From Pseudomonas entomophila (lineage in GTDB: Bacteria; Pseudomonadota; Gammaproteobacteria; Pseudomonadales; Pseudomonadaceae), in the NCBI RefSeq assembly GCF_018417595.1, contig NZ_CP070982.1, forward strand, positions 2,996,001 to 3,060,000: DNA of 64,000 bases. The letters are read 5' to 3'. Positions 1 to 64,000 of the stretch are shown one piece after another; the first letter of the stretch is position 1, and every line of letters begins with the position of its first letter. Made by a program: the position numbers and the translations under genes. Below the pieces are notes generated by a model that ran no database searches, was not told the origin of the DNA, and saw nothing but the letters and a program-made list of their open reading frames with translations.

Positions 1-667
1 CGGCGAGCAGCTGGGCGTGGGCGGCGTTGTCCAGGGCGATGAAGCGCCACACCGCCGCCTCCACCGTGCGCCCCACGGTGAGCAACCCGTGGTTCTGCAG
101 GATCAGCGCTACCTTGTCCGGGCCCAGTGTGGCGGCGATCCGCGCGCCTTCACTGGCCTCCAGCACCACCCCGCTGAAGTTGTCGAACAGCGCGTGCTTG
201 CCATGGAAGGCACAGGCGTCCTGGGTCAGCGGGTCGAGCAGGCGCCCCAGGCTCGACCAGGCCTTGCCGTACAGCGAGTGCGCATGGGCGGCGGCGACCA
301 CGTCCGGCCGCGCCTCGTGCAAGGCGGCATGGATGGCGAAGGCGGCCAGGTTGAGTGCGCCCTGCCCTTCGACGATCTCCCCCTGCGGGCTCACCAGCAG
401 CAGGTCGCTGACACGGATATGACCGAAGTACACCCCCACCGGGTTGACCCAGAAGTGATCCGGGTACTGCGGGTCGCGCACGGTGATGTGCCCGGCGCCG
501 CCCATGTCGAAACCGTGGCGGGCGAACAGCCGGAACGAACCCGCCAGCCGCTGCTTGCGCAGCAGTCGTTCGGCCTCGATGGACGGTTGTTGCGGGGGAT
601 CCTGCCAGCGGAACACGGTGTGCCCGTCGCGGGGCAGCGAGTAGACGGTCGGCGGCAAGCCGGTCAT
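1..667 (-). CDS. Class II aldolase/adducin family protein (3' end cut by window edge)
   Basis: About 222 residues are visible before the window ends; the C-terminus lies outside. The protein reads as a class II aldolase/adducin-type fold. It has an HAHS histidine cluster near residue 155 and an ILQNHGLL segment near 205, the usual positions of the metal-binding histidines of L-fuculose-phosphate-aldolase relatives. The family cleaves or decarboxylates small sugar-phosphate or hydroxy-acid substrates; the substrate here is not known. The start ATG overlaps the TGA of the preceding dehydrogenase gene by 4 bp (ATGA), so the two are translationally coupled. It is the last visible gene of a five-gene minus-strand operon with an ABC transporter. 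Confidence 0.85.
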   Translation of the reverse strand, partial: MTGLPPTVYSLPRDGHTVFRWQDPPQQPSIEAERLLRKQRLAGSFRLFARHGFDMGGAGHITVRDPQYPDHFWVNPVGVYFGHIRVSDLLLVSPQGEIVEGQGALNLAAFAIHAALHEARPDVVAAAHAHSLYGKAWSSLGRLLDPLTQDACAFHGKHALFDNFSGVVLEASEGARIAATLGPDKVALILQNHGLLTVGRTVEAAVWRFIALDNAAHAQLLA

Positions 668-1599
668 GGCGTTTCTCCTTGAAGGGGCAACTGGTTTTCG
701 AGCCGGCGTCCGTGCTGGAAGTGAGCGACGTTGCGGGCCAGCAGCGCGGCGAGGTTGTGGTACACCTGCGGTGTGTTGGCCGAGGTGTGCGGGCTTAGCC
801 GTACCCGGGGGTGGCTGTAGAACGGGTGGCCGGCCGGCAGTGGCTCGGGGTCGGTGACATCGAGGCTGGCCAGGGCCAGCTGTCCGTCGTCGAGGGCCTG
901 CAGCAGCGCCTGCTGGTCGATGAGGCTGCCTCGGGCGAGGTTGATCAGGTGCAGCCCCGGCTTGGCATGGGCCAACGTTCGTGCATTGATCACATGGCGC
1001 GTTGCATCGCTGGCCGGTGCCGCCAGCACCAGGTGGTCGGCGCTGGCCAACAAGGCCTGCACGTCAGCTGCACGCTGCACGCCCGGCACTTCCAAAGGCA
1101 GGGGCGAGCGCCGCAGGGCGACGACCTTGATATCCAGCGCCAGGGCCTTGCGTGCCAGGGCTTGCCCGATGCTGCCGAAGCCATACAGCCCCAACGTGCT
1201 CCCTGCCAGCGAGGCCAGCGGGCGCGGCTGCCATCGAGTCGGGGTATCGATCCACACGCTGGGCAGTTGCTTGGCGGCGGCAAAGATCGCGGCCAGGGCG
1301 AACTCGGCGAGGCTATCGGCGGTCACGCCCCGTGCGCTGGCCACCGGCAGGCTGTTCAGCAGCCAGTGCGGAAAATAGTCCACGCCGGAGCTGACCAATT
1401 GCACGAAATCAAGGCCGAACGGCCAACCCGGGGGCGGCCCACTGGCATCGCGCAGGTCGGCGTGGGGCGCGGCCAGCAGGACGTTTACCTCGCGGGGCAA
1501 ATCCAGTGGCACGCCCCGGGGTAGCGGCACTACCTCCACGCCCGGCAAATATTCACACAACAGGGTGTTGAAACGGCTGTCGAGCTGGCTGGCGATCAT
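664..1599 (-). CDS. D-2-hydroxyacid dehydrogenase (NAD(P)-binding)
   Basis: A 311-residue protein of the D-isomer-specific 2-hydroxyacid dehydrogenase family. The Rossmann motif GFGSIG is at about 140-145. The expected catalytic trio is present: R223 in LARG, E252 in TDPEP and H271 in SPHTS. The family reduces 2-keto acids or oxidises D-2-hydroxy acids; the substrate cannot be read from sequence. I chose the ATG at 1599 because it overlaps the stop of the upstream acyl-CoA-dehydrogenase-like gene in an ATGA junction. An open frame runs 30 codons further upstream, but that stretch is antisense-like and would overlap the neighbour. Confidence 0.87.
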   Translation of the reverse strand: MIASQLDSRFNTLLCEYLPGVEVVPLPRGVPLDLPREVNVLLAAPHADLRDASGPPPGWPFGLDFVQLVSSGVDYFPHWLLNSLPVASARGVTADSLAEFALAAIFAAAKQLPSVWIDTPTRWQPRPLASLAGSTLGLYGFGSIGQALARKALALDIKVVALRRSPLPLEVPGVQRAADVQALLASADHLVLAAPASDATRHVINARTLAHAKPGLHLINLARGSLIDQQALLQALDDGQLALASLDVTDPEPLPAGHPFYSHPRVRLSPHTSANTPQVYHNLAALLARNVAHFQHGRRLENQLPLQGETP

Positions 1600-2786
1600 G
1601 CCTGCCCTCCCCGACTGGGCAAGGCGAATGCCGCTCGCCCGGCCGCGCCGAGCACCGCATCGTTCTGCGGCGTGTGGATACGGCTGCACAACACATCACG
1701 GTAATGCCGCTCCAGCGGGTTGCCCCGGGCCAGCGCCGGGTTGCCGATGGCCTCCAGGCCCAGCTCCACCGCGCGGATGGCCTGGGTGGTGACCAGGTAC
1801 TTGACCTGGGTCGCCTCGCTGGCGGCGATGCGCCCTTCGGCGGCGGCATCCAGCAGCACGCGGTTGGACAACAGCAAGGCATCGATCCGCCCCACCAGTT
1901 CCTGGAAACGCGGCAGGCTCGACAACGGCGCGCCGAGGTTGGCCGGCGTGCGCCCGGCCAGCCAGCCCACCAGCCAGTCGCGGGCGGCGCGGGCGACACC
2001 GTCATAGAGGCTCGACAGCAGCACGGCCAGCCACAGCACGCCGTTGTGATCCAGCTCCGACGGGCGAGGTTGATGGGCGGGGAGGATGTCCACCGCGTGC
2101 TCCTCTGGCACCAGCACGTCCTCGAAGATCACGTCATGGCTGCAAGTGGCGCGCATCCCCAGGTGATCCCAGGTTTCCTCGATGCGGATGCCGGGTGTGT
2201 CGCGGTGCACCAGCCAGGTGCCGACGCGTGGCGCGGCTTCGTCACTGCGCGCCCACACCGACAGCCAGGTCAGGCCGGGAATGCCGGTGGAGTAGATCTT
2301 GCGCCCGCTGATGCGCCAGCCCTCCGGCACCCGTCGGGCGACGGTGCCCGGCAGGCCGCCACGGGCGGGCGTGCCCAGTTCGGGCTCGACACGCAGGGCG
2401 TTGACCAGCGCGCCCTGCTCCACCGCTTCGCGGGCCAGGCGCAAGCGCAGGTGCTGCGGCCACGCCTGGTTCTGTTGTAGCCGGGTGTGCTGCAGGTACT
2501 GCATCACCAGCACCAATGCCGTGGACGGTTCGCCCCGGGCCACGGCGGCGATCACCCGCCGCGCCTGGGCCAGGCTGGCTTCGCCGCCCCCCAGGCGCCG
2601 GGGCACGGTCAGGGCCAACAATCCATGCTCGTGCAGCCGTCGGAAGTTGGCGTGGGGGAAGCTGCCCTGGCGATCGTGCTCGCCGGCGCTGGCGGCGAAC
2701 TCGTCGCTCAGTTGTGCCAGCAAGTCGGTGAAGGCCGGCGAATCGAGATCCAGCGTATTGGGGGTACGGAAGGTATTCAGGTTCAT
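1596..2786 (-). CDS. Acyl-CoA dehydrogenase-family flavoprotein (SfnB/DszC-like)
   Basis: A 396-residue member of the acyl-CoA dehydrogenase superfamily: helical N-terminus, central beta domain around 120-230 (TCSHDVIFEDVLVPEE) and helical C-terminal domain. The branch that sits beside sulfonate-type ABC transporters (SfnB, DszC and relatives) is mostly flavin-dependent and linked to sulfur-compound use. That is the likelier role here than fatty-acid oxidation, because no other beta-oxidation gene is adjacent. It overlaps its neighbours by 4 bp on both sides. The exact reaction is unknown. Confidence 0.82.
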   Translation of the reverse strand: MNLNTFRTPNTLDLDSPAFTDLLAQLSDEFAASAGEHDRQGSFPHANFRRLHEHGLLALTVPRRLGGGEASLAQARRVIAAVARGEPSTALVLVMQYLQHTRLQQNQAWPQHLRLRLAREAVEQGALVNALRVEPELGTPARGGLPGTVARRVPEGWRISGRKIYSTGIPGLTWLSVWARSDEAAPRVGTWLVHRDTPGIRIEETWDHLGMRATCSHDVIFEDVLVPEEHAVDILPAHQPRPSELDHNGVLWLAVLLSSLYDGVARAARDWLVGWLAGRTPANLGAPLSSLPRFQELVGRIDALLLSNRVLLDAAAEGRIAASEATQVKYLVTTQAIRAVELGLEAIGNPALARGNPLERHYRDVLCSRIHTPQNDAVLGAAGRAAFALPSRGGQA

Positions 2787-3544
2787 CGTTGCGCTGTCCG
2801 TGCAAGGGTATGGGCATGGGGAACCACCGGTGGCTCGACGCCCAGCAGCGCGAGCAGGTGCTGACGCAGGTCCTGGAAGCCACGGCTGGCCACCTCGCGA
2901 TGCCGCGGCAGGCGCACCGGGATCTGCTCGGCGATGCGCCCTGCCTCCAGCACCACCACCCGGTCGGCCAGCAGCAGTGCTTCGTCAACGTCGTGGGTGA
3001 CCAGCAGCACCGAGGGTTGGTGGGTGCGCCACAGCTCGATGATCAGCTGGTGCATGCGAATGCGGGTCAACGCATCGAGGGCGGCGAACGGTTCGTCGAG
3101 CAGCAGCAACTGCGGCTCGCGTACCAGAGCCCGGGCCAGGGCCACGCGCTGGGCTTCACCACCGGACAAGGTGCCTGGCCACGCCGCAGTGCGATGGCTC
3201 AAGCCCACCTCACGCAACGCGGCCAAGGCGCGGGCCTGCGGATCACCGCCGCGCAAACCCAGGGCCACATTGCGCCAGGCGCGCTTCCAGGGCATCAGGC
3301 GTGGCTCCTGGAACACCGCGGCGCGCGCCTCGGGCACCTCCAGCACGCCAGCATCCACTGCATCCAGCCCGGCCAGGGCGCGCAACAAGGTGGTCTTGCC
3401 CGAGCCGCTGCGCCCGAGCAAGGCGACGAACTCACCGGCCGCCAGGTCCAGGTCCAGGCCATCGAGCACCGCCTGGCCGGCAAAACGACGCGTGAGCCCA
3501 CGCACCCGCACCGGTGGGCGCAGGCGTTGCAGTGCGACATCCAT
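2783..3544 (-). CDS. ABC transporter ATP-binding protein (SsuB/TauB type)
   Basis: A 253-residue nucleotide-binding subunit. Walker A GRSGSGKT is at 44-51, the LSGGE signature at 126-130, Walker B LLLLDE at 146-151 and the switch histidine in VTHDVDEA further on. It pairs with the permease encoded 2 bp upstream, forming an importer of the nitrate/sulfonate/taurine class at the inner membrane. No periplasmic binding protein is encoded in the visible part of the operon, so the ligand is open. The stop overlaps the start of the flavoprotein gene (ATGA). Confidence 0.92.
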   Translation of the reverse strand: MDVALQRLRPPVRVRGLTRRFAGQAVLDGLDLDLAAGEFVALLGRSGSGKTTLLRALAGLDAVDAGVLEVPEARAAVFQEPRLMPWKRAWRNVALGLRGGDPQARALAALREVGLSHRTAAWPGTLSGGEAQRVALARALVREPQLLLLDEPFAALDALTRIRMHQLIIELWRTHQPSVLLVTHDVDEALLLADRVVVLEAGRIAEQIPVRLPRHREVASRGFQDLRQHLLALLGVEPPVVPHAHTLARTAQR

Positions 3545-3546
3545 GG

Positions 3547-4356
3547 TCAGTTCCTTATGAAAGTGGGCCGCCAGGCCAGCGCCAGACGTTCGAGAACGCG
3601 CACCAGGGCGTCGATGGTCAGGCCCAGCACGCTGTAAACCAGCAGGCAGATGACGATCACATCGGTGCGCATGAAATCCCGGGCGTCGTTGACCAGGTAG
3701 CCCAAGCCCGCGCTGGCGTTGATCTGCTCGACCACCACCAGCCCCAGCCAGCTGATACCGAAGGCGTAGCGCAGCCCGACGAAGAATGATGGCAGCGCGC
3801 CAGGCAGGATCACATGCCAGACCAACCCCAGCCGACCCAGACCGAACAGGCGCCCGGCTTCCACCAACTTTGGGTCGACACCGCGGATGCCGGAAAACAG
3901 GGTGAGGTAGACAGGAAAGGTGGTACCAAGGGCGATCAGGGCGATCTTCGGCGTCTCGCCTACCCCGAACCAGAGGATGAACAGCGGCACGATCGCCAGG
4001 AACGGCAAGGTACGCAGCATTTGCACCGGCGAGTCGATGGCGAGTTCACCGCGGCGCGACAACCCGGCCAGCAAGGCCAGCAGCGTACCGATGGAAACAC
4101 CGATGGCCAAGCCGCTCAGTGCGCGCCTGAGCGATACCCACAGATGCCCGGCCAGCTCGCCGCTGGTGACCATCTGCCAGAGCGTGCCGCCGATGGCGCT
4201 GGGGGCGGCGATGATCCGTGGCGGCAACAGGCCGAACCGCGCCGCCAGTTCCCACAGCACGAGCAGTAACAGGGGGCTGAACAGACGCAGGCCGAGGTTC
4301 TGCCAGTCCTGCCAGCGCGGCAGTATCAGCATTGGGGTATGGCTTTGCCGGGACAT
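3547..4356 (-). CDS. ABC transporter permease (SsuC/TauC type)
   Basis: A 269-residue inner-membrane permease with about six hydrophobic segments and the cytoplasmic EAA-type loop (LVEAGRLFGLGRLG, about residues 170-185) that contacts the ATPase. It is first in the operon, and the ATPase gene begins 2 bp after its stop. This family imports sulfonates, taurine, nitrate or similar small anions. The neighbouring thiol dioxygenase and flavoprotein favour an organosulfur substrate, which is inference. Confidence 0.9.
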   Translation of the reverse strand: MSRQSHTPMLILPRWQDWQNLGLRLFSPLLLLVLWELAARFGLLPPRIIAAPSAIGGTLWQMVTSGELAGHLWVSLRRALSGLAIGVSIGTLLALLAGLSRRGELAIDSPVQMLRTLPFLAIVPLFILWFGVGETPKIALIALGTTFPVYLTLFSGIRGVDPKLVEAGRLFGLGRLGLVWHVILPGALPSFFVGLRYAFGISWLGLVVVEQINASAGLGYLVNDARDFMRTDVIVICLLVYSVLGLTIDALVRVLERLALAWRPTFIRN

Positions 4357-4494
4357 TCCTTCTCCTCGCGTGGGGCCTTTCCATTGTCTTCGGGCCGCAG
4401 GCGGGAGTGTGGATCAGGCCCGCTGCTGCCTGGCTTGATCCACATGCTATCGATCTTAAAAACCGTCGTGAAATTCGATCTGCTTCTAACCTAA

Positions 4495-4513
4495 TATGCG
4501 AATTGTTAATTCG
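4495..4513. promoter_or_regulatory. Candidate LysR-type operator upstream of transporter operon
   Basis: TATGCGAATT followed by the palindrome CGAATTgttAATTCG. The same 10-mer occurs in opposite orientation at 5622-5631, between the LysR gene and the dioxygenase gene. Sharing by two nearby promoters suggests binding by the LysR regulator encoded at 4721-5617; this is untested. Confidence 0.45.
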
Positions 4514-4577
4514 AATGTATTTTCTATATGCATGATTTTTAATTTCTCAGGCGTTAGGCGATACGTATTTTGCGCCT

Positions 4578-4682
4578 GCATCGCGGATGAATCCGCTCCT
4601 ACATTCCAGGCCATGGTGATTGGTGCTGCCGCCTGTAGGAGCGGATTCATCCGCGATGCGCCGCACGGGCGGCGCTCGGTCT
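4578..4682. repeat. REP pair (BIME-like), inverted copies
   Basis: Two inverted copies of the unit GTAGGAGCGGATTCATCCGC (4578-4602 reverse, 4634-4681 forward) flank about 30 bp. The forward copy is followed by the GC-rich tail GCCGCACGGGCGGCGCTCGG. The same unit recurs at 19321, 31970, 32038, 43087, 43290 and 49232. Such extragenic palindromes are typical of P. putida. Confidence 0.9.
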
Positions 4683-4720
4683 CCCAGGCAACAACTTCCA
4701 GGAGGCGTACACCTCCCCAT

Positions 4721-5617
4721 TCACCCCTGATTCGCCACCCGCTGCGCCACCGTCTCGCCAAACATCGCCACCGGCGCCTGCAGGTTGCCGAGAAAACGCG
4801 GATGAATCAGCCACAGGTCGATCACCGGCTTGAAATCACTCACCGGCACGACCTCCAGGCGCTCTCGATGCCGGCTGTTCTCCAGCAACGGCCGTGGCAC
4901 CAGGCCAAAACCCAGGCCATTGGCAATCAACCCCAGCTGCAACTCGGTACCGAAGGTTTCCAGGTTGATCCGCAAGGACAGCCCCTCATCGTTCAGCGCC
5001 CGCTGCAGGCCGGCACGGAAACCGCAACCGTCCGGGTTGAGCACCCAGCCTCGCTGATAGCAATCGGCGAGCTTGCAACTGCGCTTGGCCACCTCGCCCC
5101 GGGCAGCCACCACCACCAGGTCCATGCGTGCCAGCGAGCGGCCGACAATGCCCTCGGGAAACACCTTGCCGGCCGGGAACAACGCGGCCACGGCGTCCAG
5201 CTCGCCGTTCTCCATCTTGCCCAGCAAGTGGCTACCCCAGCCAGTGGACACCTGGGTCTGTAGCTGCGGATACAACACCTTGAGCTGGCTAAGCGCGTCG
5301 AGCAGCACCACGTCGCCGATGGTCTGCGGCACACCCAGGCGCAGGGCGCCGCTGGGTGAGGAATCGCTCAGCACCAGCTCGCGCAACGCGTCCATCTCGC
5401 GCAGCACCGCCCGGCATTGCTCGTACACGCGCATGCCCATGGGGGTCGGTTTCAGGGGTTTGGTGTTGCGGTCCAGCAGGCTGACCCCGAGAGCCTCCTC
5501 GAAGTTCTGCACCCGGCGAGTGATGGCCGGCTGGGTCAGGCGCAGCGATTCGGCCGCCTGGCTGATGGACTGGCTGCGGATGACGGCCACGAATGCATCG
5601 ATATCATCTATCTTCAT
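4721..5617 (-). CDS. LysR-family transcriptional regulator
   Basis: A 298-residue LTTR. The N-terminal winged helix-turn-helix covers about residues 1-60 (SISQAAESLRLTQPAITRRV), followed by a linker helix and a periplasmic-binding-protein-like effector domain. I chose the ATG at 5617, which gives the canonical MKIDDIDAF start; upstream codons in frame run into the divergent promoter. It is divergent from the thiol dioxygenase gene (111 bp apart) and close to the transporter operon, so it probably regulates one or both. The shared TATGCGAATT motif fits this. Confidence 0.92.
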   Translation of the reverse strand: MKIDDIDAFVAVIRSQSISQAAESLRLTQPAITRRVQNFEEALGVSLLDRNTKPLKPTPMGMRVYEQCRAVLREMDALRELVLSDSSPSGALRLGVPQTIGDVVLLDALSQLKVLYPQLQTQVSTGWGSHLLGKMENGELDAVAALFPAGKVFPEGIVGRSLARMDLVVVAARGEVAKRSCKLADCYQRGWVLNPDGCGFRAGLQRALNDEGLSLRINLETFGTELQLGLIANGLGFGLVPRPLLENSRHRERLEVVPVSDFKPVIDLWLIHPRFLGNLQAPVAMFGETVAQRVANQG

Positions 5618-5621
5618 TCTT

Positions 5622-5631
5622 AATTCGCATA
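5622..5631. promoter_or_regulatory. Second copy of the TATGCGAATT motif (inverted)
   Basis: AATTCGCATA, the reverse complement of the motif at 4495-4504, sits 5 bp upstream of the LysR start codon and about 100 bp upstream of the dioxygenase. Its location fits autoregulation and divergent activation by the LysR protein. Confidence 0.4.
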
Positions 5632-5728
5632 ATAAATATCTGGAAAAATACGCAACAAGAATAATACCTTTTCCCTCGCCACGGTAGCGCCTGGCGCTGC
5701 CCCTCTCACATGGATATCGAGGGAAGTC

Positions 5729-6331
5729 ATGTCTCAAACGCTCAACCTAGGACGGCTACGTGATTTCATCGGCGAACTGGCCGAGTTGCTCGCCCAGCAC
5801 CCGGACGAACCGCGCCTGCTCGAGCAGGGCGCCGGACTGCTGCGCACGCTGGTGAGTGTCGATGACTGGCTGCCGGACGAGTACGCCCGGCCCAGCCCTG
5901 AACGCTACCAGCAGTACCTGCTGCACGCCGACTCACGCCAGCAGTTCTCCATCGTCAGTTTTGTCTGGGGGCCAGGCCAGGAAACCCCGGTGCACGACCA
6001 CCGCACCTGGGGGTTGATCGGCATGTTGCGCGGTGCCGAGACCAGCCAGGGCTATGCCCTGTCACCTGGCGCCCTGCGCGCCGAAGGGGCCGCTGAAAGG
6101 CTGGAGCCCGGCCAGGTGATCGCAGTGTCGCCACGCATCGGCGACCTGCATCAGGTACGCAACGCCTACAGCGACCGCACGTCCATCAGCATTCATGTCT
6201 ACGGCGCCAATATCGGCGCGGTGCTGCGTGCGGTGTACAGCGCCGAAGGCACGCAGAAGCCGTTCATCTCCGGCTACAGCAACAGCCACCTGCCCAACCT
6301 CTGGGACCTGTCGAAAGAGAACCGTGTATGA
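5729..6331 (+). CDS. Thiol dioxygenase, 3-mercaptopropionate dioxygenase type
   Basis: A 200-residue cupin of the cysteine dioxygenase family. The iron-binding histidines are visible: H89 and H91 in HDH, and H141 in DLHQ. Y158 (HVYG) is the conserved second-sphere tyrosine. A glutamine pair at 61-62 stands where mammalian cysteine dioxygenase has its substrate-binding arginine. That pattern is known for bacterial 3-mercaptopropionate dioxygenases such as the P. aeruginosa enzyme, so I favour oxidation of 3-mercaptopropionate, with cysteine as a possible alternative, to the sulfinate. The stop overlaps the rhodanese start (ATGA). Confidence 0.85.
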   Translation: MSQTLNLGRLRDFIGELAELLAQHPDEPRLLEQGAGLLRTLVSVDDWLPDEYARPSPERYQQYLLHADSRQQFSIVSFVWGPGQETPVHDHRTWGLIGMLRGAETSQGYALSPGALRAEGAAERLEPGQVIAVSPRIGDLHQVRNAYSDRTSISIHVYGANIGAVLRAVYSAEGTQKPFISGYSNSHLPNLWDLSKENRV

Positions 6332-7911
6332 GCCAAGTCAGTCATCGTTCCTATCACGCTATTCGCACCGCCCTCCTTGCCCGCCAGGAACTGGCCTTGC
6401 TTGATGTGCGCGAGGAGGATCCCTTCGCCCAGGCCCACCCACTGTTCGCCGCCAATGTGCCGCTGTCGCGGCTGGAGTTGGAGATTTTCGCCCGGGTGCC
6501 GCGGCGCGACACGCCTATTACTGTCTACGACGACGGCGAAGGGCTGGCTCCGATCGCCGCACAACGACTGCTCGCCCTCGGCTACACGGATGTGGCCTTG
6601 CTCGAAGGCGGTTTGGCGGGTTGGCGCGAGGCTGGCGGCGAACTGTTCAAGGATGTGAATGTGCCGAGCAAGGCTTTCGGCGAACTGGTCGAGGCCGAGC
6701 GGCACACACCGTCGCTGGCGGCCGAAGAGGTCAAGGCGCTGCTCGACGCCAACGCCGATGTGGTGGTGTTGGACGCCCGCCGCTTCGACGAATACCAGAC
6801 CATGAGCATCCCCGGCGGCATCAGCGTACCCGGCGCCGAGCTGGTACTGCGCGTGGCAGAGCTGGCGCCCGAGCCGGCCACCCGGGTGATCGTCAACTGC
6901 GCCGGGCGCACCCGCAGCATCATCGGCACCCAATCGCTGGTCAATGCCGGTATTCCCAACCCGGTATCCGCCTTGCGCAACGGCACCATTGGCTGGACCT
7001 TGGCCGGACAGACGCTGGAGCAGGGCCAGGCACGCCGCTTCGGTGCGGTGTCCAACACCACCCGTGCCGCCGCTGCGGCGCGCGCGCGCGCCGTGGCCGA
7101 CCGGGCCGGCGTGGCACGCATCGGCCTGGCGGGCCTGCGCCAATGGCAGGCCGAACCGTCGCGCAGCACTTACCTGTTCGATGTGCGCACGCCGGAGGAA
7201 TTTGCCTTGGGCCACTTGCCCGGCGCCCGCTCCACGCCCGGAGGCCAGCTGGTCCAGGAGACCGACCACTTCGCCAGCGTGCGCGGCGCACGGCTGGTGC
7301 TGGTGGACGACGATGGCGCGCGCGCCAACATGAGCGCGTCGTGGTTGGCGCAGATGGGCTGGGAGGTGGCGGTGCTCGATGGGCTGTCCGTGTCGGACTT
7401 CAAGGAGGCTGGCGCCTGGGTCGCCCCCGTACCCATGCCGCCTCAGGTCGAAACCATCAGCCCCGCCACGCTCGCCAAGTGGCTCGAGGAGCCGGGTACG
7501 CAAGTACTGGACTTCACCACCAGCGCCAATCATGTCAGGCAGCATATCCCCGGTGCTGTGTGGGCATTGCGCAGCCAGCTGCAACAGGTGCTGGCGTCGT
7601 TGTCCGGGGTGCAGCGATATATCCTTACCTGCGGTTCGAGCCAGCTGGCGCGCTATGCCGTACCGGAAGTGGCAGCATTGAGCGGCAAGCCGGTGTTCGT
7701 GCTCGAAGGTGGCAATACAGCCTGGAGTGCTGCCGGTTTGCCCAGCGCGCAGGGTGACCAGCGCCTTGGCGCGCCGCGCATCGATCGTTATCGACGGCCC
7801 TATGAGGGAACGGACAACCCGCGAGAGGCCATGCAAGGGTACCTGGACTGGGAGTTCGGATTGGTGGCGCAGTTGGGGCGCGATGGGACCCACGGGTTCT
7901 TCGTGATCTGA
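6328..7911 (+). CDS. Multidomain rhodanese-like sulfurtransferase
   Basis: A 527-residue protein with four rhodanese-like modules at about 10-105, 125-225, 270-365 and 375-470. Only the second (C191, loop CAGRTRS) and fourth (C435, loop CGSSQL) keep a cysteine in the active loop. The first and third have VYDDGEG and LVDDDGA instead and are probably structural. It is translationally coupled to the thiol dioxygenase, so it likely handles sulfane sulfur or sulfite released during organosulfur breakdown in the cytoplasm. No signal peptide is seen. Confidence 0.88.
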   Translation: MSQVSHRSYHAIRTALLARQELALLDVREEDPFAQAHPLFAANVPLSRLELEIFARVPRRDTPITVYDDGEGLAPIAAQRLLALGYTDVALLEGGLAGWREAGGELFKDVNVPSKAFGELVEAERHTPSLAAEEVKALLDANADVVVLDARRFDEYQTMSIPGGISVPGAELVLRVAELAPEPATRVIVNCAGRTRSIIGTQSLVNAGIPNPVSALRNGTIGWTLAGQTLEQGQARRFGAVSNTTRAAAAARARAVADRAGVARIGLAGLRQWQAEPSRSTYLFDVRTPEEFALGHLPGARSTPGGQLVQETDHFASVRGARLVLVDDDGARANMSASWLAQMGWEVAVLDGLSVSDFKEAGAWVAPVPMPPQVETISPATLAKWLEEPGTQVLDFTTSANHVRQHIPGAVWALRSQLQQVLASLSGVQRYILTCGSSQLARYAVPEVAALSGKPVFVLEGGNTAWSAAGLPSAQGDQRLGAPRIDRYRRPYEGTDNPREAMQGYLDWEFGLVAQLGRDGTHGFFVI

Positions 7912-8011
7912 AATGTTCGCCGGCACGCCGGCTGCTACGGGGAGATTTTTCAGTCTCGGCTAACCTGTAGCTGCATGCCGCTATCACAACGGCATGATCA
8001 AGGAGACCAGG

Positions 8012-10984
8012 ATGAAAACCCCAGATCACTCACTGCATCACAGAACTCCGACGGTGGCGGTCCGCGACAACCGCGGCCTGGCCGTGCGCCAGGTCGTCTA
8101 CCAGCGCCACCCGGATACCCCCGCTGACATCGATGAGCGCATCACCCGCCACCGGTTCGATGCCTTCGGCCATCCCGTCGAAAGCATCGACCCTCGCCTG
8201 CCCACTCCCAACTTCACCTATCAGTTGTCCATGGCCGGTGAAACACTGCGTACCGACAGTGTCGACGCTGGCCGCAGCATCGCACTGAACGATATCGGCG
8301 GGCGCCCGCTGATGCGCCTCGGCGCCAACAATGTCGCAAGCTATCACCACTACGAACCGGCGCCACTCGCGGGGCGGCCGTTGACAGTCACTGAAGGCCC
8401 ACTCGCCGAAACACCTCGCATCGCCGAGCGCTTCGTCTGGGCCGGCACCGACCAGGCCAGCAAGAACCATAACCTGGCGGGCCTGCCTGTCCGTCATTAC
8501 GATACCGCCGGCCGTCTTGGCACCGACAGCGTCGCTCTGACCGGCCTGCCGCTGGCATCGACACGCCAGTTGCTCGCCACCGACGACGAAGCCGATTGGC
8601 AAGGGGCGGACGAAACGGCATGGGAACGGCTGCTGGCACCGGAGGCCTACACCACTCAGGGCCGCTTCGACGCCAACGGCACCTTGCTCGAACAGACCGA
8701 CGCCCGCGGGCACCAGCAGCGTCTGGCCTACGATATCGCCGGGCAACTGACCGGCAGTTGGCTCACCGTCAACGGTGGCACCGAGCAAGCCATTCTCGTG
8801 TCCATCGAGTACTCGGCCGCTGGCCAGAAACTGCGCGAAGAACATGGCAACGGCGTGGTCACCACGTTCACCTACGAACCCCGCACCCAGCGCCTCGTCC
8901 ACATCCTGGCGGTGCGGCCAACCGATGCCAAGCGCCTGCAAGACCTGCGCTACGCCTACGACCCGGTGGGCAATGTGATCCACCTGCACAATGACGCGGA
9001 GGCGACACGCTTCTACCGCAACCAGAAAGTCGACCCCGAGCACCACTACACCTACGACACCCTGTACCAACTGGCCAGCGCCACTGGCCGCGAACTGCGC
9101 GACATTGCCAAGCAACACCAGAAAAATCGCCCGATCACCCTCCCGCCCATCTCCACCGACGGCACCCTCGTCAACTATGTGCGCCACTACCACTATGACC
9201 GTGGCGGCAACCTGACCCACCTCAAGCACAACCCACAAGACCCGCCCAACGGATATACGATCGAACTGACGGTCTCCGACCGCAGCAACCGCGCCGTGGC
9301 CAAGGAGGTGACGGAAGACCCGGCACAGGTCGATGCGTACTTCGACGCGGCGGGCAATCAATGCCAGTTGCAGGCGGCCCAGCTGCTGGAGTGGACCAGC
9401 CGGGGCGAGTTGGCGCGGGCCGTGCTGATCGCCCGTAACAGCCTGGCGGCCGATGAAGAGACCTACCGCTACGATGCCCGCAGCCAGCGAGTCGTCAAGC
9501 GTCGCACGGACCTGACCTCCGCAACCGTGCGCCACAGCCACGTGCTCTACCTGCCGGGGCTGGAACTACGCACCCAATACAGCGGCACGACCAAGGAATC
9601 GTCGCGGCACGAAATCATCGTCGGTGCCGCTGGCAGCGCCCAGGTGCGAGTGCTGCACTGGGAAACCGGCCTGCCCCCCGGCATGGGCAACGATTCGATC
9701 CGCTACAGCTATACCGACCTGATCGGCAGCGTCGGGCTGGAGCTGGACAAAGACGCAAACCTCATCAGCCAGGAGGAGTACTACCCCTACGGCGAGACGG
9801 CGGTGTGGCTGCCGCACAACACTGTGGAAGCGAAGTACAAGACCGTGCGCTATTCCGGCAAGGAGCGGGATGCGACGGGGCTGTATTACTACGGGTATCG
9901 CTATTACCAGCCTTGGTTGGGGCGCTGGCTGAGTGCGGACCCGGCAGGGACGGTGGACGGGCTGAACCTGTACCAGATGGTTAGAAGTAATCCAACATCA
10001 TTAAAAGACCGGCATGGGCTTACTGGGGGCGAACTGAATAGAAATACAATGACATTGGAAGAGGCCCCCAGAAGAAGGAAGAGGGATACTCTAAAAACAT
10101 CTATATCTCGCGTCTTTGACAAAGTAAAAGGCACAATCATCGAAAGGCCAGACAGAGAAAACATGATGAATTATTTCGACGCGGCAGTGGCGGCGCGTGG
10201 CGCAACAGCCGCCGCCGAGGAAGAGCTGGGGAGCTTCATAGATTCCAAGCGTCTACACATCGCGACGCGAGCGACCTTGATGGTACTCACTGAGTTGCTG
10301 GCTTCTGCCTACTCCAATCTGGCAACGCTGGCGACAGCGCCGGCCGGCGGCATAGTGTCCACTGTAGCTGGCACCGTCGCAAAAGAAGCTGTTAAAAGAT
10401 CAGTCGGTGCTCCGTCCGCTCGCCCTGATACCAACATTGCGAAATACTTGACAGAGGCAGCACGCCCCGGATTTGAGAAGGCAAAAGATGAGATACGTAA
10501 ACAATTGACCAATGAAAAAATAAAAGACAAGTTTACGGACAAGAGTGACAACGAGACGCTAAAGTATGCCACAGAACAAGTAGGGTACGCAGGTTATTTG
10601 CCGTCTATTCCTTTTAGCGGCCTACAAAAGAATGCGGCGGTGGTAGGCAGCGCAATATCCACTGAAAAAGACGCGCTTCTAGAAGAAGCTTTGGTCAATG
10701 TCAATAACGCAATAGAACTGGTGAGCCGTTACCAAGCCATGTTCAACGCAGCCTTCGAAAATATCTCAAGCCCCGTCAACTACGACCACAAAAGCGACGA
10801 TTGGAAGATAGTGAGCGATGCCGAACACAAACATGGAGAAAGAGCAATTCCAACAACCAGATACGGATTCCCTTTCATGCTTACTCAATCGGCAGTCAAC
10901 GCGGAATTTTCGATGCTATTCGCACAGTTGGACAAGATGAAAAATACAATCACTAGTCGAATGGCTCAACGTTCCCGTAACTGA
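8012..10984 (+). CDS. RHS-repeat/TccC-like protein with unrecognised C-terminal effector domain
   Basis: A 990-residue RHS/YD-repeat protein. The N-terminal two thirds form the RHS shell, with repeats such as YDPVGNV and YRYDARSQ. The core signature YRYYQPWLGRWLSADP lies around residues 630-645 and ends near residue 670 (NPTSLKDRHGL). The last 320 residues are different: lower GC, lysine- and asparagine-rich, largely helical, with no family I can name. In TccC/Rhs proteins this position holds the toxin released from the cocoon. I chose ATG 8012 because AAGGAG lies just upstream; an in-frame ATG at 7994 is less likely. No immunity gene is evident downstream, which fits an anti-eukaryotic TccC-type toxin. 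Confidence 0.85.
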   Translation: MKTPDHSLHHRTPTVAVRDNRGLAVRQVVYQRHPDTPADIDERITRHRFDAFGHPVESIDPRLPTPNFTYQLSMAGETLRTDSVDAGRSIALNDIGGRPLMRLGANNVASYHHYEPAPLAGRPLTVTEGPLAETPRIAERFVWAGTDQASKNHNLAGLPVRHYDTAGRLGTDSVALTGLPLASTRQLLATDDEADWQGADETAWERLLAPEAYTTQGRFDANGTLLEQTDARGHQQRLAYDIAGQLTGSWLTVNGGTEQAILVSIEYSAAGQKLREEHGNGVVTTFTYEPRTQRLVHILAVRPTDAKRLQDLRYAYDPVGNVIHLHNDAEATRFYRNQKVDPEHHYTYDTLYQLASATGRELRDIAKQHQKNRPITLPPISTDGTLVNYVRHYHYDRGGNLTHLKHNPQDPPNGYTIELTVSDRSNRAVAKEVTEDPAQVDAYFDAAGNQCQLQAAQLLEWTSRGELARAVLIARNSLAADEETYRYDARSQRVVKRRTDLTSATVRHSHVLYLPGLELRTQYSGTTKESSRHEIIVGAAGSAQVRVLHWETGLPPGMGNDSIRYSYTDLIGSVGLELDKDANLISQEEYYPYGETAVWLPHNTVEAKYKTVRYSGKERDATGLYYYGYRYYQPWLGRWLSADPAGTVDGLNLYQMVRSNPTSLKDRHGLTGGELNRNTMTLEEAPRRRKRDTLKTSISRVFDKVKGTIIERPDRENMMNYFDAAVAARGATAAAEEELGSFIDSKRLHIATRATLMVLTELLASAYSNLATLATAPAGGIVSTVAGTVAKEAVKRSVGAPSARPDTNIAKYLTEAARPGFEKAKDEIRKQLTNEKIKDKFTDKSDNETLKYATEQVGYAGYLPSIPFSGLQKNAAVVGSAISTEKDALLEEALVNVNNAIELVSRYQAMFNAAFENISSPVNYDHKSDDWKIVSDAEHKHGERAIPTTRYGFPFMLTQSAVNAEFSMLFAQLDKMKNTITSRMAQRSRN

Positions 10985-11139
10985 AGCCGTGAATAAACGA
11001 AAACACCAACCTACCCACTGGCGTGCACGCGTCAGCAGTCGGTGAGACGAAAACAGGCAAGGCCGCACCGTGCTCTGCATCCCCAAGGGCAGCCGAGCCT
11101 GTTTTCAACTCGCTTGATCAGCATTTACCAGGCAGAGGC

Positions 11140-12063
11140 TCAGCTGAGCCCTCCAAATCGCCTGTGGAAACTCTCGCTCGCATCAGGCAATGGTCCATCC
11201 GCCGTTTCCAGCGCACTGGCGAGGTACTCCTCCGCCCTGCCCTGCACCAATCGATACAGGTTGCGGCACAGCTGCCGCGCCGCACGCCCTTCCCAGTCCC
11301 CTGGCAACAGTTCGTCCGGCAACTGCGGGTCGCGCAGCAACAGCCGTCGGTACTCGTGGATCAGCAGCGTACGGGCCAGGAAACAGTCCTGCGAGCTGGC
11401 GCCGTCGAGGTCCTTCATGGCCTGCCACAACGGGCGGAACAGGCGGATGAACTCGCTGTAGTGCTGACCTAGCTCCTCGATGTTCCAACTTTCCCGCACC
11501 TGGGCACGCAAGGCCTTTGATGCCAATACTTCCTGGGCATGGGTCTCGAAGACAATGCAATCGTCCTCGACCTCCAGTTCACGCAGCGTGGCGCTGAGGT
11601 CGGCACGGTCAGTACGCGGGCAACCCAACAGGTTCGCGCCCATGGCGCCGAAGCCCTGCCATTCCAGCTCTTCACGCACGGCCTTGCGCTTGCCAGCGTC
11701 GAGCTGCGACAGCAGCACCAGCGTCCAGGCGCCATTCCAGGCCGGCAAATTGGCGCTGTAGACCCGCTTGAAGGCTTTCTCGAAACGCCGTCGGCCAGTG
11801 CCGGTGAGGCTGTAGTAGCTGCGCCGGCCGACCTTCTCGGCGGTCAGCCAACCTTCCTTGGTGAGGCGGAAGATCGAGGTGCGGATCAGCCGCTCGTTGA
11901 TGCCCATCGGCTCCAGCAGGCTGATCAAACTGCCCAGCCAGACTGTGCCGCCGTGGGGTTCGATGGCATCGCCGTAGAGGGTGATGATCAGCGAGCTGGC
12001 GCGGATCGGCGTCTGCTCCTGGAAACGGGTGATCAGGTGATTCAGGGGGGCAAGGCTGCTCAT
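11140..12063 (-). CDS. paaX: Phenylacetate catabolon repressor PaaX
   Basis: A 307-residue PaaX-family regulator: an N-terminal winged-helix domain (about 15-90, INERLIRTSIFRLTKEGWL), a central Cas2-like domain and a C-terminal PaaX domain. The family represses paa operons and is released by phenylacetyl-CoA. It lies downstream of paaY on the same strand. ATG 12063 gives the usual MSSLAPLNHL start. An alternative ATG at 12126 would overlap the paaY stop but adds 21 atypical residues. Its likely targets are the matched operators at 12906 and 19426. Confidence 0.93.
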   Translation of the reverse strand: MSSLAPLNHLITRFQEQTPIRASSLIITLYGDAIEPHGGTVWLGSLISLLEPMGINERLIRTSIFRLTKEGWLTAEKVGRRSYYSLTGTGRRRFEKAFKRVYSANLPAWNGAWTLVLLSQLDAGKRKAVREELEWQGFGAMGANLLGCPRTDRADLSATLRELEVEDDCIVFETHAQEVLASKALRAQVRESWNIEELGQHYSEFIRLFRPLWQAMKDLDGASSQDCFLARTLLIHEYRRLLLRDPQLPDELLPGDWEGRAARQLCRNLYRLVQGRAEEYLASALETADGPLPDASESFHRRFGGLS

Positions 12064-12122
12064 GGGGGGACGAGGCGCGGCTAAAGCCTCGACTATACCT
12101 GCCTGCCGCGACCGCGCAAGGC

Positions 12123-12722
12123 TCATGCACCGCCCTCGGCCTTGGGCCTGAAGCCCGAATCGCCCATGCGCGGGCGTTGATCTTCCACCTGGGTCAAGGG
12201 CGGGCACTCCACCAGCGCGGTCATGCAGCGCCGGGCCAGCGTGTGATATTCGGCGGTCCCACGTTGCTTCCAGGCCAGTTCCTGGTTGCTGAGCGAGCGC
12301 TTCACTTCGGCCGGCGCACCCATCACCAGGCTTTGCTCCGGGCACTGGAAACCGGCCTTGACGAAGGCGGTGGCGGCGACGATGCAGCGCGGGGCGATGT
12401 GGGCGCCGTCCATGACCACCGCGTTCATGCCGACCAGGGCGTCCTCGCCTACCCGGCAGCCGTGCAACACGGCGCCGTGGCCGATGTGGCCGTTGCGCTC
12501 GACCACGGTGTCGCCACCGGGGAAACCGTGCATCACGCAGGTGTCCTGCAGGTTGGCGCCCTGCTCGAGGACGATGCGCCCGAAGTCGCCGCGCAGCGAC
12601 GCCAGGGGGCCGACATAGCAGTCCGGGCCGATGATCACGTCGCCGATCAGCACCGCGCTCGGGTGCACGTAGGCGCTGGGGTGGATCACGGGGGTCAGGC
12701 CGTCCAGGCGGTAGCAGGGCAT
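12123..12722 (-). CDS. paaY: PaaY, hexapeptide-repeat thioesterase/carbonic-anhydrase-like protein
   Basis: A 199-residue left-handed beta-helix protein with hexapeptide repeats ([20 protein letters not shown] and following turns) and gamma-carbonic-anhydrase-type histidines. PaaY is known as a thioesterase or protective factor for ring-opened CoA intermediates of the phenylacetate pathway. It has a strong ribosome site (GAGGTGACC) before the ATG. It is cotranscribed with paaX and diverges from the paaF operon. Confidence 0.92.
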
Positions 12723-12759
12723 TGGTCACCTCAATTAATGATTCAAAATAAATGAAATA

Positions 12760-12773
12760 CTCAATCTATTGAG
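12760..12773. promoter_or_regulatory. 14-bp palindrome upstream of paaY
   Basis: CTCAAT-CT-ATTGAG lies about 40 bp upstream of the paaY start, beside a TTGACA-like box read on the minus strand at about 12784. It is a plausible operator for an unidentified regulator; it does not match the TGATAC/GTATC sites. Confidence 0.35.
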
Positions 12774-12804
12774 ATCATATTGTCAATGAAGGCAATACAT
12801 TTGC

Positions 12805-12889
12805 CTGTAGGCAACAGCCTTGCTGGCGAACGGCTATCCAGCGATTTATGGTGTTGATGCCGGTTCGCCAGCAAGGCTGACTTCTACAG
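12805..12889. repeat. REP-like inverted repeat
   Basis: The arms AGCCTTGCTGGCGAAC (12816-12831) and GTTCGCCAGCAAGGCT (12863-12878) are perfect 16-bp inverted copies. They are bracketed by CTGTAG and CTACAG. This is a second REP subtype, also seen at 49991-50044. Confidence 0.85.
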
Positions 12890-12905
12890 ATCGAATTGCA
12901 TGCAA

Positions 12906-12944
12906 TGATACCATATTAATTTTATCTGTTGATTTTATGTATCG
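12906..12944. promoter_or_regulatory. Putative PaaX operator at the paaF promoter
   Basis: TGATAC (12906-12911) and GTATCG (12939-12944) are separated by exactly 27 bp. The identical arrangement occurs at 19426-19464 before paaA. The right half-site lies just upstream of the -10-like TATACT (12954-12959), well placed for repression. Confidence 0.65.
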
Positions 12945-13058
12945 TATTAGGCCTATACTCCCTCACCAAGGCATGGCCCGGCTTCCACCGCGCCATCGCA
13001 TACAACACCAAGAAAAGCCGGCCACCCCCGTGCCGAGCGTGCAGCCTGAGGTATCACC

Positions 13059-13832
13059 ATGCCGCGCAACCTCGTTGTGCAGGCACCAGCGGACGGCGTC
13101 CGCCTGGTCACCCTGCAACGCCCGCAAGCCCTCAACGCCCTGAACACCGAGCTATTGGCCGAACTCGCCAGCGAACTGGAGGCGGCCGAGCACGATCCGC
13201 AAATCCGCGCCGTGGTCATCACCGGCAGCCGCAAGGCCTTCGCCGCCGGCGCCGATATCAACGAGATGGCCGAGCGCGACCTGATCGGCATCCTCAACGA
13301 TCCACGGGTGGCCTGCTGGCAACGCATCGCCGCCTTTTCCAAACCCCTGATCGCCGCCGTCAACGGCTTCGCCCTGGGCGGCGGCTGCGAGCTGGTGATG
13401 TGCGCCGATATCGTTGTCGCCGGCAGCGACGCGCGCTTCGGTCAGCCGGAAATCAATCTCGGCATTCTCCCCGGCGCCGGTGGCACCCAACGCCTGCTAC
13501 GCGCCGTGGGCAAGCCTCTGGCCATGCAGATGGTCCTCACCGGCGAAGCCATCGATGCCCGCCACGCCTTGCAAGCCGGGCTGGTCAGCGAAATCACCCA
13601 GCCGGAGCTGACCGTCGAGCGCGCCCTGCAGGTGGCCATCGCCATCGCCGCCAAGGCGCCGCTGGCGGTGCGCCTGGCCAAGGAAGCGCTGCTCAAGGCC
13701 CAGGACATGGACCTTGCCAGCGGCCTGCGCTTCGAGCGCCACGCCTTCACCCTGCTGGCCGGCACCGCCGACCGCGACGAAGGCATTCGCGCCTTCCAGG
13801 AAAAACGCCCGGCCCGATTCCAAGGGCTGTAA
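13059..13832 (+). CDS. paaF: 2,3-dehydroadipyl-CoA hydratase PaaF
   Basis: A 257-residue crotonase-fold enoyl-CoA hydratase. The oxyanion/CoA segments AAGADINEM (about 60-70) and GFALGGGCEL (about 105-115) and the catalytic-region EINLGILPGAGGTQ (about 130-145) are present. In the phenylacetate pathway PaaF hydrates 2,3-dehydroadipyl-CoA to 3-hydroxyadipyl-CoA. It is the first gene of the paaFGHIJK operon. GAGG lies 7 bp before the ATG. Confidence 0.92.
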   Translation: MPRNLVVQAPADGVRLVTLQRPQALNALNTELLAELASELEAAEHDPQIRAVVITGSRKAFAAGADINEMAERDLIGILNDPRVACWQRIAAFSKPLIAAVNGFALGGGCELVMCADIVVAGSDARFGQPEINLGILPGAGGTQRLLRAVGKPLAMQMVLTGEAIDARHALQAGLVSEITQPELTVERALQVAIAIAAKAPLAVRLAKEALLKAQDMDLASGLRFERHAFTLLAGTADRDEGIRAFQEKRPARFQGL

Positions 13833-13851
13833 CTGACGGAGCACACCTGTC

Positions 13852-14646
13852 ATGCCTTACCAGCACATCCTGTTTTCCATCGACGACGACGGTGTCGCCG
13901 CCCTTTCATTGAACCGGCCCGAACAGCTCAACAGCTTCAACACCGCCATGCACCTGGAAGTGCGCGAGGCGTTGAAGCAAGTGCGTCAGAGCGAACGCGC
14001 CCGCGTGCTGCTGCTGACCGCCGAAGGCCGTGGCTTCTGCGCCGGCCAGGACCTGTCTGACCGCAATGTGGCGCCGGGCGCGGACATGCCGGACCTGGGC
14101 CAGTCCATCGAGCAGTTCTACAACCCGCTGGTGCGCAGCCTGCGCGACCTGCCGCTGCCGGTGGTCTGCGCGGTCAACGGCGTGGCCGCCGGGGCCGGCG
14201 CCAACCTGCCGCTGGCTTGCGACCTGGTGTTGGCCGCGCGCTCGGCGAGCTTCATTCAGGCGTTCTGCAAGATCGGCCTGGTGCCCGATTCCGGCGGCAC
14301 CTGGCTGCTGCCCCGCCTGGTCGGCATGACCCGGGCCAAGGCGCTAACCATGCTGGGTGAACGGCTGAGCGCGGAGCAGGCCGAGCAATGGGGGCTAATC
14401 CACCGCGTGGTGGACGATGGCGCGCTGCGTGACGAGGCGCTCAAGCTGGCCCGCCAACTGGCGACCCAGCCCACTTATGGCCTGGCCCTGGTCAAGCGCG
14501 CCCTGAACCAGAGCTTTGACAACCGTTTCGACGAGCAGCTGGAGCTGGAGCGCGACCTGCAGCGCCTGGCCGGACGCAGCGAGGATTATCGCGAAGGGGT
14601 CAGCGCCTTCATGAACAAGCGCACGCCCGTGTTCAAGGGGTGCTGA
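13852..14646 (+). CDS. paaG: 1,2-epoxyphenylacetyl-CoA isomerase PaaG
   Basis: A 264-residue crotonase-family isomerase: CAGQDLSDRNV (about 60-70), GVAAGAGANLPLACD (about 110-125) and KIGLVPDSGGTW (about 140-152). The aspartate in LVPDSG is typical of PaaG rather than the glutamate hydratases. PaaG isomerises ring 1,2-epoxyphenylacetyl-CoA to the oxepin-CoA and later shifts a double bond. It lies 19 bp after paaF, and paaH begins 2 bp after its stop. Confidence 0.93.
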   Translation: MPYQHILFSIDDDGVAALSLNRPEQLNSFNTAMHLEVREALKQVRQSERARVLLLTAEGRGFCAGQDLSDRNVAPGADMPDLGQSIEQFYNPLVRSLRDLPLPVVCAVNGVAAGAGANLPLACDLVLAARSASFIQAFCKIGLVPDSGGTWLLPRLVGMTRAKALTMLGERLSAEQAEQWGLIHRVVDDGALRDEALKLARQLATQPTYGLALVKRALNQSFDNRFDEQLELERDLQRLAGRSEDYREGVSAFMNKRTPVFKGC

Positions 14647-14648
14647 CC

Positions 14649-16166
14649 ATGACTGCTCTGGATTGCAATGCGCACGTCGCGGTAATCGGCGCCGGTGCCA
14701 TGGGCGCCGGAATCGCCCAGGTGGCGGCACAGGCGGGGCACTCCGTCCACCTCTATGACAATCGCCCCGGCGCCGCCGCCGAAGCGGTGCGCGGTATTGA
14801 TCGCCAGCTCGGCCGACTGGTGGAAAAAGGCAAGCTGGACGCGCAGGCTCGCGAAGCCATCGTGGCCCGCTTGAGGCCGGCGGAAACCCTAGATGCACTG
14901 GCCGACGCCCGCTTGGTGATCGAGGCTGTCGTCGAGAACCTGGCCGTCAAGCAGGGCCTGCTGCGACAACTCGAGGCGCTGTGTTGCGACGACTGCATCC
15001 TGGCGAGCAACACGTCCTCCCTGTCGATCACCAGCCTGGCTGCCGGCTTGCGCTTGCCACAGCGAGTGGTCGGCATGCACTTCTTCAACCCGGCGCCTTT
15101 GATGGCGCTGGTGGAGGTCGTGTCCGGGTTGGCCACATCCCCCGACGTGGCTGCCAGGGTCCACGCCACCGCGCAGGCCTGGGGCAAGGAGCCGGTCCAT
15201 GCGCGCTCGACGCCGGGCTTCATCGTCAATCGCGTGGCCCGGCCGTTCTACGCCGAAAGCCTGCGCCTGCTGCAGGAAGGTGCGGCCGACTGCGCCACCC
15301 TAGACGCACTGCTGCGTGACGCAGGCGGCTTTCGCATGGGGGCCTTCGAGCTCACCGACCTGATCGGCCACGACGTCAACTACGCCGTGACCTGTTCGGT
15401 GTTCGAGGCCTTCTATGGAGATTTCCGTTTCCAGCCCTCACTGGTGCAGAAAGCACTGGTGGATGCCGGGCAGCTGGGTCGCAAGAGCGGCAAGGGCTTC
15501 TATGACTACAACAAGGGGGCCGAACGCCCACAAGCGAACGAGCTGCACAGCGACAGCGCAGTCGAGCACTGCGCCGTGGAAGGTGACCTGGGCATCCTGC
15601 GACCGCTGACCGAGCGCCTGCGCAATGTCGGTATCCGCGTGACCGAACGTGCCGGCACCGGCCTGCTGAGGGTTGGCGACGCGACCCTGGCCCTGTCCGA
15701 CGGTCGCCTGGCCAGCCAGCGCGCCCGTGAGGATGGCTTGCGCAACCTGGTGCTGCTGGACCTGGCGCTCGACTATCAGCAGGCCGCGCGCATCGCCATC
15801 AGCCATAGCGCCGATTGCACCCCTGAAGCCCTCGATCAGGCCGTGGCCCTGCTGCGTCATGTCGGGCTCAAGGCCAGCGCCGTCGCCGACCTGCCGGGCC
15901 TGGTGGTGCTGCGCACCGTGGCGATGCTCGCCAACGAAGCCGCCGACGCCGTGCTGCAAGGCGTCGCGTCGCCCGCCGACATCGACCTGGCCATGCGCGC
16001 CGGGGTCAACTACCCGCGCGGCCCGCTGGCCTGGGCCGATGCCCTGGGTGTCGGCTACACCCTGCGCGTGCTGGAAAACCTGCAACGCAGCTACGGGGAG
16101 GAACGCTACCGCCCTTCCCTGTTGCTGCGCCGTATTTATACCGAAGGAGGACGCCTGCATGCCTGA
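14649..16166 (+). CDS. paaH: 3-hydroxyadipyl-CoA dehydrogenase PaaH
   Basis: A 505-residue 3-hydroxyacyl-CoA dehydrogenase. It has the N-terminal NAD motif GAGAMGAGIAQVA (about 14-26), SNTSSLSIT and HFFNPAPLM segments (about 120-150), and a duplicated C-terminal helical domain as usual for PaaH. It oxidises 3-hydroxyadipyl-CoA to 3-oxoadipyl-CoA. I chose ATG 14649, with AAGGGG 8 bp upstream. A GTG at 14640 inside the paaG end is also in frame. The 3' end overlaps paaI by 8 bp. Confidence 0.93.
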   Translation: MTALDCNAHVAVIGAGAMGAGIAQVAAQAGHSVHLYDNRPGAAAEAVRGIDRQLGRLVEKGKLDAQAREAIVARLRPAETLDALADARLVIEAVVENLAVKQGLLRQLEALCCDDCILASNTSSLSITSLAAGLRLPQRVVGMHFFNPAPLMALVEVVSGLATSPDVAARVHATAQAWGKEPVHARSTPGFIVNRVARPFYAESLRLLQEGAADCATLDALLRDAGGFRMGAFELTDLIGHDVNYAVTCSVFEAFYGDFRFQPSLVQKALVDAGQLGRKSGKGFYDYNKGAERPQANELHSDSAVEHCAVEGDLGILRPLTERLRNVGIRVTERAGTGLLRVGDATLALSDGRLASQRAREDGLRNLVLLDLALDYQQAARIAISHSADCTPEALDQAVALLRHVGLKASAVADLPGLVVLRTVAMLANEAADAVLQGVASPADIDLAMRAGVNYPRGPLAWADALGVGYTLRVLENLQRSYGEERYRPSLLLRRIYTEGGRLHA

Positions 16167-16608
16167 CCACTCCCCCGCGACCTTGGCCCGCGCCTGCGCT
16201 GAGTCGATGTTCGGCCGCGACGCGGCCAGCCAGGGGCTGGGCATCGAATTGCTCGAGGCCGGCCCCGGCAGCGCCCGCCTGGGCATGAGCGTGCGCGCCG
16301 ACATGATCCAGGGCCACGGCACCTGCCACGGCGGCTACCTGTTCGCCCTGGCCGACTCGGCCTTCGCTTTCGCCTGCAACAGCTACGATGAAGCAGCCGT
16401 GGCCCTGGGTTGCAGCATCGACTACGTGGCGCCGGCGCGGTTGGGCGACCAGCTGACTGCAACCGCCAGCGAGCAGAGCCGCAAGGGCCGCACCGGCAAC
16501 TACGACGTGCGCATCGAGAACCAGCAGGGCGAACTGATCGCCCTGTTCCACGGCAAATCCTACAAAGTGCGCGGCAGCGTGCTGACACCGGAGACGTCCC
16601 ATGACTGA
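16159..16608 (+). CDS. paaI: Hydroxyphenylacetyl-CoA thioesterase PaaI
   Basis: A 149-residue hotdog-fold thioesterase with the [17 protein letters not shown] segment (about 54-70) that carries the active-site region. PaaI hydrolyses ring-hydroxylated phenylacetyl-CoA dead-end products and frees CoA. AGGAGG lies 8 bp before the ATG. It overlaps paaH and paaJ by 8 bp each, so all three are translationally coupled. Confidence 0.92.
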
Positions 16609-17821
16609 AGCCACCCTGCCCCACGCCCTGATCATCGACGCCGTGCGCACGCCCATCGGCCGCTATGGCGGCGCCCTGTCGAGCGTGCGCGCCGACGACC
16701 TGGCCGCCCTGCCGATCAAGGCGCTGATGGCGCGCCACCCTGAACTGGACTGGAACGCCATCGACGATGTGATCCTCGGTTGCGCCAACCAGGCCGGCGA
16801 AGACAACCGCAACGTCGCGCGCATGGCCAGCCTGCTGGCCGGGCTGCCGGTCTGCGTACCAGGCACCACGATCAACCGCCTCTGTGGCTCGGGCCTGGAT
16901 GCCATCGGCAATGCTGCTCGTGCCCTGCGCTGCGGCGAGGCCGGGCTGATGCTGGCCGGTGGCGTCGAGTCGATGTCCAGGGCGCCGTTCGTGATGGGCA
17001 AGTCGGAGCAGGCCTTTGGCCGCAGCGCCGAACTGTTCGACACCACCATCGGCTGGCGCTTCGTCAACCCGCTGATGCAAGCCCAGTACGGCATCGACTC
17101 GATGCCCGAAACCGCCGAGAACGTCGCCGAGCAGTTCGGCATCTCCCGCGAGGACCAGGACGCCTTCGCCCTGCGCAGCCAGCTCAAGGCCGCCGCCGCC
17201 CAGGCCAGCGGGCGCCTGGCACGGGAGATCGTGCCGGTCGAGATTACCCAGCGCAAAGGCCCGCCCCAATGCATCGAACACGATGAGCACCCGCGTGGCG
17301 ACACCACGCTGGAGCAACTGGCCCGCCTGGGCACGCCGTTCCGGGCTGACGGCAGCGTCACCGCTGGCAACGCCTCCGGGGTAAACGACGGCGCTTGCGC
17401 CCTGCTGCTGGCCAGTCCGGAGGCCGCGCGCCGCCATGGGTTGAAAGCCCGAGGCCGGGTGCTGGGGCTGGCCACGGCCGGCGTCGAACCGCGCATCATG
17501 GGTATCGGCCCGGTGCCGGCCACCCGCAAGGTGCTGGCTCTGACCGGGCTGTCGCTCGCCGACATGGACGTGATCGAGCTCAACGAAGCCTTCGCCGCCC
17601 AAGGCCTGGCCGTGCTGCGCGAGCTGGGCCTGGCTGACGACGACCGACGGGTCAACCCCAACGGCGGTGCCATCGCCCTGGGCCACCCGCTGGGCATGAG
17701 CGGCGCCAGGCTGGTCACCACAGCCCTGCACCAGCTGGAGGCGACAGCAGGCCGCTACGCCCTGTGCACCATGTGCATCGGCGTCGGCCAGGGCATCGCT
17801 CTGGTGATCGAGCGCCTCTGA
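16601..17821 (+). CDS. paaJ: 3-oxoadipyl-CoA/3-oxo-5,6-dehydrosuberyl-CoA thiolase PaaJ
   Basis: A 406-residue thiolase with nucleophile C95 (NRLCGSG), H362 (GHPLG) and the second cysteine C392 (CIGVGQG). PaaJ cleaves 3-oxoadipyl-CoA to succinyl-CoA plus acetyl-CoA, and 3-oxo-5,6-dehydrosuberyl-CoA to dehydroadipyl-CoA plus acetyl-CoA. Close paralogues such as PcaF share the fold; the context decides the assignment. Confidence 0.93.
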
Positions 17822-17915
17822 TCCACCCGGCAAGACTCAAGACGACACGGGCAGTATGCTGCCTGCCATGACACTCAGGGCCACGGCCCACGACAAGAAC
17901 AACTCGAGTGAAACC

Positions 17916-19235
17916 ATGAACCTCTACCACGATGCCGAACGCGCCTTGCTCGACCCGATGGAAACCGCCAGTGTCGACGCGCTGCGCCAGCACCAGCTGG
18001 AGCGCCTGCGCTGGAGCCTGAACCACGCCTACGCCAACGTGCCGTTGTACCGCCAGCGTTTCGACGCCTGCGGCGCCCACCCCGACGACCTGAAGTCGCT
18101 GGATGACCTGGCCAAGTTCCCCTTCACCGGCAAGAACGACCTGCGCGACAACTACCCCTACGGCATGTTCGCCGTGCCCCAGGACCAGGTGGTGCGCCTG
18201 CATGCCTCCAGTGGCACCACCGGCAAGCCGACGGTGGTCGGCTACACCCAGAACGACATCGACACCTGGGCCAACGTGGTTGCCCGCTCGATCCGCGCCG
18301 CGGGCGGGCGCAAGGGCGACAAGGTGCATGTCTCCTACGGCTACGGTCTGTTCACCGGTGGCCTTGGTGCCCACTATGGCGCCGAGCGCCTGGGCTGCAC
18401 GGTGATCCCCATGTCCGGCGGCCAGACCGAGAAGCAGGTGCAACTGATCCGCGACTTCCAGCCCGACATCATCATGGTCACGCCGTCGTACATGCTCAAC
18501 CTGGCCGACGAAATCGAGCGCCAGGGCATCGCCCCGGACGACCTCAAGCTGCGCCTGGGCATCTTCGGCGCCGAACCCTGGACCGACGAGCTGCGCCGCG
18601 CCATCGAGCAGCGCCTGGGAATCAACGCGCTCGATATCTACGGGCTCTCGGAAATCATGGGGCCAGGCGTGGCCATGGAGTGCATCGAGACCAAGGATGG
18701 CCCGACCATCTGGGAGGATCACTTCTACCCCGAGATCATCGACCCGGTCAGTGGCCAGGTGCTGCCGGACGGGCAACTGGGCGAGCTGGTGTTCACCTCG
18801 CTGAGCAAGGAGGCACTGCCCATGGTGCGCTACCGCACCCGCGACCTCACCCGCTTGCTGCCTGGCACGGCGCGGCCGATGCGGCGCATCGGCAAGATCA
18901 CCGGGCGCAGCGACGACATGCTGATCATTCGCGGGGTCAACGTGTTCCCGACGCAGATCGAGGAACAGGTGCTAAAAATAAAACAGCTTTCAGAGCTTTA
19001 TGAGATTCATCTGTATCGCAATGGAAACCTCGACAGCGTGGAGGTGCATGTGGAGCTGCGCAGCGACAGCCAGTACCTCGACGAGGGCCAGCGCAAACAG
19101 GTGGTGGGCGAACTGGCGCGGCAGATCAAGACCTATATCGGTATCAGCACACAGATTCATTTGCAGCCGTGCGGCACGCTGAAGCGCTCGGAGGGCAAGG
19201 CCTGCCACGTGTATGACAAGCGGCTGGCCAGCTGA
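17916..19235 (+). CDS. paaK: Phenylacetate-CoA ligase PaaK
   Basis: A 439-residue adenylate-forming ligase with P-loop SSGTTGKPTVVGYT (about 95-108), the adenine region YGLSEIMGPG (about 245-255) and the C-terminal AMP-binding extension. It activates phenylacetate to phenylacetyl-CoA, the first pathway step and the source of the PaaX inducer. A 50-bp AT-rich patch with rare codons (about 18970-19020) stands out from the high-GC gene although the encoded residues look ordinary. ATG 17916 gives the usual MNLYHDAE start. A strong hairpin terminator follows. Confidence 0.93.
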   Translation: MNLYHDAERALLDPMETASVDALRQHQLERLRWSLNHAYANVPLYRQRFDACGAHPDDLKSLDDLAKFPFTGKNDLRDNYPYGMFAVPQDQVVRLHASSGTTGKPTVVGYTQNDIDTWANVVARSIRAAGGRKGDKVHVSYGYGLFTGGLGAHYGAERLGCTVIPMSGGQTEKQVQLIRDFQPDIIMVTPSYMLNLADEIERQGIAPDDLKLRLGIFGAEPWTDELRRAIEQRLGINALDIYGLSEIMGPGVAMECIETKDGPTIWEDHFYPEIIDPVSGQVLPDGQLGELVFTSLSKEALPMVRYRTRDLTRLLPGTARPMRRIGKITGRSDDMLIIRGVNVFPTQIEEQVLKIKQLSELYEIHLYRNGNLDSVEVHVELRSDSQYLDEGQRKQVVGELARQIKTYIGISTQIHLQPCGTLKRSEGKACHVYDKRLAS

Positions 19236-19251
19236 CAGGCAACGTTATGCG

Positions 19252-19279
19252 AAAGCCCAGGCATCGTCCTGGGCTTTTT
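19252..19279 (+). terminator. Rho-independent terminator after paaK
   Basis: GCCCAGG-catcgt-CCTGGGC, flanked by AAA and a run of five T, lies 16 bp after the paaK stop. It separates the paaFGHIJK unit from paaABCDE. Confidence 0.88.
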
Positions 19280-19320
19280 GTTGCCTGCCTTGGCACAAGG
19301 CTTGAGGCCAGTGGGGTTTC

Positions 19321-19370
19321 TGTAGGAGCGGATTCATCCGCGATGCGCCGCGCGGGCGGCGCTCGGTCTG
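19321..19370. repeat. REP element, single forward copy
   Basis: TGTAGGAGCGGATTCATCCG followed by the GCGCCGCGCGGGCGGCGCTCG hairpin, nearly identical to the copies at 4634 and 43290. It lies between the paaK terminator and the paaA promoter. Confidence 0.92.
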
Positions 19371-19425
19371 GAACACACCCCGACTCCCCCGTCGAGCACC
19401 TCGAAAGCGATACGCAAATCTTATC

Positions 19426-19464
19426 TGATACATCAAATACTGTTTGATGTTGTGTTTTGTATCG
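19426..19464. promoter_or_regulatory. Putative PaaX operator at the paaA promoter
   Basis: TGATAC (19426-19431), then exactly 27 bp, then GTATCG (19459-19464). The right half-site lies between the -35 and -10 boxes of the predicted paaA promoter. An extra CGATAC occurs at 19408. Confidence 0.68.
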
Positions 19465-19472
19465 CTTATAAA
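19444..19472 (+). promoter_or_regulatory. Predicted sigma-70 promoter of paaABCDE
   Basis: -35 TTGATG (19444-19449), a 17-bp spacer and -10 TATAAA (19467-19472), about 40 bp upstream of the paaA start codon. It overlaps the TGATAC/GTATCG element. Confidence 0.6.
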
Positions 19473-19512
19473 TAGTCCACGCCCCACGCAGCCCACAACC
19501 GGGAGCCCGACC

Positions 19513-20502
19513 ATGTACGCACAGCTCGTAGAAACCGGCGTCAAGCGCCTCAAATCGCTGGAAGAGATGTCGCCCGAAGAGCGCGCCTTCCAGGAAAAGA
19601 TCGACGCCGAGATCAAGATCGAAGCCAAGAACTGGATGCCCGACGCCTACCGCCAGACCCTCATCCGCCAGATCTCCCAGCATGCCCATTCGGAAATCGT
19701 CGGCATGCTGCCCGAAGGCAACTGGGTCACCCGCGCCCCCTCGCTCAAACGCAAGCTGCAACTGATGGCCAAGATCCAGGACGAGGCCGGCCATGGCCTG
19801 TACCTGTACAGCGCCATGGAAACCCTCGGCGCCGACCGCGACGAAGAAGTCGCCAAGCTGCACAGTGGCAAGGCCAAGTACTCGAGCATCTTCAACTACC
19901 CCACCCTCAGCTGGGCCGACATGGGCGCGGTGGGCTGGCTGGTGGACGGCGCGGCGATCGTCAACCAAGTGGTGCTGCAGCGCACCTCCTACGGCCCCTA
20001 CGCCCGCGCCATGATCCGCATCTGCAAGGAAGAGAGCTTCCACCAGCGCCAGGGCTACGAGCTGCTGCTGACCTTGATGCGCCACGGCACCCAGGCCCAG
20101 AAGGACATGGTCCAGGACGCCATCAACCGCCTGTGGTGGCCGGCATTGATGATGTTCGGCCCCAGCGACGAACACTCGCCCAACAGTGCCCAGTCCATGG
20201 CCTGGAAGATCAAGCGCCAGACCAACGACGAGCTGCGCCAGCGCTTCATCGACCAGACCGTGCCGCAACTGGAACTGCTCGGCTGCACCGCGCCGGACCC
20301 TGCGCTGAAGTGGAACGAAGCCCGCGGCCACTACGACTTCGGCGAGATCCAGTGGGACGAGTTCTACGAAGTCATCAAGGGTAATGGCCCCTGCAACCAG
20401 GAGCGCGTCGCCACCCGGCGCAAGGCCATCGAGGATGGCGCCTGGGTGCGCGAGGCCGCCGTCGCCTATGCACGCAAGCAACAGAACAAGAACGCCGCCT
20501 GA
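19513..20502 (+). CDS. paaA: Phenylacetyl-CoA epoxidase subunit PaaA (catalytic)
   Basis: A 329-residue ferritin-like diiron subunit. The carboxylate/histidine ligand helices are visible ([13 protein letters not shown] near 95 and [14 protein letters not shown] near 175). PaaA is the oxygen-activating subunit of the multicomponent epoxidase that forms 1,2-epoxyphenylacetyl-CoA. The ATG at 19513 has GGGAG upstream; a further in-frame ATG at 19444 lies in the promoter and is rejected. Confidence 0.94.
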
Positions 20503-20528
20503 AGCGGCGAATGATGCGGAGAACCCCC

Positions 20529-20810
20529 ATGTCTGTCTGGACCCTCTTTGAAGTCTTCGTGCGCAGCAAGCACGGCCTCAACCACAAGCACGTGGGCAGC
20601 GTACACGCCGCCGACGCCGCCATGGCCATCGAGAACGCCCGCGAGCTGTACACCCGCCGCAGCGAGGGCGTGAGCCTGTGGGTGGTGCCCTCGGCGCTGA
20701 TCACAGCCTCCTCGCCCGACGAGAAAGAACCACTGTTCGCCCCGGCGGACGACAAGGTCTACCGCCACGCCAGCTTCTACGAGCTGCCGGCCGAAGTCGG
20801 ACACATGTGA
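20529..20810 (+). CDS. paaB: Phenylacetyl-CoA epoxidase subunit PaaB
   Basis: A 93-residue PaaB protein (WTLFEVFVRSKHGLNHKHVG). This small subunit bridges the PaaAC heterodimers of the epoxidase complex. It lies 26 bp after paaA, and paaC follows after 8 bp. ATG 20529 gives the usual MSVWTLF start. Confidence 0.93.
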   Translation: MSVWTLFEVFVRSKHGLNHKHVGSVHAADAAMAIENARELYTRRSEGVSLWVVPSALITASSPDEKEPLFAPADDKVYRHASFYELPAEVGHM

Positions 20811-20818
20811 GGCGCGCC

Positions 20819-21577
20819 ATGCACAAGCAAGCTTTGATTCAATACCTGCTGCTGCTCGGTGACAGCGCCCTGGTCCAGGGCCAGCGCCTGTGCGAGTGGT
20901 GCGGCAAGGCACCGGCGCTGGAGGAAGAGCTGGCGCTGATGAACGTCGGCCTCGACCTGGTCGGCCAGGCGCGCAACTGGCTGGAGTATGCCGCCGAGCT
21001 GAGCGCTGACGGCGCCGATGCCGACGCGCTCGCGTTCCGCCGTGACGAGCGCGCCTACCGCAACCTGCTGCTGGTCGAGCAACCCAACGGCGACTACGCC
21101 GTGACCCTGCTCAAGCACTTCCTCTACGACGCCTGGCACCAGGCCGTGCTCGACGGTTTGAGCACATCGACCGATGAGCGTGTCGCTGGTATCGCCGCCA
21201 AGGCCCTGAAGGAAGTGACCTACCACCTGCGCCGCTCCGGCGAATGGGTGCAGCGCCTGGGTGGCGGCACCGAGGAAAGCCGCCGTCGCATGCTCGACGC
21301 CATTGCGACGCTGTGGCGCTTCACCGTCGAGCTGACGGCCGCCAGCGACAGCGAAGTGCAACTGGCCCAGGCCGGCATCGCCGCCGACCCGGCGCAGGTC
21401 GCCCGCCGCTGGCAGGCCACGGTCGAGGCGATCTTCGCCTCGGTAGAGCTACCGCTGCCAAAGGCCGCCAGCCACTTCTACCTGGATGGGCGCCAGGGCC
21501 TGCACACCGAACACCTGGGCCTGCTGCTGGCCGAGATGCAGTTTCTGCCGCGAGCCTACCCCGATGCGACCTGGTGA
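20819..21577 (+). CDS. paaC: Phenylacetyl-CoA epoxidase subunit PaaC (structural)
   Basis: A 252-residue ferritin-like protein that partners PaaA in the epoxidase core and lacks its own diiron site. Typical segments are LMNVGLDLVGQARNWLEYA (about 40-60) and EVTYHLRRSGEWVQRLGGG (about 122-140). The 3' end overlaps paaD by 14 bp. Confidence 0.93.
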   Translation: MHKQALIQYLLLLGDSALVQGQRLCEWCGKAPALEEELALMNVGLDLVGQARNWLEYAAELSADGADADALAFRRDERAYRNLLLVEQPNGDYAVTLLKHFLYDAWHQAVLDGLSTSTDERVAGIAAKALKEVTYHLRRSGEWVQRLGGGTEESRRRMLDAIATLWRFTVELTAASDSEVQLAQAGIAADPAQVARRWQATVEAIFASVELPLPKAASHFYLDGRQGLHTEHLGLLLAEMQFLPRAYPDATW

Positions 21578-22088
21578 GCTGATCGCGGGCGAGCGCGGCG
21601 CCCGGCCCCTGCGCGACGGCGACTTGGCCCGGGCCTGGGCAGTGCTGGCCGAAGTGATGGACCCGGAGGTGCCGGTGGTGAGCGTGGTCGACTTAGGGAT
21701 CGTCCGCGACCTCGACTGGCGCGCCGGCCACCTGCACCTGGTGGTCACCCCGACCTACTCCGGCTGCCCGGCCACCGAGGTGATCGAGGGCGATATCCGC
21801 CAGGCTTTGGAACAGGCCGGTTTCGCCGAGCCCGCCCTGGAGCGCCGGCTGACTCCAGCCTGGAGCACCGACTGGATCAGCGACCAGGGCCGCGAGCGCC
21901 TGCGCGCCTACGGCATCGCACCGCCTGCCGGCAGCGCCAGCCTGCGCGGCGCATCGCCCACCGTGTGCTGCCCGCAATGCGGTAGCAGCCACACCGAGCT
22001 GCTCAGCCAGTTCGGCTCGACCGCCTGCAAGGCCTTGTACCGCTGCCGTGCGTGCCTGGAGCCGTTCGACTATTTCAAATGCCTTTGA
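21564..22088 (+). CDS. paaD: PaaD, iron-sulfur maturation factor for the epoxidase
   Basis: A 174-residue MIP18-family protein. The N-terminal DUF59-like domain covers about 15-95 (VVSVVDLGIVRDLDW, TPTYSGCPA). The C-terminal zinc-ribbon-like part has CCPQC and CRAC cysteine pairs (about 135-165). PaaD is thought to help assemble the iron-sulfur cluster of PaaE or the diiron centre. The start lies inside the paaC end, so they are coupled. Confidence 0.92.
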   Translation: MRPGELIAGERGARPLRDGDLARAWAVLAEVMDPEVPVVSVVDLGIVRDLDWRAGHLHLVVTPTYSGCPATEVIEGDIRQALEQAGFAEPALERRLTPAWSTDWISDQGRERLRAYGIAPPAGSASLRGASPTVCCPQCGSSHTELLSQFGSTACKALYRCRACLEPFDYFKCL

Positions 22089-22103
22089 GCCGTGGAGAAC
22101 GCC

Positions 22104-23180
22104 ATGAGCCAGTTTCACAGCCTGACCGTCCGGCAAGTGCGCCAGGAAACCCGCGACGCGGTGTCCATCGCCTTCGACGTGCCCGCGCACCTGCGCGATG
22201 CGTTTCGCTTCACCCAGGGCCAGTACCTGGTCATGCGCACCCGCCTGGATGACCAGGAAGTGCGCCGCTCCTACTCGATCTGCAGCGCAGTGCAGGACGA
22301 CGAGCTGCGCGTGGCAGTCAAGCGCGTGCCAGGCGGGCGCTTCTCGGCCTTCGCCAACGATGCGCTCAAGGCCGGGCAGCAACTCGAGGTGATGCCGCCG
22401 TCAGGCAGCTTCTTCGTGCCGCTGGACCCGGCACGCCAGGGCAACTACCTCGGCGTGGCCGCCGGCAGCGGCATCACCCCGATCCTGTCGCTGATCGCCA
22501 CCACCCTGGCCAGCGAGCCTCACAGCCGCTTCACCCTGCTGTACGGCAACCGCGCGAGCAACAGCGCGCTGTTTCGCGACCGCCTCGAAGACTTGAAGAA
22601 CCAGTACCTGGACCGCCTCAACCTGATCTTCGTGTTCAGCCGCGAGCAGCAGGATGTCGACCTGTACAACGGCCGTATCGACGCCGACAAGTGCGGCCAG
22701 CTGTTCTCCCGCTGGCTCGACGTGAAGTCGCTCGACGCAGCGTTCATCTGCGGCCCGCAAGCGATGACCGAAACCGTGCGCGACAGCTTGCAAGCCAACG
22801 GCCTGGAGAAGGCGCGCATCCATTTCGAGCTGTTCGCCGCCGCCGGTGGCGAGGCACGTCGCGAAGACCGCGAGGCGGCGCGCCAGGTGGATTCGGCGGT
22901 CAGCCACGTCACCGTGATCAGCGATGGCCGCGCCCTGGCCTTCGACCTGCCGCGCAATACCCGCAGCGTGCTCGACGCCGGCAACGCCATCGGTGCCGAG
23001 CTGCCCTGGTCGTGCAAGGCCGGGGTGTGCTCGACCTGCAAGTGCAAGGTGATCGAGGGCGAGGTGGAGATGGACAGCAACCATGCCCTGGAGGACTACG
23101 AAGTGGCGGCCGGGTATGTGCTGTCGTGCCAGACCTACCCGCTGAGCGACAAGGTGGTGCTCGATTTCGATCAACTGTGA
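22104..23180 (+). CDS. paaE: Phenylacetyl-CoA epoxidase reductase PaaE
   Basis: A 358-residue flavin/iron-sulfur reductase: an FAD domain (RRSYSICSA near 56-64), an NADPH domain (GVAAGSGITPILS, about 118-130) and a C-terminal plant-type 2Fe-2S domain with C304, C309, C312 and C342. It passes electrons from NADPH to PaaA. ATG 22104 has GGAG 7 bp upstream; GTG 22092 is a weaker alternative. Confidence 0.94.
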   Translation: MSQFHSLTVRQVRQETRDAVSIAFDVPAHLRDAFRFTQGQYLVMRTRLDDQEVRRSYSICSAVQDDELRVAVKRVPGGRFSAFANDALKAGQQLEVMPPSGSFFVPLDPARQGNYLGVAAGSGITPILSLIATTLASEPHSRFTLLYGNRASNSALFRDRLEDLKNQYLDRLNLIFVFSREQQDVDLYNGRIDADKCGQLFSRWLDVKSLDAAFICGPQAMTETVRDSLQANGLEKARIHFELFAAAGGEARREDREAARQVDSAVSHVTVISDGRALAFDLPRNTRSVLDAGNAIGAELPWSCKAGVCSTCKCKVIEGEVEMDSNHALEDYEVAAGYVLSCQTYPLSDKVVLDFDQL

Positions 23181-23188
23181 ATGCATCT

Positions 23189-23304
23189 CTGTAGGAGCGG
23201 CCTTGAGCCGCGAAAGGGCTGCGCAGCAGCCCCGGCAATCGCTGAAGTGTTGCAGATCCCGGGACCGCTTTGCGGCCCTTTCGCGGCTCAAGGCCGCTCC
23301 TGCA
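23189..23304. repeat. Long REP-like inverted repeat after paaE
   Basis: GGAGCGGCCTTGAGCCGCGA and its complement (about 23193-23218 and 23275-23300) form a roughly 115-bp palindrome that ends at GTAGGAG and CTCCTGC. It may act as a terminator or mRNA stabiliser between paaABCDE and the transport genes. A relative lies at 28610-28724. Confidence 0.85.
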
Positions 23305-23372
23305 GGGACGGTGCAAACAGCAACACCCGCGTGACCTGAAAAACAATTACAACAGCCAGAGAGAACGCTCCC

Positions 23373-23681
23373 ATGACACCCGAACACCTCGAATCCATCA
23401 GCAACCACCCCGCCTTCCAGCAACTGATCAGGCGCAAGCGCCGCCTCAACGGCTCGCTGACCCTGACCATGCTTGTCGCCTACTACGGCTTCGTCCTGCT
23501 GGTGGCCTTCGCCCCTGGCGTGCTCGGCCAGTCCCTCAACGGCGGCGTGACCAGTGTCGGCATGCTGGTCGGGGTGCTGATGGTGCTGCTGTCCTTCGCC
23601 CTCACCGGCCTCTACATGCACCGCGCTAACCGCGTCATCGACCCCCTGAACGACGTGGTCAAGCAGGAGTGCGCGCGATGA
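23373..23681 (+). CDS. DUF485 small membrane protein, PaaL partner
   Basis: A 102-residue inner-membrane protein with two hydrophobic helices (about 27-48 and 60-82). It is the family encoded just before ActP-type solute:sodium symporters (YjcH-ActP arrangement). Its stop overlaps the paaL start (ATGA), which argues for a tight functional link. The exact role is unknown. Confidence 0.88.
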
Positions 23682-25240
23682 ACTGGACGGCCATCTCGAT
23701 GTTCCTGGTGTTCGTTGGCTTCACCCTGCTGGTGACCCGCTGGGCCGCCTTGCGCACCCGCTCGGCCAGCGACTTCTACACCGCCGGCGGCGGCTTGACC
23801 GGTATGCAGAACGGCCTGGCGATCGCCGGCGACATGATCAGCGCCGCGTCGTTCCTGGGCATCTCGGCGATGATGTTCATGAACGGCTACGACGGCCTGC
23901 TCTACGCCCTGGGCGTGCTGGCCGGCTGGCCGATCATCCTGTTCCTGATCGCCGAGCGCCTGCGCAACCTGGGCAAGTACACCTTCGCCGACGTGGTCTC
24001 CTACCGCCTGGCCCAGGCTCCGGTGCGCCTCACCTCGGCGTTCGGCACCCTGGCCGTGGCGCTGATGTACCTGGTGGCGCAAATGGTCGGTGCCGGCAAG
24101 CTGATCGAACTGCTGTTCGGTATCAGCTACCTGTACGCAGTAATGCTGGTGGGTGTGCTGATGGTGCTGTACGTCACCTTCGGCGGCATGCTCGCCACCA
24201 CCTGGGTGCAGATCATCAAGGCGGTGATGCTGCTGTCGGGCACCACCTTCATGGCCTTCATGGTGCTCAGGCATTTCGGTTTCAGCACCGAGGCGATGTT
24301 CGCCAGCGCCGTGGCCGTGCACGCCAAGGGCCAGGCGATCATGGCGCCAGGGGCGCTGCTATCGAACCCGGTGGACGCCATCTCGCTCGGCTTGGGGATG
24401 ATGTTCGGCACTGCGGGCCTGCCGCATATCCTCATGCGTTTCTTCACCGTCAGCGATGCCAAGGAAGCGCGCAAGAGCGTGTTCTACGCCACCGGTTTCA
24501 TCGGTTACTTCTACCTGTTGCTGATCGTCATCGGCTTCGGCGCCATCGTCATGGTCGGCACCGAGCCCAGCTACCGCGATGCCACCGGCGCAATCATCGG
24601 CGGCGGCAACATGGTCGCGGTGCACCTGGCCCAGGCGGTGGGTGGCAACCTGTTCCTCGGCTTCATCTCGGCGGTGGCCTTCGCCACCATCCTCGCCGTG
24701 GTGGCGGGCCTGGCGCTGTCCGGCGCCTCGGCGGTGTCCCACGACCTGTACGCCTGCGTGGTGCGCAAGGGCCAGGCCAGCGAGCAGGAGGAGATGCGCG
24801 TGTCGCGCCTGGCCACCCTGGGGATCGGCTTGTTCGCGGTGCTGCTGGGGCTGCTGTTCGAGGCGCAGAACATCGCCTTTCTCTCTGGCCTGGTGCTGGC
24901 GGTGGCCGCCTCGGTCAACTTCCCGGTGCTGCTGCTCTCGATGTTCTGGAAAGGCCTGACCACCCGCGGCGCGGTGTGCGGCAGCCTGGCCGGGCTGGTC
25001 TCGGCCATCGCGCTGGTAGTGCTGGGGCCGGCGGTGTGGGTCAACGTGCTGCACAACGAGCGGGCGCTGTTCCCCTACAGCAACCCGGCGCTGTTCTCCA
25101 TGTCGCTGGCCTTCCTCGCAGCCTGGGCCTTCTCGGTCACCGACGGCTCGGAGCGGGCGCGCGAAGAACGAGGGCGCTACCTGGCCCAGTTCATCCGCTC
25201 GATGACCGGTATCGGCGCCGCCGGCGCCAGCAAGCACTGA
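23678..25240 (+). CDS. paaL: Phenylacetate permease PaaL (solute:sodium symporter)
   Basis: A 520-residue SSS-family transporter with about 13 transmembrane helices; [17 protein letters not shown] and [10 protein letters not shown] segments are typical of the ActP-like branch. PaaL imports phenylacetate across the inner membrane. ATG 23678 overlaps the DUF485 stop; GTG 23669 is in frame but less likely. Confidence 0.9.
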
Positions 25241-25275
25241 CTTCAAGAACAATAACAATGTCGGGTACAACAACA

Positions 25276-26508
25276 ATGAACCGCACGCATCTCAAGTCAG
25301 CCGCCTGGCTGGCCACCCTCGCCCTGCCCTTGCCGGCCATGGCGGACTTCATCGCTGACAGCCACGCACGCCTCGAACTGCGCAACCACTACATCAACCG
25401 CGATTTCCGCCAGAGCAAAGCGCCTCAGAGCAAGGCCGAGGAATGGGGCCAGGGCTTCACCGCCCGCTTCGAATCGGGTTTCACCGAGGGGCCGGTCGGT
25501 GTCGGGGTAGACGCCATGGGTCAACTCGGTATCAAGCTCGACTCCAGCCGCGACCGGCGCAACACCGGCCTGCTACCTTACGGACCGCGCAGCCTGGAGC
25601 CGGTGGACGATTACAGCGAACTGGGCCTGACCGGCAAGCTGCGGGTATCGAAGAGCACCCTGCGCCTGGGCACGTTACAGCCGATCCTGCCGGTGGTGGT
25701 GTACAACGACACCCGCCTGCTCGCCTCAACCTTCCAGGGCGGCCTGCTGACCAGCCAGGAGTTGGACGGCCTGACCTTCAACGGCGGTCGCCTGACCAAG
25801 GCCAACCTGCGCGACTCCTCCGGGCGCGACGACATCGGCTACGGCGCCGCCAGCAGCGACCACTTCGACTTCGGCGGCGGCAGCTACGCCATCACCCCGC
25901 AGGCCAGCGTAAGCTACTACTACGCCAAGCTCGAAGACATCTACCGCCAGCAATATGTCGGTTTGCTGCACACCCAGCCCCTGGCCGAAGGCGTCAGCCT
26001 GCGCAGCGACCTGCGCTACTTCGACAGCCGCAGCGATGGCGCCGAGCGTGCCGGGCGCATCGACAACCGCAACTTCAACGCCCTGTTCACCCTCGGTGTG
26101 AAGGCCCACAAGTTCTCCGCCACCTGGCAGCAGATGTCCGGCGACAGCGCCTTCCCGTTCCTCAACGGCGGCGACCCGTACACCGTCAACCTGGTCACCT
26201 ACAACACCTTCACCCGCGCCGGGCTCGATTCCTGGCAACTGCGCTACGACTACGACTTCGTCGCCCTGGGCATCCCCGGCCTGAGCTTCATGACCCGCTA
26301 CACCGATGGCCGTCACGCCGAAACCGCCACGGTCAGCAACGGCCGCGAGCGCGAGCGCGACACCGACATCACCTACGTCATCCAGAGCGGCCCGTTCAAG
26401 GACGTCAGCCTGCGCTGGCGCAACGTCACCTTCCGTTCCGGCAACGGCCTGACCAATGCCGTGGACGAGAACCGTCTGATCATCGGCTACACCCTGGCGC
26501 TCTGGTAA
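25276..26508 (+). CDS. paaM: Phenylacetate porin PaaM (OprD family)
   Basis: A 410-residue outer-membrane porin of the OprD/OccK type. It has a signal peptide cleaved about after ALPLPAMA, then alternating beta strands ending in an aromatic-rich C-terminus (IIGYTLALW). In P. putida PaaM/PhaK lets phenylacetate through the outer membrane. An in-frame ATG at 25258 would add six residues before the signal peptide; I prefer 25276. Confidence 0.88.
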   Translation: MNRTHLKSAAWLATLALPLPAMADFIADSHARLELRNHYINRDFRQSKAPQSKAEEWGQGFTARFESGFTEGPVGVGVDAMGQLGIKLDSSRDRRNTGLLPYGPRSLEPVDDYSELGLTGKLRVSKSTLRLGTLQPILPVVVYNDTRLLASTFQGGLLTSQELDGLTFNGGRLTKANLRDSSGRDDIGYGAASSDHFDFGGGSYAITPQASVSYYYAKLEDIYRQQYVGLLHTQPLAEGVSLRSDLRYFDSRSDGAERAGRIDNRNFNALFTLGVKAHKFSATWQQMSGDSAFPFLNGGDPYTVNLVTYNTFTRAGLDSWQLRYDYDFVALGIPGLSFMTRYTDGRHAETATVSNGRERERDTDITYVIQSGPFKDVSLRWRNVTFRSGNGLTNAVDENRLIIGYTLALW

Positions 26509-26533
26509 CCGCGCCCCTTCACAGGAGAACAGC

Positions 26534-28588
26534 ATGTCCGCCGCCCCTACCCTGCAAAGTTTCATCGCCGGCCGCTGGCTCGGCCAGCACGGCGCCCAGG
26601 CCCTGCGCAGCGCCCTTGACGGCCATGTCCTGGCCTACAGCCACGAAGAACGCCCGGACTTCGCCGAGGCCGTTGACTTCGCCCGGGCCCAAGGCCTACG
26701 GCAATTGCTGGCGATGGACTTCCAGCAACGCGCCGCCAGGCTCAAGGCCCTGGCGCTGTACCTGGCCGAGCGCAAGGAACAGCTCTACGCCCTGTCCCAC
26801 CACAGCGGCGCCACCCGCGCCGACAGCTGGATCGATATCGAGGGCGGCAATGCCACGTTGTTCGCCTATGCGAGCATGGGCCGGCGCGAACTGCCGTCCG
26901 GCAACCTGGTGCATGAAGGCCCGGCGATCCCGCTGGGCAAGAACGGGCACTTCGCCGGCAGCCACATCCTGGTGCCGCGCGCCGGTGTGGCCGTGCATAT
27001 CAACGCCTTCAACTTCCCGATCTGGGGCATGCTGGAGAAGTTCGCCCCGACTTTCCTTGCCGGCATGCCGTGCATCGTCAAGCCTGCCACCTCGACCAGC
27101 TACCTCACCGAAGCCGTGGTGCGCCTGATGAATGAATCGGGCCTGCTGCCGGCTGGCAGCTTGCAACTGGTGATCGGCAGCGCCGGCGACCTGCTCGACC
27201 GCCTGCAAGGCCAGGACGTGGTGACCTTCACCGGCTCCGCCGACACGGCCGCGAAATTGCGCGTCACCCCGAACCTGGTGCGCCACTCGGTACCATTCAC
27301 CGCCGAGGCCGACTCGCTCAACTGCGCCATCCTCGGCCCGGACGTCAGCCCCGACAGCGAGGAGTTCGAGCTGTACATCAAGGAGGTGGCGCGGGAGATG
27401 ACCACCAAGGCCGGGCAGAAATGCACGGCGATCCGCCGCGCCATTGTCCCGGCCAGGCACATCGATGCGGTGGCCACACGCCTGCGCGAACGCCTGCGCA
27501 AGGTGGTGGTCGGCGACCCGTCGGTGGAAGGCGTGCGCATGGGCGCGTTGGCGTCCCACGACCAGCAGCGCGATGTCGCCGAGCGGGTGCGAATGCTGCT
27601 GGAAAGTTGCGATCAACTGCTGGGCGCCAGTGACGGTTTCAACCCGGTCGGCGATGGCGTGGCCGAAGGCGCCTTCTTCGCCCCGACCCTGCTGCTGGCC
27701 CGCGACCCGCACGCCGAGGGTGGCGCCCACGACATCGAGGCGTTCGGCCCGGTGAGCACGTTGATGGCCTATGACGACCTCGACGAGGCGCTGGCCCTGG
27801 CCGCCCGGGGCAAGGGCAGCCTGGTGGCGTCGCTGGTCACCGCCGACCGCGCCGTGGCGGCCAAGGCCATCCCGGTGGCGGCGGCCTGGCATGGGCGGCT
27901 GCTGGTGCTCGACAGCGAGGCGGCCAAGGAGTCCACCGGGCATGGCTCGCCGTTACCACAACTCAAGCACGGCGGGCCCGGCCGCGCAGGCGGCGGCGAG
28001 GAGCTGGGCGGTTTGCGCGCGGTCAAGCATTACCTGCAGCGCGCTGCAGTCCAGGGCTCGCCGAGCATGCTGATGGCGGTAACCGGCGAATACGTGCGTG
28101 GCGCCGAAGTGATAGAGACCGAAGTGCACCCGTTCCGCCGTTACTTCGACGACCTGCGCATTGGCGAGTCGCTACTCACCCACCGGCGCACTGTGACCGA
28201 AGCCGACCTGGTCAACTTCGGTTGCCTGTCGGGTGATCATTTCTATATGCACTTCGACGAGATCGCGGCGAAGCAGTCGCAGTTCGGCAAGCGCATTGCC
28301 CACGGCTACTTCGTGTTGTCGGCGGCGGCCGGGTTGTTCGTCTCTCCGGGCGAAGGGCCGGTGCTGGCCAACTACGGGCTCGACACCCTGCGCTTCATTA
28401 CGCCGGTCGGGATCGGCGACACGATTCAGGCACGGCTGACCTGCAAGCGCCGCATCGACCAGGGCAAGACCAGCCCGCAGGGGCAGCCGCAAGGGGTGGT
28501 GGCGTGGGATGTGGAGGTGACCAACCAGCTGGGTGAGCTGGTGGCCAGCTATGACATTCTGACGTTGGTGCTCAAGCGGCCCGAGTAA
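26534..28588 (+). CDS. paaZ: Bifunctional oxepin-CoA hydrolase / semialdehyde dehydrogenase PaaZ (PaaN)
   Basis: A 684-residue fusion. An aldehyde dehydrogenase domain (about 1-520) has E258 in FTAEADS and nucleophile C297 in GQKCTA. A MaoC-type hydratase domain (about 535-684) has D568 and H573 in the [10 protein letters not shown] segment. It opens the oxepin-CoA ring and oxidises the resulting aldehyde to 3-oxo-5,6-dehydrosuberyl-CoA. It is the last gene of the catabolon here, 25 bp after paaM, with AGGAG before the ATG. Confidence 0.94.
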
Positions 28589-28609
28589 GGATTTCTCGTT
28601 TGGCACAGT

Positions 28610-28724
28610 CCCTGTAGGCACGTACCGCGAAAGGGCTGCGCAGCGGCCCCAGGATTTCAGCCTTCAGCAAAGATCGCAGGGGGCCGCTTTGCGGCCCGTT
28701 CGCGGCACAAGGCCGCCCCTACAG
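28610..28724. repeat. REP-like inverted repeat between paaZ and the KfrA-like gene
   Basis: A palindrome beginning CTGTAGGCACGTACCGCGAA and ending GCACAAGGCCGCCCCTACAG, related to the element at 23189. The stop codon of the converging KfrA-like gene (TAG at 28719-28721) is part of it. It probably serves as a two-way transcription end. Confidence 0.82.
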
Positions 28725-29498
28725 AGGAGTGCGCGCCGCCAGTCGCGCCAGCTGCCGGTCCTGCTCGGCACAGCGTTCACGTTCCGCCTCCAGTTGCCGG
28801 CGTATCTCCTCGCTCGCTCCCTGGGCCTGGCCAAGGATGGCGCGCAAGCCTTGCACCTGGGCATCGCGTTGCTCCAGTTGTTCACCCATCATCTTGCGCT
28901 CCGACTGCGCCTGGCGTTGCTCGGCCTGCAATCGCTCATTGTCGCGGTGCAGCCGAGTCAATTCTTCCTGGCGCGCGCTCATGCCCAATTGAACGGTCTG
29001 CAACTGCCCCTGCAACTGGCGAACCTGAGTCTCATGGCGGCGCTGGTCCTGTTCGCGTTGCTCTCGGTTGCTGGCACGCAAATGCTCGATGTCTTCATGG
29101 GCCTGGCGGTGCTTCTCTTCCAATGAGCGGACTTGTTGTTCCTTGTCCGTCAGGCGCACCTGCAGTTCACTCAAGGCCTGCCGGGCCAGCTGCAGTTGCG
29201 ACTGCAGCGCCCGGCGCTGGTTGTCCACCTCGGCCTGGGCGGCATCGATGCGTGCCTGCCCCTCCTCTTGCAATTGTGTCGCCAGTTGTTCCACCAACTT
29301 GGCCAACGGTTCGCTGAGGCTGGCCATGCCGTTGAAGCTTACGGGTTCCAGCTCTTTCAGATAACGATGAATCGTGGTTTTCGAGCCGGTATTGCCCAAT
29401 TCGATACGTACTGCATCGATACTCGGATGCACGCCCCGGGCAATCAACAATTGCCGCGCACGCTGCACTGCTGCCTTGTCGATTCCGGTCCTGGCCAT
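28719..29498 (-). CDS. KfrA-type DNA-binding coiled-coil protein
   Basis: A 259-residue protein. A KfrA_N-like helix-turn-helix domain occupies about 1-60 (AVQRARQLLIARGVHPSIDA, then TIHRYLKEL). A long charged heptad coiled coil follows from about 75 to 255. Plasmid KfrA proteins bind their own promoter and form filaments; chromosomal Pseudomonas relatives are poorly studied. ATG 29498 removes 26 basic upstream residues that overlap the operator. The final codons run into the REP element. Confidence 0.85.
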   Translation of the reverse strand: MARTGIDKAAVQRARQLLIARGVHPSIDAVRIELGNTGSKTTIHRYLKELEPVSFNGMASLSEPLAKLVEQLATQLQEEGQARIDAAQAEVDNQRRALQSQLQLARQALSELQVRLTDKEQQVRSLEEKHRQAHEDIEHLRASNREQREQDQRRHETQVRQLQGQLQTVQLGMSARQEELTRLHRDNERLQAEQRQAQSERKMMGEQLEQRDAQVQGLRAILGQAQGASEEIRRQLEAERERCAEQDRQLARLAARTPL

Positions 29499-29515
29499 GT
29501 TCGCTCCCGAAGTTT

Positions 29516-29534
29516 CGTACCGTGGTACGTACCA
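29516..29534. promoter_or_regulatory. Overlapping palindromes, candidate KfrA-like operator
   Basis: CGTACC-GT-GGTACG (29516-29529) overlaps the perfect 12-mer TGGTACGTACCA (29523-29534), giving three interleaved GGTAC/GTACC half-sites. They lie 18 bp upstream of the KfrA-like start, which suggests autoregulation. Confidence 0.55.
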
Positions 29535-29572
29535 TGTAATTACGCGAATTCTGCACCTGTAACGACGGGATT

Positions 29573-30115
29573 TCAAGGCGCCGCAGGCGTGCCCCTCACC
29601 TCGCCGCGTTGCAGGCTACCCACGGTGTTGCCCATGGCATCCCGTGCGTCCAGGTCTGCGCCGCGCGCCTGCAGGGCCTGCAGCACTTCGGTGCGCTGGA
29701 ACAGCGCGGCGTACATCGCCGCCGTCTGCCCGGAGGCGTTGTGCTGGTCTGGGCTGCAGGGGGCGTCGATCAGGCGCCGGGCGATACGCACCTCGCCCTT
29801 GAAGATCGCTCCCATCAGGGCCGTGTTGCCGCGCAGATCCTGCACGCAAGGGTCGGCACCGGCCGCCAGCAGTTGCTCGACGGTTTCGCCCTGGCCGTGA
29901 TAGGCCGCCAGGATCAGGCCGGTGTAGCCCTTCGCATCACGCACGTTCAGGTCGAACCCGGCCTCGATGAATGTCCGCAGCATGGCCTGATCGCCGCGTC
30001 GCGACGCATCGAAAAAGTAGTCGCGCAAGCGCTGCTCGACGGCCAAGCCCTGCGCATCAGCCTGAGCAGTCATCGTCGTCAGCCCGACCAGAGCCGCAAG
30101 AAACCATGCCCGCAT
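29573..30115 (-). CDS. ankB: Periplasmic ankyrin-repeat protein AnkB
   Basis: A 180-residue protein with a signal peptide (cleaved near TAQADA) and about four ankyrin repeats (KGYTGLILAAYHGQGETVEQLL, about 65-165). In P. aeruginosa an ankyrin protein encoded beside katB supports periplasmic catalase activity, and the same order is seen here. GGAGGA lies 6 bp before ATG 30115. A REP element separates it from katB, which may lower its expression relative to katB. Confidence 0.88.
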   Translation of the reverse strand: MRAWFLAALVGLTTMTAQADAQGLAVEQRLRDYFFDASRRGDQAMLRTFIEAGFDLNVRDAKGYTGLILAAYHGQGETVEQLLAAGADPCVQDLRGNTALMGAIFKGEVRIARRLIDAPCSPDQHNASGQTAAMYAALFQRTEVLQALQARGADLDARDAMGNTVGSLQRGEVRGTPAAP

Positions 30116-30168
30116 GGTGGTCTCCTCCAATGGAACAGAACATAACTGATTGATTTGGCGCGGCCTTT

Positions 30169-30252
30169 GTAGGAGCGGCTTCAGTCGCGATCATCCGCGA
30201 AGCGGGTATCAGACACCGCGTCGCCTGCATCGCGGGTGAAGCCGCTCCTACG
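30169..30252. repeat. REP-like inverted repeat between katB and ankB
   Basis: GTAGGAGCGGCTTCAGTCGC pairs with GCGGGTGAAGCCGCTCCTAC across about 84 bp. It lies inside the katB-ankB unit, where such elements usually attenuate or stabilise transcripts. Confidence 0.85.
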
Positions 30253-30255
30253 TCA

Positions 30256-31797
30256 TCAGTCCTGCAGCTTCGCCGCCAACTGCTGGACCCGTTTCAGGTC
30301 GGCTTTGGCCACCTTGGCCAGGCCCGTGCCGTAATCGCTGTCGGCCTTGTAGAAGAACGACAGCATGATGTAGCGGCTCTCCTCGTCCGCAGTCGCCAGT
30401 GCCGCGCCCAGGCTGTTGATCAGGTCGGCCTGGTCCTTCTTGCCGTACGAACGGAACAGTTCGCCGGTCTGCTTGAAGTTCTGCTCGCGCTGGATCTTCG
30501 CCTGCTGGGTACTGCCGCTGAGCGGGGTCGCGACGTAGCGGGCGCTGGCCTGCTCATCCCGCGGCTGGCGGCGGCTCGGTTGATAGTTCACGCCACTGTC
30601 GGTGCGGCCGGCGTTCATCGCGCCATCCTGGTTGATGCTGTTCACCTCGGCGCGCGGACGGTTGACCGGCAGGCTCAGGCCATTGGCGCCGATCCGGTAC
30701 ATCTGGGTGTCGGCGTAGGCGAACAGACGGCCTTGCAGCAGGCGGTCCTCGGACGGCTCGATGCCCGGCACCAGGTTCGACGGCGCCATGGCGACCTGTT
30801 CGGTCTCCTGGAAGAAGTTGTCGACGTTGCGGTCGAGCACCATCTGGCCGATCTTGCGCTCGGGCACGCCGGGCCAGATCTTGGTGGCGTCCAGCGGGTC
30901 GAAGTCAAACTTTGCCAGTTCTTCAGGCTTGAGCACCTGGATATACAGGTCCCATTTCGGGAAGTTGCCCTTGCCGATCGCGCTGACCAGGTCGTGGGTC
31001 ATGTGGCTGTAGTCGCGGCCCTGAACTTGCTCGACCTGTTTCGGGTCGAGGTTCTTCTGCCCTTGCAGGCTCTTCCAGTGGAATTTCACGTAGTGCGTCT
31101 CGCCCTTGGCGTTGACCAGCTTGTAGGCGTGCACGCTGTTGCCGTCCATCTCGCGGTAGCTGGCCGGGGTGCCTTCGTTGGAATACAGCAGGGTCAGGGT
31201 GCGGGTGGCTTCGGGTACATGAGAGAAGAAGTCGAAGCGGCGCGAATCGTCGTCGAGGTTGCTGCGCGGATCGGGCTTGAAGGCGTGGACCATGTCCGGG
31301 AACTTGATCGCGTCACGGATGAAGAAGGTCGGGAAGTTGTTGCCGACCAGGTCCCAGTTGCCATCGGCGGTGTAGAACTTGGTGGCGAAGCCGCGCGGGT
31401 CGCGCAGGGTTTCGGGGGAGTGGTTGCCATGCACCACCGAGGAGAAGCGCACGAACACCGGGGTCTTTTCGCCGGGGCGGAATACCTTGGCCATGCTCAG
31501 GTCGCTGATGTCGGCGCTGGCGGTGAACTGGCCGTGGGCACCGGTGCCGCGGGCATGCACCACGCGCTCGGGGATGCGCTCGCGGTCGAAGCGCTGCAGC
31601 TTTTGCAGCAGTTGCACATCCTGCAACAGCACCGAACCGTTGGGGCCGGCGGTCTGCGAGTTCTGGTTGTCGCCCACCGGGGCGCCATTGTCGCGGGTCA
31701 GGGTGGCGGCCTGCACGGACATCGACAGCAGGCTGGTGGCGAGGCTGGCCGCTACCAGCAGGCGGCCGGGCTGGAACAGCTTGAGGGAAGGGATCAT
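30256..31797 (-). CDS. katB: Periplasmic catalase KatB
   Basis: A 513-residue monofunctional heme catalase with an N-terminal signal peptide ending SMSVQAA. The distal histidine is in ERVVHARGTG (about residue 83), the distal asparagine in VGNNFPTFFIRD (about 155), and the proximal heme tyrosine in RLFAYADTQMYR (about 365). The length equals P. aeruginosa KatB. It decomposes hydrogen peroxide in the periplasm and is followed by ankB. TGATAC-TCC-GTATCA upstream (31877) could be a regulatory site. Confidence 0.92.
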   Translation of the reverse strand: MIPSLKLFQPGRLLVAASLATSLLSMSVQAATLTRDNGAPVGDNQNSQTAGPNGSVLLQDVQLLQKLQRFDRERIPERVVHARGTGAHGQFTASADISDLSMAKVFRPGEKTPVFVRFSSVVHGNHSPETLRDPRGFATKFYTADGNWDLVGNNFPTFFIRDAIKFPDMVHAFKPDPRSNLDDDSRRFDFFSHVPEATRTLTLLYSNEGTPASYREMDGNSVHAYKLVNAKGETHYVKFHWKSLQGQKNLDPKQVEQVQGRDYSHMTHDLVSAIGKGNFPKWDLYIQVLKPEELAKFDFDPLDATKIWPGVPERKIGQMVLDRNVDNFFQETEQVAMAPSNLVPGIEPSEDRLLQGRLFAYADTQMYRIGANGLSLPVNRPRAEVNSINQDGAMNAGRTDSGVNYQPSRRQPRDEQASARYVATPLSGSTQQAKIQREQNFKQTGELFRSYGKKDQADLINSLGAALATADEESRYIMLSFFYKADSDYGTGLAKVAKADLKRVQQLAAKLQD

Positions 31798-32079
31798 GAA
31801 TCTACTCCTAATGGCTCTATCAGGCGTCTTTGGTGCGCCTGACAGAGGGTAAGGAAGTGGGTCGTGATCGCTAAATTGATACTCCGTATCAGTTCGATTG
31901 GTAACTTTTATGGCTATGGATATTCGTTTCGGATATATCAGAGTATTCGGCGGGAGGGGCAGCGCCTATCAGATCGAGCGCCGCTGGCGCGGCGCATCGC
32001 GGATAAATCCGCCCCTACAGAGGAAGTTGCGTCGCATGTAGGAGCGGATTCATCCGCGATGCGGCGCGCCAGCGGCGCC
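31798..32079. other. Intergenic region upstream of katB with REP pair
   Basis: This 282-bp gap holds the katB promoter side (AT-rich 31870-31935, with palindrome TGATAC-TCC-GTATCA at 31877-31891) and two inverted REP copies. No gene is visible. Confidence 0.6.
31877..31891. promoter_or_regulatory. Palindrome upstream of katB
   Basis: TGATAC-TCC-GTATCA is a perfect inverted repeat 80 bp upstream of the katB start. It does not match the OxyR spacing and has a 3-bp instead of 27-bp gap relative to the paa operators. The binder is unknown. Confidence 0.35.
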
Positions 32080-32082
32080 CTA
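31970..32082. repeat. REP pair, inverted copies
   Basis: A reverse copy at about 31970-32020 and a forward copy at about 32038-32082 of the GTAGGAGCGGATTCATCCGC unit. The stop codon of the DJ-1/PfpI gene (32080-32082) falls at the outer end of the forward copy. Confidence 0.88.
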
Positions 32083-32769
32083 CCCTCGAAGCAACGCCTC
32101 CACACGTTGCGCCGTGGCCTTGGCCGACTGCGGGTTCTGCCCGGTGACCAGGCGCCCGTCCACCACCACTTTGGAGGTGAACGGCAACAACGCCTTCTCG
32201 TAGCGTGCGCCGCGCTCGCGCATCAACGCCTCGGCGTTGTAAGGCACCTTGCCCGCGACGCCCGCCAGCACTTCCTCTATCCAGGCATAGCCAGTCAGGC
32301 GCCGCCCCTTCACCAGCAGGCTGCCATCGGACAATCGCGTATTGAGCAAGCCACAGAAGCCATGGCACACCGAGGCAACGACGCCACCCTGTTCGTAGAT
32401 CTCGCGGGTCAGGCGCTGCAGGCCCGGGTCGTCCGGAAAATCCCACATCACGGCATGGCCACCGGTGAAATAGATGGCATCGAAGTCTGCCGCCACCAGG
32501 TCTTCAGGCCTGGCGGTGTTGTCCAGCAGCGCCAGGCTGACCGGGTCGTTCAACCAGGCCTTGCCGGTGCCATCGAGCAATGGCCATTTCAGCGAGCGCG
32601 GTTCCAGGGGCGACTTGCCGCCCTTGGGACTGACCAGGCGTTGTTCGTAGCCCTTGGCCGCGAATACCTGCCAGGCATGGGTGAGCTCCCCCAGCCACAG
32701 CCCGGTCGGTTCGTTCGGGTCGGTGTAATGGGCGACGTTGGTGACGACATGCACGATGCGCTTGGTCAT
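32080..32769 (-). CDS. DJ-1/PfpI family protein (Hsp31-like)
   Basis: A 229-residue class I glutamine-amidotransferase-fold protein with the nucleophile elbow SVCHGFCG (C135, H136) and a conserved acidic partner E28. Relatives act as glyoxalase III, deglycase or holdase-type stress proteins on reactive carbonyls. Its promoter has a MerR-type 19-bp spacer. It diverges from the acetoacetate-decarboxylase-family gene. Cytoplasmic; no signal peptide. Confidence 0.85.
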   Translation of the reverse strand: MTKRIVHVVTNVAHYTDPNEPTGLWLGELTHAWQVFAAKGYEQRLVSPKGGKSPLEPRSLKWPLLDGTGKAWLNDPVSLALLDNTARPEDLVAADFDAIYFTGGHAVMWDFPDDPGLQRLTREIYEQGGVVASVCHGFCGLLNTRLSDGSLLVKGRRLTGYAWIEEVLAGVAGKVPYNAEALMRERGARYEKALLPFTSKVVVDGRLVTGQNPQSAKATAQRVEALLRG

Positions 32770-32801
32770 GGAGCCATTCCTGCGGGTGATCGGTACCCCT
32801 G

Positions 32802-32832
32802 ACGTTAGCCTTCAAGTCAACTTCAAGGTCAA
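32802..32832 (-). promoter_or_regulatory. MerR-type promoter of the DJ-1/PfpI gene
   Basis: Read on the minus strand: -35 TTGACC (32832-32827), a 19-bp spacer containing TTGAAG-ttga-CTTGAA, and -10 TAACGT (32807-32802). The long spacer is the hallmark of MerR-family activation. It matches two other promoters nearby. Confidence 0.7.
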
Positions 32833-32859
32833 GCGCAAGGCGACACGCCGAAACGGCGC

Positions 32860-32890
32860 TTGACATTAAAGTTGCGTTGAACGTTAGGGT
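32860..32890 (+). promoter_or_regulatory. MerR-type promoter of the secreted ADC-family gene
   Basis: -35 TTGACA (32860-32865), a 19-bp spacer with TTAAAG-ttgc-GTTGAA, and -10 TAGGGT (32885-32890), about 33 bp upstream of the GTG start. Confidence 0.68.
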
Positions 32891-32922
32891 GATCCCGCAT
32901 TCAACCCTGGAGAGCTCGAACT

Positions 32923-33912
32923 GTGAAACTTGCAACTGTTGCGGCAATGACCGGAATGCTCTTGGCGCCCTGCGCGGGCAGCGCCCTGGCGGACACAGCC
33001 GACACCACGGTGATCGACATCGCCGGCCACCCGGTGCCCGTGCTCAAGGGCGGGCTGTACGACCGCTACCGCTCCAACCCGCCCCTGTCGGTGATCCAGG
33101 CGCAGGCACCGGAGCTGGACCTGAGCTGGTTCAAGACCTTGCCCAAGACCAAGGTCGATATCGGCTTCACGTCCTACTCGCCGAACTTCTACTACCGCAA
33201 CAGCCGGGTCACCGCGGTGTACACCGCCGACCTCGAGCGCCTGCGCGCCCTGATGCCGGCCAAGGTGCTGGAGCAGGTGCAGCCGCTGCAGGTGTGGCCT
33301 GGGCGCGGCCTGGTGGCGTTCACCGCCTACACCTACGACTACTGCGACAACGACAGCTACAACGAGGTCGCCCTGTCGATCATCACCAACCAGCCGGGCA
33401 AGGCGAACCTCGGCCCCATCACCTTGATCGGGCAGTCGATGTCGAAGGACTTCTGGGGCTATGTGCTGAAGCTGCCGGTGAACACCGAGCTGGCCCGGGT
33501 GCGTGGCGTGGTCGGCTACAACCTGCCGAAATGGCTGACGGGCATCGACCGCCATGAAGATGCTGGCACGGTGACCTACGACATCGTCGACAACCAGACC
33601 GGCAAGGTGGATGTGGTGTTCAAGGCGAACAAGCTCGACGAGGTGTCCGACGACGTCGGCATGGTCACCAACAGCTTCACCAACCTCGACCACGCCGGCC
33701 AGTTGACCTACGGCTACGCCACGTCCCGGCAGACCCGCCATGCCAGCAGCACGAACGCGGATTCGGTACAGATGCAGTTGGGCGATGGCAGCCTGGCGAG
33801 CTACATCCGCTCGCTGGGCCTGGGCAAGATGGTCAAGTACGAGTACGTGCCGGCATTCCAGAGCGCGCTCTACGCGCCCAAGCCACTGGCATTGCTGGGC
33901 AAGGGCAACTGA
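32923..33912 (+). CDS. Secreted acetoacetate-decarboxylase-family protein
   Basis: A 329-residue protein with a signal peptide (cleaved about after GSALA) and an acetoacetate decarboxylase-like fold (LMPAKVLEQVQPLQVWPGRGLVAFTAY region, about 105-140). Family members include decarboxylases and aldolase- or dehydratase-like enzymes that use a lysine. I cannot assign the reactive lysine with certainty here. It starts with GTG, with GGAG about 10 bp upstream. It is probably coregulated with its neighbours by the MerR protein. Confidence 0.72.
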   Translation: MKLATVAAMTGMLLAPCAGSALADTADTTVIDIAGHPVPVLKGGLYDRYRSNPPLSVIQAQAPELDLSWFKTLPKTKVDIGFTSYSPNFYYRNSRVTAVYTADLERLRALMPAKVLEQVQPLQVWPGRGLVAFTAYTYDYCDNDSYNEVALSIITNQPGKANLGPITLIGQSMSKDFWGYVLKLPVNTELARVRGVVGYNLPKWLTGIDRHEDAGTVTYDIVDNQTGKVDVVFKANKLDEVSDDVGMVTNSFTNLDHAGQLTYGYATSRQTRHASSTNADSVQMQLGDGSLASYIRSLGLGKMVKYEYVPAFQSALYAPKPLALLGKGN

Positions 33913-33921
33913 GGCGCCGGC

Positions 33922-34356
33922 TCAGTTGCCGCCGCCAGCCTTGCTCGCGGCGAGGTCCTCGCGCAGGCGGTCCAGCACCCGCTGGGTGTTGTCCACGCAC
34001 TGCATGCCTTCGGGCTTGCTCTCGATGCCGTCGATCACCAGCAGCAACTGCGCCTTGTTGCGTGCCAGGCGCTGCTGCAACAGGTCGATCTCCTCGACCT
34101 TGCGCTTGAGCCCGTCGAGCAGTTCGCCATGCTGCCAGCCGCTGGCGTTCACCGGCAGCAACTGGCGGATTTCTTCCAGGGAAAAGCCCGCCGCCTGGGC
34201 GCTGGTGATCATTTCCAGCACCCACACCGCATCGTCGGTGTAGTCACGGTAGCCATTGGCCTTGCGCCCGACCGTGCGGATCAGCCCGCTGGCCTCGTAG
34301 AAACGGATTCGCGAAGGCGCAAGACCGGTAATTTTTGCAAGCTCTCCTATTCTCAT
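33922..34356 (-). CDS. MerR-family transcriptional regulator
   Basis: A 144-residue MerR protein: winged HTH (about 1-70, IGELAKITGLAPSRIRFYE) and a C-terminal dimerisation helix (about 75-125). It has a single cysteine, C120, beyond the helix and no metal-binding cysteine set. That fits the aldehyde- or redox-responsive NmlR/AdhR-like part of the family more than metal sensors. It diverges from the hydrolase gene, whose promoter shows the matching dyad TTAAAG-N4-CTTTAA. GAGG precedes ATG 34356. Confidence 0.88.
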   Translation of the reverse strand: MRIGELAKITGLAPSRIRFYEASGLIRTVGRKANGYRDYTDDAVWVLEMITSAQAAGFSLEEIRQLLPVNASGWQHGELLDGLKRKVEEIDLLQQRLARNKAQLLLVIDGIESKPEGMQCVDNTQRVLDRLREDLAASKAGGGN

Positions 34357-34375
34357 CTGGCACCTCGAAAACGCG

Positions 34376-34406
34376 TTGACCTTAAAGCGCACTTTAATCC
34401 TACAGT
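34376..34406 (+). promoter_or_regulatory. MerR-type promoter of the hydrolase gene
   Basis: -35 TTGACC (34376-34381), a 19-bp spacer containing the perfect dyad TTAAAG-cgca-CTTTAA, and -10 TACAGT (34401-34406). It lies between the divergent MerR and hydrolase genes. Confidence 0.75.
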
Positions 34407-34471
34407 GGCGGCGTGGCCAAGTGGCCCCGCACCACATGTGCAATCCTCAGACCTCGAACAGGAGAAGCGAA

Positions 34472-35302
34472 ATGGGATACGTCACGACCAAAGAAGGTGT
34501 CGAGATCTTCTACAAAGACTGGGGCCCCCGCGATGCCCAGGTCATCTTCTTCCACCATGGCTGGCCGTTGAGCGCCGACGACTGGGATGCGCAGATGCTG
34601 TTCTTCCTGGCCCACGGGTATCGGGTCGTCGCCCATGACCGCCGTGGGCACGGGCGCTCCAGCCAGGTGTGGAACGGCCACGACATGGACCACTACGCCG
34701 ATGACGTGGCCGCGGTGGTGCAACACCTGGGCGTTCAGGGCGCCATCCACGTGGGGCACTCGACCGGTGGCGGCGAGGTCATCCACTACATTGCCCGGCA
34801 CACCGAAGACCCGGTCAGGAAAGCCGCCATCATCAGCGCCGTCCCGCCGATCATGGTGAAAACCGCCAGCAACCCAGGCGGGCTCGACAAGTCGGTGTTC
34901 GATGGCCTGCAGGCCCAGCTCAAGGCCAACCGGGCGCAGTTCTACCACGATATCCCGGCCGGCCCGTTCTACGGTTACAACCGCCCCGGCGCCAAGGCGG
35001 ACCAGGGCGTGGTGCTCAACTGGTGGCGCCAGGGCATGATGGGCTGCGCCATTGCCCACTATGACGGCATCGTCGCCTTCTCCCAGACCGACTTCACCGA
35101 AAGCCTGAAGAAAGTGACGATCCCGGTGCTGGTGATGCACGGTGACGATGACCAGATCGTGCCTTACGAGAACTCGGGGCCGCTGTCCGCCAAGTTGCTG
35201 CCCAACGGGACGCTGAAGACCTACGCCGGCTTCCCCCATGGGATGCCCACCACCAACGCCGACGTGATCAACGCCGACCTGCTGGCGTTCATCCGCAGCT
35301 GA
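34472..35302 (+). CDS. Alpha/beta hydrolase, non-heme haloperoxidase type
   Basis: A 276-residue alpha/beta hydrolase with nucleophile S97 in GHSTGG, acid D226/D227 in HGDDDQIVP and H256 in FPHGM, plus the FFHHGWPLS oxyanion region near 27-35. This group is called non-heme chloroperoxidase or perhydrolase, but many members are esterases or lactonases. AGGAGA lies 7 bp before ATG 34472. The MerR-controlled promoter suggests induction by reactive or toxic small molecules. Confidence 0.88.
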   Translation: MGYVTTKEGVEIFYKDWGPRDAQVIFFHHGWPLSADDWDAQMLFFLAHGYRVVAHDRRGHGRSSQVWNGHDMDHYADDVAAVVQHLGVQGAIHVGHSTGGGEVIHYIARHTEDPVRKAAIISAVPPIMVKTASNPGGLDKSVFDGLQAQLKANRAQFYHDIPAGPFYGYNRPGAKADQGVVLNWWRQGMMGCAIAHYDGIVAFSQTDFTESLKKVTIPVLVMHGDDDQIVPYENSGPLSAKLLPNGTLKTYAGFPHGMPTTNADVINADLLAFIRS

Positions 35303-35309
35303 AAGGCTT

Positions 35310-35330
35310 GGGGCGGGCGCTGCTCGCCCC
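35310..35330. terminator. Hairpin between convergent hydrolase and DyP genes
   Basis: GGGGCG-g-GC-gct-GC-t-CGCCCC forms a short stable stem in the 27-bp gap between two converging genes. There is no clear T-run, so it is only a candidate two-way terminator. Confidence 0.4.
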
Positions 35331-36268
35331 TACTCGCCAAACTGCTCGAGGAAATCCACCGCCGGCACGAAGAACAAGCCACCAGTGACCGCACGGCTGA
35401 AATCGAGCAGGCGATCGTAGTTGCCCGGTGGCTTACCGACGAACATGTTCTCCAGCATCTGCTCGATCGGCGCGGGCGAGCGGGCATAGCCGATGAAATA
35501 AGTACCGAACTCACCGGCACCCGGGCGGCCAAATGGCATGTTGTCGCGCAGTATCTTGATCTCCTTGCCGTCTTCTTCGAGTGTGGTCAGCGAGCTGTGT
35601 GAACAACTGGGCTTCACATCATCGTCCAATTCGATATCGGACAATTTGGTGCGGCCGATAATGAGTTCCTGCTCGGTGGTGGACAACTTCTCCCAGCCCG
35701 CCATGTCATGCAGGTACTTCTGCACCAGTACATAACTGCCGCCGGTAAATTCAGGGTCTTCATTACCGACCAGGGTGAACTTCTCCACTTCCCGCGGGCC
35801 CGGGTTCTCGGTGCCATCGACGAAGCCGATGATGCTGCGCATGTCGAAATAACGGAAACCCTGGACCTCATCGACCACCGTCACCGCTGAACCCAGGCGC
35901 TTGATCAGTTGCGACGCCAGTTCGAAACACAAGTCCATGTGTTCGGCACGAATGTGCAGCAGCAGATCGCCCGGTGTGGCGACGGCAACGCGCTCGCCCT
36001 CGCCAAACTCCCGAAAACCGTGCAAGCCAGCGGGTTTCGGTAGCCCGAACAGCCCTTCCCATACCCTGTCGGCGAAACCGATGACGCAGGAAAGATTGCC
36101 TGACGGCACGCGCTTGCCCACGGAACGCACCAGGGCAGCGATATCGCCACACAGCCCTCGCACGCGGTCACGGCTGTCATCACCGGAGTTGAGCGTTGCC
36201 ACCAGGAAGATCGCGCTACGGGTGATCGGGCTATCGACCGCCTGGGGCTCTGTTGCGTTGTCGTCCAT
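35330..36268 (-). CDS. DyP-type heme peroxidase (class B, YfeX-like)
   Basis: A 312-residue dye-decolorising peroxidase. The GFVDGTENP motif carries the catalytic aspartate D151, and the probable proximal heme histidine is H224 in SCSHSS. The arginine of the distal pocket is expected in RDNMPFG (R241). Class B enzymes are cytoplasmic or encapsulated and oxidise dyes, lignin-like phenols or Mn(II) with hydrogen peroxide. No encapsulin gene is adjacent. Confidence 0.9.
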   Translation of the reverse strand: MDDNATEPQAVDSPITRSAIFLVATLNSGDDSRDRVRGLCGDIAALVRSVGKRVPSGNLSCVIGFADRVWEGLFGLPKPAGLHGFREFGEGERVAVATPGDLLLHIRAEHMDLCFELASQLIKRLGSAVTVVDEVQGFRYFDMRSIIGFVDGTENPGPREVEKFTLVGNEDPEFTGGSYVLVQKYLHDMAGWEKLSTTEQELIIGRTKLSDIELDDDVKPSCSHSSLTTLEEDGKEIKILRDNMPFGRPGAGEFGTYFIGYARSPAPIEQMLENMFVGKPPGNYDRLLDFSRAVTGGLFFVPAVDFLEQFGE

Positions 36269-36577
36269 ATAATGCGCACCTTCTTATACAGGCTCATGTG
36301 AAGTCATGTTATTGCCAGCAAGACAACTAGCGGAATAACATCACGGCCTGTGTGGTATAGCACAGTTTATCCTCGAACAATGCCCTCATAGATGACATCT
36401 ATCGGTCGATCCAGCCTATCGATTTGACTGCGTCAATTTGCCCCAGATAATGAGCGACGCTTTGCTGAAGTTACCGCCAAGTCCGCCTGCCCGTACCTGA
36501 GCTGTTCCTACCCCTATAAATATGACCCACGGCCTGCCCATCGACCGTGCCTGTGTCCCTGCGTCCGAGTTGTTGAA
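36269..36577. other. Intergenic region upstream of the FNT gene
   Basis: A 309-bp gap between divergent genes. It contains a TATAAATATG stretch about 50 bp before the FNT start, which could be a -10 region, and a short TTGAC-TGC-GTCAA dyad near 36423. The dyad lacks the Anr spacing. Nothing coding is seen. Confidence 0.5.
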
Positions 36578-37366
36578 ATGTCTGTCAATGCCCCCTCCCA
36601 GATCACCGAACTGGTCATCGAAGCCGGTGCCAAGAAGGCCCACCTCCCTACCCGCGCGACCTTGATCCTCGGGTTCCTGGCGGGTGCGTTCATCTCCCTC
36701 GGGTTCCTGCTGGCGATCCATGTCAGCACGATGATCCCGGGGCCCTGGGCGTCGTTCGGCACCCTGCTGGGCGCTGCGGTGTTCCCCATCGGCCTGATCC
36801 TGGTGATCCTGGCAGGCGGTGAACTGTTGACCGGCAACATGATGAGCCTGCCGCTGGCGATGTTCGCCGGGCGCATCCGCCCCGGCGCGGTCGCCCGCAA
36901 CTGGCTGCTGGTGACCTTGGCCAACCTGCTGGGCGCGCTGTTCGTGGCCTATTGCTTCGGGCACCTGCTGGGGCTGGCCGAAGGGCCCTACCTGAGCAAG
37001 ACCCTCGCGGCGGCGACCAGCAAGGTCAGCGCCGATTTCCTGCATGCCTTCATTTCCGGTATCGGCTGCAACTGGCTGGTGTGCCTGGCGGTGTGGTTGT
37101 CGTACGCCAGCCGCGAGGTCAGCGGCAAGATCCTCGGGATCTGGTTCCCGATCATGGCCTTCGTCGCCATCGGCTTCCAGCACGTGGTGGCGAACATGTT
37201 CCTGATTCCGGCGGCGATCTTCGCCGGCTACCTGAGCTGGGGCCAGCTGGTGCAGAACCTGGCAGCGGTGTTCCTCGGCAATGCGGTGGGCGGCGCGATC
37301 TTCGTGGGCCTGGCCTATTACGTTTCCTACGCCGTCCCGGCCCAGGAGCAAGCGCTCGAACGCTAA
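36578..37366 (+). CDS. Formate/nitrite transporter (FNT) family channel
   Basis: A 262-residue membrane protein with six hydrophobic helices and the FNT signature regions GGELLTGNM (about 80-88) and SGIGCNWLVCLAVW (about 158-172). FNT proteins are pentameric channels for formate, nitrite, hydrosulfide or small organic anions; the substrate cannot be told apart here. The last 4 bp overlap the end of the convergent FAD enzyme gene. Confidence 0.9.
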   Translation: MSVNAPSQITELVIEAGAKKAHLPTRATLILGFLAGAFISLGFLLAIHVSTMIPGPWASFGTLLGAAVFPIGLILVILAGGELLTGNMMSLPLAMFAGRIRPGAVARNWLLVTLANLLGALFVAYCFGHLLGLAEGPYLSKTLAAATSKVSADFLHAFISGIGCNWLVCLAVWLSYASREVSGKILGIWFPIMAFVAIGFQHVVANMFLIPAAIFAGYLSWGQLVQNLAAVFLGNAVGGAIFVGLAYYVSYAVPAQEQALER

Positions 37367-38670
37367 CCCCGTAGGAGCCGGCCCTGCTCGGCCAACCAGC
37401 GCTTGAGCATCCAGCGCTGCTGTTCAGAATAGGTAGCCAGGTAGTCGTCCACGCGTTGCCCAGCCTTGACGGCCCGTACCACCGGCGCCAACTCGATGCC
37501 CTGCAGGTGCCAGATACCCAGCGGCTGGTCCGCCGTGACCACCACCTGCGCCTCTTCCACCAGCGCGTCACGCAACACCGGCCGGGACTCGACCCGCACG
37601 CTGTCCCAGTTCGCCGGCACATGGATCGGCTGTGCGTCCGGCCACGCACTGCGCCGTGCCCAGAATGGCGCAGCGGCCCGTGATCGCTCCTGGGCATGGA
37701 AGTCCCGACCGATCCGGGCAAAACGCATGAACAATTGCTCGATACGAGACTGGTGGAAACGCCGTGCCAACTCGGCGCGCGCCGGGTGCTGGAGCAAGGT
37801 GTTGATCACCCCGGGCGCCTGCAAGGCCGACGACAGCGACTGGAAGATCCCGTTGCCCGACAGCGGGTCGACCGCCATCGCCGCATCGCCAACCCGCAAC
37901 CAATCCTTGCCACAGCAGTCGCCCGCCAGGATCGCCGTGCTGCTGCGCGCATGAACGCTGGCCGGCGCCAGGGCCTGCTCGTCGAACAGCTGGGCAACCA
38001 GCGCCGAACGCCGCCGACGCTCGGCGCAGTAGTCAGCCAGCGCCGCCTTGCCCGGCAGCCCGGCCGTCGCCGCGTCCAGGGTGACCTGCCAGTAGCAGCG
38101 ACCATCGGCCAGGCGCGCCATCCACGCCCAGCCATCGTCCAGGCTCTCCACCGCCGACGCGGGCAAGCCGGGCGCGGATTGCCAGGCATTGAGCAGGCTC
38201 ACCGTCTCCGGGCCGCGCACCCGCCCGTCGGCCAGCGGCGCCTGGCGGCCACGGGCCTCGACCAGGAAATCGGCGTGCAACATCTGGCCGTCATCCAGGC
38301 GTACCTGGTGAACTGCATCAACGAGCACTTCGCGAACCCGGCCCTCGATCAGCGTGACGCCCGCACGGTGCAAATCATCACGCAGGGCCTGGTCGAACCG
38401 CTGGCGGTCGAGCAGGAACTCCTGGTTCAGCCGCAGTTGCTCGCCATTCCAATGCACCTGCCGTTCGGCCGGGGTGGTGGCCTGCGCCAGGGCGGCGCCC
38501 AGGCCTGCATGGCGCAAGCCCTCCAGGACCCGTTGCGAAACGCCTTCGAGCGCGGCGAAGCGGCGCCAGTCGGACACCACCGTCACCGGGTAGCCCAAGC
38601 GCCGCAGGCCCAAGGCCGTCGCCGCGCCGGCAGGCCCCGCACCGAGCACGAGGATGGGTTGTTCACTCAT
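37363..38670 (-). CDS. qhpG: FAD-dependent monooxygenase, QhpG-like
   Basis: A 435-residue flavoprotein. The N-terminal dinucleotide motif is GAGPAGAATALGL (about 9-21), and the second FAD motif RVGDAAMAVDPLSGNG (about 270-285) is typical of halogenase/LodB/QhpG enzymes. QhpG hydroxylates the tryptophan that becomes the CTQ cofactor of quinohemoprotein amine dehydrogenase. The assignment rests on gene order with a QhpE-like protease and QhpF-like exporter. A halogenase- or LodB-like role is the alternative. The start overlaps the protease stop. Confidence 0.68.
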   Translation of the reverse strand: MSEQPILVLGAGPAGAATALGLRRLGYPVTVVSDWRRFAALEGVSQRVLEGLRHAGLGAALAQATTPAERQVHWNGEQLRLNQEFLLDRQRFDQALRDDLHRAGVTLIEGRVREVLVDAVHQVRLDDGQMLHADFLVEARGRQAPLADGRVRGPETVSLLNAWQSAPGLPASAVESLDDGWAWMARLADGRCYWQVTLDAATAGLPGKAALADYCAERRRRSALVAQLFDEQALAPASVHARSSTAILAGDCCGKDWLRVGDAAMAVDPLSGNGIFQSLSSALQAPGVINTLLQHPARAELARRFHQSRIEQLFMRFARIGRDFHAQERSRAAAPFWARRSAWPDAQPIHVPANWDSVRVESRPVLRDALVEEAQVVVTADQPLGIWHLQGIELAPVVRAVKAGQRVDDYLATYSEQQRWMLKRWLAEQGRLLRG

Positions 38671-39334
38671 CCGCCAGGCCCTTGCGCTCAGGACCACTGA
38701 ACGCCGCATGGGCTTTCAGCCATTGGAACAGCGCGACGCGATCCAGCCCTGGCCTGTCGTGCAGCAACGCCGCGATGCGCCCGGACAACGCGGCACAGGC
38801 CTGGCTCGCACCCGCGCCATCCGCCATACCGACAAAGGCGCCGAAGTCGGCCTGGGCGGTGCCCAGCCACGACCATTGGCCAGGTGCGCAACGCGCATCG
38901 CCGGTAACCCGTACCACCCCAGGGTAGCTGGCCGGATACACCGCCGCACCCCGTGCCGGGCTCGAGGCACAGAGCAGCACGCCGGCCGCCTGGGCGGCGG
39001 CACAGGCCTGGCGCAGCACCGGACGGTCCTGGTGCAGCCCCAGGCTCAGGTTGATCACGCTCGCGCCCTCCTCCACCAGCCACAGCAGCGCCGCAGCCAC
39101 CTGCAGGGCGCTGGTGCTCCATTGTTGGGTAAACACCTGCGCCATCATCAAAGGGACTGCGCCGGCCTCGGCGCGAATGCGCTCGATCACGGCGCTGCCA
39201 TGGCCGAGCGCGTCCGGTTGGGCCTCGCCTTCCTGAAGCAGGCCGCCCTCCAGCCAGAACCGTCGCGCAGCGCACAACGACTGCCCCGCCAGGCAACCGC
39301 TGTCGACCACGCCAATACGCAACTCACGGGGCAT
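38663..39334 (-). CDS. qhpE: Subtilisin-like serine protease, QhpE-like
   Basis: A small 223-residue S8 peptidase lacking signal and pro-peptides. The triad is visible as D11 (VVDSG), H45 (GHGSA) and S178 (GASQA). QhpE removes the leader peptide of the crosslinked QhpC subunit in the cytoplasm. It overlaps both neighbours (11 bp with the ABC gene, 8 bp with the FAD gene), which indicates tight coexpression. Confidence 0.72.
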   Translation of the reverse strand: MPRELRIGVVDSGCLAGQSLCAARRFWLEGGLLQEGEAQPDALGHGSAVIERIRAEAGAVPLMMAQVFTQQWSTSALQVAAALLWLVEEGASVINLSLGLHQDRPVLRQACAAAQAAGVLLCASSPARGAAVYPASYPGVVRVTGDARCAPGQWSWLGTAQADFGAFVGMADGAGASQACAALSGRIAALLHDRPGLDRVALFQWLKAHAAFSGPERKGLADE

Positions 39335-41051
39335 TGTCGATGGGCTCCTTGGCAAGCAGCCGGCCGTCGCGCAGTTCCAGGTGCAGGTCGGCATCGGCCA
39401 GGGTCGAGGCACGGTGGCTGATGAGGATTCGCGTGCGGCCGACGAAAAGCTGATCGATGGCAGCGATGACTTCGCGTTCGGTGGCTTCGTCCACCGCCGA
39501 GGTGGCCTCGTCGAGCACCAGGATCGCCGGCTGCTGCAACAGTGCTCGGGCGATGGCGATACGCTGCTTCTGCCCTCCGGAAAGTTGCTGGCCGCGCTCG
39601 CCGAGCAGCCCGTCCAGGCCCAGCGGCAGGCTTTCCAGCAAGCTGTCCAGACGGGTCAGGCGCACCACTTCCTGCAGTTGTGCGCGGGTGGCCTGCGGGG
39701 TGCTGTAGGCCAGGTTGTGGGCCAGGGTGCCACGGAACAGCACGATATCCTGGCTGACCACGACGATGCGCCGGCGCAGCGCTTGCAGGTCGAGCTCGCG
39801 CAGGTCGACGCCGTCAAGCAGGATGCGCCCCTCCTGGGGGTCGTAGAACCGTTGCAACAGGTCGATCAGGGTTGACTTGCCGACGCCCGAGGCGCCGCTG
39901 ATGGCGATTTTGCGGCCACCCGGCAGCCGCACGTCGACACCCTGGAGCACGCCGCCCTGGCGCTGGTCGTGGGCGAACCGCACACGCTCCAGGCGCAGCT
40001 CGCCGGGGCCATCGGGGATAGGCCGCGGCGCGTCGGTTTCCCGCACCGCCAGTGGCTCTCGCTTGAGCTCCATGACCCGCCCCAGGCTGACGGCCATGCG
40101 CTGCACCGCGACATACAATCCCAGCAGGCTCTGCACTGGCCCCACGGCCATGCCCAGGTAAGTGGAGAACGCAATCAGGGCACCCAGCTGCCAGGTGCCC
40201 TGGATCACCCACCAACCACCGACCAGAAAGGCGCAGGCACGGCACCAGGACGTCAGCGTGCCGGGTACCGCCTGGGTGACGAACTCGGTGAGCTGCACCT
40301 TGAGCAGCTGGCTCATGTAGCCCTGCCCCAGGCCCTCCAGGCGCTCGGCCTCGCGCGGTTGCTGGCCGGACGCCTGGATGAACTTCATCGCCGGCAGGGT
40401 CTCGACCAGGAATGACGAGACATCCGCCGAGCGCTCGCGCAGGCTGCGCACTTGCCGTTCGACCTTGCGCCGCATCCAGCGCAGCCACAACACTTCCAGC
40501 GGGATCAGCAACGCCAGCAGCAGCGACAGTTGCCAGGACAGCATCAGCATCAGGGCCACCGCGCCCACCAGCCCGATCACCGCCGACACCGCCGAGAACA
40601 GCGAGTCCACGGCAAAGCGCTGGATCTCGGCGACATCGCCGTCCAGCCGCGAGAGGATGTCGCCGGTGCGACGCTGGCCATAGAAGGTCGGCGACAGTTG
40701 TTGCAGGTGCCGGTACAGGTCGTCGCGCAGGGCGAACAGGATGCGCCCGGACAGCCGGGTGTGCAGGTAGCGGTTGATACCTGACAGCAGCGTGCCGAGC
40801 AGGCCGGCGGCGATCATGATCGCCGCCATGTGCCAGAGCGTCTGGTAGTCGCGAGCCAGCAGCCCTTCGTCGATCAGGGTCTTGACCAGCCAGGGCTGCA
40901 CCAGCACCAGCAACGAGGCTGCGAAGGATAGCGCCAACAGCACGCCGATGGCCCGCCCCTGCGGGCGCACGAAACCGTACAGCCAGGCCAGCGCCTGGCG
41001 CATCAGCGCGGGGTCGCTCGACTCGATCAGCCGTGAGAACAATCCTCCCAT
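39324..41051 (-). CDS. qhpF: ABC exporter (permease-ATPase fusion), QhpF-like
   Basis: A 575-residue half-transporter: six transmembrane helices (about 30-310), then an ATPase domain with Walker A SGASGVGKST (about 382-391), signature QLSGGQKQR (about 483) and Walker B ILVLDEATSA (about 505). QhpF is thought to export the crosslinked gamma subunit of amine dehydrogenase to the periplasm. Alone it could equally be a generic lipid or peptide exporter; the neighbours decide. Confidence 0.75.
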   Translation of the reverse strand: MGGLFSRLIESSDPALMRQALAWLYGFVRPQGRAIGVLLALSFAASLLVLVQPWLVKTLIDEGLLARDYQTLWHMAAIMIAAGLLGTLLSGINRYLHTRLSGRILFALRDDLYRHLQQLSPTFYGQRRTGDILSRLDGDVAEIQRFAVDSLFSAVSAVIGLVGAVALMLMLSWQLSLLLALLIPLEVLWLRWMRRKVERQVRSLRERSADVSSFLVETLPAMKFIQASGQQPREAERLEGLGQGYMSQLLKVQLTEFVTQAVPGTLTSWCRACAFLVGGWWVIQGTWQLGALIAFSTYLGMAVGPVQSLLGLYVAVQRMAVSLGRVMELKREPLAVRETDAPRPIPDGPGELRLERVRFAHDQRQGGVLQGVDVRLPGGRKIAISGASGVGKSTLIDLLQRFYDPQEGRILLDGVDLRELDLQALRRRIVVVSQDIVLFRGTLAHNLAYSTPQATRAQLQEVVRLTRLDSLLESLPLGLDGLLGERGQQLSGGQKQRIAIARALLQQPAILVLDEATSAVDEATEREVIAAIDQLFVGRTRILISHRASTLADADLHLELRDGRLLAKEPIDNAP

Positions 41052-41054
41052 CGC

Positions 41055-42968
<1,914 letters not shown>

Positions 42969-43585
42969 TGCGTGCTCCAGTTGTGCCCTGGTCAGGCAGG
43001 GCAACGGGCATCGGATTTTTTGGCAGTGTGCGTCAGAAATGGTCGAGAGTCATCAGGTGCATGCCGAGAGAGATGCAGCGCCTATCAGACCGAGCGCCGC
43101 CCGCGCGGCGCATCGCGGATGAATCCGCTCCTACATTTGTTGCAACGTGGCCATGACCGATAGGCCATGGTTGTTCGCCTTGTTGGTTCGACGCGGTCTT
43201 TCGGCTGGCGCTACCGACTCCCCACCTGACTCACGCCTTGCGCCAGGGCTGACAACCATGGCCTCACAGGTGCGGTACGTTGCAACCGATGTAGGAGCGG
43301 ATTCATCCGCGATGCGCCGCGCGGGCGGCGCTCGATCTCACAGCCGCAAAAAATCTATCGACGGACCCTTGCCGCCATCACGCAATCTCCCCAAGTACGC
43401 CTGGCACCATTCCCCAATCCTGGGTCTACTTGCCCACCTGCAATACCTTGCCGGGCGATCCAGCACAACGCTGAAACCATTGCCCCAGAGCCTCGAAACC
43501 GCCCCCAAGAAAACCTGGCACAACTGTTGCCGACTCCTCCCCAGACGCCCCATCCCCTGGGCCCGTTCGCAGGAGGAAGCGAGTC
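42969..43585. other. 617-bp intergenic region with nested inverted repeats
   Basis: This lies between the divergent sigma-54 activator and the secreted-protein operon. It holds an outer REP pair and two inner inverted-repeat pairs (see 43087-43339). Nothing coding is supported from 43340 to 43585 beyond the leader of the next operon; an AGGAGGAAG ribosome site lies just before 43586. Confidence 0.6.
43087..43339. repeat. 253-bp mosaic inverted repeat built on a REP pair
   Basis: From outside in: inverted REP units (43087-43136 and 43290-43339), then TTGCAACGT/ACGTTGCAA (43140-43148 and 43277-43285), then AGGCCATGGTTGT/ACAACCATGGCCT (43162-43174 and 43252-43264) around a central loop of about 77 bp. 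The spacing of the pairs is nearly symmetrical. Confidence 0.75.
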
Positions 43586-44932
43586 ATGCATCGACCCAAA
43601 CCCCATCCGCTGGCCGTGGCGATCTTCGCCGGCCTGCTCCAGCTCCCGGCCCAGGCTGCGCTGTACGCGGTCGACAGCGGGCCCTACACCCTGCCCAACG
43701 GCAAGTTCCCGGCCTGGTTCCAGGACAGCCATGGCCGCACCCTCGACCTGTGCCTGTCCAAGGCCGTGAGCTCACGGGTGGCCGGTGCCCCCGGCGCGCC
43801 GTCGTACATGTGCACGCTGCTGCCCACCCCCGGGGTGTTCGACGACACCCAGCCCATCGTCTTCCCCAGCAACTTCCCCGACGAAGCGTTCTGGTTCACC
43901 GCCGACGCCGCGCTCGTCGACGCCGCCCGCGGCATCGACCTGGGCTACGTCTCGGCCATCGAGGCGGCGTTCAGCGCCGAGGAGCCGGTGGATGGCGACC
44001 AGGTCAGCTTCGCCCGGGTGCGCATCCGCGTCGATGTGCCGGTGGCCGGCACCTACGTGATCACCCACCCCTATGGCGTGGAGGTGTTCGACGTGCAAAC
44101 CCCGGGGCGCCGGGCAATCAACATGACCCGCGATATCGGCATTGGCTCGCCGGGTGACCATACCGGTGCGCTCAAAGGCGATATCGGGCCGTTCCTGCGC
44201 AGCGTCAACGGCCCCTACACCGAGACCAACCCCAGCAACGGCGCCAGCGAGCGCTTCGTCGGCGACCCGAACCTGTCGGAGCCGGTCACCGGCAGCCCGT
44301 TCAACACCAACTTCGTGCGCATCGAAGGCCCCAACGGCCTCGACCTGCGCACCGAGCTGTTCGCAGTGTCCGGCAAGCTGTCCACGGTCACCCGCCCCAC
44401 CCCGTTGATCCCGCAGCGCAGCACCTATTCGCGGCACACCGAGAACGGCGACCTGCGCGCCCAGCAGGACGTGTTCGTGATGGCGCCCCCCGCGCCGGCC
44501 ACGGTGACGCTGTCCAGCCAGAACCCGGCGCTGCCACTCGGTGAAGCCAACGGCACCGGCGCCTGGTACGGCCAGTCAGTGCTCAACCCGACCCTGCCGC
44601 TGACCCTGCAGGTGACCGCCGACAACAGCCTGGCCATCGCCAGCAGCACACCGACCACCACGCCGATGCCGCTGACCGACCTGGTGGTGATCAGCCGTGC
44701 CGAATACAGCCTGGCCAGCGGCCAGCTGACCCTGGTGGCCAGCAGCAGCGACGAGACCAGCCCGCCCGCGCTCACCGCCCGCACCGGCAACGGCACGCTG
44801 ATCGGCAGCCTGAGCGGCAACGGCGCGGTGAAGACCCTGACCACCGGGCTGTCGCCCATCCCGCCGGCCAAGGTGCAGGTCACCAGCGCCAGCGGCGGCA
44901 GCGACAGCGAAGACGTGGTGCTGGTGCCATGA
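43586..44932 (+). CDS. Secreted protein of unknown function, curlin operon (paralogue 1)
   Basis: A 448-residue protein with a signal peptide (cleaved after LPAQA). Its first 270 residues match the start of the next protein closely: both carry VDSGPYT/VDPGPYT, an APGAP(S/A)Y(M/L)CTLLP block, a (N/D)(F/W)P-E-FWF block, ENPVDGDQ, RRAIN(M/I)TRDIGIG and GNLGPFLR. Two cysteines (about 57 and 76) could form a disulfide. I do not recognise the family. Its place directly before csgB- and csgA-like genes suggests a periplasmic or cell-surface partner of the curlin fibre. The stop overlaps the next gene's frame. Confidence 0.85.
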   Translation: MHRPKPHPLAVAIFAGLLQLPAQAALYAVDSGPYTLPNGKFPAWFQDSHGRTLDLCLSKAVSSRVAGAPGAPSYMCTLLPTPGVFDDTQPIVFPSNFPDEAFWFTADAALVDAARGIDLGYVSAIEAAFSAEEPVDGDQVSFARVRIRVDVPVAGTYVITHPYGVEVFDVQTPGRRAINMTRDIGIGSPGDHTGALKGDIGPFLRSVNGPYTETNPSNGASERFVGDPNLSEPVTGSPFNTNFVRIEGPNGLDLRTELFAVSGKLSTVTRPTPLIPQRSTYSRHTENGDLRAQQDVFVMAPPAPATVTLSSQNPALPLGEANGTGAWYGQSVLNPTLPLTLQVTADNSLAIASSTPTTTPMPLTDLVVISRAEYSLASGQLTLVASSSDETSPPALTARTGNGTLIGSLSGNGAVKTLTTGLSPIPPAKVQVTSASGGSDSEDVVLVP

Positions 44933-44952
44933 ACAGATTCCTGGGAGGCAGC

Positions 44953-47193
44953 ATGAACATCTGGTCACGCCGGGCGCTGTGCGCCGCCGGTTTCACCCTC
45001 ACCGTCAGTGGCGCGGCCTGGGCCGCGCTGACCGAGGTCGACCCGGGCCCCTATACCTTCGCCACCGGGGGCTACCCCATGTGGTACAAGGATGCCACCA
45101 ACCTGTCGCTGGAACTGTGCCAGTCGCGCGCCACCAGCACCCGTGCCCCGGGCGCGCCCGGGGCGCCGGCCTACCTGTGCACCCTGTTGCCCGAGCCCGG
45201 CGTCTACGACGATGCCCTGCCGCTGGTGTTCCCCGACAACTGGCCGCCGGAGATGTTCTGGTTCCTCGCCGAGACCGCGATCCCGGCGGTGGGCAACAGC
45301 GGTTACGAGCTGGAGGTCTATGTCGCCGGGCTGGAAGCGGCCTTCGCCGCCGAGAACCCGGTCGATGGCGACCAGCAGAGCTTCGCCCGCATCCGCATCC
45401 GCGCCTCGGTGCCACAAGCCGGCACCTACACCGTCACCCACCCCTACGGCGTCGAGACCGTCACCGTGGCGGCCAACCAGGTCGGCCGCCGCGCGATCAA
45501 CATCACCCGCGATATCGGCATCGGTGCCCCCGGCAACTTCAGCGGCGCGCTCAATGGCAACCTCGGCCCGTTCCTGCGCGGGGTCGGTGGCCCCTACACT
45601 GCGGTCAACCCCGACACCGGTGCCACCGAGACCTTCATCGGCGACCCGAACATCACCGAGGCGGTGACCGGCAGCCCGAACAACACCAACTTCGTGCGCA
45701 TCCAGGGGCCGGCCGGGACCATCCAGACCAACGTCTTCACGGTCTCCGGCAAGGTCCTCGACGCCCGCCAGCAGACCCCGGTGCAACTCGAACGCGCCAC
45801 CTACCAACGCAATGGCGCCGGTACCCGCGTCGAGGTGTTCGCCAAGGCCCCGAACAACGCCAGCCTGTGCCTGCGCAATGGTCTGGCGCTGGTCGGCTCG
45901 CCGCCTTCGCCGTGCCAGTTCAGCCTGCTCGCCGACAACAACGGGTTGTTCTTCAGCCAGCAACTGAGCCAGGCGGTACCGCCGTCGGTGGTGGTGGTCA
46001 CCGCCAGCGACCCCACCGGCACCACGCGGCCGACTGCACTGTCGAGCAAACTCAGCGATGTCGTGCGGGTGACCAACGCACGCTACGACTGGGCCAACAA
46101 ACGGTTGCTGATCGAGGCCCGCTCCAGCGACGAAGTGCTGGTGCCTGACCTGCTGGTGCAGGGCTTCGGCCGCATGTCCAAGTCCGGCGTGCAGCAGAGC
46201 CTGACGGTCAACGACCTGGCCCAGCCGCCGGCCAGCATCACCGTCAAGTCCGCCCACGGCGGCATGGACGTCGAACCGGTGGTCGTGGTTGGCAACGCCC
46301 CGGTGCAGGCTGCCAACCAGCCGCCCGTAGCCCAGGCCGACAGCGGCGCCACCAGTGTCGGTGTGCCCATCACCCTCAACCTGCTGGCCAACGACAGTGA
46401 TCCCGACGGCAACGTGCCGCTGAGCATCAGCGACCTCACCCAGCCCGGTACCGGCCTGGGTGGCGTAGTGATGAACGGCACCACTGCGGTGACCTACACC
46501 CCACCGGCGGGGGCCACCTCGCCGCTGGTGGCCACCTTCAGCTACCGCGCCATGGACGCCAAGGGCCTGAAGTCGACCCCGGCCACGGTGACCGTCAACG
46601 TGGCGCCCAACCAGCCGCCGACGGCGGTGGCCGACAGCGCCGCCACCCTCGGCGTGCCACTGACCATCAACGCCCTGGCCAACGACACCGACCCGGAAGG
46701 CAACCTGCCGCTGGCCATCGCCAGCGTCACCCAGCCGACCCCGGCCGGCCGCGGCACGGTCAGCACCGACGGCAGCGTGATCACCTACACGCCACCGGCC
46801 ACGGTCACCGCGGCATTCACCACCAGCTTCAGCTACGTCGCCCGGGATGCCCTCGGTGCGTTGTCCAGCCCCGGCACGGTCACCGTGCAGGTGTCGCCAA
46901 GGCCCGCCCAGGAGACCTTCGCGGTCACCGCGGCCACGGTCACGGCGCGCTCGAACAACCGTTACAACTGGGACATCAGCGGCACCTCGTCGGTGACCAC
47001 CGGCAACACCATCACGGTGCGGGTGACCACCACCACCGGCGTGCAGACCCTGGGCACCACCACCGTGCCGGTGACCGGCCGTTGGCGCCTGGCAGTGAGC
47101 AACAGCACCACGGCGATCCCGACCGCCAATCCGACGGCGACGGTGACCACCAGCCAGGGCACCACGCGCACCGTCAACGTGACCGTGCAATAG
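44953..47193 (+). CDS. Secreted Ig-like-repeat protein, curlin operon (paralogue 2)
   Basis: A 746-residue protein with a signal peptide ending SGAAWA. It has the same unknown N-terminal domain as its neighbour (about 25-290), then a middle region. Two tandem cadherin/Big-like Ig domains follow (about 460-555 and 555-650), each opening NQPPVAQADSGAT or NQPPTAVADSAAT and containing NLLANDSDPDG or NALANDTDPEG. The C-terminus is threonine-rich. The layout resembles adhesin or fibre-associated stalk proteins. GGGAGG lies 4 bp before ATG 44953; ATG 44929 overlapping the upstream stop is an alternative start. Confidence 0.82.
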   Translation: MNIWSRRALCAAGFTLTVSGAAWAALTEVDPGPYTFATGGYPMWYKDATNLSLELCQSRATSTRAPGAPGAPAYLCTLLPEPGVYDDALPLVFPDNWPPEMFWFLAETAIPAVGNSGYELEVYVAGLEAAFAAENPVDGDQQSFARIRIRASVPQAGTYTVTHPYGVETVTVAANQVGRRAINITRDIGIGAPGNFSGALNGNLGPFLRGVGGPYTAVNPDTGATETFIGDPNITEAVTGSPNNTNFVRIQGPAGTIQTNVFTVSGKVLDARQQTPVQLERATYQRNGAGTRVEVFAKAPNNASLCLRNGLALVGSPPSPCQFSLLADNNGLFFSQQLSQAVPPSVVVVTASDPTGTTRPTALSSKLSDVVRVTNARYDWANKRLLIEARSSDEVLVPDLLVQGFGRMSKSGVQQSLTVNDLAQPPASITVKSAHGGMDVEPVVVVGNAPVQAANQPPVAQADSGATSVGVPITLNLLANDSDPDGNVPLSISDLTQPGTGLGGVVMNGTTAVTYTPPAGATSPLVATFSYRAMDAKGLKSTPATVTVNVAPNQPPTAVADSAATLGVPLTINALANDTDPEGNLPLAIASVTQPTPAGRGTVSTDGSVITYTPPATVTAAFTTSFSYVARDALGALSSPGTVTVQVSPRPAQETFAVTAATVTARSNNRYNWDISGTSSVTTGNTITVRVTTTTGVQTLGTTTVPVTGRWRLAVSNSTTAIPTANPTATVTTSQGTTRTVNVTVQ

Positions 47194-47208
47194 GCCAGGG
47201 AGAACGCC

Positions 47209-47679
47209 ATGCCACGCCTGCCCACCCTGCTGCTGTGCCTGGCCCTGCTCGGTCAGGCACAGGCCGACGACCTAATGGACAACGCCGACCTTGCGGCCGG
47301 CAACGACCTCGGCGAACCACTGCTGGTGCGCCTGCTGCCGGTGGGTAGCGGCCAGGCGGCAGTGATCGAGCAGCAGGGCAACGGCAACCGCGCCGCCCTC
47401 GACCAGAACGGCCAGGCCCTGCTCGGTCGCATCGTCCAGGCCGGGGGCGCGCAGGAAGCCTACATCCTGCAGGAAGGCAGCGACCTGATGGCCACGATCA
47501 GCCAGCAGGGCTACGGCAACAGCGCGACGATCCGCCAGAGCGGCAGCGGCAACAGCGCCGCCATCGAGCAGATCGGCAACCTCAACAGCGCCACCATCGA
47601 CCAGCGCGGCACGGGGCTGAACAGCAGCGTGACCCAGGCCGGCAATGGCCAGCACATCCATATCACCCAATACCGTTAG
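47209..47679 (+). CDS. csgB: Curlin minor subunit, CsgB-like
   Basis: A 156-residue protein with a signal peptide (cleaved about after GQAQA) and five to six imperfect curlin repeats of the type IxQxGxxNxAxIxQ (for example ISQQGYGNSATIRQ and IEQIGNLNSATIDQ). CsgB nucleates polymerisation of CsgA on the cell surface. It is placed directly before the long CsgA-like gene, as in other curli operons. Confidence 0.88.
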   Translation: MPRLPTLLLCLALLGQAQADDLMDNADLAAGNDLGEPLLVRLLPVGSGQAAVIEQQGNGNRAALDQNGQALLGRIVQAGGAQEAYILQEGSDLMATISQQGYGNSATIRQSGSGNSAAIEQIGNLNSATIDQRGTGLNSSVTQAGNGQHIHITQYR

Positions 47680-47698
47680 CAGACCTGGAGGCACCACC

Positions 47699-49144
47699 AT
47701 GAACAAGCTCGCCCCCCTGAGCGCCGCCATTGTCCTGGCCCTGGCCGGCCAGGCCATGGCCGCCGACAGCAGCTCGACCCAGAACCAGCAGGGCAACAAG
47801 CACATCGCCGAAGTGAAACAGACCCTGGCGCCGTTCGCCTCGGCCACCCAGGACCAGACCGGCCACGACCACAACCACATGGCGGTGCAGGACAGCAGCA
47901 CCAGCCACATCCAGCAGGGTGCCAGCGGCGCGTTCAACGCCGGCTACGCCGAGCAGTTGTTCGAGAACGGCAGCCAGATCACCCAGCAGGCCGGCGGCAC
48001 CCTCAACGATGCCTTCGCCAGCCAATCGGTGGGCGAGAACAACCAGGCCCTGCAGGTGCAGGACGGCACGGGCAATCATTCGATCATCTGGCAGGACACC
48101 CAGCTGGGCAGCCAGGCCACCACCCTGCAGTCGGGCCAGCGCAACGATGCCACGGTCGAGCAGTTGTTCGGCGGCAGCAACAACAAGAGCCTGGTCATGC
48201 AGGCCGGCAGCGATAACCAGGCGGCCGCCGAGCACCTGACCCACAACAACGGCGATATCGCCATCTACCAGGACGGCAAGCAGAACTGGGCCTACGGCGA
48301 CCAGCGCGACGGCCTGGGCGGCACCATTGGTATCAGCCAGTACGGCACCGGGCACTCGGTGGAGGTCTGGCAGGACAACCAGGCCGCCAGCCAGGCCAAT
48401 GTCTACCAGACCGGGCAGCTCAACGAGGGCTACATCGACCAGAGCTTCGGCCAGGGCAACAGTGCCAGCCTGAGCCAGAACGGGCGGGCCAACGCCAGCT
48501 GGTCGGACCAGTTCGAGAGCAACCAGTCGGTGACCAGCATCAGCCAGACCGGTAACAACAACCTGCACTTCACCTACCAGACCGGCGACAACCACAGCCT
48601 GAGCATCAATACGACGGGCAACGGCAACAAGATCATGGCCAGCAACTGGAAGGGCGACAAGTCCGGCGGGCAGTTCGGCGACAGCCAGCGGGCGGTGGTC
48701 AACCAGGCCGGCAACGGCAACAGCGTCAACTTCGAACAGAAAGGCAGCAGCCAGCTGGCCCGGTTGAACCAGAACGGCAACCGCAACCAGATGGAGACCA
48801 AACAGGCCGACAGCAACAACGAGCTGTACTTCGAGCAGAACGGCAGCGACAACCTGCTGATCGCCGACCAACGTGGCAACGGCAACTACGCCGAGGGCGT
48901 GGCGGCCGGCAATGGCGGCAGCGTGACCCTGGATCAATCGGGCAGTGGCAACCAGAGCTTCACCTACCAGCTTTATGGCAGTGGCAACCAGGCTACCGTC
49001 AAGCAAGCCGATGGGGTCAATGTCGCCTATGTGACCCAGGGAGGTAACGGCAACCAGGCGTTTATCGACCAGAGCGGGGCCAGTCAGACGGCGACCATTA
49101 CCCAGTTCGGCAATACCAACATGGCGACTGTTACGCAGCAGTGA
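47699..49144 (+). CDS. csgA: Curlin major subunit, long CsgA-like amyloid protein
   Basis: A 481-residue protein with a signal peptide (MNKLAPLS...GQAMA) and about 18 tandem curlin-type repeats containing Q-x-G-x-x-N and paired glutamine/asparagine ladders (VMQAGSDNQAAAEH, VYQTGQLNEGYIDQ, VNQAGNGNSVNFEQ). E. coli CsgA has five repeats in about 150 residues, so this subunit is about three times longer. It is expected to be exported unfolded by CsgG (60436-61278) and to form extracellular amyloid fibres. Confidence 0.9.
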   Translation: MNKLAPLSAAIVLALAGQAMAADSSSTQNQQGNKHIAEVKQTLAPFASATQDQTGHDHNHMAVQDSSTSHIQQGASGAFNAGYAEQLFENGSQITQQAGGTLNDAFASQSVGENNQALQVQDGTGNHSIIWQDTQLGSQATTLQSGQRNDATVEQLFGGSNNKSLVMQAGSDNQAAAEHLTHNNGDIAIYQDGKQNWAYGDQRDGLGGTIGISQYGTGHSVEVWQDNQAASQANVYQTGQLNEGYIDQSFGQGNSASLSQNGRANASWSDQFESNQSVTSISQTGNNNLHFTYQTGDNHSLSINTTGNGNKIMASNWKGDKSGGQFGDSQRAVVNQAGNGNSVNFEQKGSSQLARLNQNGNRNQMETKQADSNNELYFEQNGSDNLLIADQRGNGNYAEGVAAGNGGSVTLDQSGSGNQSFTYQLYGSGNQATVKQADGVNVAYVTQGGNGNQAFIDQSGASQTATITQFGNTNMATVTQQ

Positions 49145-49333
49145 TCCTCTCCCCCTTGGACCGCGGTGTCAGGGTTTCCTGGTGCTGCGGTTCCTTCTTT
49201 ATAGGATTTGTCGGGAGAGTTGCAGCGGCTTGGAGATCGAGCGCCGCCGCGCGGCGCATCGCGGATGAATCCGCTCCTACAGGTTTTCAGCCACCCACTA
49301 TACAATCGTCCAACCCAGCCCAATTCCCTGACC
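49145..49333. repeat. Intergenic gap with reverse REP copy
   Basis: One reverse copy of the GTAGGAGCGGATTCATCCGC unit with its GC-rich tail occupies about 49232-49282. The remainder, between csgA and alkB, shows no clear terminator. Confidence 0.8.
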
Positions 49334-49978
49334 ATGATCCAGTCCGACCTCGACCTGTTCGGTCATCAGCCACAGCATCTGGCCAGCCGGACCGTGCTGC
49401 TGCCTGGCTTCGCCCTGAACGACATCGAGCCCCTGCTGGACGCCCTGCGCCCGATTCTGCGCGCCGCACCGTTTCGCCACATGCGCACACCCGGCGGCCA
49501 GCGCATGGCAGTCGCGCTGACCAATTGCGGTGCGTTGGGCTGGGTCAGCGACGAACGCGGCTACCGCTACACCCCCACCGACCCGAAAAGCGGCCAGCCG
49601 TGGCCCGCCCTTCCCCCAGTCTTGCTGAATCTGGCCCGCCAGGCAGCGGCGGTCGCGGGTTTCGAGGGCTTCGTGCCCGACGCCTGCCTGGTCAACCACT
49701 ACGTGCCCGGAACACGCCTGAGCCTGCATCAGGACCGCGACGAGCAAGACTATGGGCACCCGATCGTATCGATCTCACTGGGGTTGCCGGCCGTGTTCCT
49801 GTTGGGTGGCCTTCAACGCAGTGATCGCACCCAGCGCATACCCCTGAACCACGGTGACGTACTGGTGTGGGGCGGCGAAGACCGCCTGCGCTTTCACGGG
49901 GTATTGCCGATCAAACCCGGTGTGCATCCCCGCCTGGGCGAACGGCGCATCAACCTGACCCTGCGCAAGGCCGGATAA
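49334..49978 (+). CDS. alkB: DNA/RNA oxidative demethylase AlkB
   Basis: A 214-residue Fe(II)/2-oxoglutarate dioxygenase. The iron ligands are H132, D134 (LHQDRDE) and H188 (FHGV). The 2-oxoglutarate-binding arginines R205 and R211 sit in RRINLTLR. It repairs 1-methyladenine and 3-methylcytosine lesions. ATG 49334 gives the usual length. It converges on the LysR gene across a perfect palindrome and appears unrelated to the curli genes. Confidence 0.93.
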   Translation: MIQSDLDLFGHQPQHLASRTVLLPGFALNDIEPLLDALRPILRAAPFRHMRTPGGQRMAVALTNCGALGWVSDERGYRYTPTDPKSGQPWPALPPVLLNLARQAAAVAGFEGFVPDACLVNHYVPGTRLSLHQDRDEQDYGHPIVSISLGLPAVFLLGGLQRSDRTQRIPLNHGDVLVWGGEDRLRFHGVLPIKPGVHPRLGERRINLTLRKAG

Positions 49979-49990
49979 CCACACCGCCCC

Positions 49991-50044
49991 CTTGTAGGAG
50001 CCAGCTTGCTGGCGAAGGTTCGCCAGCAAGCTGGCTCCTACAAG
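49991..50044. terminator. Perfect 26-bp-arm palindrome, bidirectional terminator candidate
   Basis: The arms CTTGTAGGAGCCAGCTTGCT... (49991-50016) and their exact complement (50019-50044) are separated by 2 bp. It sits between the convergent alkB and LysR genes and contains the LysR stop codon (TAG at 50038-50040). The core resembles the REP subtype at 12805. Confidence 0.82.
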
Positions 50045-51003
50045 AGTATGGCGGCATCCTTGAACCACTCCCGGCGCTCATCGAACGCCGCCCGGATCAC
50101 CCCCACCATCACCTGCACCAGCGGATCGCCCTCGGTGTCGGTATTGACCGCCAACCACACACGTCGCCGCATCGGTTCATGGAACAAACCCGGCAATGCC
50201 AGCAAGCCACGGTCCAGATGCCCCGCGTAGTGCGGCAACAGGCCCACGCTGGCACTGCACTTGATCAACTGGCAGTACATTTCATAGCCCTGGATGCACG
50301 TCACCCCCGCAGACCTGCCTGCAAGCAGGGCCTGCCACTGGGCAAGCGCGGCCACGCCCTCCTCTCCCTGCCATTGCACCAGCATGTAGTCCTGCAGGTC
50401 CGCCAGGCTGCTTGGACGATTCGCTTCGCGCACATAGCGCTTGGCAATGTGCGGCAGGTATTCGAGGGTAGCCAGGGCCTCGGCAGACACACCAAACGGA
50501 TCGGCTGCGCGTAGGTCCCCCAACCATAACGCCACGTCGACTTCCTGGTCCGGCCCCCGGCGCCCATCGAGGGTGACCACTTCAAGGCGCATGCCCGCGT
50601 GTTGGCGCACCAGGTTGATCAAGCCGCGGCCTAATAGGTCCTGCAGCAGCGGCTCGGCCACCGCCAGCCTCACCGGCGTGGTCTGCACGCGCGCCAGCGC
50701 CGGCTCATCGGGCTCACGCGCCTGCAAGGCCAGCAGCAACCGCTCACCTTGCTGGCTGAGTACTGGCGTGTTGTTGCGATTGATGAACAGGCCATAGCCC
50801 AGACGTGCTTCCAGCACGGCCAAACGCTTGCGCAGCGCCACCGGCTTGAGGTTCAACCGCCGGGCCGCCTGCATGAAGCAGCCGCAACGGGCGGTGATGA
50901 CAAAACAGTCCAGGGTCTGTTCGTCCAGGGCCAGCGGCACCTGGGGGCGAACGACGGGCACGGCGGTTTCCGGGGTTTGGCCCCGGGACAGGTCGATCGG
51001 CAT
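50038..51003 (-). CDS. LysR-family transcriptional regulator
   Basis: A 321-residue LTTR. The HTH lies at about 30-90 (GCFMQAARRLNLKPVALRKRLAVLEARLG), followed by a substrate-binding-type effector domain. It has an unusual 25-residue N-terminal extension before the HTH. It lies 51 bp downstream of the PPIase gene on the same strand and could be the last gene of that operon. The target and ligand are unknown. Confidence 0.85.
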   Translation of the reverse strand: MPIDLSRGQTPETAVPVVRPQVPLALDEQTLDCFVITARCGCFMQAARRLNLKPVALRKRLAVLEARLGYGLFINRNNTPVLSQQGERLLLALQAREPDEPALARVQTTPVRLAVAEPLLQDLLGRGLINLVRQHAGMRLEVVTLDGRRGPDQEVDVALWLGDLRAADPFGVSAEALATLEYLPHIAKRYVREANRPSSLADLQDYMLVQWQGEEGVAALAQWQALLAGRSAGVTCIQGYEMYCQLIKCSASVGLLPHYAGHLDRGLLALPGLFHEPMRRRVWLAVNTDTEGDPLVQVMVGVIRAAFDERREWFKDAAILL

Positions 51004-51054
51004 CCCTTGCCTCCCACGGGCCCGATGCCCGGGCCCGGCTCTTCCGTGATGGGT

Positions 51055-52011
51055 CTAGTGGCTGCTCTCCAGCACCTGGTTCAACGCCGCGCCATCGATG
51101 CTCAGGGTGGCGCTGTCGAACATGCCTTCGACGTAAGCCTTGGCCACCTGCTCCTGGCGCTGGGCACGCAGCAACTGGCGCAGCCGCGGCGCGACCTCGT
51201 CGAACGTCGCCGCGCGGGCCGGTTGCTGCTCGGCCAGCTTGACGATGTGGTAGCCCGCCGCGCTTTGCACCGGTTCGCTGACCGTGCCTACCTTCAGCCT
51301 GGACACCACGCCGCGCACCTCCGGCAACAGCTGGGCCAAGGCTTGCAAGCCGGTGTCACCGCCGTTGGCAGCCGTGCCGGCATCCTGCGAGTGCTCCCGG
51401 GCCAACGCGGCGAAATCGGCATCGCTGGCCTGGGCCTGCTTGGCCAGCACCTGGGCCTGCTTGCGCACGGTCTCGTCGTCCCTGGGGTTCTCCACCCGCA
51501 GGAAGATCTGGCTCAGGCGGTAGCGCGCCGGCAACTGCAAGCCGGCCTTGCCGGCCTCGTAGGCCTGCTTGAGTTCTGCCTCGCTGGGGTAGTCGTCGGG
51601 CACCTTGCTCACCGATTCGAGGTAGTCGCGCAGCACGATCTGCTCGGTGGCGGCACGGGTCTGGGCCTGGATGTCCGGGCGTTGCAGCCAACCCTGGGCT
51701 TCGGCCTGCTGGTACAGCGCCTTTTCCGCCAGCCGCGCGCGGATCCAGGCCTCCAGTGCCGGCCGGTCGCCGCGCAGGCTGGCGCGGGCGTCCTCGGGCA
51801 ATTGGGCGAACAGTGCCTTGAGCTCGCCGCTACCGACCTGCTGCTCCCCCAGCCGGGCCAGGGTCGGGCCATTGTCGACCGCTGCCTGGATGACCGACGC
51901 CGCCGGGCGCGCCGCAGCCACCGGCTGCTCGCCCGGGCGCAAGGCCAGGGCGACCGCCACCGCGACCAGGGCCAGCGCACCAGCGCCGGCCCAGAGCGCA
52001 CGCGCCGTCAT
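51055..52011 (-). CDS. Membrane-anchored parvulin-type peptidyl-prolyl isomerase
   Basis: A 318-residue protein with an N-terminal signal anchor (about 5-25), a SurA/PrsA-like helical N-domain and a parvulin domain (about 160-260, RYRLSQIFLRVENP to SAAGYHIVKL). Parvulins of this type assist folding of exported or outer-membrane proteins. It is the last structural gene of the TpsB-ExbB-ExbD-TonB-porin operon and overlaps the previous gene (ATGA), so it probably serves as a chaperone for that system. Confidence 0.87.
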   Translation of the reverse strand: MTARALWAGAGALALVAVAVALALRPGEQPVAAARPAASVIQAAVDNGPTLARLGEQQVGSGELKALFAQLPEDARASLRGDRPALEAWIRARLAEKALYQQAEAQGWLQRPDIQAQTRAATEQIVLRDYLESVSKVPDDYPSEAELKQAYEAGKAGLQLPARYRLSQIFLRVENPRDDETVRKQAQVLAKQAQASDADFAALAREHSQDAGTAANGGDTGLQALAQLLPEVRGVVSRLKVGTVSEPVQSAAGYHIVKLAEQQPARAATFDEVAPRLRQLLRAQRQEQVAKAYVEGMFDSATLSIDGAALNQVLESSH

Positions 52012-52472
52012 GAGGCGCTCACCGCTGCGCTACCGGTCTGCTCGGCGACATTACGGCTGTAATCACGCAGGTAGACGATGAACTCCTGCAGCAGCCGGTC
52101 CCACAGCAGCAAGCTGCCCAGCAGGTGCTTCTCGCTGACGCCGTCGGCGACCACCACATCCTTCTCCATCACCAGGAATTCGCCCTGCACCGACAGGCGG
52201 GCGAAGCGTCGCGAGGCGTTCCAGCGTTCGGCCAGGCCTGCTGGCAACTCGCCCTGGATGCGCAACGCGCAGCTGAAGGTGAAATCGAGGAATTCGCCCT
52301 CCTGCCCCTGCGCACGATTGCCGAAACGTACGGCATAGCCCACGCCCTGGCTGGCACTGAGCAACTGCACCACGGCATTCTGCTCGCTGCGGTTGACCCG
52401 GCAGCCGGCGTCCTGCAACAGCTTGGTGAGGGAGTCGGCGCTCACGGTTTCGATCAGGGTGACTTCGGTCAT
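52008..52472 (-). CDS. YbjN-like protein of unknown function
   Basis: A 154-residue protein. The central part (NAVVQLLSASQGVGYAVRFG and EFLDFTFSCALRIQGEL) resembles the YbjN / secretion-chaperone-like fold, but I am not certain of the family. No signal peptide is seen. ATG 52472 is preferred over an upstream ATG that lacks a ribosome site. It overlaps the PPIase start and belongs to the operon by position. Confidence 0.65.
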   Translation of the reverse strand: MTEVTLIETVSADSLTKLLQDAGCRVNRSEQNAVVQLLSASQGVGYAVRFGNRAQGQEGEFLDFTFSCALRIQGELPAGLAERWNASRRFARLSVQGEFLVMEKDVVVADGVSEKHLLGSLLLWDRLLQEFIVYLRDYSRNVAEQTGSAAVSAS

Positions 52473-52501
52473 GTGTTGCCTTCCTTGTGGTGGTTGAATC
52501 G

Positions 52502-53149
52502 TCACGGCTTGACGCCCTTGGGGGCATCGAACTGGCTTTCATAGAGTCGATCACCGTAGGCCTGGGCGAGCTCCTCGAAACGTACCCGGGCTCCGCCGGC
52601 GAAGGGCTGGCGCATCTTCACGACATCGGCGATATCGACCTTCTCGTAGGCGGCCAGCATCTCCTTGGCCACCCCGTACATCTGTTGGTTACGCGCCTGG
52701 CACTGGCTCACCTGGCCGTCACGCTCGGCCAGCTGTGCCAGCAGCGCGGCGCGCTCGCCTTCCTTGCCCCGGGCCATGCCCAGCAGCTCTTCATAGGCTT
52801 GCTTGTATTTGTGCAGTTGCTCGCTGCTGCTGGCCACCAGCGCCTGGGCCTGGCTGTGCATGGCTTGCTGCTGGCCGGCCAGTTGCTCGGTCTGGCCGCG
52901 TGCCTTGGCCAACTGCGCGGTCAGCTCGCGCACCTGCGCCTGGGCGGCGTCGCGCTGTTGCTCGGCGGCCTGGCGGGCGGCGCTGGCCTGGGCCTGCTCG
53001 CTCTGCAGGGCCTGCAATTGCTGGGTGGTGCTGCGCAGTTGGGCGCGCAGGCGTTCCTCGAGGGTGTCGGCCGACACCGAGGCCGCCAGGCTCGCGCCCA
53101 GGGCCAGCATCAGCCAGGTGCAACGACGGCGATAGGCTCCCTTGTTCAT
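52502..53149 (-). CDS. Periplasmic coiled-coil protein
   Basis: A 215-residue protein with a signal peptide (cleaved about after AASVSA) and a long glutamine- and alanine-rich coiled coil (about 35-150). A short conserved tail follows (VRFEELAQAYGDRLYE). It could span the periplasm between the ExbBD/TonB complex and the porin or TpsB barrel. It is encoded 15 bp downstream of the porin. The function is unknown. Confidence 0.75.
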   Translation of the reverse strand: MNKGAYRRRCTWLMLALGASLAASVSADTLEERLRAQLRSTTQQLQALQSEQAQASAARQAAEQQRDAAQAQVRELTAQLAKARGQTEQLAGQQQAMHSQAQALVASSSEQLHKYKQAYEELLGMARGKEGERAALLAQLAERDGQVSQCQARNQQMYGVAKEMLAAYEKVDIADVVKMRQPFAGGARVRFEELAQAYGDRLYESQFDAPKGVKP

Positions 53150-53164
53150 GCCCATGCTCCTTCC

Positions 53165-54865
53165 CTAGAACCGCGTGTTGACTTCAAGTTGTAGCACATC
53201 GATATCAAACGGCGCGCCGTAGACTGCTTCGCTGCTCAACCAACGGGCGGTCGCGTAGACGTTGTCGGCCAGGCCGTAGTTGCCACCGAGGAAGTAGCCC
53301 TTGGCGTTGGTGCCGCCCAGGTGGAAGCTAGAATCGTTGAAACCGTCCGGCAGCGCGTCGGGCTCGATGCGCTTGTAGCCGGCGAACAGGTTCCAGTCGC
53401 CCGCCTTGCGCATGTCCAGGGCATTGCCCAGGGTGAACTGGAACATCCAGGCATCGCTGCCGCTCTTGATGTTGCCGTTCTCGTCGACGTTGTTGGCCAG
53501 CTGGCCGGCCGCGCGCTTGCGCATGTCGCCCTCGTCGTAGGCCAGGTTGTGGATGTAGTTGGCCTGGCTGCGCAGCTTGAAATCGTGGGGCAGGTCGGCG
53601 TCCCACACCAGGTTCAGGTCGAGCAGGTCGAACTCCGAGGCGATCCCCACGAACTGCGGCTGCGGCGTGGCGGCCGGGTTGGCCGGGTTCGGCGTGATGT
53701 CGCGCAGCAGGAACAGGGTGTTGCCCTTTTGCATGAAGGTCGGCCGGGTCTCGTCGCTGTCGCAGCCCGGCTGGCCGTTCCAAGGCGCGCAGGGGCTGGA
53801 GCGCTGGCCTGCGATATCGTCGAAGCGGTAGTAGGCCATGGCGCCCTTGAGCCGGTGGTGGTCGTTGATCGCCCACTTGGCGCCGAACTGGGCGCCGTAC
53901 AGCCACTTGTTCTCGCTGTCCTCCTTGTCGAAGCCGTTGCTGCTGGCGCTGTCGTCGCTGTACTGCACCGGAAACGCGCCGACGGTGCCGAACAGGCTGA
54001 GGTCGCGGTTCAGCGGCTGATCGAAGATCGCCGCCAGGCCGTCGAAGTTGAGGTCGTGGGAGTACAGGATGTCGGTGGACATGAACGGGTTGGCGATACG
54101 TCCGCCGGTCAGGGTCAGCCGCTCGCTGGGGCTCCAGCTCACATAGCCCTGGTCGAGCCACAGGTCCTTCTTGCCGAAGCCACCGCCCAGGTTCTGGGTG
54201 GTCGACACCGGGTTGTTGTTCGAGCCGGTGGCGATGCGGATGCCCGCCACCCAGTTTTCCGCCAACTGCGCTTTCAGGCCGAAGCGCGCGCGCAGGCGCA
54301 GGATGCTGTCACGGTCCTCGCGGGTATTGAGCAGCGGCGGCAGGCTGGAGCTGCTGTTGGGGTTGACGTCGTACGGCCCCTTCTCGTTGAGCTTGGCGAA
54401 GTCGACGATCTCATTGCTGTTGCCGTCGGCGTAGTAACGCGACTCGCCGCGCAGGCGCAGGTCGCCATCGAAACTGATGCGCGAAGCCCAGTCGGGAAAG
54501 CTGTTGGGCGCAGCCCAGTTTTCCTGCTTGGCGGTGTTCAGCACCTCGGCCTTGATCTCGTCGCGGATCTGCTGGCGGACGATGGCCGGCACGTACTGCA
54601 CGCGCACCTCGCCATTGGCCGCCGGGGCCTGGGCGACGATCGGCGCGGCGCTGGTGGCGGCGCGGGCCTGCTGGGCCTCGCGCTCGGCCTGGGCGATCAG
54701 CGCGTCGGCCTTGTCCTGCTTGAGCACGCCCTGCTCCACCAGCAGGCGGATCAGGTTGACGGTCGCGTTCTCCGACGGCGCGGCGTGGGCGACGGCCGGA
54801 CCGACCGCGGTGGCGGCGGCCAGCAGGCCGAGCGCCAGGGTCAATCGGTTCACTGGGCACTTCAT
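53165..54865 (-). CDS. Putative outer-membrane porin
   Basis: A 566-residue outer-membrane protein: signal peptide (cleaved about after AVAHA), a periplasmic helical segment (about 30-115) rich in alanine and glutamate, then a long beta-barrel region with alternating strands ending in the terminal phenylalanine of QLEVNTRF. This is the putative-porin family found beside TonB/ExbBD genes in many Proteobacteria. ATG 54865 gives a proper signal peptide. Confidence 0.82.
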   Translation of the reverse strand: MKCPVNRLTLALGLLAAATAVGPAVAHAAPSENATVNLIRLLVEQGVLKQDKADALIAQAEREAQQARAATSAAPIVAQAPAANGEVRVQYVPAIVRQQIRDEIKAEVLNTAKQENWAAPNSFPDWASRISFDGDLRLRGESRYYADGNSNEIVDFAKLNEKGPYDVNPNSSSSLPPLLNTREDRDSILRLRARFGLKAQLAENWVAGIRIATGSNNNPVSTTQNLGGGFGKKDLWLDQGYVSWSPSERLTLTGGRIANPFMSTDILYSHDLNFDGLAAIFDQPLNRDLSLFGTVGAFPVQYSDDSASSNGFDKEDSENKWLYGAQFGAKWAINDHHRLKGAMAYYRFDDIAGQRSSPCAPWNGQPGCDSDETRPTFMQKGNTLFLLRDITPNPANPAATPQPQFVGIASEFDLLDLNLVWDADLPHDFKLRSQANYIHNLAYDEGDMRKRAAGQLANNVDENGNIKSGSDAWMFQFTLGNALDMRKAGDWNLFAGYKRIEPDALPDGFNDSSFHLGGTNAKGYFLGGNYGLADNVYATARWLSSEAVYGAPFDIDVLQLEVNTRF

Positions 54866-54903
54866 GGGTTTGCAACTCCTGTGGGTCAGTCGTGCTTCGT
54901 TGT

Positions 54904-55578
54904 TCATGGCCGGCGCCCCTGCAGGGCGATCTTCACCGGCAACGTCAGGCTGGCGGGTGGGCGTTGGTCGAGGGCCGGCGCCGAACGCAAGGCGGCGATC
55001 ACCTGGGCGTCCACCTCGGATTCGCCGCTGCCGCGCAGCAGCTCGACGCGGGTAATCTCGCCGGCGGCGCTGAGCCAGATCTCGGCCTGCAGGTTGAACA
55101 CCAGGTTGCGCAGCTCGGGGTTGTCGCGCAGCAGGCGCTGGAAGGCGTAGGCCAGGTACTGGCTGTAGGTGCCGTTGCCCAAGCCCCCACCGCCGCCACC
55201 GGCCATGCCACCGCCCTTGCCGGCGCCGACGTTGAAACTGTCGCCGCCGGTCTGCGCATCGCCGTCCATCTGCATCGGCTCGGCCAGGTCCTGGGCCGGG
55301 TCCGGCGCGTCCTCGGCCGGCTTGACCTCCTCGGCCTCAGGCACCGGTTGCGGCTCGACGATCTTCTCCTCGACCGGTGGCTCCGGTTCCTTTGGCGGCT
55401 CCGGCGGCGGTGGCGGTAGGGGCGGCGGCAGCGGGATGATCGCCGGCACCTTGGGCGCCTCGCGGCGCACCCCGGCCATGTCGTTGGCCCACTGCCACAG
55501 CAGCCAGGCCAGGCCCGCGCCCGCTACGGCGAGCACGGCCCAGGTCAGCAGGCGACGGGGGTTGGCTGTACGTTCCAT
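54904..55578 (-). CDS. TonB-family energy transducer
   Basis: A 224-residue TonB-like protein: one N-terminal membrane helix (about 12-32), a proline-rich periplasmic spacer (about 45-100), a glycine-rich hinge (GGGMAGGGGGG) and a C-terminal TonB domain (about 150-222). It is encoded between ExbD and the porin, so it is probably dedicated to this operon rather than to siderophore uptake. It would transmit proton-motive force to an outer-membrane partner. Confidence 0.85.
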   Translation of the reverse strand: MERTANPRRLLTWAVLAVAGAGLAWLLWQWANDMAGVRREAPKVPAIIPLPPPLPPPPPEPPKEPEPPVEEKIVEPQPVPEAEEVKPAEDAPDPAQDLAEPMQMDGDAQTGGDSFNVGAGKGGGMAGGGGGGLGNGTYSQYLAYAFQRLLRDNPELRNLVFNLQAEIWLSAAGEITRVELLRGSGESEVDAQVIAALRSAPALDQRPPASLTLPVKIALQGRRP

Positions 55579-55586
55579 GCCTGCCC

Positions 55587-56012
55587 TCACCCCTGGTTCG
55601 GCTTGCCGGTGACCAGCCCGACCTGGGCCAGTTCGAGACGGCGCAGCAGGTCGAGCACCTCGACCACCTTCTGGTACTGCACGCCGGCGTCACCGCGCAC
55701 GATCAGCGGGAAGTCCGGGTTGCGCGCCTTCTCGCTGCGCAGGCGGTCCTCCAGCTCCTGCAAGGTCACCGGGTAGGCGTCGAGAAACACCTGGCCGGCG
55801 TCGTTGATCGAGATCGCCTTGGTCTTGGGCTGGGCCAGCGACACCGAGGCGCTGGCCTTGGGCAACTGCACCTGGATGCCCGACACCTGGGCGGTGGCAG
55901 TGAGGATGAACATCACCAGCACCACCATCAGCACGTCCACCAGTGGGGTGATGTTGATGCTGTCCACTGCGGCGTCGGCGTCGTCGTCATGGGCGTTGTT
56001 CACGGATGCCAT
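55587..56012 (-). CDS. ExbD/TolR-family biopolymer transport protein
   Basis: A 141-residue protein with one transmembrane helix (about 18-40, ITPLVDVLMVVLVMFIL). The conserved aspartate in PLVDV (about D25) carries protons, and a periplasmic domain follows. It pairs with the ExbB-type protein encoded 10 bp upstream and the TonB gene 8 bp downstream. Confidence 0.9.
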   Translation of the reverse strand: MASVNNAHDDDADAAVDSINITPLVDVLMVVLVMFILTATAQVSGIQVQLPKASASVSLAQPKTKAISINDAGQVFLDAYPVTLQELEDRLRSEKARNPDFPLIVRGDAGVQYQKVVEVLDLLRRLELAQVGLVTGKPNQG

Positions 56013-56022
56013 GGCTGCCTCC

Positions 56023-57828
56023 TCACGCCGGGACCGATGGGCTGACCGCGCGGCCCTGGGGGCGCTGCGCCGCTTCGCCGGCCTGCCCTTCGCCATGCAG
56101 CTCGGCCAGGCGGGTGATGAACTCGTCGACGAACACCCGCATGTCGGCGCCGACTTCGCGGTTACGGGTGGTCAGGCGGTTGTAGCCGAACAGCGCGGGG
56201 ATCGCGACGAACAGGCCCATGGCGGTGGCCAGCAGCGCCGCGGCCATGCCCGGGGCGATGGCGTTGATGTTCACATCGCCGGCCATGGCCGTGCCGAGGA
56301 ACACCACCATGATCCCCAGCACGGTGCCCAGCAGGCCGATGTAGGGGCCACCGGCAATGGCGTTGGACAGGGTCGACAGCTTGGACGACAGGGCCTGGTT
56401 CTCGCGGGTGCGCACACCGTCCATGGAGCAGCGGATCGCCTCGATGGTGGCGGCGGACACCAAGGTGGTGTCGGCACCTTGGGCGCGGCGGGTGCGCAGC
56501 TCCTGCACCGCCACCAGGTACAGGCGCCAAAGCGACGAACCCCGCAACCGCTCGTGCAGGTCTTGATCGTCGGCGAACTGCTCGAGGTGCGTACCCACCG
56601 TGGCGAAGTGTTCGCGGAACTGCGCATTGGCGGCGGTGATCCGGCTCAGGGCGCGCTGCTTGCGCAGCATGATCACCCACGACTGCACCATCATCAGTAC
56701 CAGCACGGCGATGATCACCCAGGCATCGACCGGCACTGCCTTGAGCAGAAAGCCCAGGCTGCCGAAGCCGAAGCCCGACTGTTCCTCATCGACGCCATAG
56801 GCCACCAGGCGCGACTCGGCGCCCTGGGCCAGCACATCCGCTTGCAGGCTGGCCTGGCTGCGGGCCACGCGGGAGATGCGCAGTTCATCCAGCGCGCCGA
56901 CGAAGGGGGCGAAGCCGCTGGCAGGCGTGCCTTCGCTGGCCGGCAAGTCGCCGCCGATGCCCACCGCGCCAGTGAACGCGGCCAGGCTGACGGCCAGTCG
57001 GGCCACCGGCTGGCCATCGACCAGCACGCTCAGGCTGCCGCCCTCGCCCACCAAAGCCAGGTGTTGCCACTGGCCAGCCGTCAGCGCCTGGTTGGCGCTG
57101 GCGCGCTGGCCATCCACCTCGACGAAGGCCACGCCCTGGGCCAGGCCCAGCAGCAGGCTGTGCCCCGCCTCGCGGCGGGCCAGCAGCAGCTGTTCGCCCA
57201 CCGCCTGGTCCTGGCGTAGCCAGGTGCTGAAGGTGAAGGCCGCGCCGGCAGGCAATTGCAGCGAAGCACTGGCCGGCAGTTGCAGGGCCTGGCCACCCAG
57301 CTGGATGGCCCGGCCGATCACGCCGTCGACCGCCACGGCCTGGCCTTGCAGTTGATTGCCATACGGGCTGGCATCGCGCGGGCCGGCGCCGTCGAAGTGG
57401 TACAGCGCGGTGTAGTCGGCGTCGAAGCTGGGCTGGCCGTTGGCGGGCTGGACCTTGGGGTTGCCGTAGTACATCCAGATGTCCTGGCGCTGGCCGGGCT
57501 CGATGCGCGGCACGTCGACCCAGATCAGGGCCATGCCCATCAGCGGGTCGAACTGCTCGATATGGTGGTTGAGCACGGTCTTGTCGTCGGCGCCGACGAA
57601 GCGGATATCCGCGCCGGTCTCGCTGACACCATCGAAGGTGAAGTTGCCGGTGTGCAGGCGCACCAGCAACGCAGTACGGCCCAGCGCCTGGGTCAGGCCG
57701 GCGCCTTGCGGGGTGGTGTCCACGGCAATTTGCTTGCGGTACAGCCAGTCGTCCTGCCACCAGGCGCTGGCGCTGCCCGGCAGGGCGAAGCCCAGGCACA
57801 GCAGCAGGGTCAATATCAGGCGTTGCAT
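56023..57828 (-). CDS. MotA/TolQ/ExbB-type channel fused to DUF2341 and lectin-like ectodomain
   Basis: A 601-residue protein. A signal peptide (cleaved about after GSASA) precedes a DUF2341-like domain (about 25-130, WLYRKQIAVDTT) and a LamG/concanavalin-type domain (about 150-335, AFTFSTWLRQDQ). Three C-terminal transmembrane helices of the ExbB/TolQ class follow (about 362-382, 500-525 and 535-560, with GPYIGLLGTVLGIM). E. coli ExbB has no such ectodomain, so a periplasmic carbohydrate- or protein-binding module is attached to the proton channel. It lies 32 bp downstream of the TpsB gene. Confidence 0.88.
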   Translation of the reverse strand: MQRLILTLLLCLGFALPGSASAWWQDDWLYRKQIAVDTTPQGAGLTQALGRTALLVRLHTGNFTFDGVSETGADIRFVGADDKTVLNHHIEQFDPLMGMALIWVDVPRIEPGQRQDIWMYYGNPKVQPANGQPSFDADYTALYHFDGAGPRDASPYGNQLQGQAVAVDGVIGRAIQLGGQALQLPASASLQLPAGAAFTFSTWLRQDQAVGEQLLLARREAGHSLLLGLAQGVAFVEVDGQRASANQALTAGQWQHLALVGEGGSLSVLVDGQPVARLAVSLAAFTGAVGIGGDLPASEGTPASGFAPFVGALDELRISRVARSQASLQADVLAQGAESRLVAYGVDEEQSGFGFGSLGFLLKAVPVDAWVIIAVLVLMMVQSWVIMLRKQRALSRITAANAQFREHFATVGTHLEQFADDQDLHERLRGSSLWRLYLVAVQELRTRRAQGADTTLVSAATIEAIRCSMDGVRTRENQALSSKLSTLSNAIAGGPYIGLLGTVLGIMVVFLGTAMAGDVNINAIAPGMAAALLATAMGLFVAIPALFGYNRLTTRNREVGADMRVFVDEFITRLAELHGEGQAGEAAQRPQGRAVSPSVPA

Positions 57829-57860
57829 GAGGGCTCTCCAGGGCGATGCCGGTCGGTGAT

Positions 57861-59441
57861 TCAGAAAGTTGCCTGCACGCTGAAGTGCACGCGCGAGTCG
57901 TTCTTGTCGGTGTTGGGGGCGTCCTTCAAGGGCACGGCCCAGTCGAGGCTGCCGGACAACCAGTCGTTGAGCGTGGCGCGGGTACCCACGCCGACGCTGG
58001 CCAGGCTGTAGCGGTCGTCCTGCTCGGGCAGGGCATCCTGCAGGCGCAGCTGGGCGCCTTCGGCGAACAGGTAGAAGCGCCAGTCGCTGATGTAGCTGCC
58101 GACATAGCGGCCCAGGGAGGGGGTGCGCAGCTCCTGGGACAGCAGCACGCCGTCGTCGCCGGTGCGCTCGGCGGCCAGGTAGCCGCGCACCGAGGTGGCG
58201 CCGCCGGCGGCGAACTGCTCGTTCGACACCAGTGGCCCGGAGGCCAGCTGGAAGGCCAGCTTCGAGGCGCTCTGCCATTGCCCGGCGAAGTCGAAGGTGT
58301 AGCTGGCGTCGCCCTTGAGCGCGGCGAAGCTCGAATTGGCGCGGTAGCGCTTGTAGTCGAACGCCTGGTCGTCACTGTTGTACCCCAGCAGCCCACGGGT
58401 TCCGGCCACCAGGCTCAGGCCCAGGCTCAGCTGGTCGCGCTCGGTGAAGCGATAGCCGTTGTAGCCCAGGGTGATGGGCGAGTACTTGAGCGGGACCTTG
58501 TCGTTGTTGCCGCCCAGGGCGACCTTCTCGTCGAAGTCCTTGAAGTCGATGCCGATCGACAGCGCGTTGGCCCAGGCGCCGACGCCCGGCAGGTTGTAGA
58601 TGGCGGACACACCGTAGGAGTGGCCCTTGCCCAATACGTTGGTGCCGCCCACAGTGGCCACGTTGCTGTCGGAGTGGTAACCGGAAAATTGCAGCGTCCA
58701 GCGCTCGTTCAGCGGCGCGGCGTAGGCGCCGGACCAGACCTGGGCGTTGTCGCGGTCTTCGGGGGCGGTGAACCAGGTCAGCGACACGCTGTGCCCGGCC
58801 TGCCACAGGTTGTTGTAGCCAAGGCTGACGACGCTGCGCAGCTTCTCGGTGTCGGCGCTGTGGTCGTTGTTCAACCCCAGGCTCAGGTTCCAGGGCTGCT
58901 TGTCCTCGACCTGCAGGTCGACGTCCATCGTGCCCGGCCGTTGGCCCTCGCGCACCAGCGGCAGCACCTGGCGGCCCGGCGTTCGGTTGAGGGTGGCCAG
59001 CTCGTTCTGCACCTGGGCGAAATCGGGCACCTTGCCCTCCTTCAGCGCCGGCACCTGCTCGCGGATCTCCACCGGCGAATAGTGCTTGGCCCCGACCACG
59101 CGCACCCGGCCGACCTTGGTCTCGGTGACCTGCAGGTAGACCACGCCGCCCTCGACCTTCTGCTCCGGCAGCTCGACGAACACAGACTGGTAGCCCCGGG
59201 CCTGGTAGCTTTTCTGCAGCGCCTCACGGGCGCCCTCGAGGTCGGCCAGGGTTCGGTCCGGGCCGAGGTACGGGTACACCGCCTCCTCGATGGCCTGGGC
59301 GTCGAGCACGGTGTTGCCGCGCACCACGTACTCGTTGATCTCGACCCGGCGTTCAGGCTCGTTGGCAAGCGCCGTGGCGGACAGCAGGCACAGCAGTGCC
59401 CCTGCGCCCATGCCGCATCGTTTGAAGAAAAAATGCTCCAC
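57861..59441 (-). CDS. TpsB/FhaC/ShlB-type outer-membrane transporter
   Basis: A 526-residue two-partner-secretion transporter: signal peptide, POTRA domains (about 30-190, INEYVVRGNTVLDAQAIEEAVYPYL and GRVRVVGAKHYS) and a 16-strand barrel. The L6 motif VRGY lies in GGATSVRGYLAAE (about 400), and the barrel ends in VQATF. No TpsA haemagglutinin-like partner is encoded in the window. The start is GTG at 59441 with a GGGGG ribosome site; an ATG ten codons in is possible. Confidence 0.9.
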   Translation of the reverse strand: MEHFFFKRCGMGAGALLCLLSATALANEPERRVEINEYVVRGNTVLDAQAIEEAVYPYLGPDRTLADLEGAREALQKSYQARGYQSVFVELPEQKVEGGVVYLQVTETKVGRVRVVGAKHYSPVEIREQVPALKEGKVPDFAQVQNELATLNRTPGRQVLPLVREGQRPGTMDVDLQVEDKQPWNLSLGLNNDHSADTEKLRSVVSLGYNNLWQAGHSVSLTWFTAPEDRDNAQVWSGAYAAPLNERWTLQFSGYHSDSNVATVGGTNVLGKGHSYGVSAIYNLPGVGAWANALSIGIDFKDFDEKVALGGNNDKVPLKYSPITLGYNGYRFTERDQLSLGLSLVAGTRGLLGYNSDDQAFDYKRYRANSSFAALKGDASYTFDFAGQWQSASKLAFQLASGPLVSNEQFAAGGATSVRGYLAAERTGDDGVLLSQELRTPSLGRYVGSYISDWRFYLFAEGAQLRLQDALPEQDDRYSLASVGVGTRATLNDWLSGSLDWAVPLKDAPNTDKNDSRVHFSVQATF

Positions 59442-59476
59442 ACCGCCCCCTTGAGCGCCAGGAATTCGTTGGGTTT

Positions 59477-60094
59477 CTAGTGGTTGTGATCGGGCGCGCC
59501 CGGACCGTGGTGACGGGCCAGCCAGCTGTGCAGCAAGGCCAGGTTGAGGCTGAACTCCGGCAGCGCCTGCAGGCTGGCGCCGAGCACTTCATCGACCATG
59601 CGCTGCAACAGCGACACCGCCATGGCGCTGCCCAGCAACAGCCCCAGGTCGTGGCTGAACAGGTTGAAGTTCCACACCCGTGACTTGAGTTCGAGGCCGG
59701 CGAACCAGCGGAACAGCAGGTTGTAGTTGAGCTGTTCGTAGAGCTGCTTCTCGCTGGGCACCGAATACAGCAGCTGCAACAGCAGCACGTGCATCAGCGT
59801 GTGCGGGGCGATGGTCATGCCCTGCTGCTCGGCCAGCAGGGCCAGCGGCGCCTGGTACTCGCCCAGCAGCGTGTCGATGCGCGGCTTGAGCAGGGCCAGC
59901 GAATGCCCTGGCGGCACGCAACTGGCCACCTCGCGCAGGGCGCCCTGCCAGTCCTCCTGGGAGACGATCCATACCCACGGCGCGCCGTAGCGGTACACCG
60001 AGACCGGCTGCTTGCGCGCCGCTTCGACGATCTTCGCCAGGCGCTGGTCGAGCTCCTGCATCCCCACTTTGGTGTAGCGTTCCATAGTTCCCAT
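59477..60094 (-). CDS. Phd-like / DUF772 (transposase N-terminal) fusion protein
   Basis: A 205-residue protein with two parts. Residues about 10-55 resemble Phd/YefM antitoxin-type folds (MQELDQRLAKIVEAARKQPV, then YRYGAPWVWIVSQEDW). Residues about 70-145 match the N-terminal DUF772 domain of IS5/IS1182 transposases (LLGEYQAPLALLAEQQG, SEKQLYEQLNYNLLFRWFAGL). The catalytic DDE core is absent. It stands at the head of the TpsB operon, so it may be a regulator derived from a transposase and an antitoxin. This fusion reading is inference. Confidence 0.7.
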   Translation of the reverse strand: MGTMERYTKVGMQELDQRLAKIVEAARKQPVSVYRYGAPWVWIVSQEDWQGALREVASCVPPGHSLALLKPRIDTLLGEYQAPLALLAEQQGMTIAPHTLMHVLLLQLLYSVPSEKQLYEQLNYNLLFRWFAGLELKSRVWNFNLFSHDLGLLLGSAMAVSLLQRMVDEVLGASLQALPEFSLNLALLHSWLARHHGPGAPDHNH

Positions 60095-60435
60095 CGCCCC
60101 ACTCCCCGCCCGCTCCTACGGTGCGCCCGGCCTGCCGGCCAGACGCGTCGTCCGTGTCCATGGCTTTGACGGAGATGGCGCTTTGCTACCGAACTTTTGT
60201 CATGAAAGGTTCATCAGTGAGAGTGTTTGGCGGGAGTGTTGTGGCGACCATGAGATCGAGCGCCGCGCGGGCGGCGCTCGATCTCAAGGGCCAAGCAAGA
60301 CCATCGCCGAGCACCTGGCCGCCATTACGCGATCAACAGCCCCACCTTGTCGGGGCCGGGTCTCCAGGTGCCACCGGTGGTGGCCGCTTCGCCAGCAAAG
60401 CTGGCCCCTACAGGCAGGCGGCAACCCCCGACCAC
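60095..60435. other. Intergenic region with hairpins between csgG and the TpsB operon
   Basis: This 341-bp gap contains the promoter side of the minus-strand TpsB operon near 60100-60240. It also has a perfect 15-bp-arm hairpin GAGATCGAGCGCCGC-gcgg-complement (60252-60285) and a degenerate REP fragment near 60400 (CGCCAGCAAAGCTGGCCCCTACAGG). No gene is seen. Confidence 0.65.
60252..60285. terminator. 15-bp-arm hairpin, terminator/REP core candidate
   Basis: GAGATCGAGCGCCGC (60252-60266) and GCGGCGCTCGATCTC (60271-60285) are perfect complements with a 4-bp loop. This is the GC-rich tail of the REP family on its own. It lies downstream of csgG. Confidence 0.7.
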
Positions 60436-61278
60436 CTACGGCTGCTGATACTGGCTCAGGTACTTGTCCAGCACCGCCTTGTCCCCCACCCCGTCCGCCG
60501 CCACCTGCCACAACCGCCGTTCGATGCCCTGGGCCAGCAGGTGCCCCACCGCCGCCTCGATGGCCGACAACACACATAACTGCGCCGGTTCGTTGGTGGT
60601 GTAGCCCACTTCGGCTTCGAGCAGCTTCTTGAACTCGATGAACTTGAACACCCCGGCGCTGCGCCCAACCGAATAGATGGTCTTGCTGGTCATCACATTG
60701 GCCAGCACCTGCCCGGTACGCACGTCCACCGCGCGCAGGTTCACGGTCACCTGGTCGACCCGGTACTCGCGGGAGATGTCGATACCCAGGTAGCGCGCGC
60801 CCTCGCCGCCGCTGCGCACGTTGGTGTCGTAGGCGATGATGCCGCCTTCGAGCATCAGGTTGGCGGCCTGCAACGGCGGCAGCTCGCCCTGGATGTTCTC
60901 GGCCACGTCGGGCTTTTTCTGCGAGGCGCGGATGATCTTGCGCTCGGTCAGCAGGTTCTGCAGGCCCTCGCGTTCGAGCACCACGAACCAGCCGCTGGCG
61001 TTGAGCGCGTCCATCAGCATGCTCGCCGCGCCCTGGGTGACGCTGGTGGAGAACGAGCTGGCCGGGGTCGGCTTGTACTGCCCGGTCTGGTCGCGGAAAC
61101 CGTACACCACCGCCATCAGCCGCCCGCGCGGCCGAGGCATGTTGATCAGGTCGTAGTAGGTCGAGGCCCGTGGCGTCAGGGTCGGGGTCTCGGCATCCTG
61201 TTCGGCGGGCATCGGCTCGCGCAGGCCGCAGCCTTGCAGGGCGGCGAGGATCAGCAACGTGCTCAGCAGGCGTTTCAT
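60436..61278 (-). CDS. csgG: Curli secretion channel lipoprotein CsgG
   Basis: A 280-residue outer-membrane lipoprotein with lipobox LQGC (cysteine at about 17). The CsgG fold regions are visible: VVYGFRDQTGQYKP (about 57-70), a beta-hairpin region near FSTSVTQGAASML, VLEREGLQNLLTERKIIR and YLGIDISREYRVDQVTVNLRAVDV. CsgG forms the nonameric pore that secretes CsgA and CsgB. It lies downstream of csgF (33 bp) and is the last gene of the unit. Confidence 0.93.
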   Translation of the reverse strand: MKRLLSTLLILAALQGCGLREPMPAEQDAETPTLTPRASTYYDLINMPRPRGRLMAVVYGFRDQTGQYKPTPASSFSTSVTQGAASMLMDALNASGWFVVLEREGLQNLLTERKIIRASQKKPDVAENIQGELPPLQAANLMLEGGIIAYDTNVRSGGEGARYLGIDISREYRVDQVTVNLRAVDVRTGQVLANVMTSKTIYSVGRSAGVFKFIEFKKLLEAEVGYTTNEPAQLCVLSAIEAAVGHLLAQGIERRLWQVAADGVGDKAVLDKYLSQYQQP

Positions 61279-61311
61279 GGTGTTCTCTCCCCGGTAATGA
61301 TCCTGCCCCTC

Positions 61312-61731
61312 TCAGGGGTTCAGGCCGCTCACGTCGATGATCGAGACTTCCCCCGTGGCCCGGTCGGTGACCCGGATGCTCAGGGCTCCCGAGTCGTCGA
61401 GCACATCGATGAGGAAGGCGTCGGTGGCCATGCTGCCGCCCTTGCCGTTGCCGATGTTGTCCAGCAACTGCCCCAGCAACCGCGACTCGAGCTGGTTGCT
61501 GAAGCGCTCCAGGGCGCTGGTGCCGCTGAACGCCGAGGCGCGGTCCTTGAGGTCCGGGTCGTCGTGGTCGTTCTGCGCCTGGGCGTTGTTGAGCAGCCAG
61601 GTGCCGTTCAGCGGGTTGCCGCCGAACGCCGGGTTCACCGGCGTGTACACCAGCTCCGTGGCCAGGGCCTGGCCGGCGAGGCTGGCAGCCAGCAGGCAGG
61701 CGGCGATACGCAGGGGGGTGTGGGTGCTCAT
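61312..61731 (-). CDS. csgF: Curli assembly protein CsgF
   Basis: A 139-residue secreted protein with a signal peptide (cleaved about after GQALA) and the conserved mature N-terminus ELVYTPVNPAFGGNPLNG, which in E. coli CsgF inserts into the CsgG pore and forms its second constriction. It helps couple secretion to nucleation at the cell surface. The start overlaps the csgE stop (ATGA). Confidence 0.93.
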   Translation of the reverse strand: MSTHTPLRIAACLLAASLAGQALATELVYTPVNPAFGGNPLNGTWLLNNAQAQNDHDDPDLKDRASAFSGTSALERFSNQLESRLLGQLLDNIGNGKGGSMATDAFLIDVLDDSGALSIRVTDRATGEVSIIDVSGLNP

Positions 61732-62120
61732 AGCTCGTCCCTCTCCAGGTCGGTTGTGTCCTGCAGCAGCCGTTGCAGCTTGCGCTGGACGATCTGCTGG
61801 CGGACCAGGTCCGCGGCCTCGATGGCCTCGTCGTTCAGTTGCGTGGTGTTCGGCGGCAGGAAGCGCCGGTACACCACCTCGCGTTCGTACTCCACCGTCA
61901 CCAGGCTGCCCCAGCGGGCATCCGGGCGCTCGCGCACCACGAGGTTGAAGTCCAGCCGGCTGGTGGCGCGCAGCCGGTCGCTGAAGGCGTAGTAGAAGTC
62001 GTGGCCGATGTGCGAGATGGTGTTGTCGACGATGAAGCCCATCATCTCGTCCTCGTCGCCGGCACTTGCCTGGCCCGGCAACACCAGGCACAGGCACAGG
62101 GCGATGGCCAGGCGGTTCAT
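61728..62120 (-). CDS. csgE: Curli secretion specificity factor CsgE
   Basis: A 130-residue periplasmic protein with a signal peptide (cleaved about after GQASA) and the CsgE domain (MMGFIVDNTISHIGHDFYYAF, then VYRRFLPP). CsgE caps the CsgG pore and selects curlin subunits. The ATG overlaps the stop of the upstream pseudopilin gene (ATGA), an unusual link between curli and type II-like genes. Confidence 0.93.
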   Translation of the reverse strand: MNRLAIALCLCLVLPGQASAGDEDEMMGFIVDNTISHIGHDFYYAFSDRLRATSRLDFNLVVRERPDARWGSLVTVEYEREVVYRRFLPPNTTQLNDEAIEAADLVRQQIVQRKLQRLLQDTTDLERDEL

Positions 62121-62638
62121 GGCGCGTCTCCCGGGCCGTTGTGCCGGCGCGCGCCACCGGCGCCTTCGGCGAAGGCCTGCTCGGCAACGAACTGCCAGTC
62201 GCTGTAGTGCTCAAGCCCCTCGAAGCCGCTCCACTGGGCATCGAAGCCGCTGCGCTTGAGCGGCAGCGCAGCGGAACGGCTGTGCACACCGGTGATGCGG
62301 CCATCGACCGCGCGCAGCAGGCCCCAGTCGTCGCTGCCGGTCAGCGGGTCGGGGTACAGCCTGCGGATATGCCGGCGTGGCGTGGGGAAGCGGTTGTCCT
62401 CGACCAGCTCGCCCAGGTCCTGCGGGTACTGGGCCAGCCCCGGCGAAGCGCGGTAGTAGCTGCGCAGGGCCTGGGCGTACTGGCCACCCACCCACAGCAG
62501 TTGGCGCTCGTGCTCGCGCTGGGCGCTGGTGGCCCACAGCATGCCGGTGGCGGCCAGGGCCACGCTGCTGACCGCGATCAGCAGCAGCACGCCCAGGTAG
62601 GTGAAGCCGGCTTCACCATTCGGCATAGAGGCTGCCAT
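62117..62638 (-). CDS. Pseudopilin-like protein lacking Glu5 (minor pseudopilin candidate)
   Basis: A 173-residue protein with a prepilin-type leader and hydrophobic helix. Cleavage is predicted after G in PNGEAG before FTYLGVLLLIAVSSVAL. Position 5 of the mature protein is glycine instead of the usual glutamate, a trait of tip (GspK-like) pseudopilins. GGGAGG lies just before ATG 62638; ATG 62626 is an alternative. It overlaps the neighbours on both sides and precedes csgE. Confidence 0.8.
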   Translation of the reverse strand: MAASMPNGEAGFTYLGVLLLIAVSSVALAATGMLWATSAQREHERQLLWVGGQYAQALRSYYRASPGLAQYPQDLGELVEDNRFPTPRRHIRRLYPDPLTGSDDWGLLRAVDGRITGVHSRSAALPLKRSGFDAQWSGFEGLEHYSDWQFVAEQAFAEGAGGARRHNGPGDAP

Positions 62639-62987
62639 CGCGCGCCCTCCCGCTGGCTCCGCTCTTGATGTCGGCCACGCCGCCCGCCACGCCCTCGGGT
62701 GGCGGCAGCAGTCGCCAGCCATCGCGGCGTTCGCTGATCGGGTCGACCGGGGTGTTGCGCAGGTAGCGCTGTTCCACCAGTTGCTCGAGGGAATCGGGGT
62801 AATGCCCGGTGTCGCCGTAGTAGTGGTCCAGGGCCTCGCGCAGCACCGCCAGGCTCTGGCGCAAGGTGGCCTCGCGGGATGCCTCGAGGCTGTTGAAGTA
62901 GCGCGGCAAGGCGATGGTCATCAGGGTCGCGATGATCGCCATCACCACCAGCAGCTCGATCAGGGTGAAACCTTGGCTGCGTTTCAT
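62613..62987 (-). CDS. Type II/IV-type pseudopilin (GspG/GspH-like, short)
   Basis: A 124-residue pseudopilin: leader MKRSQG, cleavage before FTLIELLVVMAIIATLMTIA with E5 present, then a small globular part (HYYGDTGHYPDSLEQLVEQ and RRDGW segments). The length fits GspG-type major pseudopilins. An ATG at 62999 would add VTV residues. It overlaps the preceding pseudopilin's end and the start of the next. Confidence 0.85.
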   Translation of the reverse strand: MKRSQGFTLIELLVVMAIIATLMTIALPRYFNSLEASREATLRQSLAVLREALDHYYGDTGHYPDSLEQLVEQRYLRNTPVDPISERRDGWRLLPPPEGVAGGVADIKSGASGRARDGSLYAEW

Positions 62988-62992
62988 CACTG

Positions 62993-63463
62993 TCACCATT
63001 GCCCGTAGGGGATGCCGTTCAGGCCTTTGCCCGTGGCCGTGGAATACACGTCGAACACGTCCTCGCCTTCGCGCGGGTTGTCGGCGCTGCTGTCGTAGGC
63101 GCGCAGCCCCCAGCCGCCCTGGTCGTCGGCCTTGGCCGGGCGCAGCGGGTCGCGGGGGATGCGGCGCAGGAAGTAGAACCGGGCGCCCTTGGCGCTGCGC
63201 ACGTCGCGCACGCCCTCGACCAGCACCTGCAGGCTCGGCGGGTAGCCGCTGGCATTCAGGCGCTTCTCGATGTAGCCGGCGTCGAAGGCGCGCTTGTAGG
63301 CGTCGATGGCGTCGCGGATCTGGTACAGGGCCTCGCGCAGCTGTTGTTCCTTGCCACGGCGCACCACCGTCTCGGTCAGTGGCGCGGCCATGCTGGCGAG
63401 CAGGCCCAGCAGCGCCAGGGTGAGCACCACCTCGATCAGGCTGAAGCCTCGTTGGCGGTTCAT
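62993..63463 (-). CDS. Type II-type pseudopilin (GspG-like)
   Basis: A 156-residue pseudopilin: leader MNRQRG, cleavage before FSLIEVVLTLALLGLLASMA with E5 present, then RDAIDAYKRAFDAGYIEKR and a calcium-loop-like tail. ATG 63463 overlaps the stop of the secretin gene (ATGA), so the secretin and pseudopilins are coexpressed. Confidence 0.87.
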   Translation of the reverse strand: MNRQRGFSLIEVVLTLALLGLLASMAAPLTETVVRRGKEQQLREALYQIRDAIDAYKRAFDAGYIEKRLNASGYPPSLQVLVEGVRDVRSAKGARFYFLRRIPRDPLRPAKADDQGGWGLRAYDSSADNPREGEDVFDVYSTATGKGLNGIPYGQW

Positions 63464-64000
63464 GGCCGCGGTACCACGGCCATCTGGCCCTCGACCATGG
63501 GCACGCTACCCGGCTGTTCGTCGCCATCGCTCGCGGGCAACGGCCGAGCCATCTGCCGGACCTGCATGCTCGACTCGGTGCCGGTGCCGAACTCCATGTC
63601 CGACGGGCTCTGGTACGGCAGGTTGCGCACGATGCGCGGGGTGATCGCCAGCACCAGCTCGGACTTGCTCATGTCATCCTTGTTGCTGCCGAACAGCCGG
63701 CCCAAGCCGGGAATGTCCCCCAGCCCCGGGATCTTGTTGCCGCTGGCGTTGTGGTCGTTGCGCACCAGCCCGGCCAGCACCTGGGTTTCGCCATCGTGCA
63801 GGCGCAGGCTGGTCTGGGCGTTGCGGGTGTCGACCTGGACCGGGATGGTGCCCTGGCGGGTCGCCTCCAGCGGCGTGGCATTGCTCACCTCCAGCGCCAC
63901 CTTGATCGCCACTTCGTTATTCAGGTGCACCGTCGGCTGCACCTCAAGCTTCAGGCCGACGTCGAGGTAGGTGACGCTTTCGGTGATCACCGGCCCTTGG
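63460..64000 (-). CDS. Secretin (GspD/PilQ family), 5' part outside window
   Basis: About 180 C-terminal residues of a secretin are visible. The barrel region reads VTYLDVGLKLEVQPTV, the signature IPGLGDIPGLGRLFG and the tail LVLAITPRIVRN, followed by a linker of about 60 residues. Secretins form the outer-membrane gate of type II secretion or type IV pili. The N-domains that would tell which type lie beyond the window. It is the first visible gene of the unit that ends in csgEFG. Confidence 0.88.
   Translation of the reverse strand, partial: QGPVITESVTYLDVGLKLEVQPTVHLNNEVAIKVALEVSNATPLEATRQGTIPVQVDTRNAQTSLRLHDGETQVLAGLVRNDHNASGNKIPGLGDIPGLGRLFGSNKDDMSKSELVLAITPRIVRNLPYQSPSDMEFGTGTESSMQVRQMARPLPASDGDEQPGSVPMVEGQMAVVPRP

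What the first reader, a model, noticed from the sequence alone, without database searches (positions are those of the whole stretch)
51055..60094. TonB-ExbBD-TpsB-porin-PPIase operon as a possible energised outer-membrane secretion system
One minus-strand unit encodes a TpsB transporter, an ExbB-type channel, ExbD, TonB, a porin, a periplasmic coiled coil, a YbjN-like protein and a parvulin chaperone, with gaps of 8 to 38 bp. Two-partner secretion is not known to need TonB energy. A dedicated Exb-TonB motor next to a TpsB barrel and curli genes suggests an undescribed proton-driven export or assembly machine.
Basis: partly seen in the sequence, partly recalled or inferred. Interest (0 to 1): 0.72.

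Follow-up and report, generated by a model that had tools for sequence, protein, structure and literature searches.

The report
Motor-linked two-partner secretion operon
This bacterial operon pairs an outer-membrane protein exporter, of a class thought to run without energy, with its own proton-driven motor, and in the genomes sampled parts of the set travel with one family of giant secreted proteins, so it may be an energised secretion machine.

Summary
The operon is real (50038-60094, minus strand): PhdA-like, TpsB-type transporter, DUF2341-LamG-ExbB fusion, ExbD-like, TonB-like, Porin_5, coiled coil, YbjN, PpiC, LysR. It is not undescribed: it matches the Pseudomonas aeruginosa phdA-pdtB-exbB2-exbD2-tonB4-PA0696-PA0701 cluster; its link with two-partner secretion was noted in 2009, and the motor was "still uncharacterized" in 2020. 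What I add: (1) strong Porin_5 and DUF3739, the C-terminal domain of giant TpsA exoproteins, occur together in 29 of 31 positive genomes of three samples, in 26 within about 20 kb; here the DUF3739 TpsA lies 437 kb away with no TpsB beside it. (2) The motor's ion-path residues are conserved. (3) The 15 module TpsBs read form a branch apart from 26 others and lack the N-terminal stretch that holds the H1 plug helix. (4) Most DUF3739 tails carry a strand-like motif. Best reading: a two-partner secretion variant in which a proton motor takes over gating and helps to secrete, release or anchor the exoprotein. One system: well supported. Energised secretion: inference. An import role (as in HxuABC) remains a serious rival. 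The curli link is incidental.

The parts
59477..60094 (-). PhdA-like protein (DUF772 transposase-type domain, weak Phd_YefM); first gene of the unit
   Evidence: PMC7035377 for P. aeruginosa phdA (PA0691)
57861..59441 (-). TpsB-type transporter (PdtB counterpart): two POTRA domains, Omp85 barrel, VRGY motif, no room for the H1 plug helix
56023..57828 (-). ExbB/TolQ-type channel subunit with signal peptide (by eye) and a large N-terminal DUF2341 + LamG (lectin-like) region
55587..56096 (-). ExbD/TolR-type subunit with conserved membrane Asp (PLVD)
54904..55590 (-). TonB/TolA-like energy transducer (Pro-rich linker, TonB_2 C-terminus)
53165..54907 (-). Porin_5: N-terminal helices, linker, RV(P/Q)YVP motif, barrel of about 16 strands (low-confidence model)
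52502..53155 (-). coiled-coil protein with signal peptide by eye (PA0697 counterpart)
52008..52505 (-). YbjN-family protein (PA0698 counterpart)
51055..52011 (-). PpiC-type parvulin with hydrophobic N-terminus by eye (PA0699 counterpart)
50038..51003 (-). LysR-type regulator (PA0701 counterpart), 51 bp downstream

Best explanation
The operon encodes the outer-membrane transporter and a dedicated proton-motor complex of one two-partner secretion variant whose substrates are giant DUF3739 TpsA exoproteins (here the 4159-aa protein at G000:C1:3486200-3498679, outside the window). Shown: the gene set, the co-occurrence of its porin and DUF2341 parts with DUF3739 TpsAs, intact ion-path residues, a separate TpsB branch without the H1 stretch. 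Inferred: TpsA reaches the periplasm by Sec, PpiC and the coiled-coil protein hold it, TpsB exports it from its N-terminus; because the pore has no plug helix, gating is taken over by the motor. The ExbB/ExbD-type channel uses proton flow to move the TonB-like arm, which engages TpsB, the Porin_5 N-terminus or the conserved C-terminal strand of the TpsA to complete export, release the exoprotein or hold it at the surface. Porin_5 is a fixed outer-membrane partner of unknown exact role.
For:: strong Porin_5 (E below 1e-100) in 9 and DUF3739 in the same 9 of 299 genomes; TpsB-type POTRA_2 in 169 of 299 (141 over the cut-off). DUF2341 in 8 of 299, all within those 9. Repeated: in 190 genomes of the order of G255, 21 and 21, shared 20; in 189 of the order of G200, the same 3. 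Different genomes: both in 29 of 31 positives. Match starts lie 1.4-20.3 kb apart in 26 of these 29. Strong Porin_5 is next to ExbB, ExbD or TonB in 20 of 21 loci read. The window TpsB has no TpsA beside it, and the only DUF3739 TpsA of the genome has no TpsB beside it. ExbD membrane Asp 26 of 26 rows; ExbB Thr 17 of 17 rows holding the stretch, 16 different genes. TpsB tree: 15 module against 26 others, one split, 100/100, also with four long-branch rows left out (15 against 22, 100/100). Signal-core-to-POTRA1 spacer 4-38 residues in the 15, 43-74 in the 26. TpsA tail motif in 29 of 36 tails (shuffled mean 0.19, maximum 2), 31 when two over-trimmed ones are read in full. P. aeruginosa: one promoter transcribes phdA to PA0701 (PMC4971064).
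Against: No experiment that I could read links the motor to secretion. Type V secretion is said to need no energy (PMC5422565, PMC9355242). No classical TonB box was recognised in TpsB or porin. PA0695 and PA0692 mutants had no zebrafish phenotype (PMC2729926). Motor subunits score best with TolQ/TolR, not ExbB/ExbD. H1-less FhaC is recalled to remain able to secrete. The tail motif is shared by homologues and may serve another purpose. Two of 31 positive genomes are discordant (G371, porin only; G421, DUF3739 only). G284, one of the nine, shows no POTRA_2 or DUF2341 match. Module TpsBs were chosen because they lie beside the module, the 26 others mostly from the top of the list, so whether H1-less TpsBs of this branch occur without a motor was not searched. 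The tree programme warns of long branches meeting, also in the second tree.
Confidence: 0.5

Rival explanations
1. Import model, as in HxuABC: TpsB displays the TpsA at the surface without energy, the TpsA captures a ligand, and Porin_5 plus the TonB-like motor takes the ligand (for example a phosphorus source) up.
For: The operon is phosphate-starvation induced in P. aeruginosa (PMC4971064, PMC7035377). HxuABC couples TPS to a TonB-dependent transporter (PMC5422565). A PstS-like protein gene (PF12849) lies upstream of the window genome's TpsA. Porin_5 goes with the system as closely as the DUF2341-ExbB does.
Against: Porin_5 shows no receptor plug or receptor barrel domain in Pfam; its model, of low confidence, is nearest OmpM1 and general porins. 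The import model does not explain the H1-less TpsB branch.
Confidence: 0.25
2. Tol-like envelope model: the TolQR-like motor and TonB/TolA-like arm tether, position or seal the outer membrane around the TpsB/porin assembly during export of a giant protein, or signal its state to a sigma/anti-sigma system, without powering translocation.
For: NCBIfam: TolQ 151 bits over ExbB 77; TolR 89 over ExbD 65. ECF sigma and FecR genes beside the module in L119, FecR in L126. In P. aeruginosa the cluster is under VreI/VreR (PMC2729926).
Against: None of these NCBIfam models passes its cut-off. No Pal-like domain among the ten operon genes.
Confidence: 0.18
3. Mere co-regulation: unrelated low-phosphate genes share a promoter.
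For: In P. aeruginosa the operon is a regulon unit (PMC4971064). PhdA and the LysR were not matched in the distant modules L119-L126; YbjN was matched in L103 and L156.
Against: Co-occurrence and mostly close linkage in genomes of the same class and of other classes of the phylum, 29 of 31.
Confidence: 0.05

Closest known systems
P. aeruginosa PdtA/PdtB cluster (PA0690-PA0701, PUMA3/VreI regulon)
   Same: Same gene order phdA, pdtB, exbB2, exbD2, tonB4, PA0696 (porin), PA0697, PA0698 (YbjN), PA0699 (PpiC), PA0701 (LysR) as given in PMC7035377 and PMC4971064; proteins named P. aeruginosa in the list are 70-72% identical to the window TpsB.
   Different: In P. aeruginosa pdtA (PA0690) is numbered next to phdA (PA0691); here the DUF3739 TpsA is 437 kb away. 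I had no P. aeruginosa PdtA sequence, so its DUF3739 domain was not tested. Whether the window genome has a VreAIR system was not settled.
FhaB/FhaC and CdiA/CdiB two-partner secretion
   Same: TpsB with POTRAs, Omp85 barrel and VRGY motif; best solved folds are CdiB 6wim and FhaC 4ql0; the TpsA carries the TPS domain PF05860.
   Different: No H1 stretch; separate TpsB branch; motor, porin and coiled coil beside it; DUF3739 C-terminus of the TpsA.
ExbB-ExbD-TonB and TolQ-TolR-TolA systems
   Same: Channel subunits with conserved membrane Asp/Thr, Pro-rich arm with TonB_2-type end.
   Different: Below the NCBIfam cut-offs, nearer TolQ/TolR; channel subunit carries DUF2341 + LamG (PMC12505986, passages, names DUF2341 among N-terminal domains of unknown function in non-flagellar channel subunits); no receptor or Pal gene in the unit.
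HxuABC (Haemophilus)
   Same: A TPS pair together with a TonB-linked outer-membrane protein (PMC5422565, passage).
   Different: HxuC is a TonB-dependent transporter; here a motor set is encoded with the TpsB and the barrel is Porin_5.

Membership tests
TpsB two-partner transporter | ShlB/POTRA_2 domains, Omp85 barrel, (V)RGY motif | tested here: met
TpsB two-partner transporter | N-terminal H1 plug helix before POTRA1 (called a specific feature in PMC9355242) | tested here: not met
   15 of 15 module TpsBs have a 4-38 residue spacer, 26 of 26 others 43-74 (crude hydrophobicity rule); filed therefore as a variant branch, not as a canonical TpsB
TPS system | A TpsA with TPS domain for this TpsB | tested here: inconclusive
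   The unlinked TPS/DUF3739 protein at C1:3486200-3498679 is the only one of four TpsAs without a TpsB beside it, but one further TpsB (C1:662846) also lacks a TpsA; in distant genomes such a TpsA is adjacent; pairing not shown by experiment
TPS system | Secretion without an energy source | not testable with these tools
   needs mutants
TonB system (ExbB/ExbD/TonB) | NCBIfam ExbB, ExbD, TonB models above cut-off | tested here: not met
   ExbB 76.6 (206.2), ExbD 65.4 (216), tonB_Cterm 24.8 (27.1); Pfam MotA_ExbB, ExbD and TonB_2 cut-offs are met
Tol-Pal system | TolQ/TolR models above cut-off, Pal partner | tested here: not met
   TolQ 151.1 (221), TolR 89.4 (127.3); no Pal domain among the ten operon genes
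TonB-dependent receptor | Plug and receptor-barrel domains in the porin | tested here: not met
   only Porin_5 and a weak OMP_b-brl match; weak model
P. aeruginosa PdtB operon type | Gene order phdA-pdtB-exbB2-exbD2-tonB4-PA0696..PA0701 | tested here: met
   against the order in PMC7035377 and PMC4971064; PA0700 has no counterpart that I identified

The most novel reading that the evidence does not exclude
A proton-driven form of type V secretion: an unplugged TpsB branch whose giant DUF3739 exoproteins are exported, released or held by a dedicated TolQR/ExbBD-like motor, the TonB-like arm gripping a strand at the exoprotein's C-terminus or the Porin_5 N-terminus.
Probability: 0.4. Interest if true: 0.86.

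Novelty: new variant of a known kind. Interest (0 to 1): 0.63.

Why it matters
Type V secretion and the Omp85 transporters are held to work without energy at the outer membrane (PMC5422565, PMC9355242). A TpsB branch that has lost the plug stretch and sits beside its own proton motor would, if the motor drives it, break that rule and give a simple genetic handle: delete one motor gene and follow one exoprotein. It would also give functions to Porin_5, DUF3739, the DUF2341-ExbB fusion and P. aeruginosa TonB4, for which I found none in the papers searched.

Tried and rejected
Curli connection: csgEFG in 2 of 80 loci, rejected as incidental. TpsA beside the operon in the Pseudomonas loci: the first 450 residues of the genome's four TpsAs gave 0 hits in the 80 loci. 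Classical TonB box in TpsB: the mature N-terminus runs into POTRA1 almost at once, none recognised; the Porin_5 motif (26 of 26 loci) and the TpsA tail are only candidates. Pho box upstream of phdA or of the TpsA: a simple scan at 11 of 14 matches found none; regulation in this genome is open. VreA: an STN match in a 265-aa frame at C1:2299969, neighbours not conclusive. Weak PF16930 matches were left out of the counts: G237, G286, G154 and further places in G000 (best 2.3e-32); G318, G402, G404, G434, G439 (best 8.7e-24). The three genomes and the five with weak matches only have no DUF3739 match. My regular expressions failed on 16 of 25 ExbD and 4 of 18 ExbB rows and were replaced by alignments. 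The tail motif missed 7 of 36; two of these (L200, L207) had been trimmed too short and do show it; L199, for one, does not. The porin model is weak (pLDDT 58.5) and the N-terminal 30 residues of the TpsB model are below 50, so both are hints only. The TpsB tree was rebuilt without four long rows: same split, but the programme still warns of long branches.

Literature: I read passages of PMC2729926, PMC4971064 (and one whole section), PMC7035377, PMC5422565, PMC9355242 and PMC12505986; other papers only as search listings. Faure et al. 2014 (PdtAB) and Petrova et al. 2011 (PhdA) are not held and were not read. 'DUF3739' is in 0 papers of the library, PF16930 and PF12545 in 0 and DUF2341 in 6; PUMA3, TpsB and ExbB together only in PMC2729926. 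Most subscription papers are not in that library.
Full report
Observation. Pfam finds PhdA-like (DUF772), TpsB (POTRA_2, ShlB), a DUF2341-LamG-MotA_ExbB fusion, ExbD, TonB_2, Porin_5, YbjN, PpiC-type rotamase, a coiled-coil protein without a match over cut-off, and after 51 bp a LysR regulator. The nearest named relative is a Pseudomonas entomophila contig, 97% identical over the ExbB fusion. In the 80 loci kept of 219 relatives, matches are TpsB 80, ExbD 80, TonB 79, porin 77, coiled coil 77, YbjN 76, PpiC 76, PhdA 75, LysR 75; csgEFG only 2.

It is a known gene cluster. P. aeruginosa has the same order: phdA, pdtB, exbB2, exbD2, tonB4, PA0696 (putative porin), PA0697, PA0698 (YbjN), PA0699 (PpiC), PA0701 (LysR); [quoted passage not shown] PMC4971064 (passages and one section read) states that one promoter transcribes phdA to PA0701 and that it answers to VreI and PhoB. 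PMC2729926 (passages read) already noted TPS, ExbBD and PA0696 homologues together in P. fluorescens, P. [quoted passage not shown]

The missing partner. The genome has four TpsA matches (PF05860) and five TpsB matches (PF08479). Three TpsAs have a TpsB beside them; the window TpsB and one at C1:662846 have no TpsA beside them. The one TpsA without a TpsB, 4159 aa at C1:3486200-3498679, carries the genome's only DUF3739 match and is 437 kb from the porin gene. In distant genomes TpsAs of this kind lie next to the module. The pairing is by exclusion and synteny elsewhere, not shown.

Co-occurrence test. In 299 Pseudomonadota genomes drawn evenly, strong Porin_5 matches occur in 9 (12 genomes with the weak ones) and DUF3739 in exactly these 9; DUF2341 in 8, all among them (the ninth, G284, has a 3.8-kb contig there, and also no POTRA_2 match). 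POTRA_2 is in 169, 141 over the cut-off. DUF2341 also rings in two archaeal control genomes, so the domain itself is not exclusive. In 190 genomes of the order of G255, DUF3739 is in 21 and strong Porin_5 in 21, shared 20; the discordant G371 (partial porin at bases 37-1008 of its contig) and G421 (DUF3739 at base 398 of its contig) are drafts. In 189 genomes of the order of G200, both are in the same 3. Samples share G255, G019 and G200, so 29 of 31 different positive genomes have both. Distances between match starts: 1.4-20.3 kb in 26 of 29; different contigs in two (G130, G284); 437 kb in the window genome. Fisher tests give p of 2e-17, 8e-25 and 9e-7, but genomes are related, so these overstate the case. 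Strong Porin_5 stands beside ExbB, ExbD or TonB in 20 of 21 loci read; in G268 the ExbB and ExbD are on another contig.

The motor. The ExbD membrane Asp is kept in 26 of 26 rows, the ExbB Thr in 17 of 17 rows that hold the stretch (16 different genes; two fragments do not reach it). The subunits resemble TolQ (151 bits) and TolR (89 bits) more than ExbB and ExbD, below every NCBIfam cut-off, so 'ExbBD-TonB' is a convenient name, not a proven membership.

The transporter. The 15 module TpsBs read form one side of a branch with 100/100 support against 26 other TpsBs, and against 22 when four long rows are left out; the programme warns of long branches both times. All 15 have only 4-38 residues between the signal core and POTRA1, the 26 others 43-74 (a crude hydrophobicity rule); the AlphaFold model shows two POTRAs and a barrel and no helix in that space, with low confidence in the first 30 residues (mean pLDDT 73.7). 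The 15 were picked by position beside the module and the 26 mostly from the top of a list, so the branch as a whole was not censused. [quoted passage not shown] Best solved folds are CdiB and FhaC.

Porin and exoprotein. Porin_5 has N-terminal helices, a variable linker, then an RV-x-(Y/F)-(V/I)-P type motif in 26 of 26 loci, and a barrel of about 16 strands in a weak model nearest OmpM1 and general porins. After DUF3739 the TpsAs carry a linker and then a strand-like motif, 5 to 69 residues from the end, in 29 of 36 tails (shuffled mean 0.19), 31 when two over-trimmed tails are read in full. The tails are homologous, so this shows conservation, not independent origin. Both motifs are candidate docking strands for the TonB-like arm; nothing here shows binding.

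Judgement. That these genes form one system with DUF3739 TpsAs is strongly supported. That the motor powers, gates or completes secretion is the most economical reading of an unplugged TpsB branch beside a motor, but it is inference; a ligand-import role and a Tol-like envelope role are not excluded. The finding is a new variant of two-partner secretion whose key test is a simple knockout.

Noticed in passing
60436-62120 and 47209-49144: CsgG, CsgF and CsgE genes upstream and two curlin-repeat proteins downstream flank the operon on opposite strands; this arrangement is rare among the relatives read.
   Followed up: partly
62117-64000 and L089:6460-12328: Type II secretion-like genes directly upstream of csgE (one N-methylation motif; secretin and ATPase named by eye).
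   Followed up: no
43586-47193: Two large adjacent proteins, the second with bacterial Ig/cadherin-like domains, just before the curlin-repeat genes.
   Followed up: no
L118:7634-9298 (G000:C1:662633-664297): Another TpsB-type gene with no PF05860 TpsA beside it in the same genome.
   Followed up: partly
L094:16953-18224: PstS-like (PF12849) protein gene upstream of the DUF3739 TpsA, same direction.
   Followed up: partly
G552: One genome with six DUF3739 matches but a single Porin_5, suggesting one transporter-motor set serving several exoproteins.
   Followed up: no
L221:9206-9973: Small frame with an STN match in the window genome, possibly a VreA-like receptor part.
   Followed up: partly
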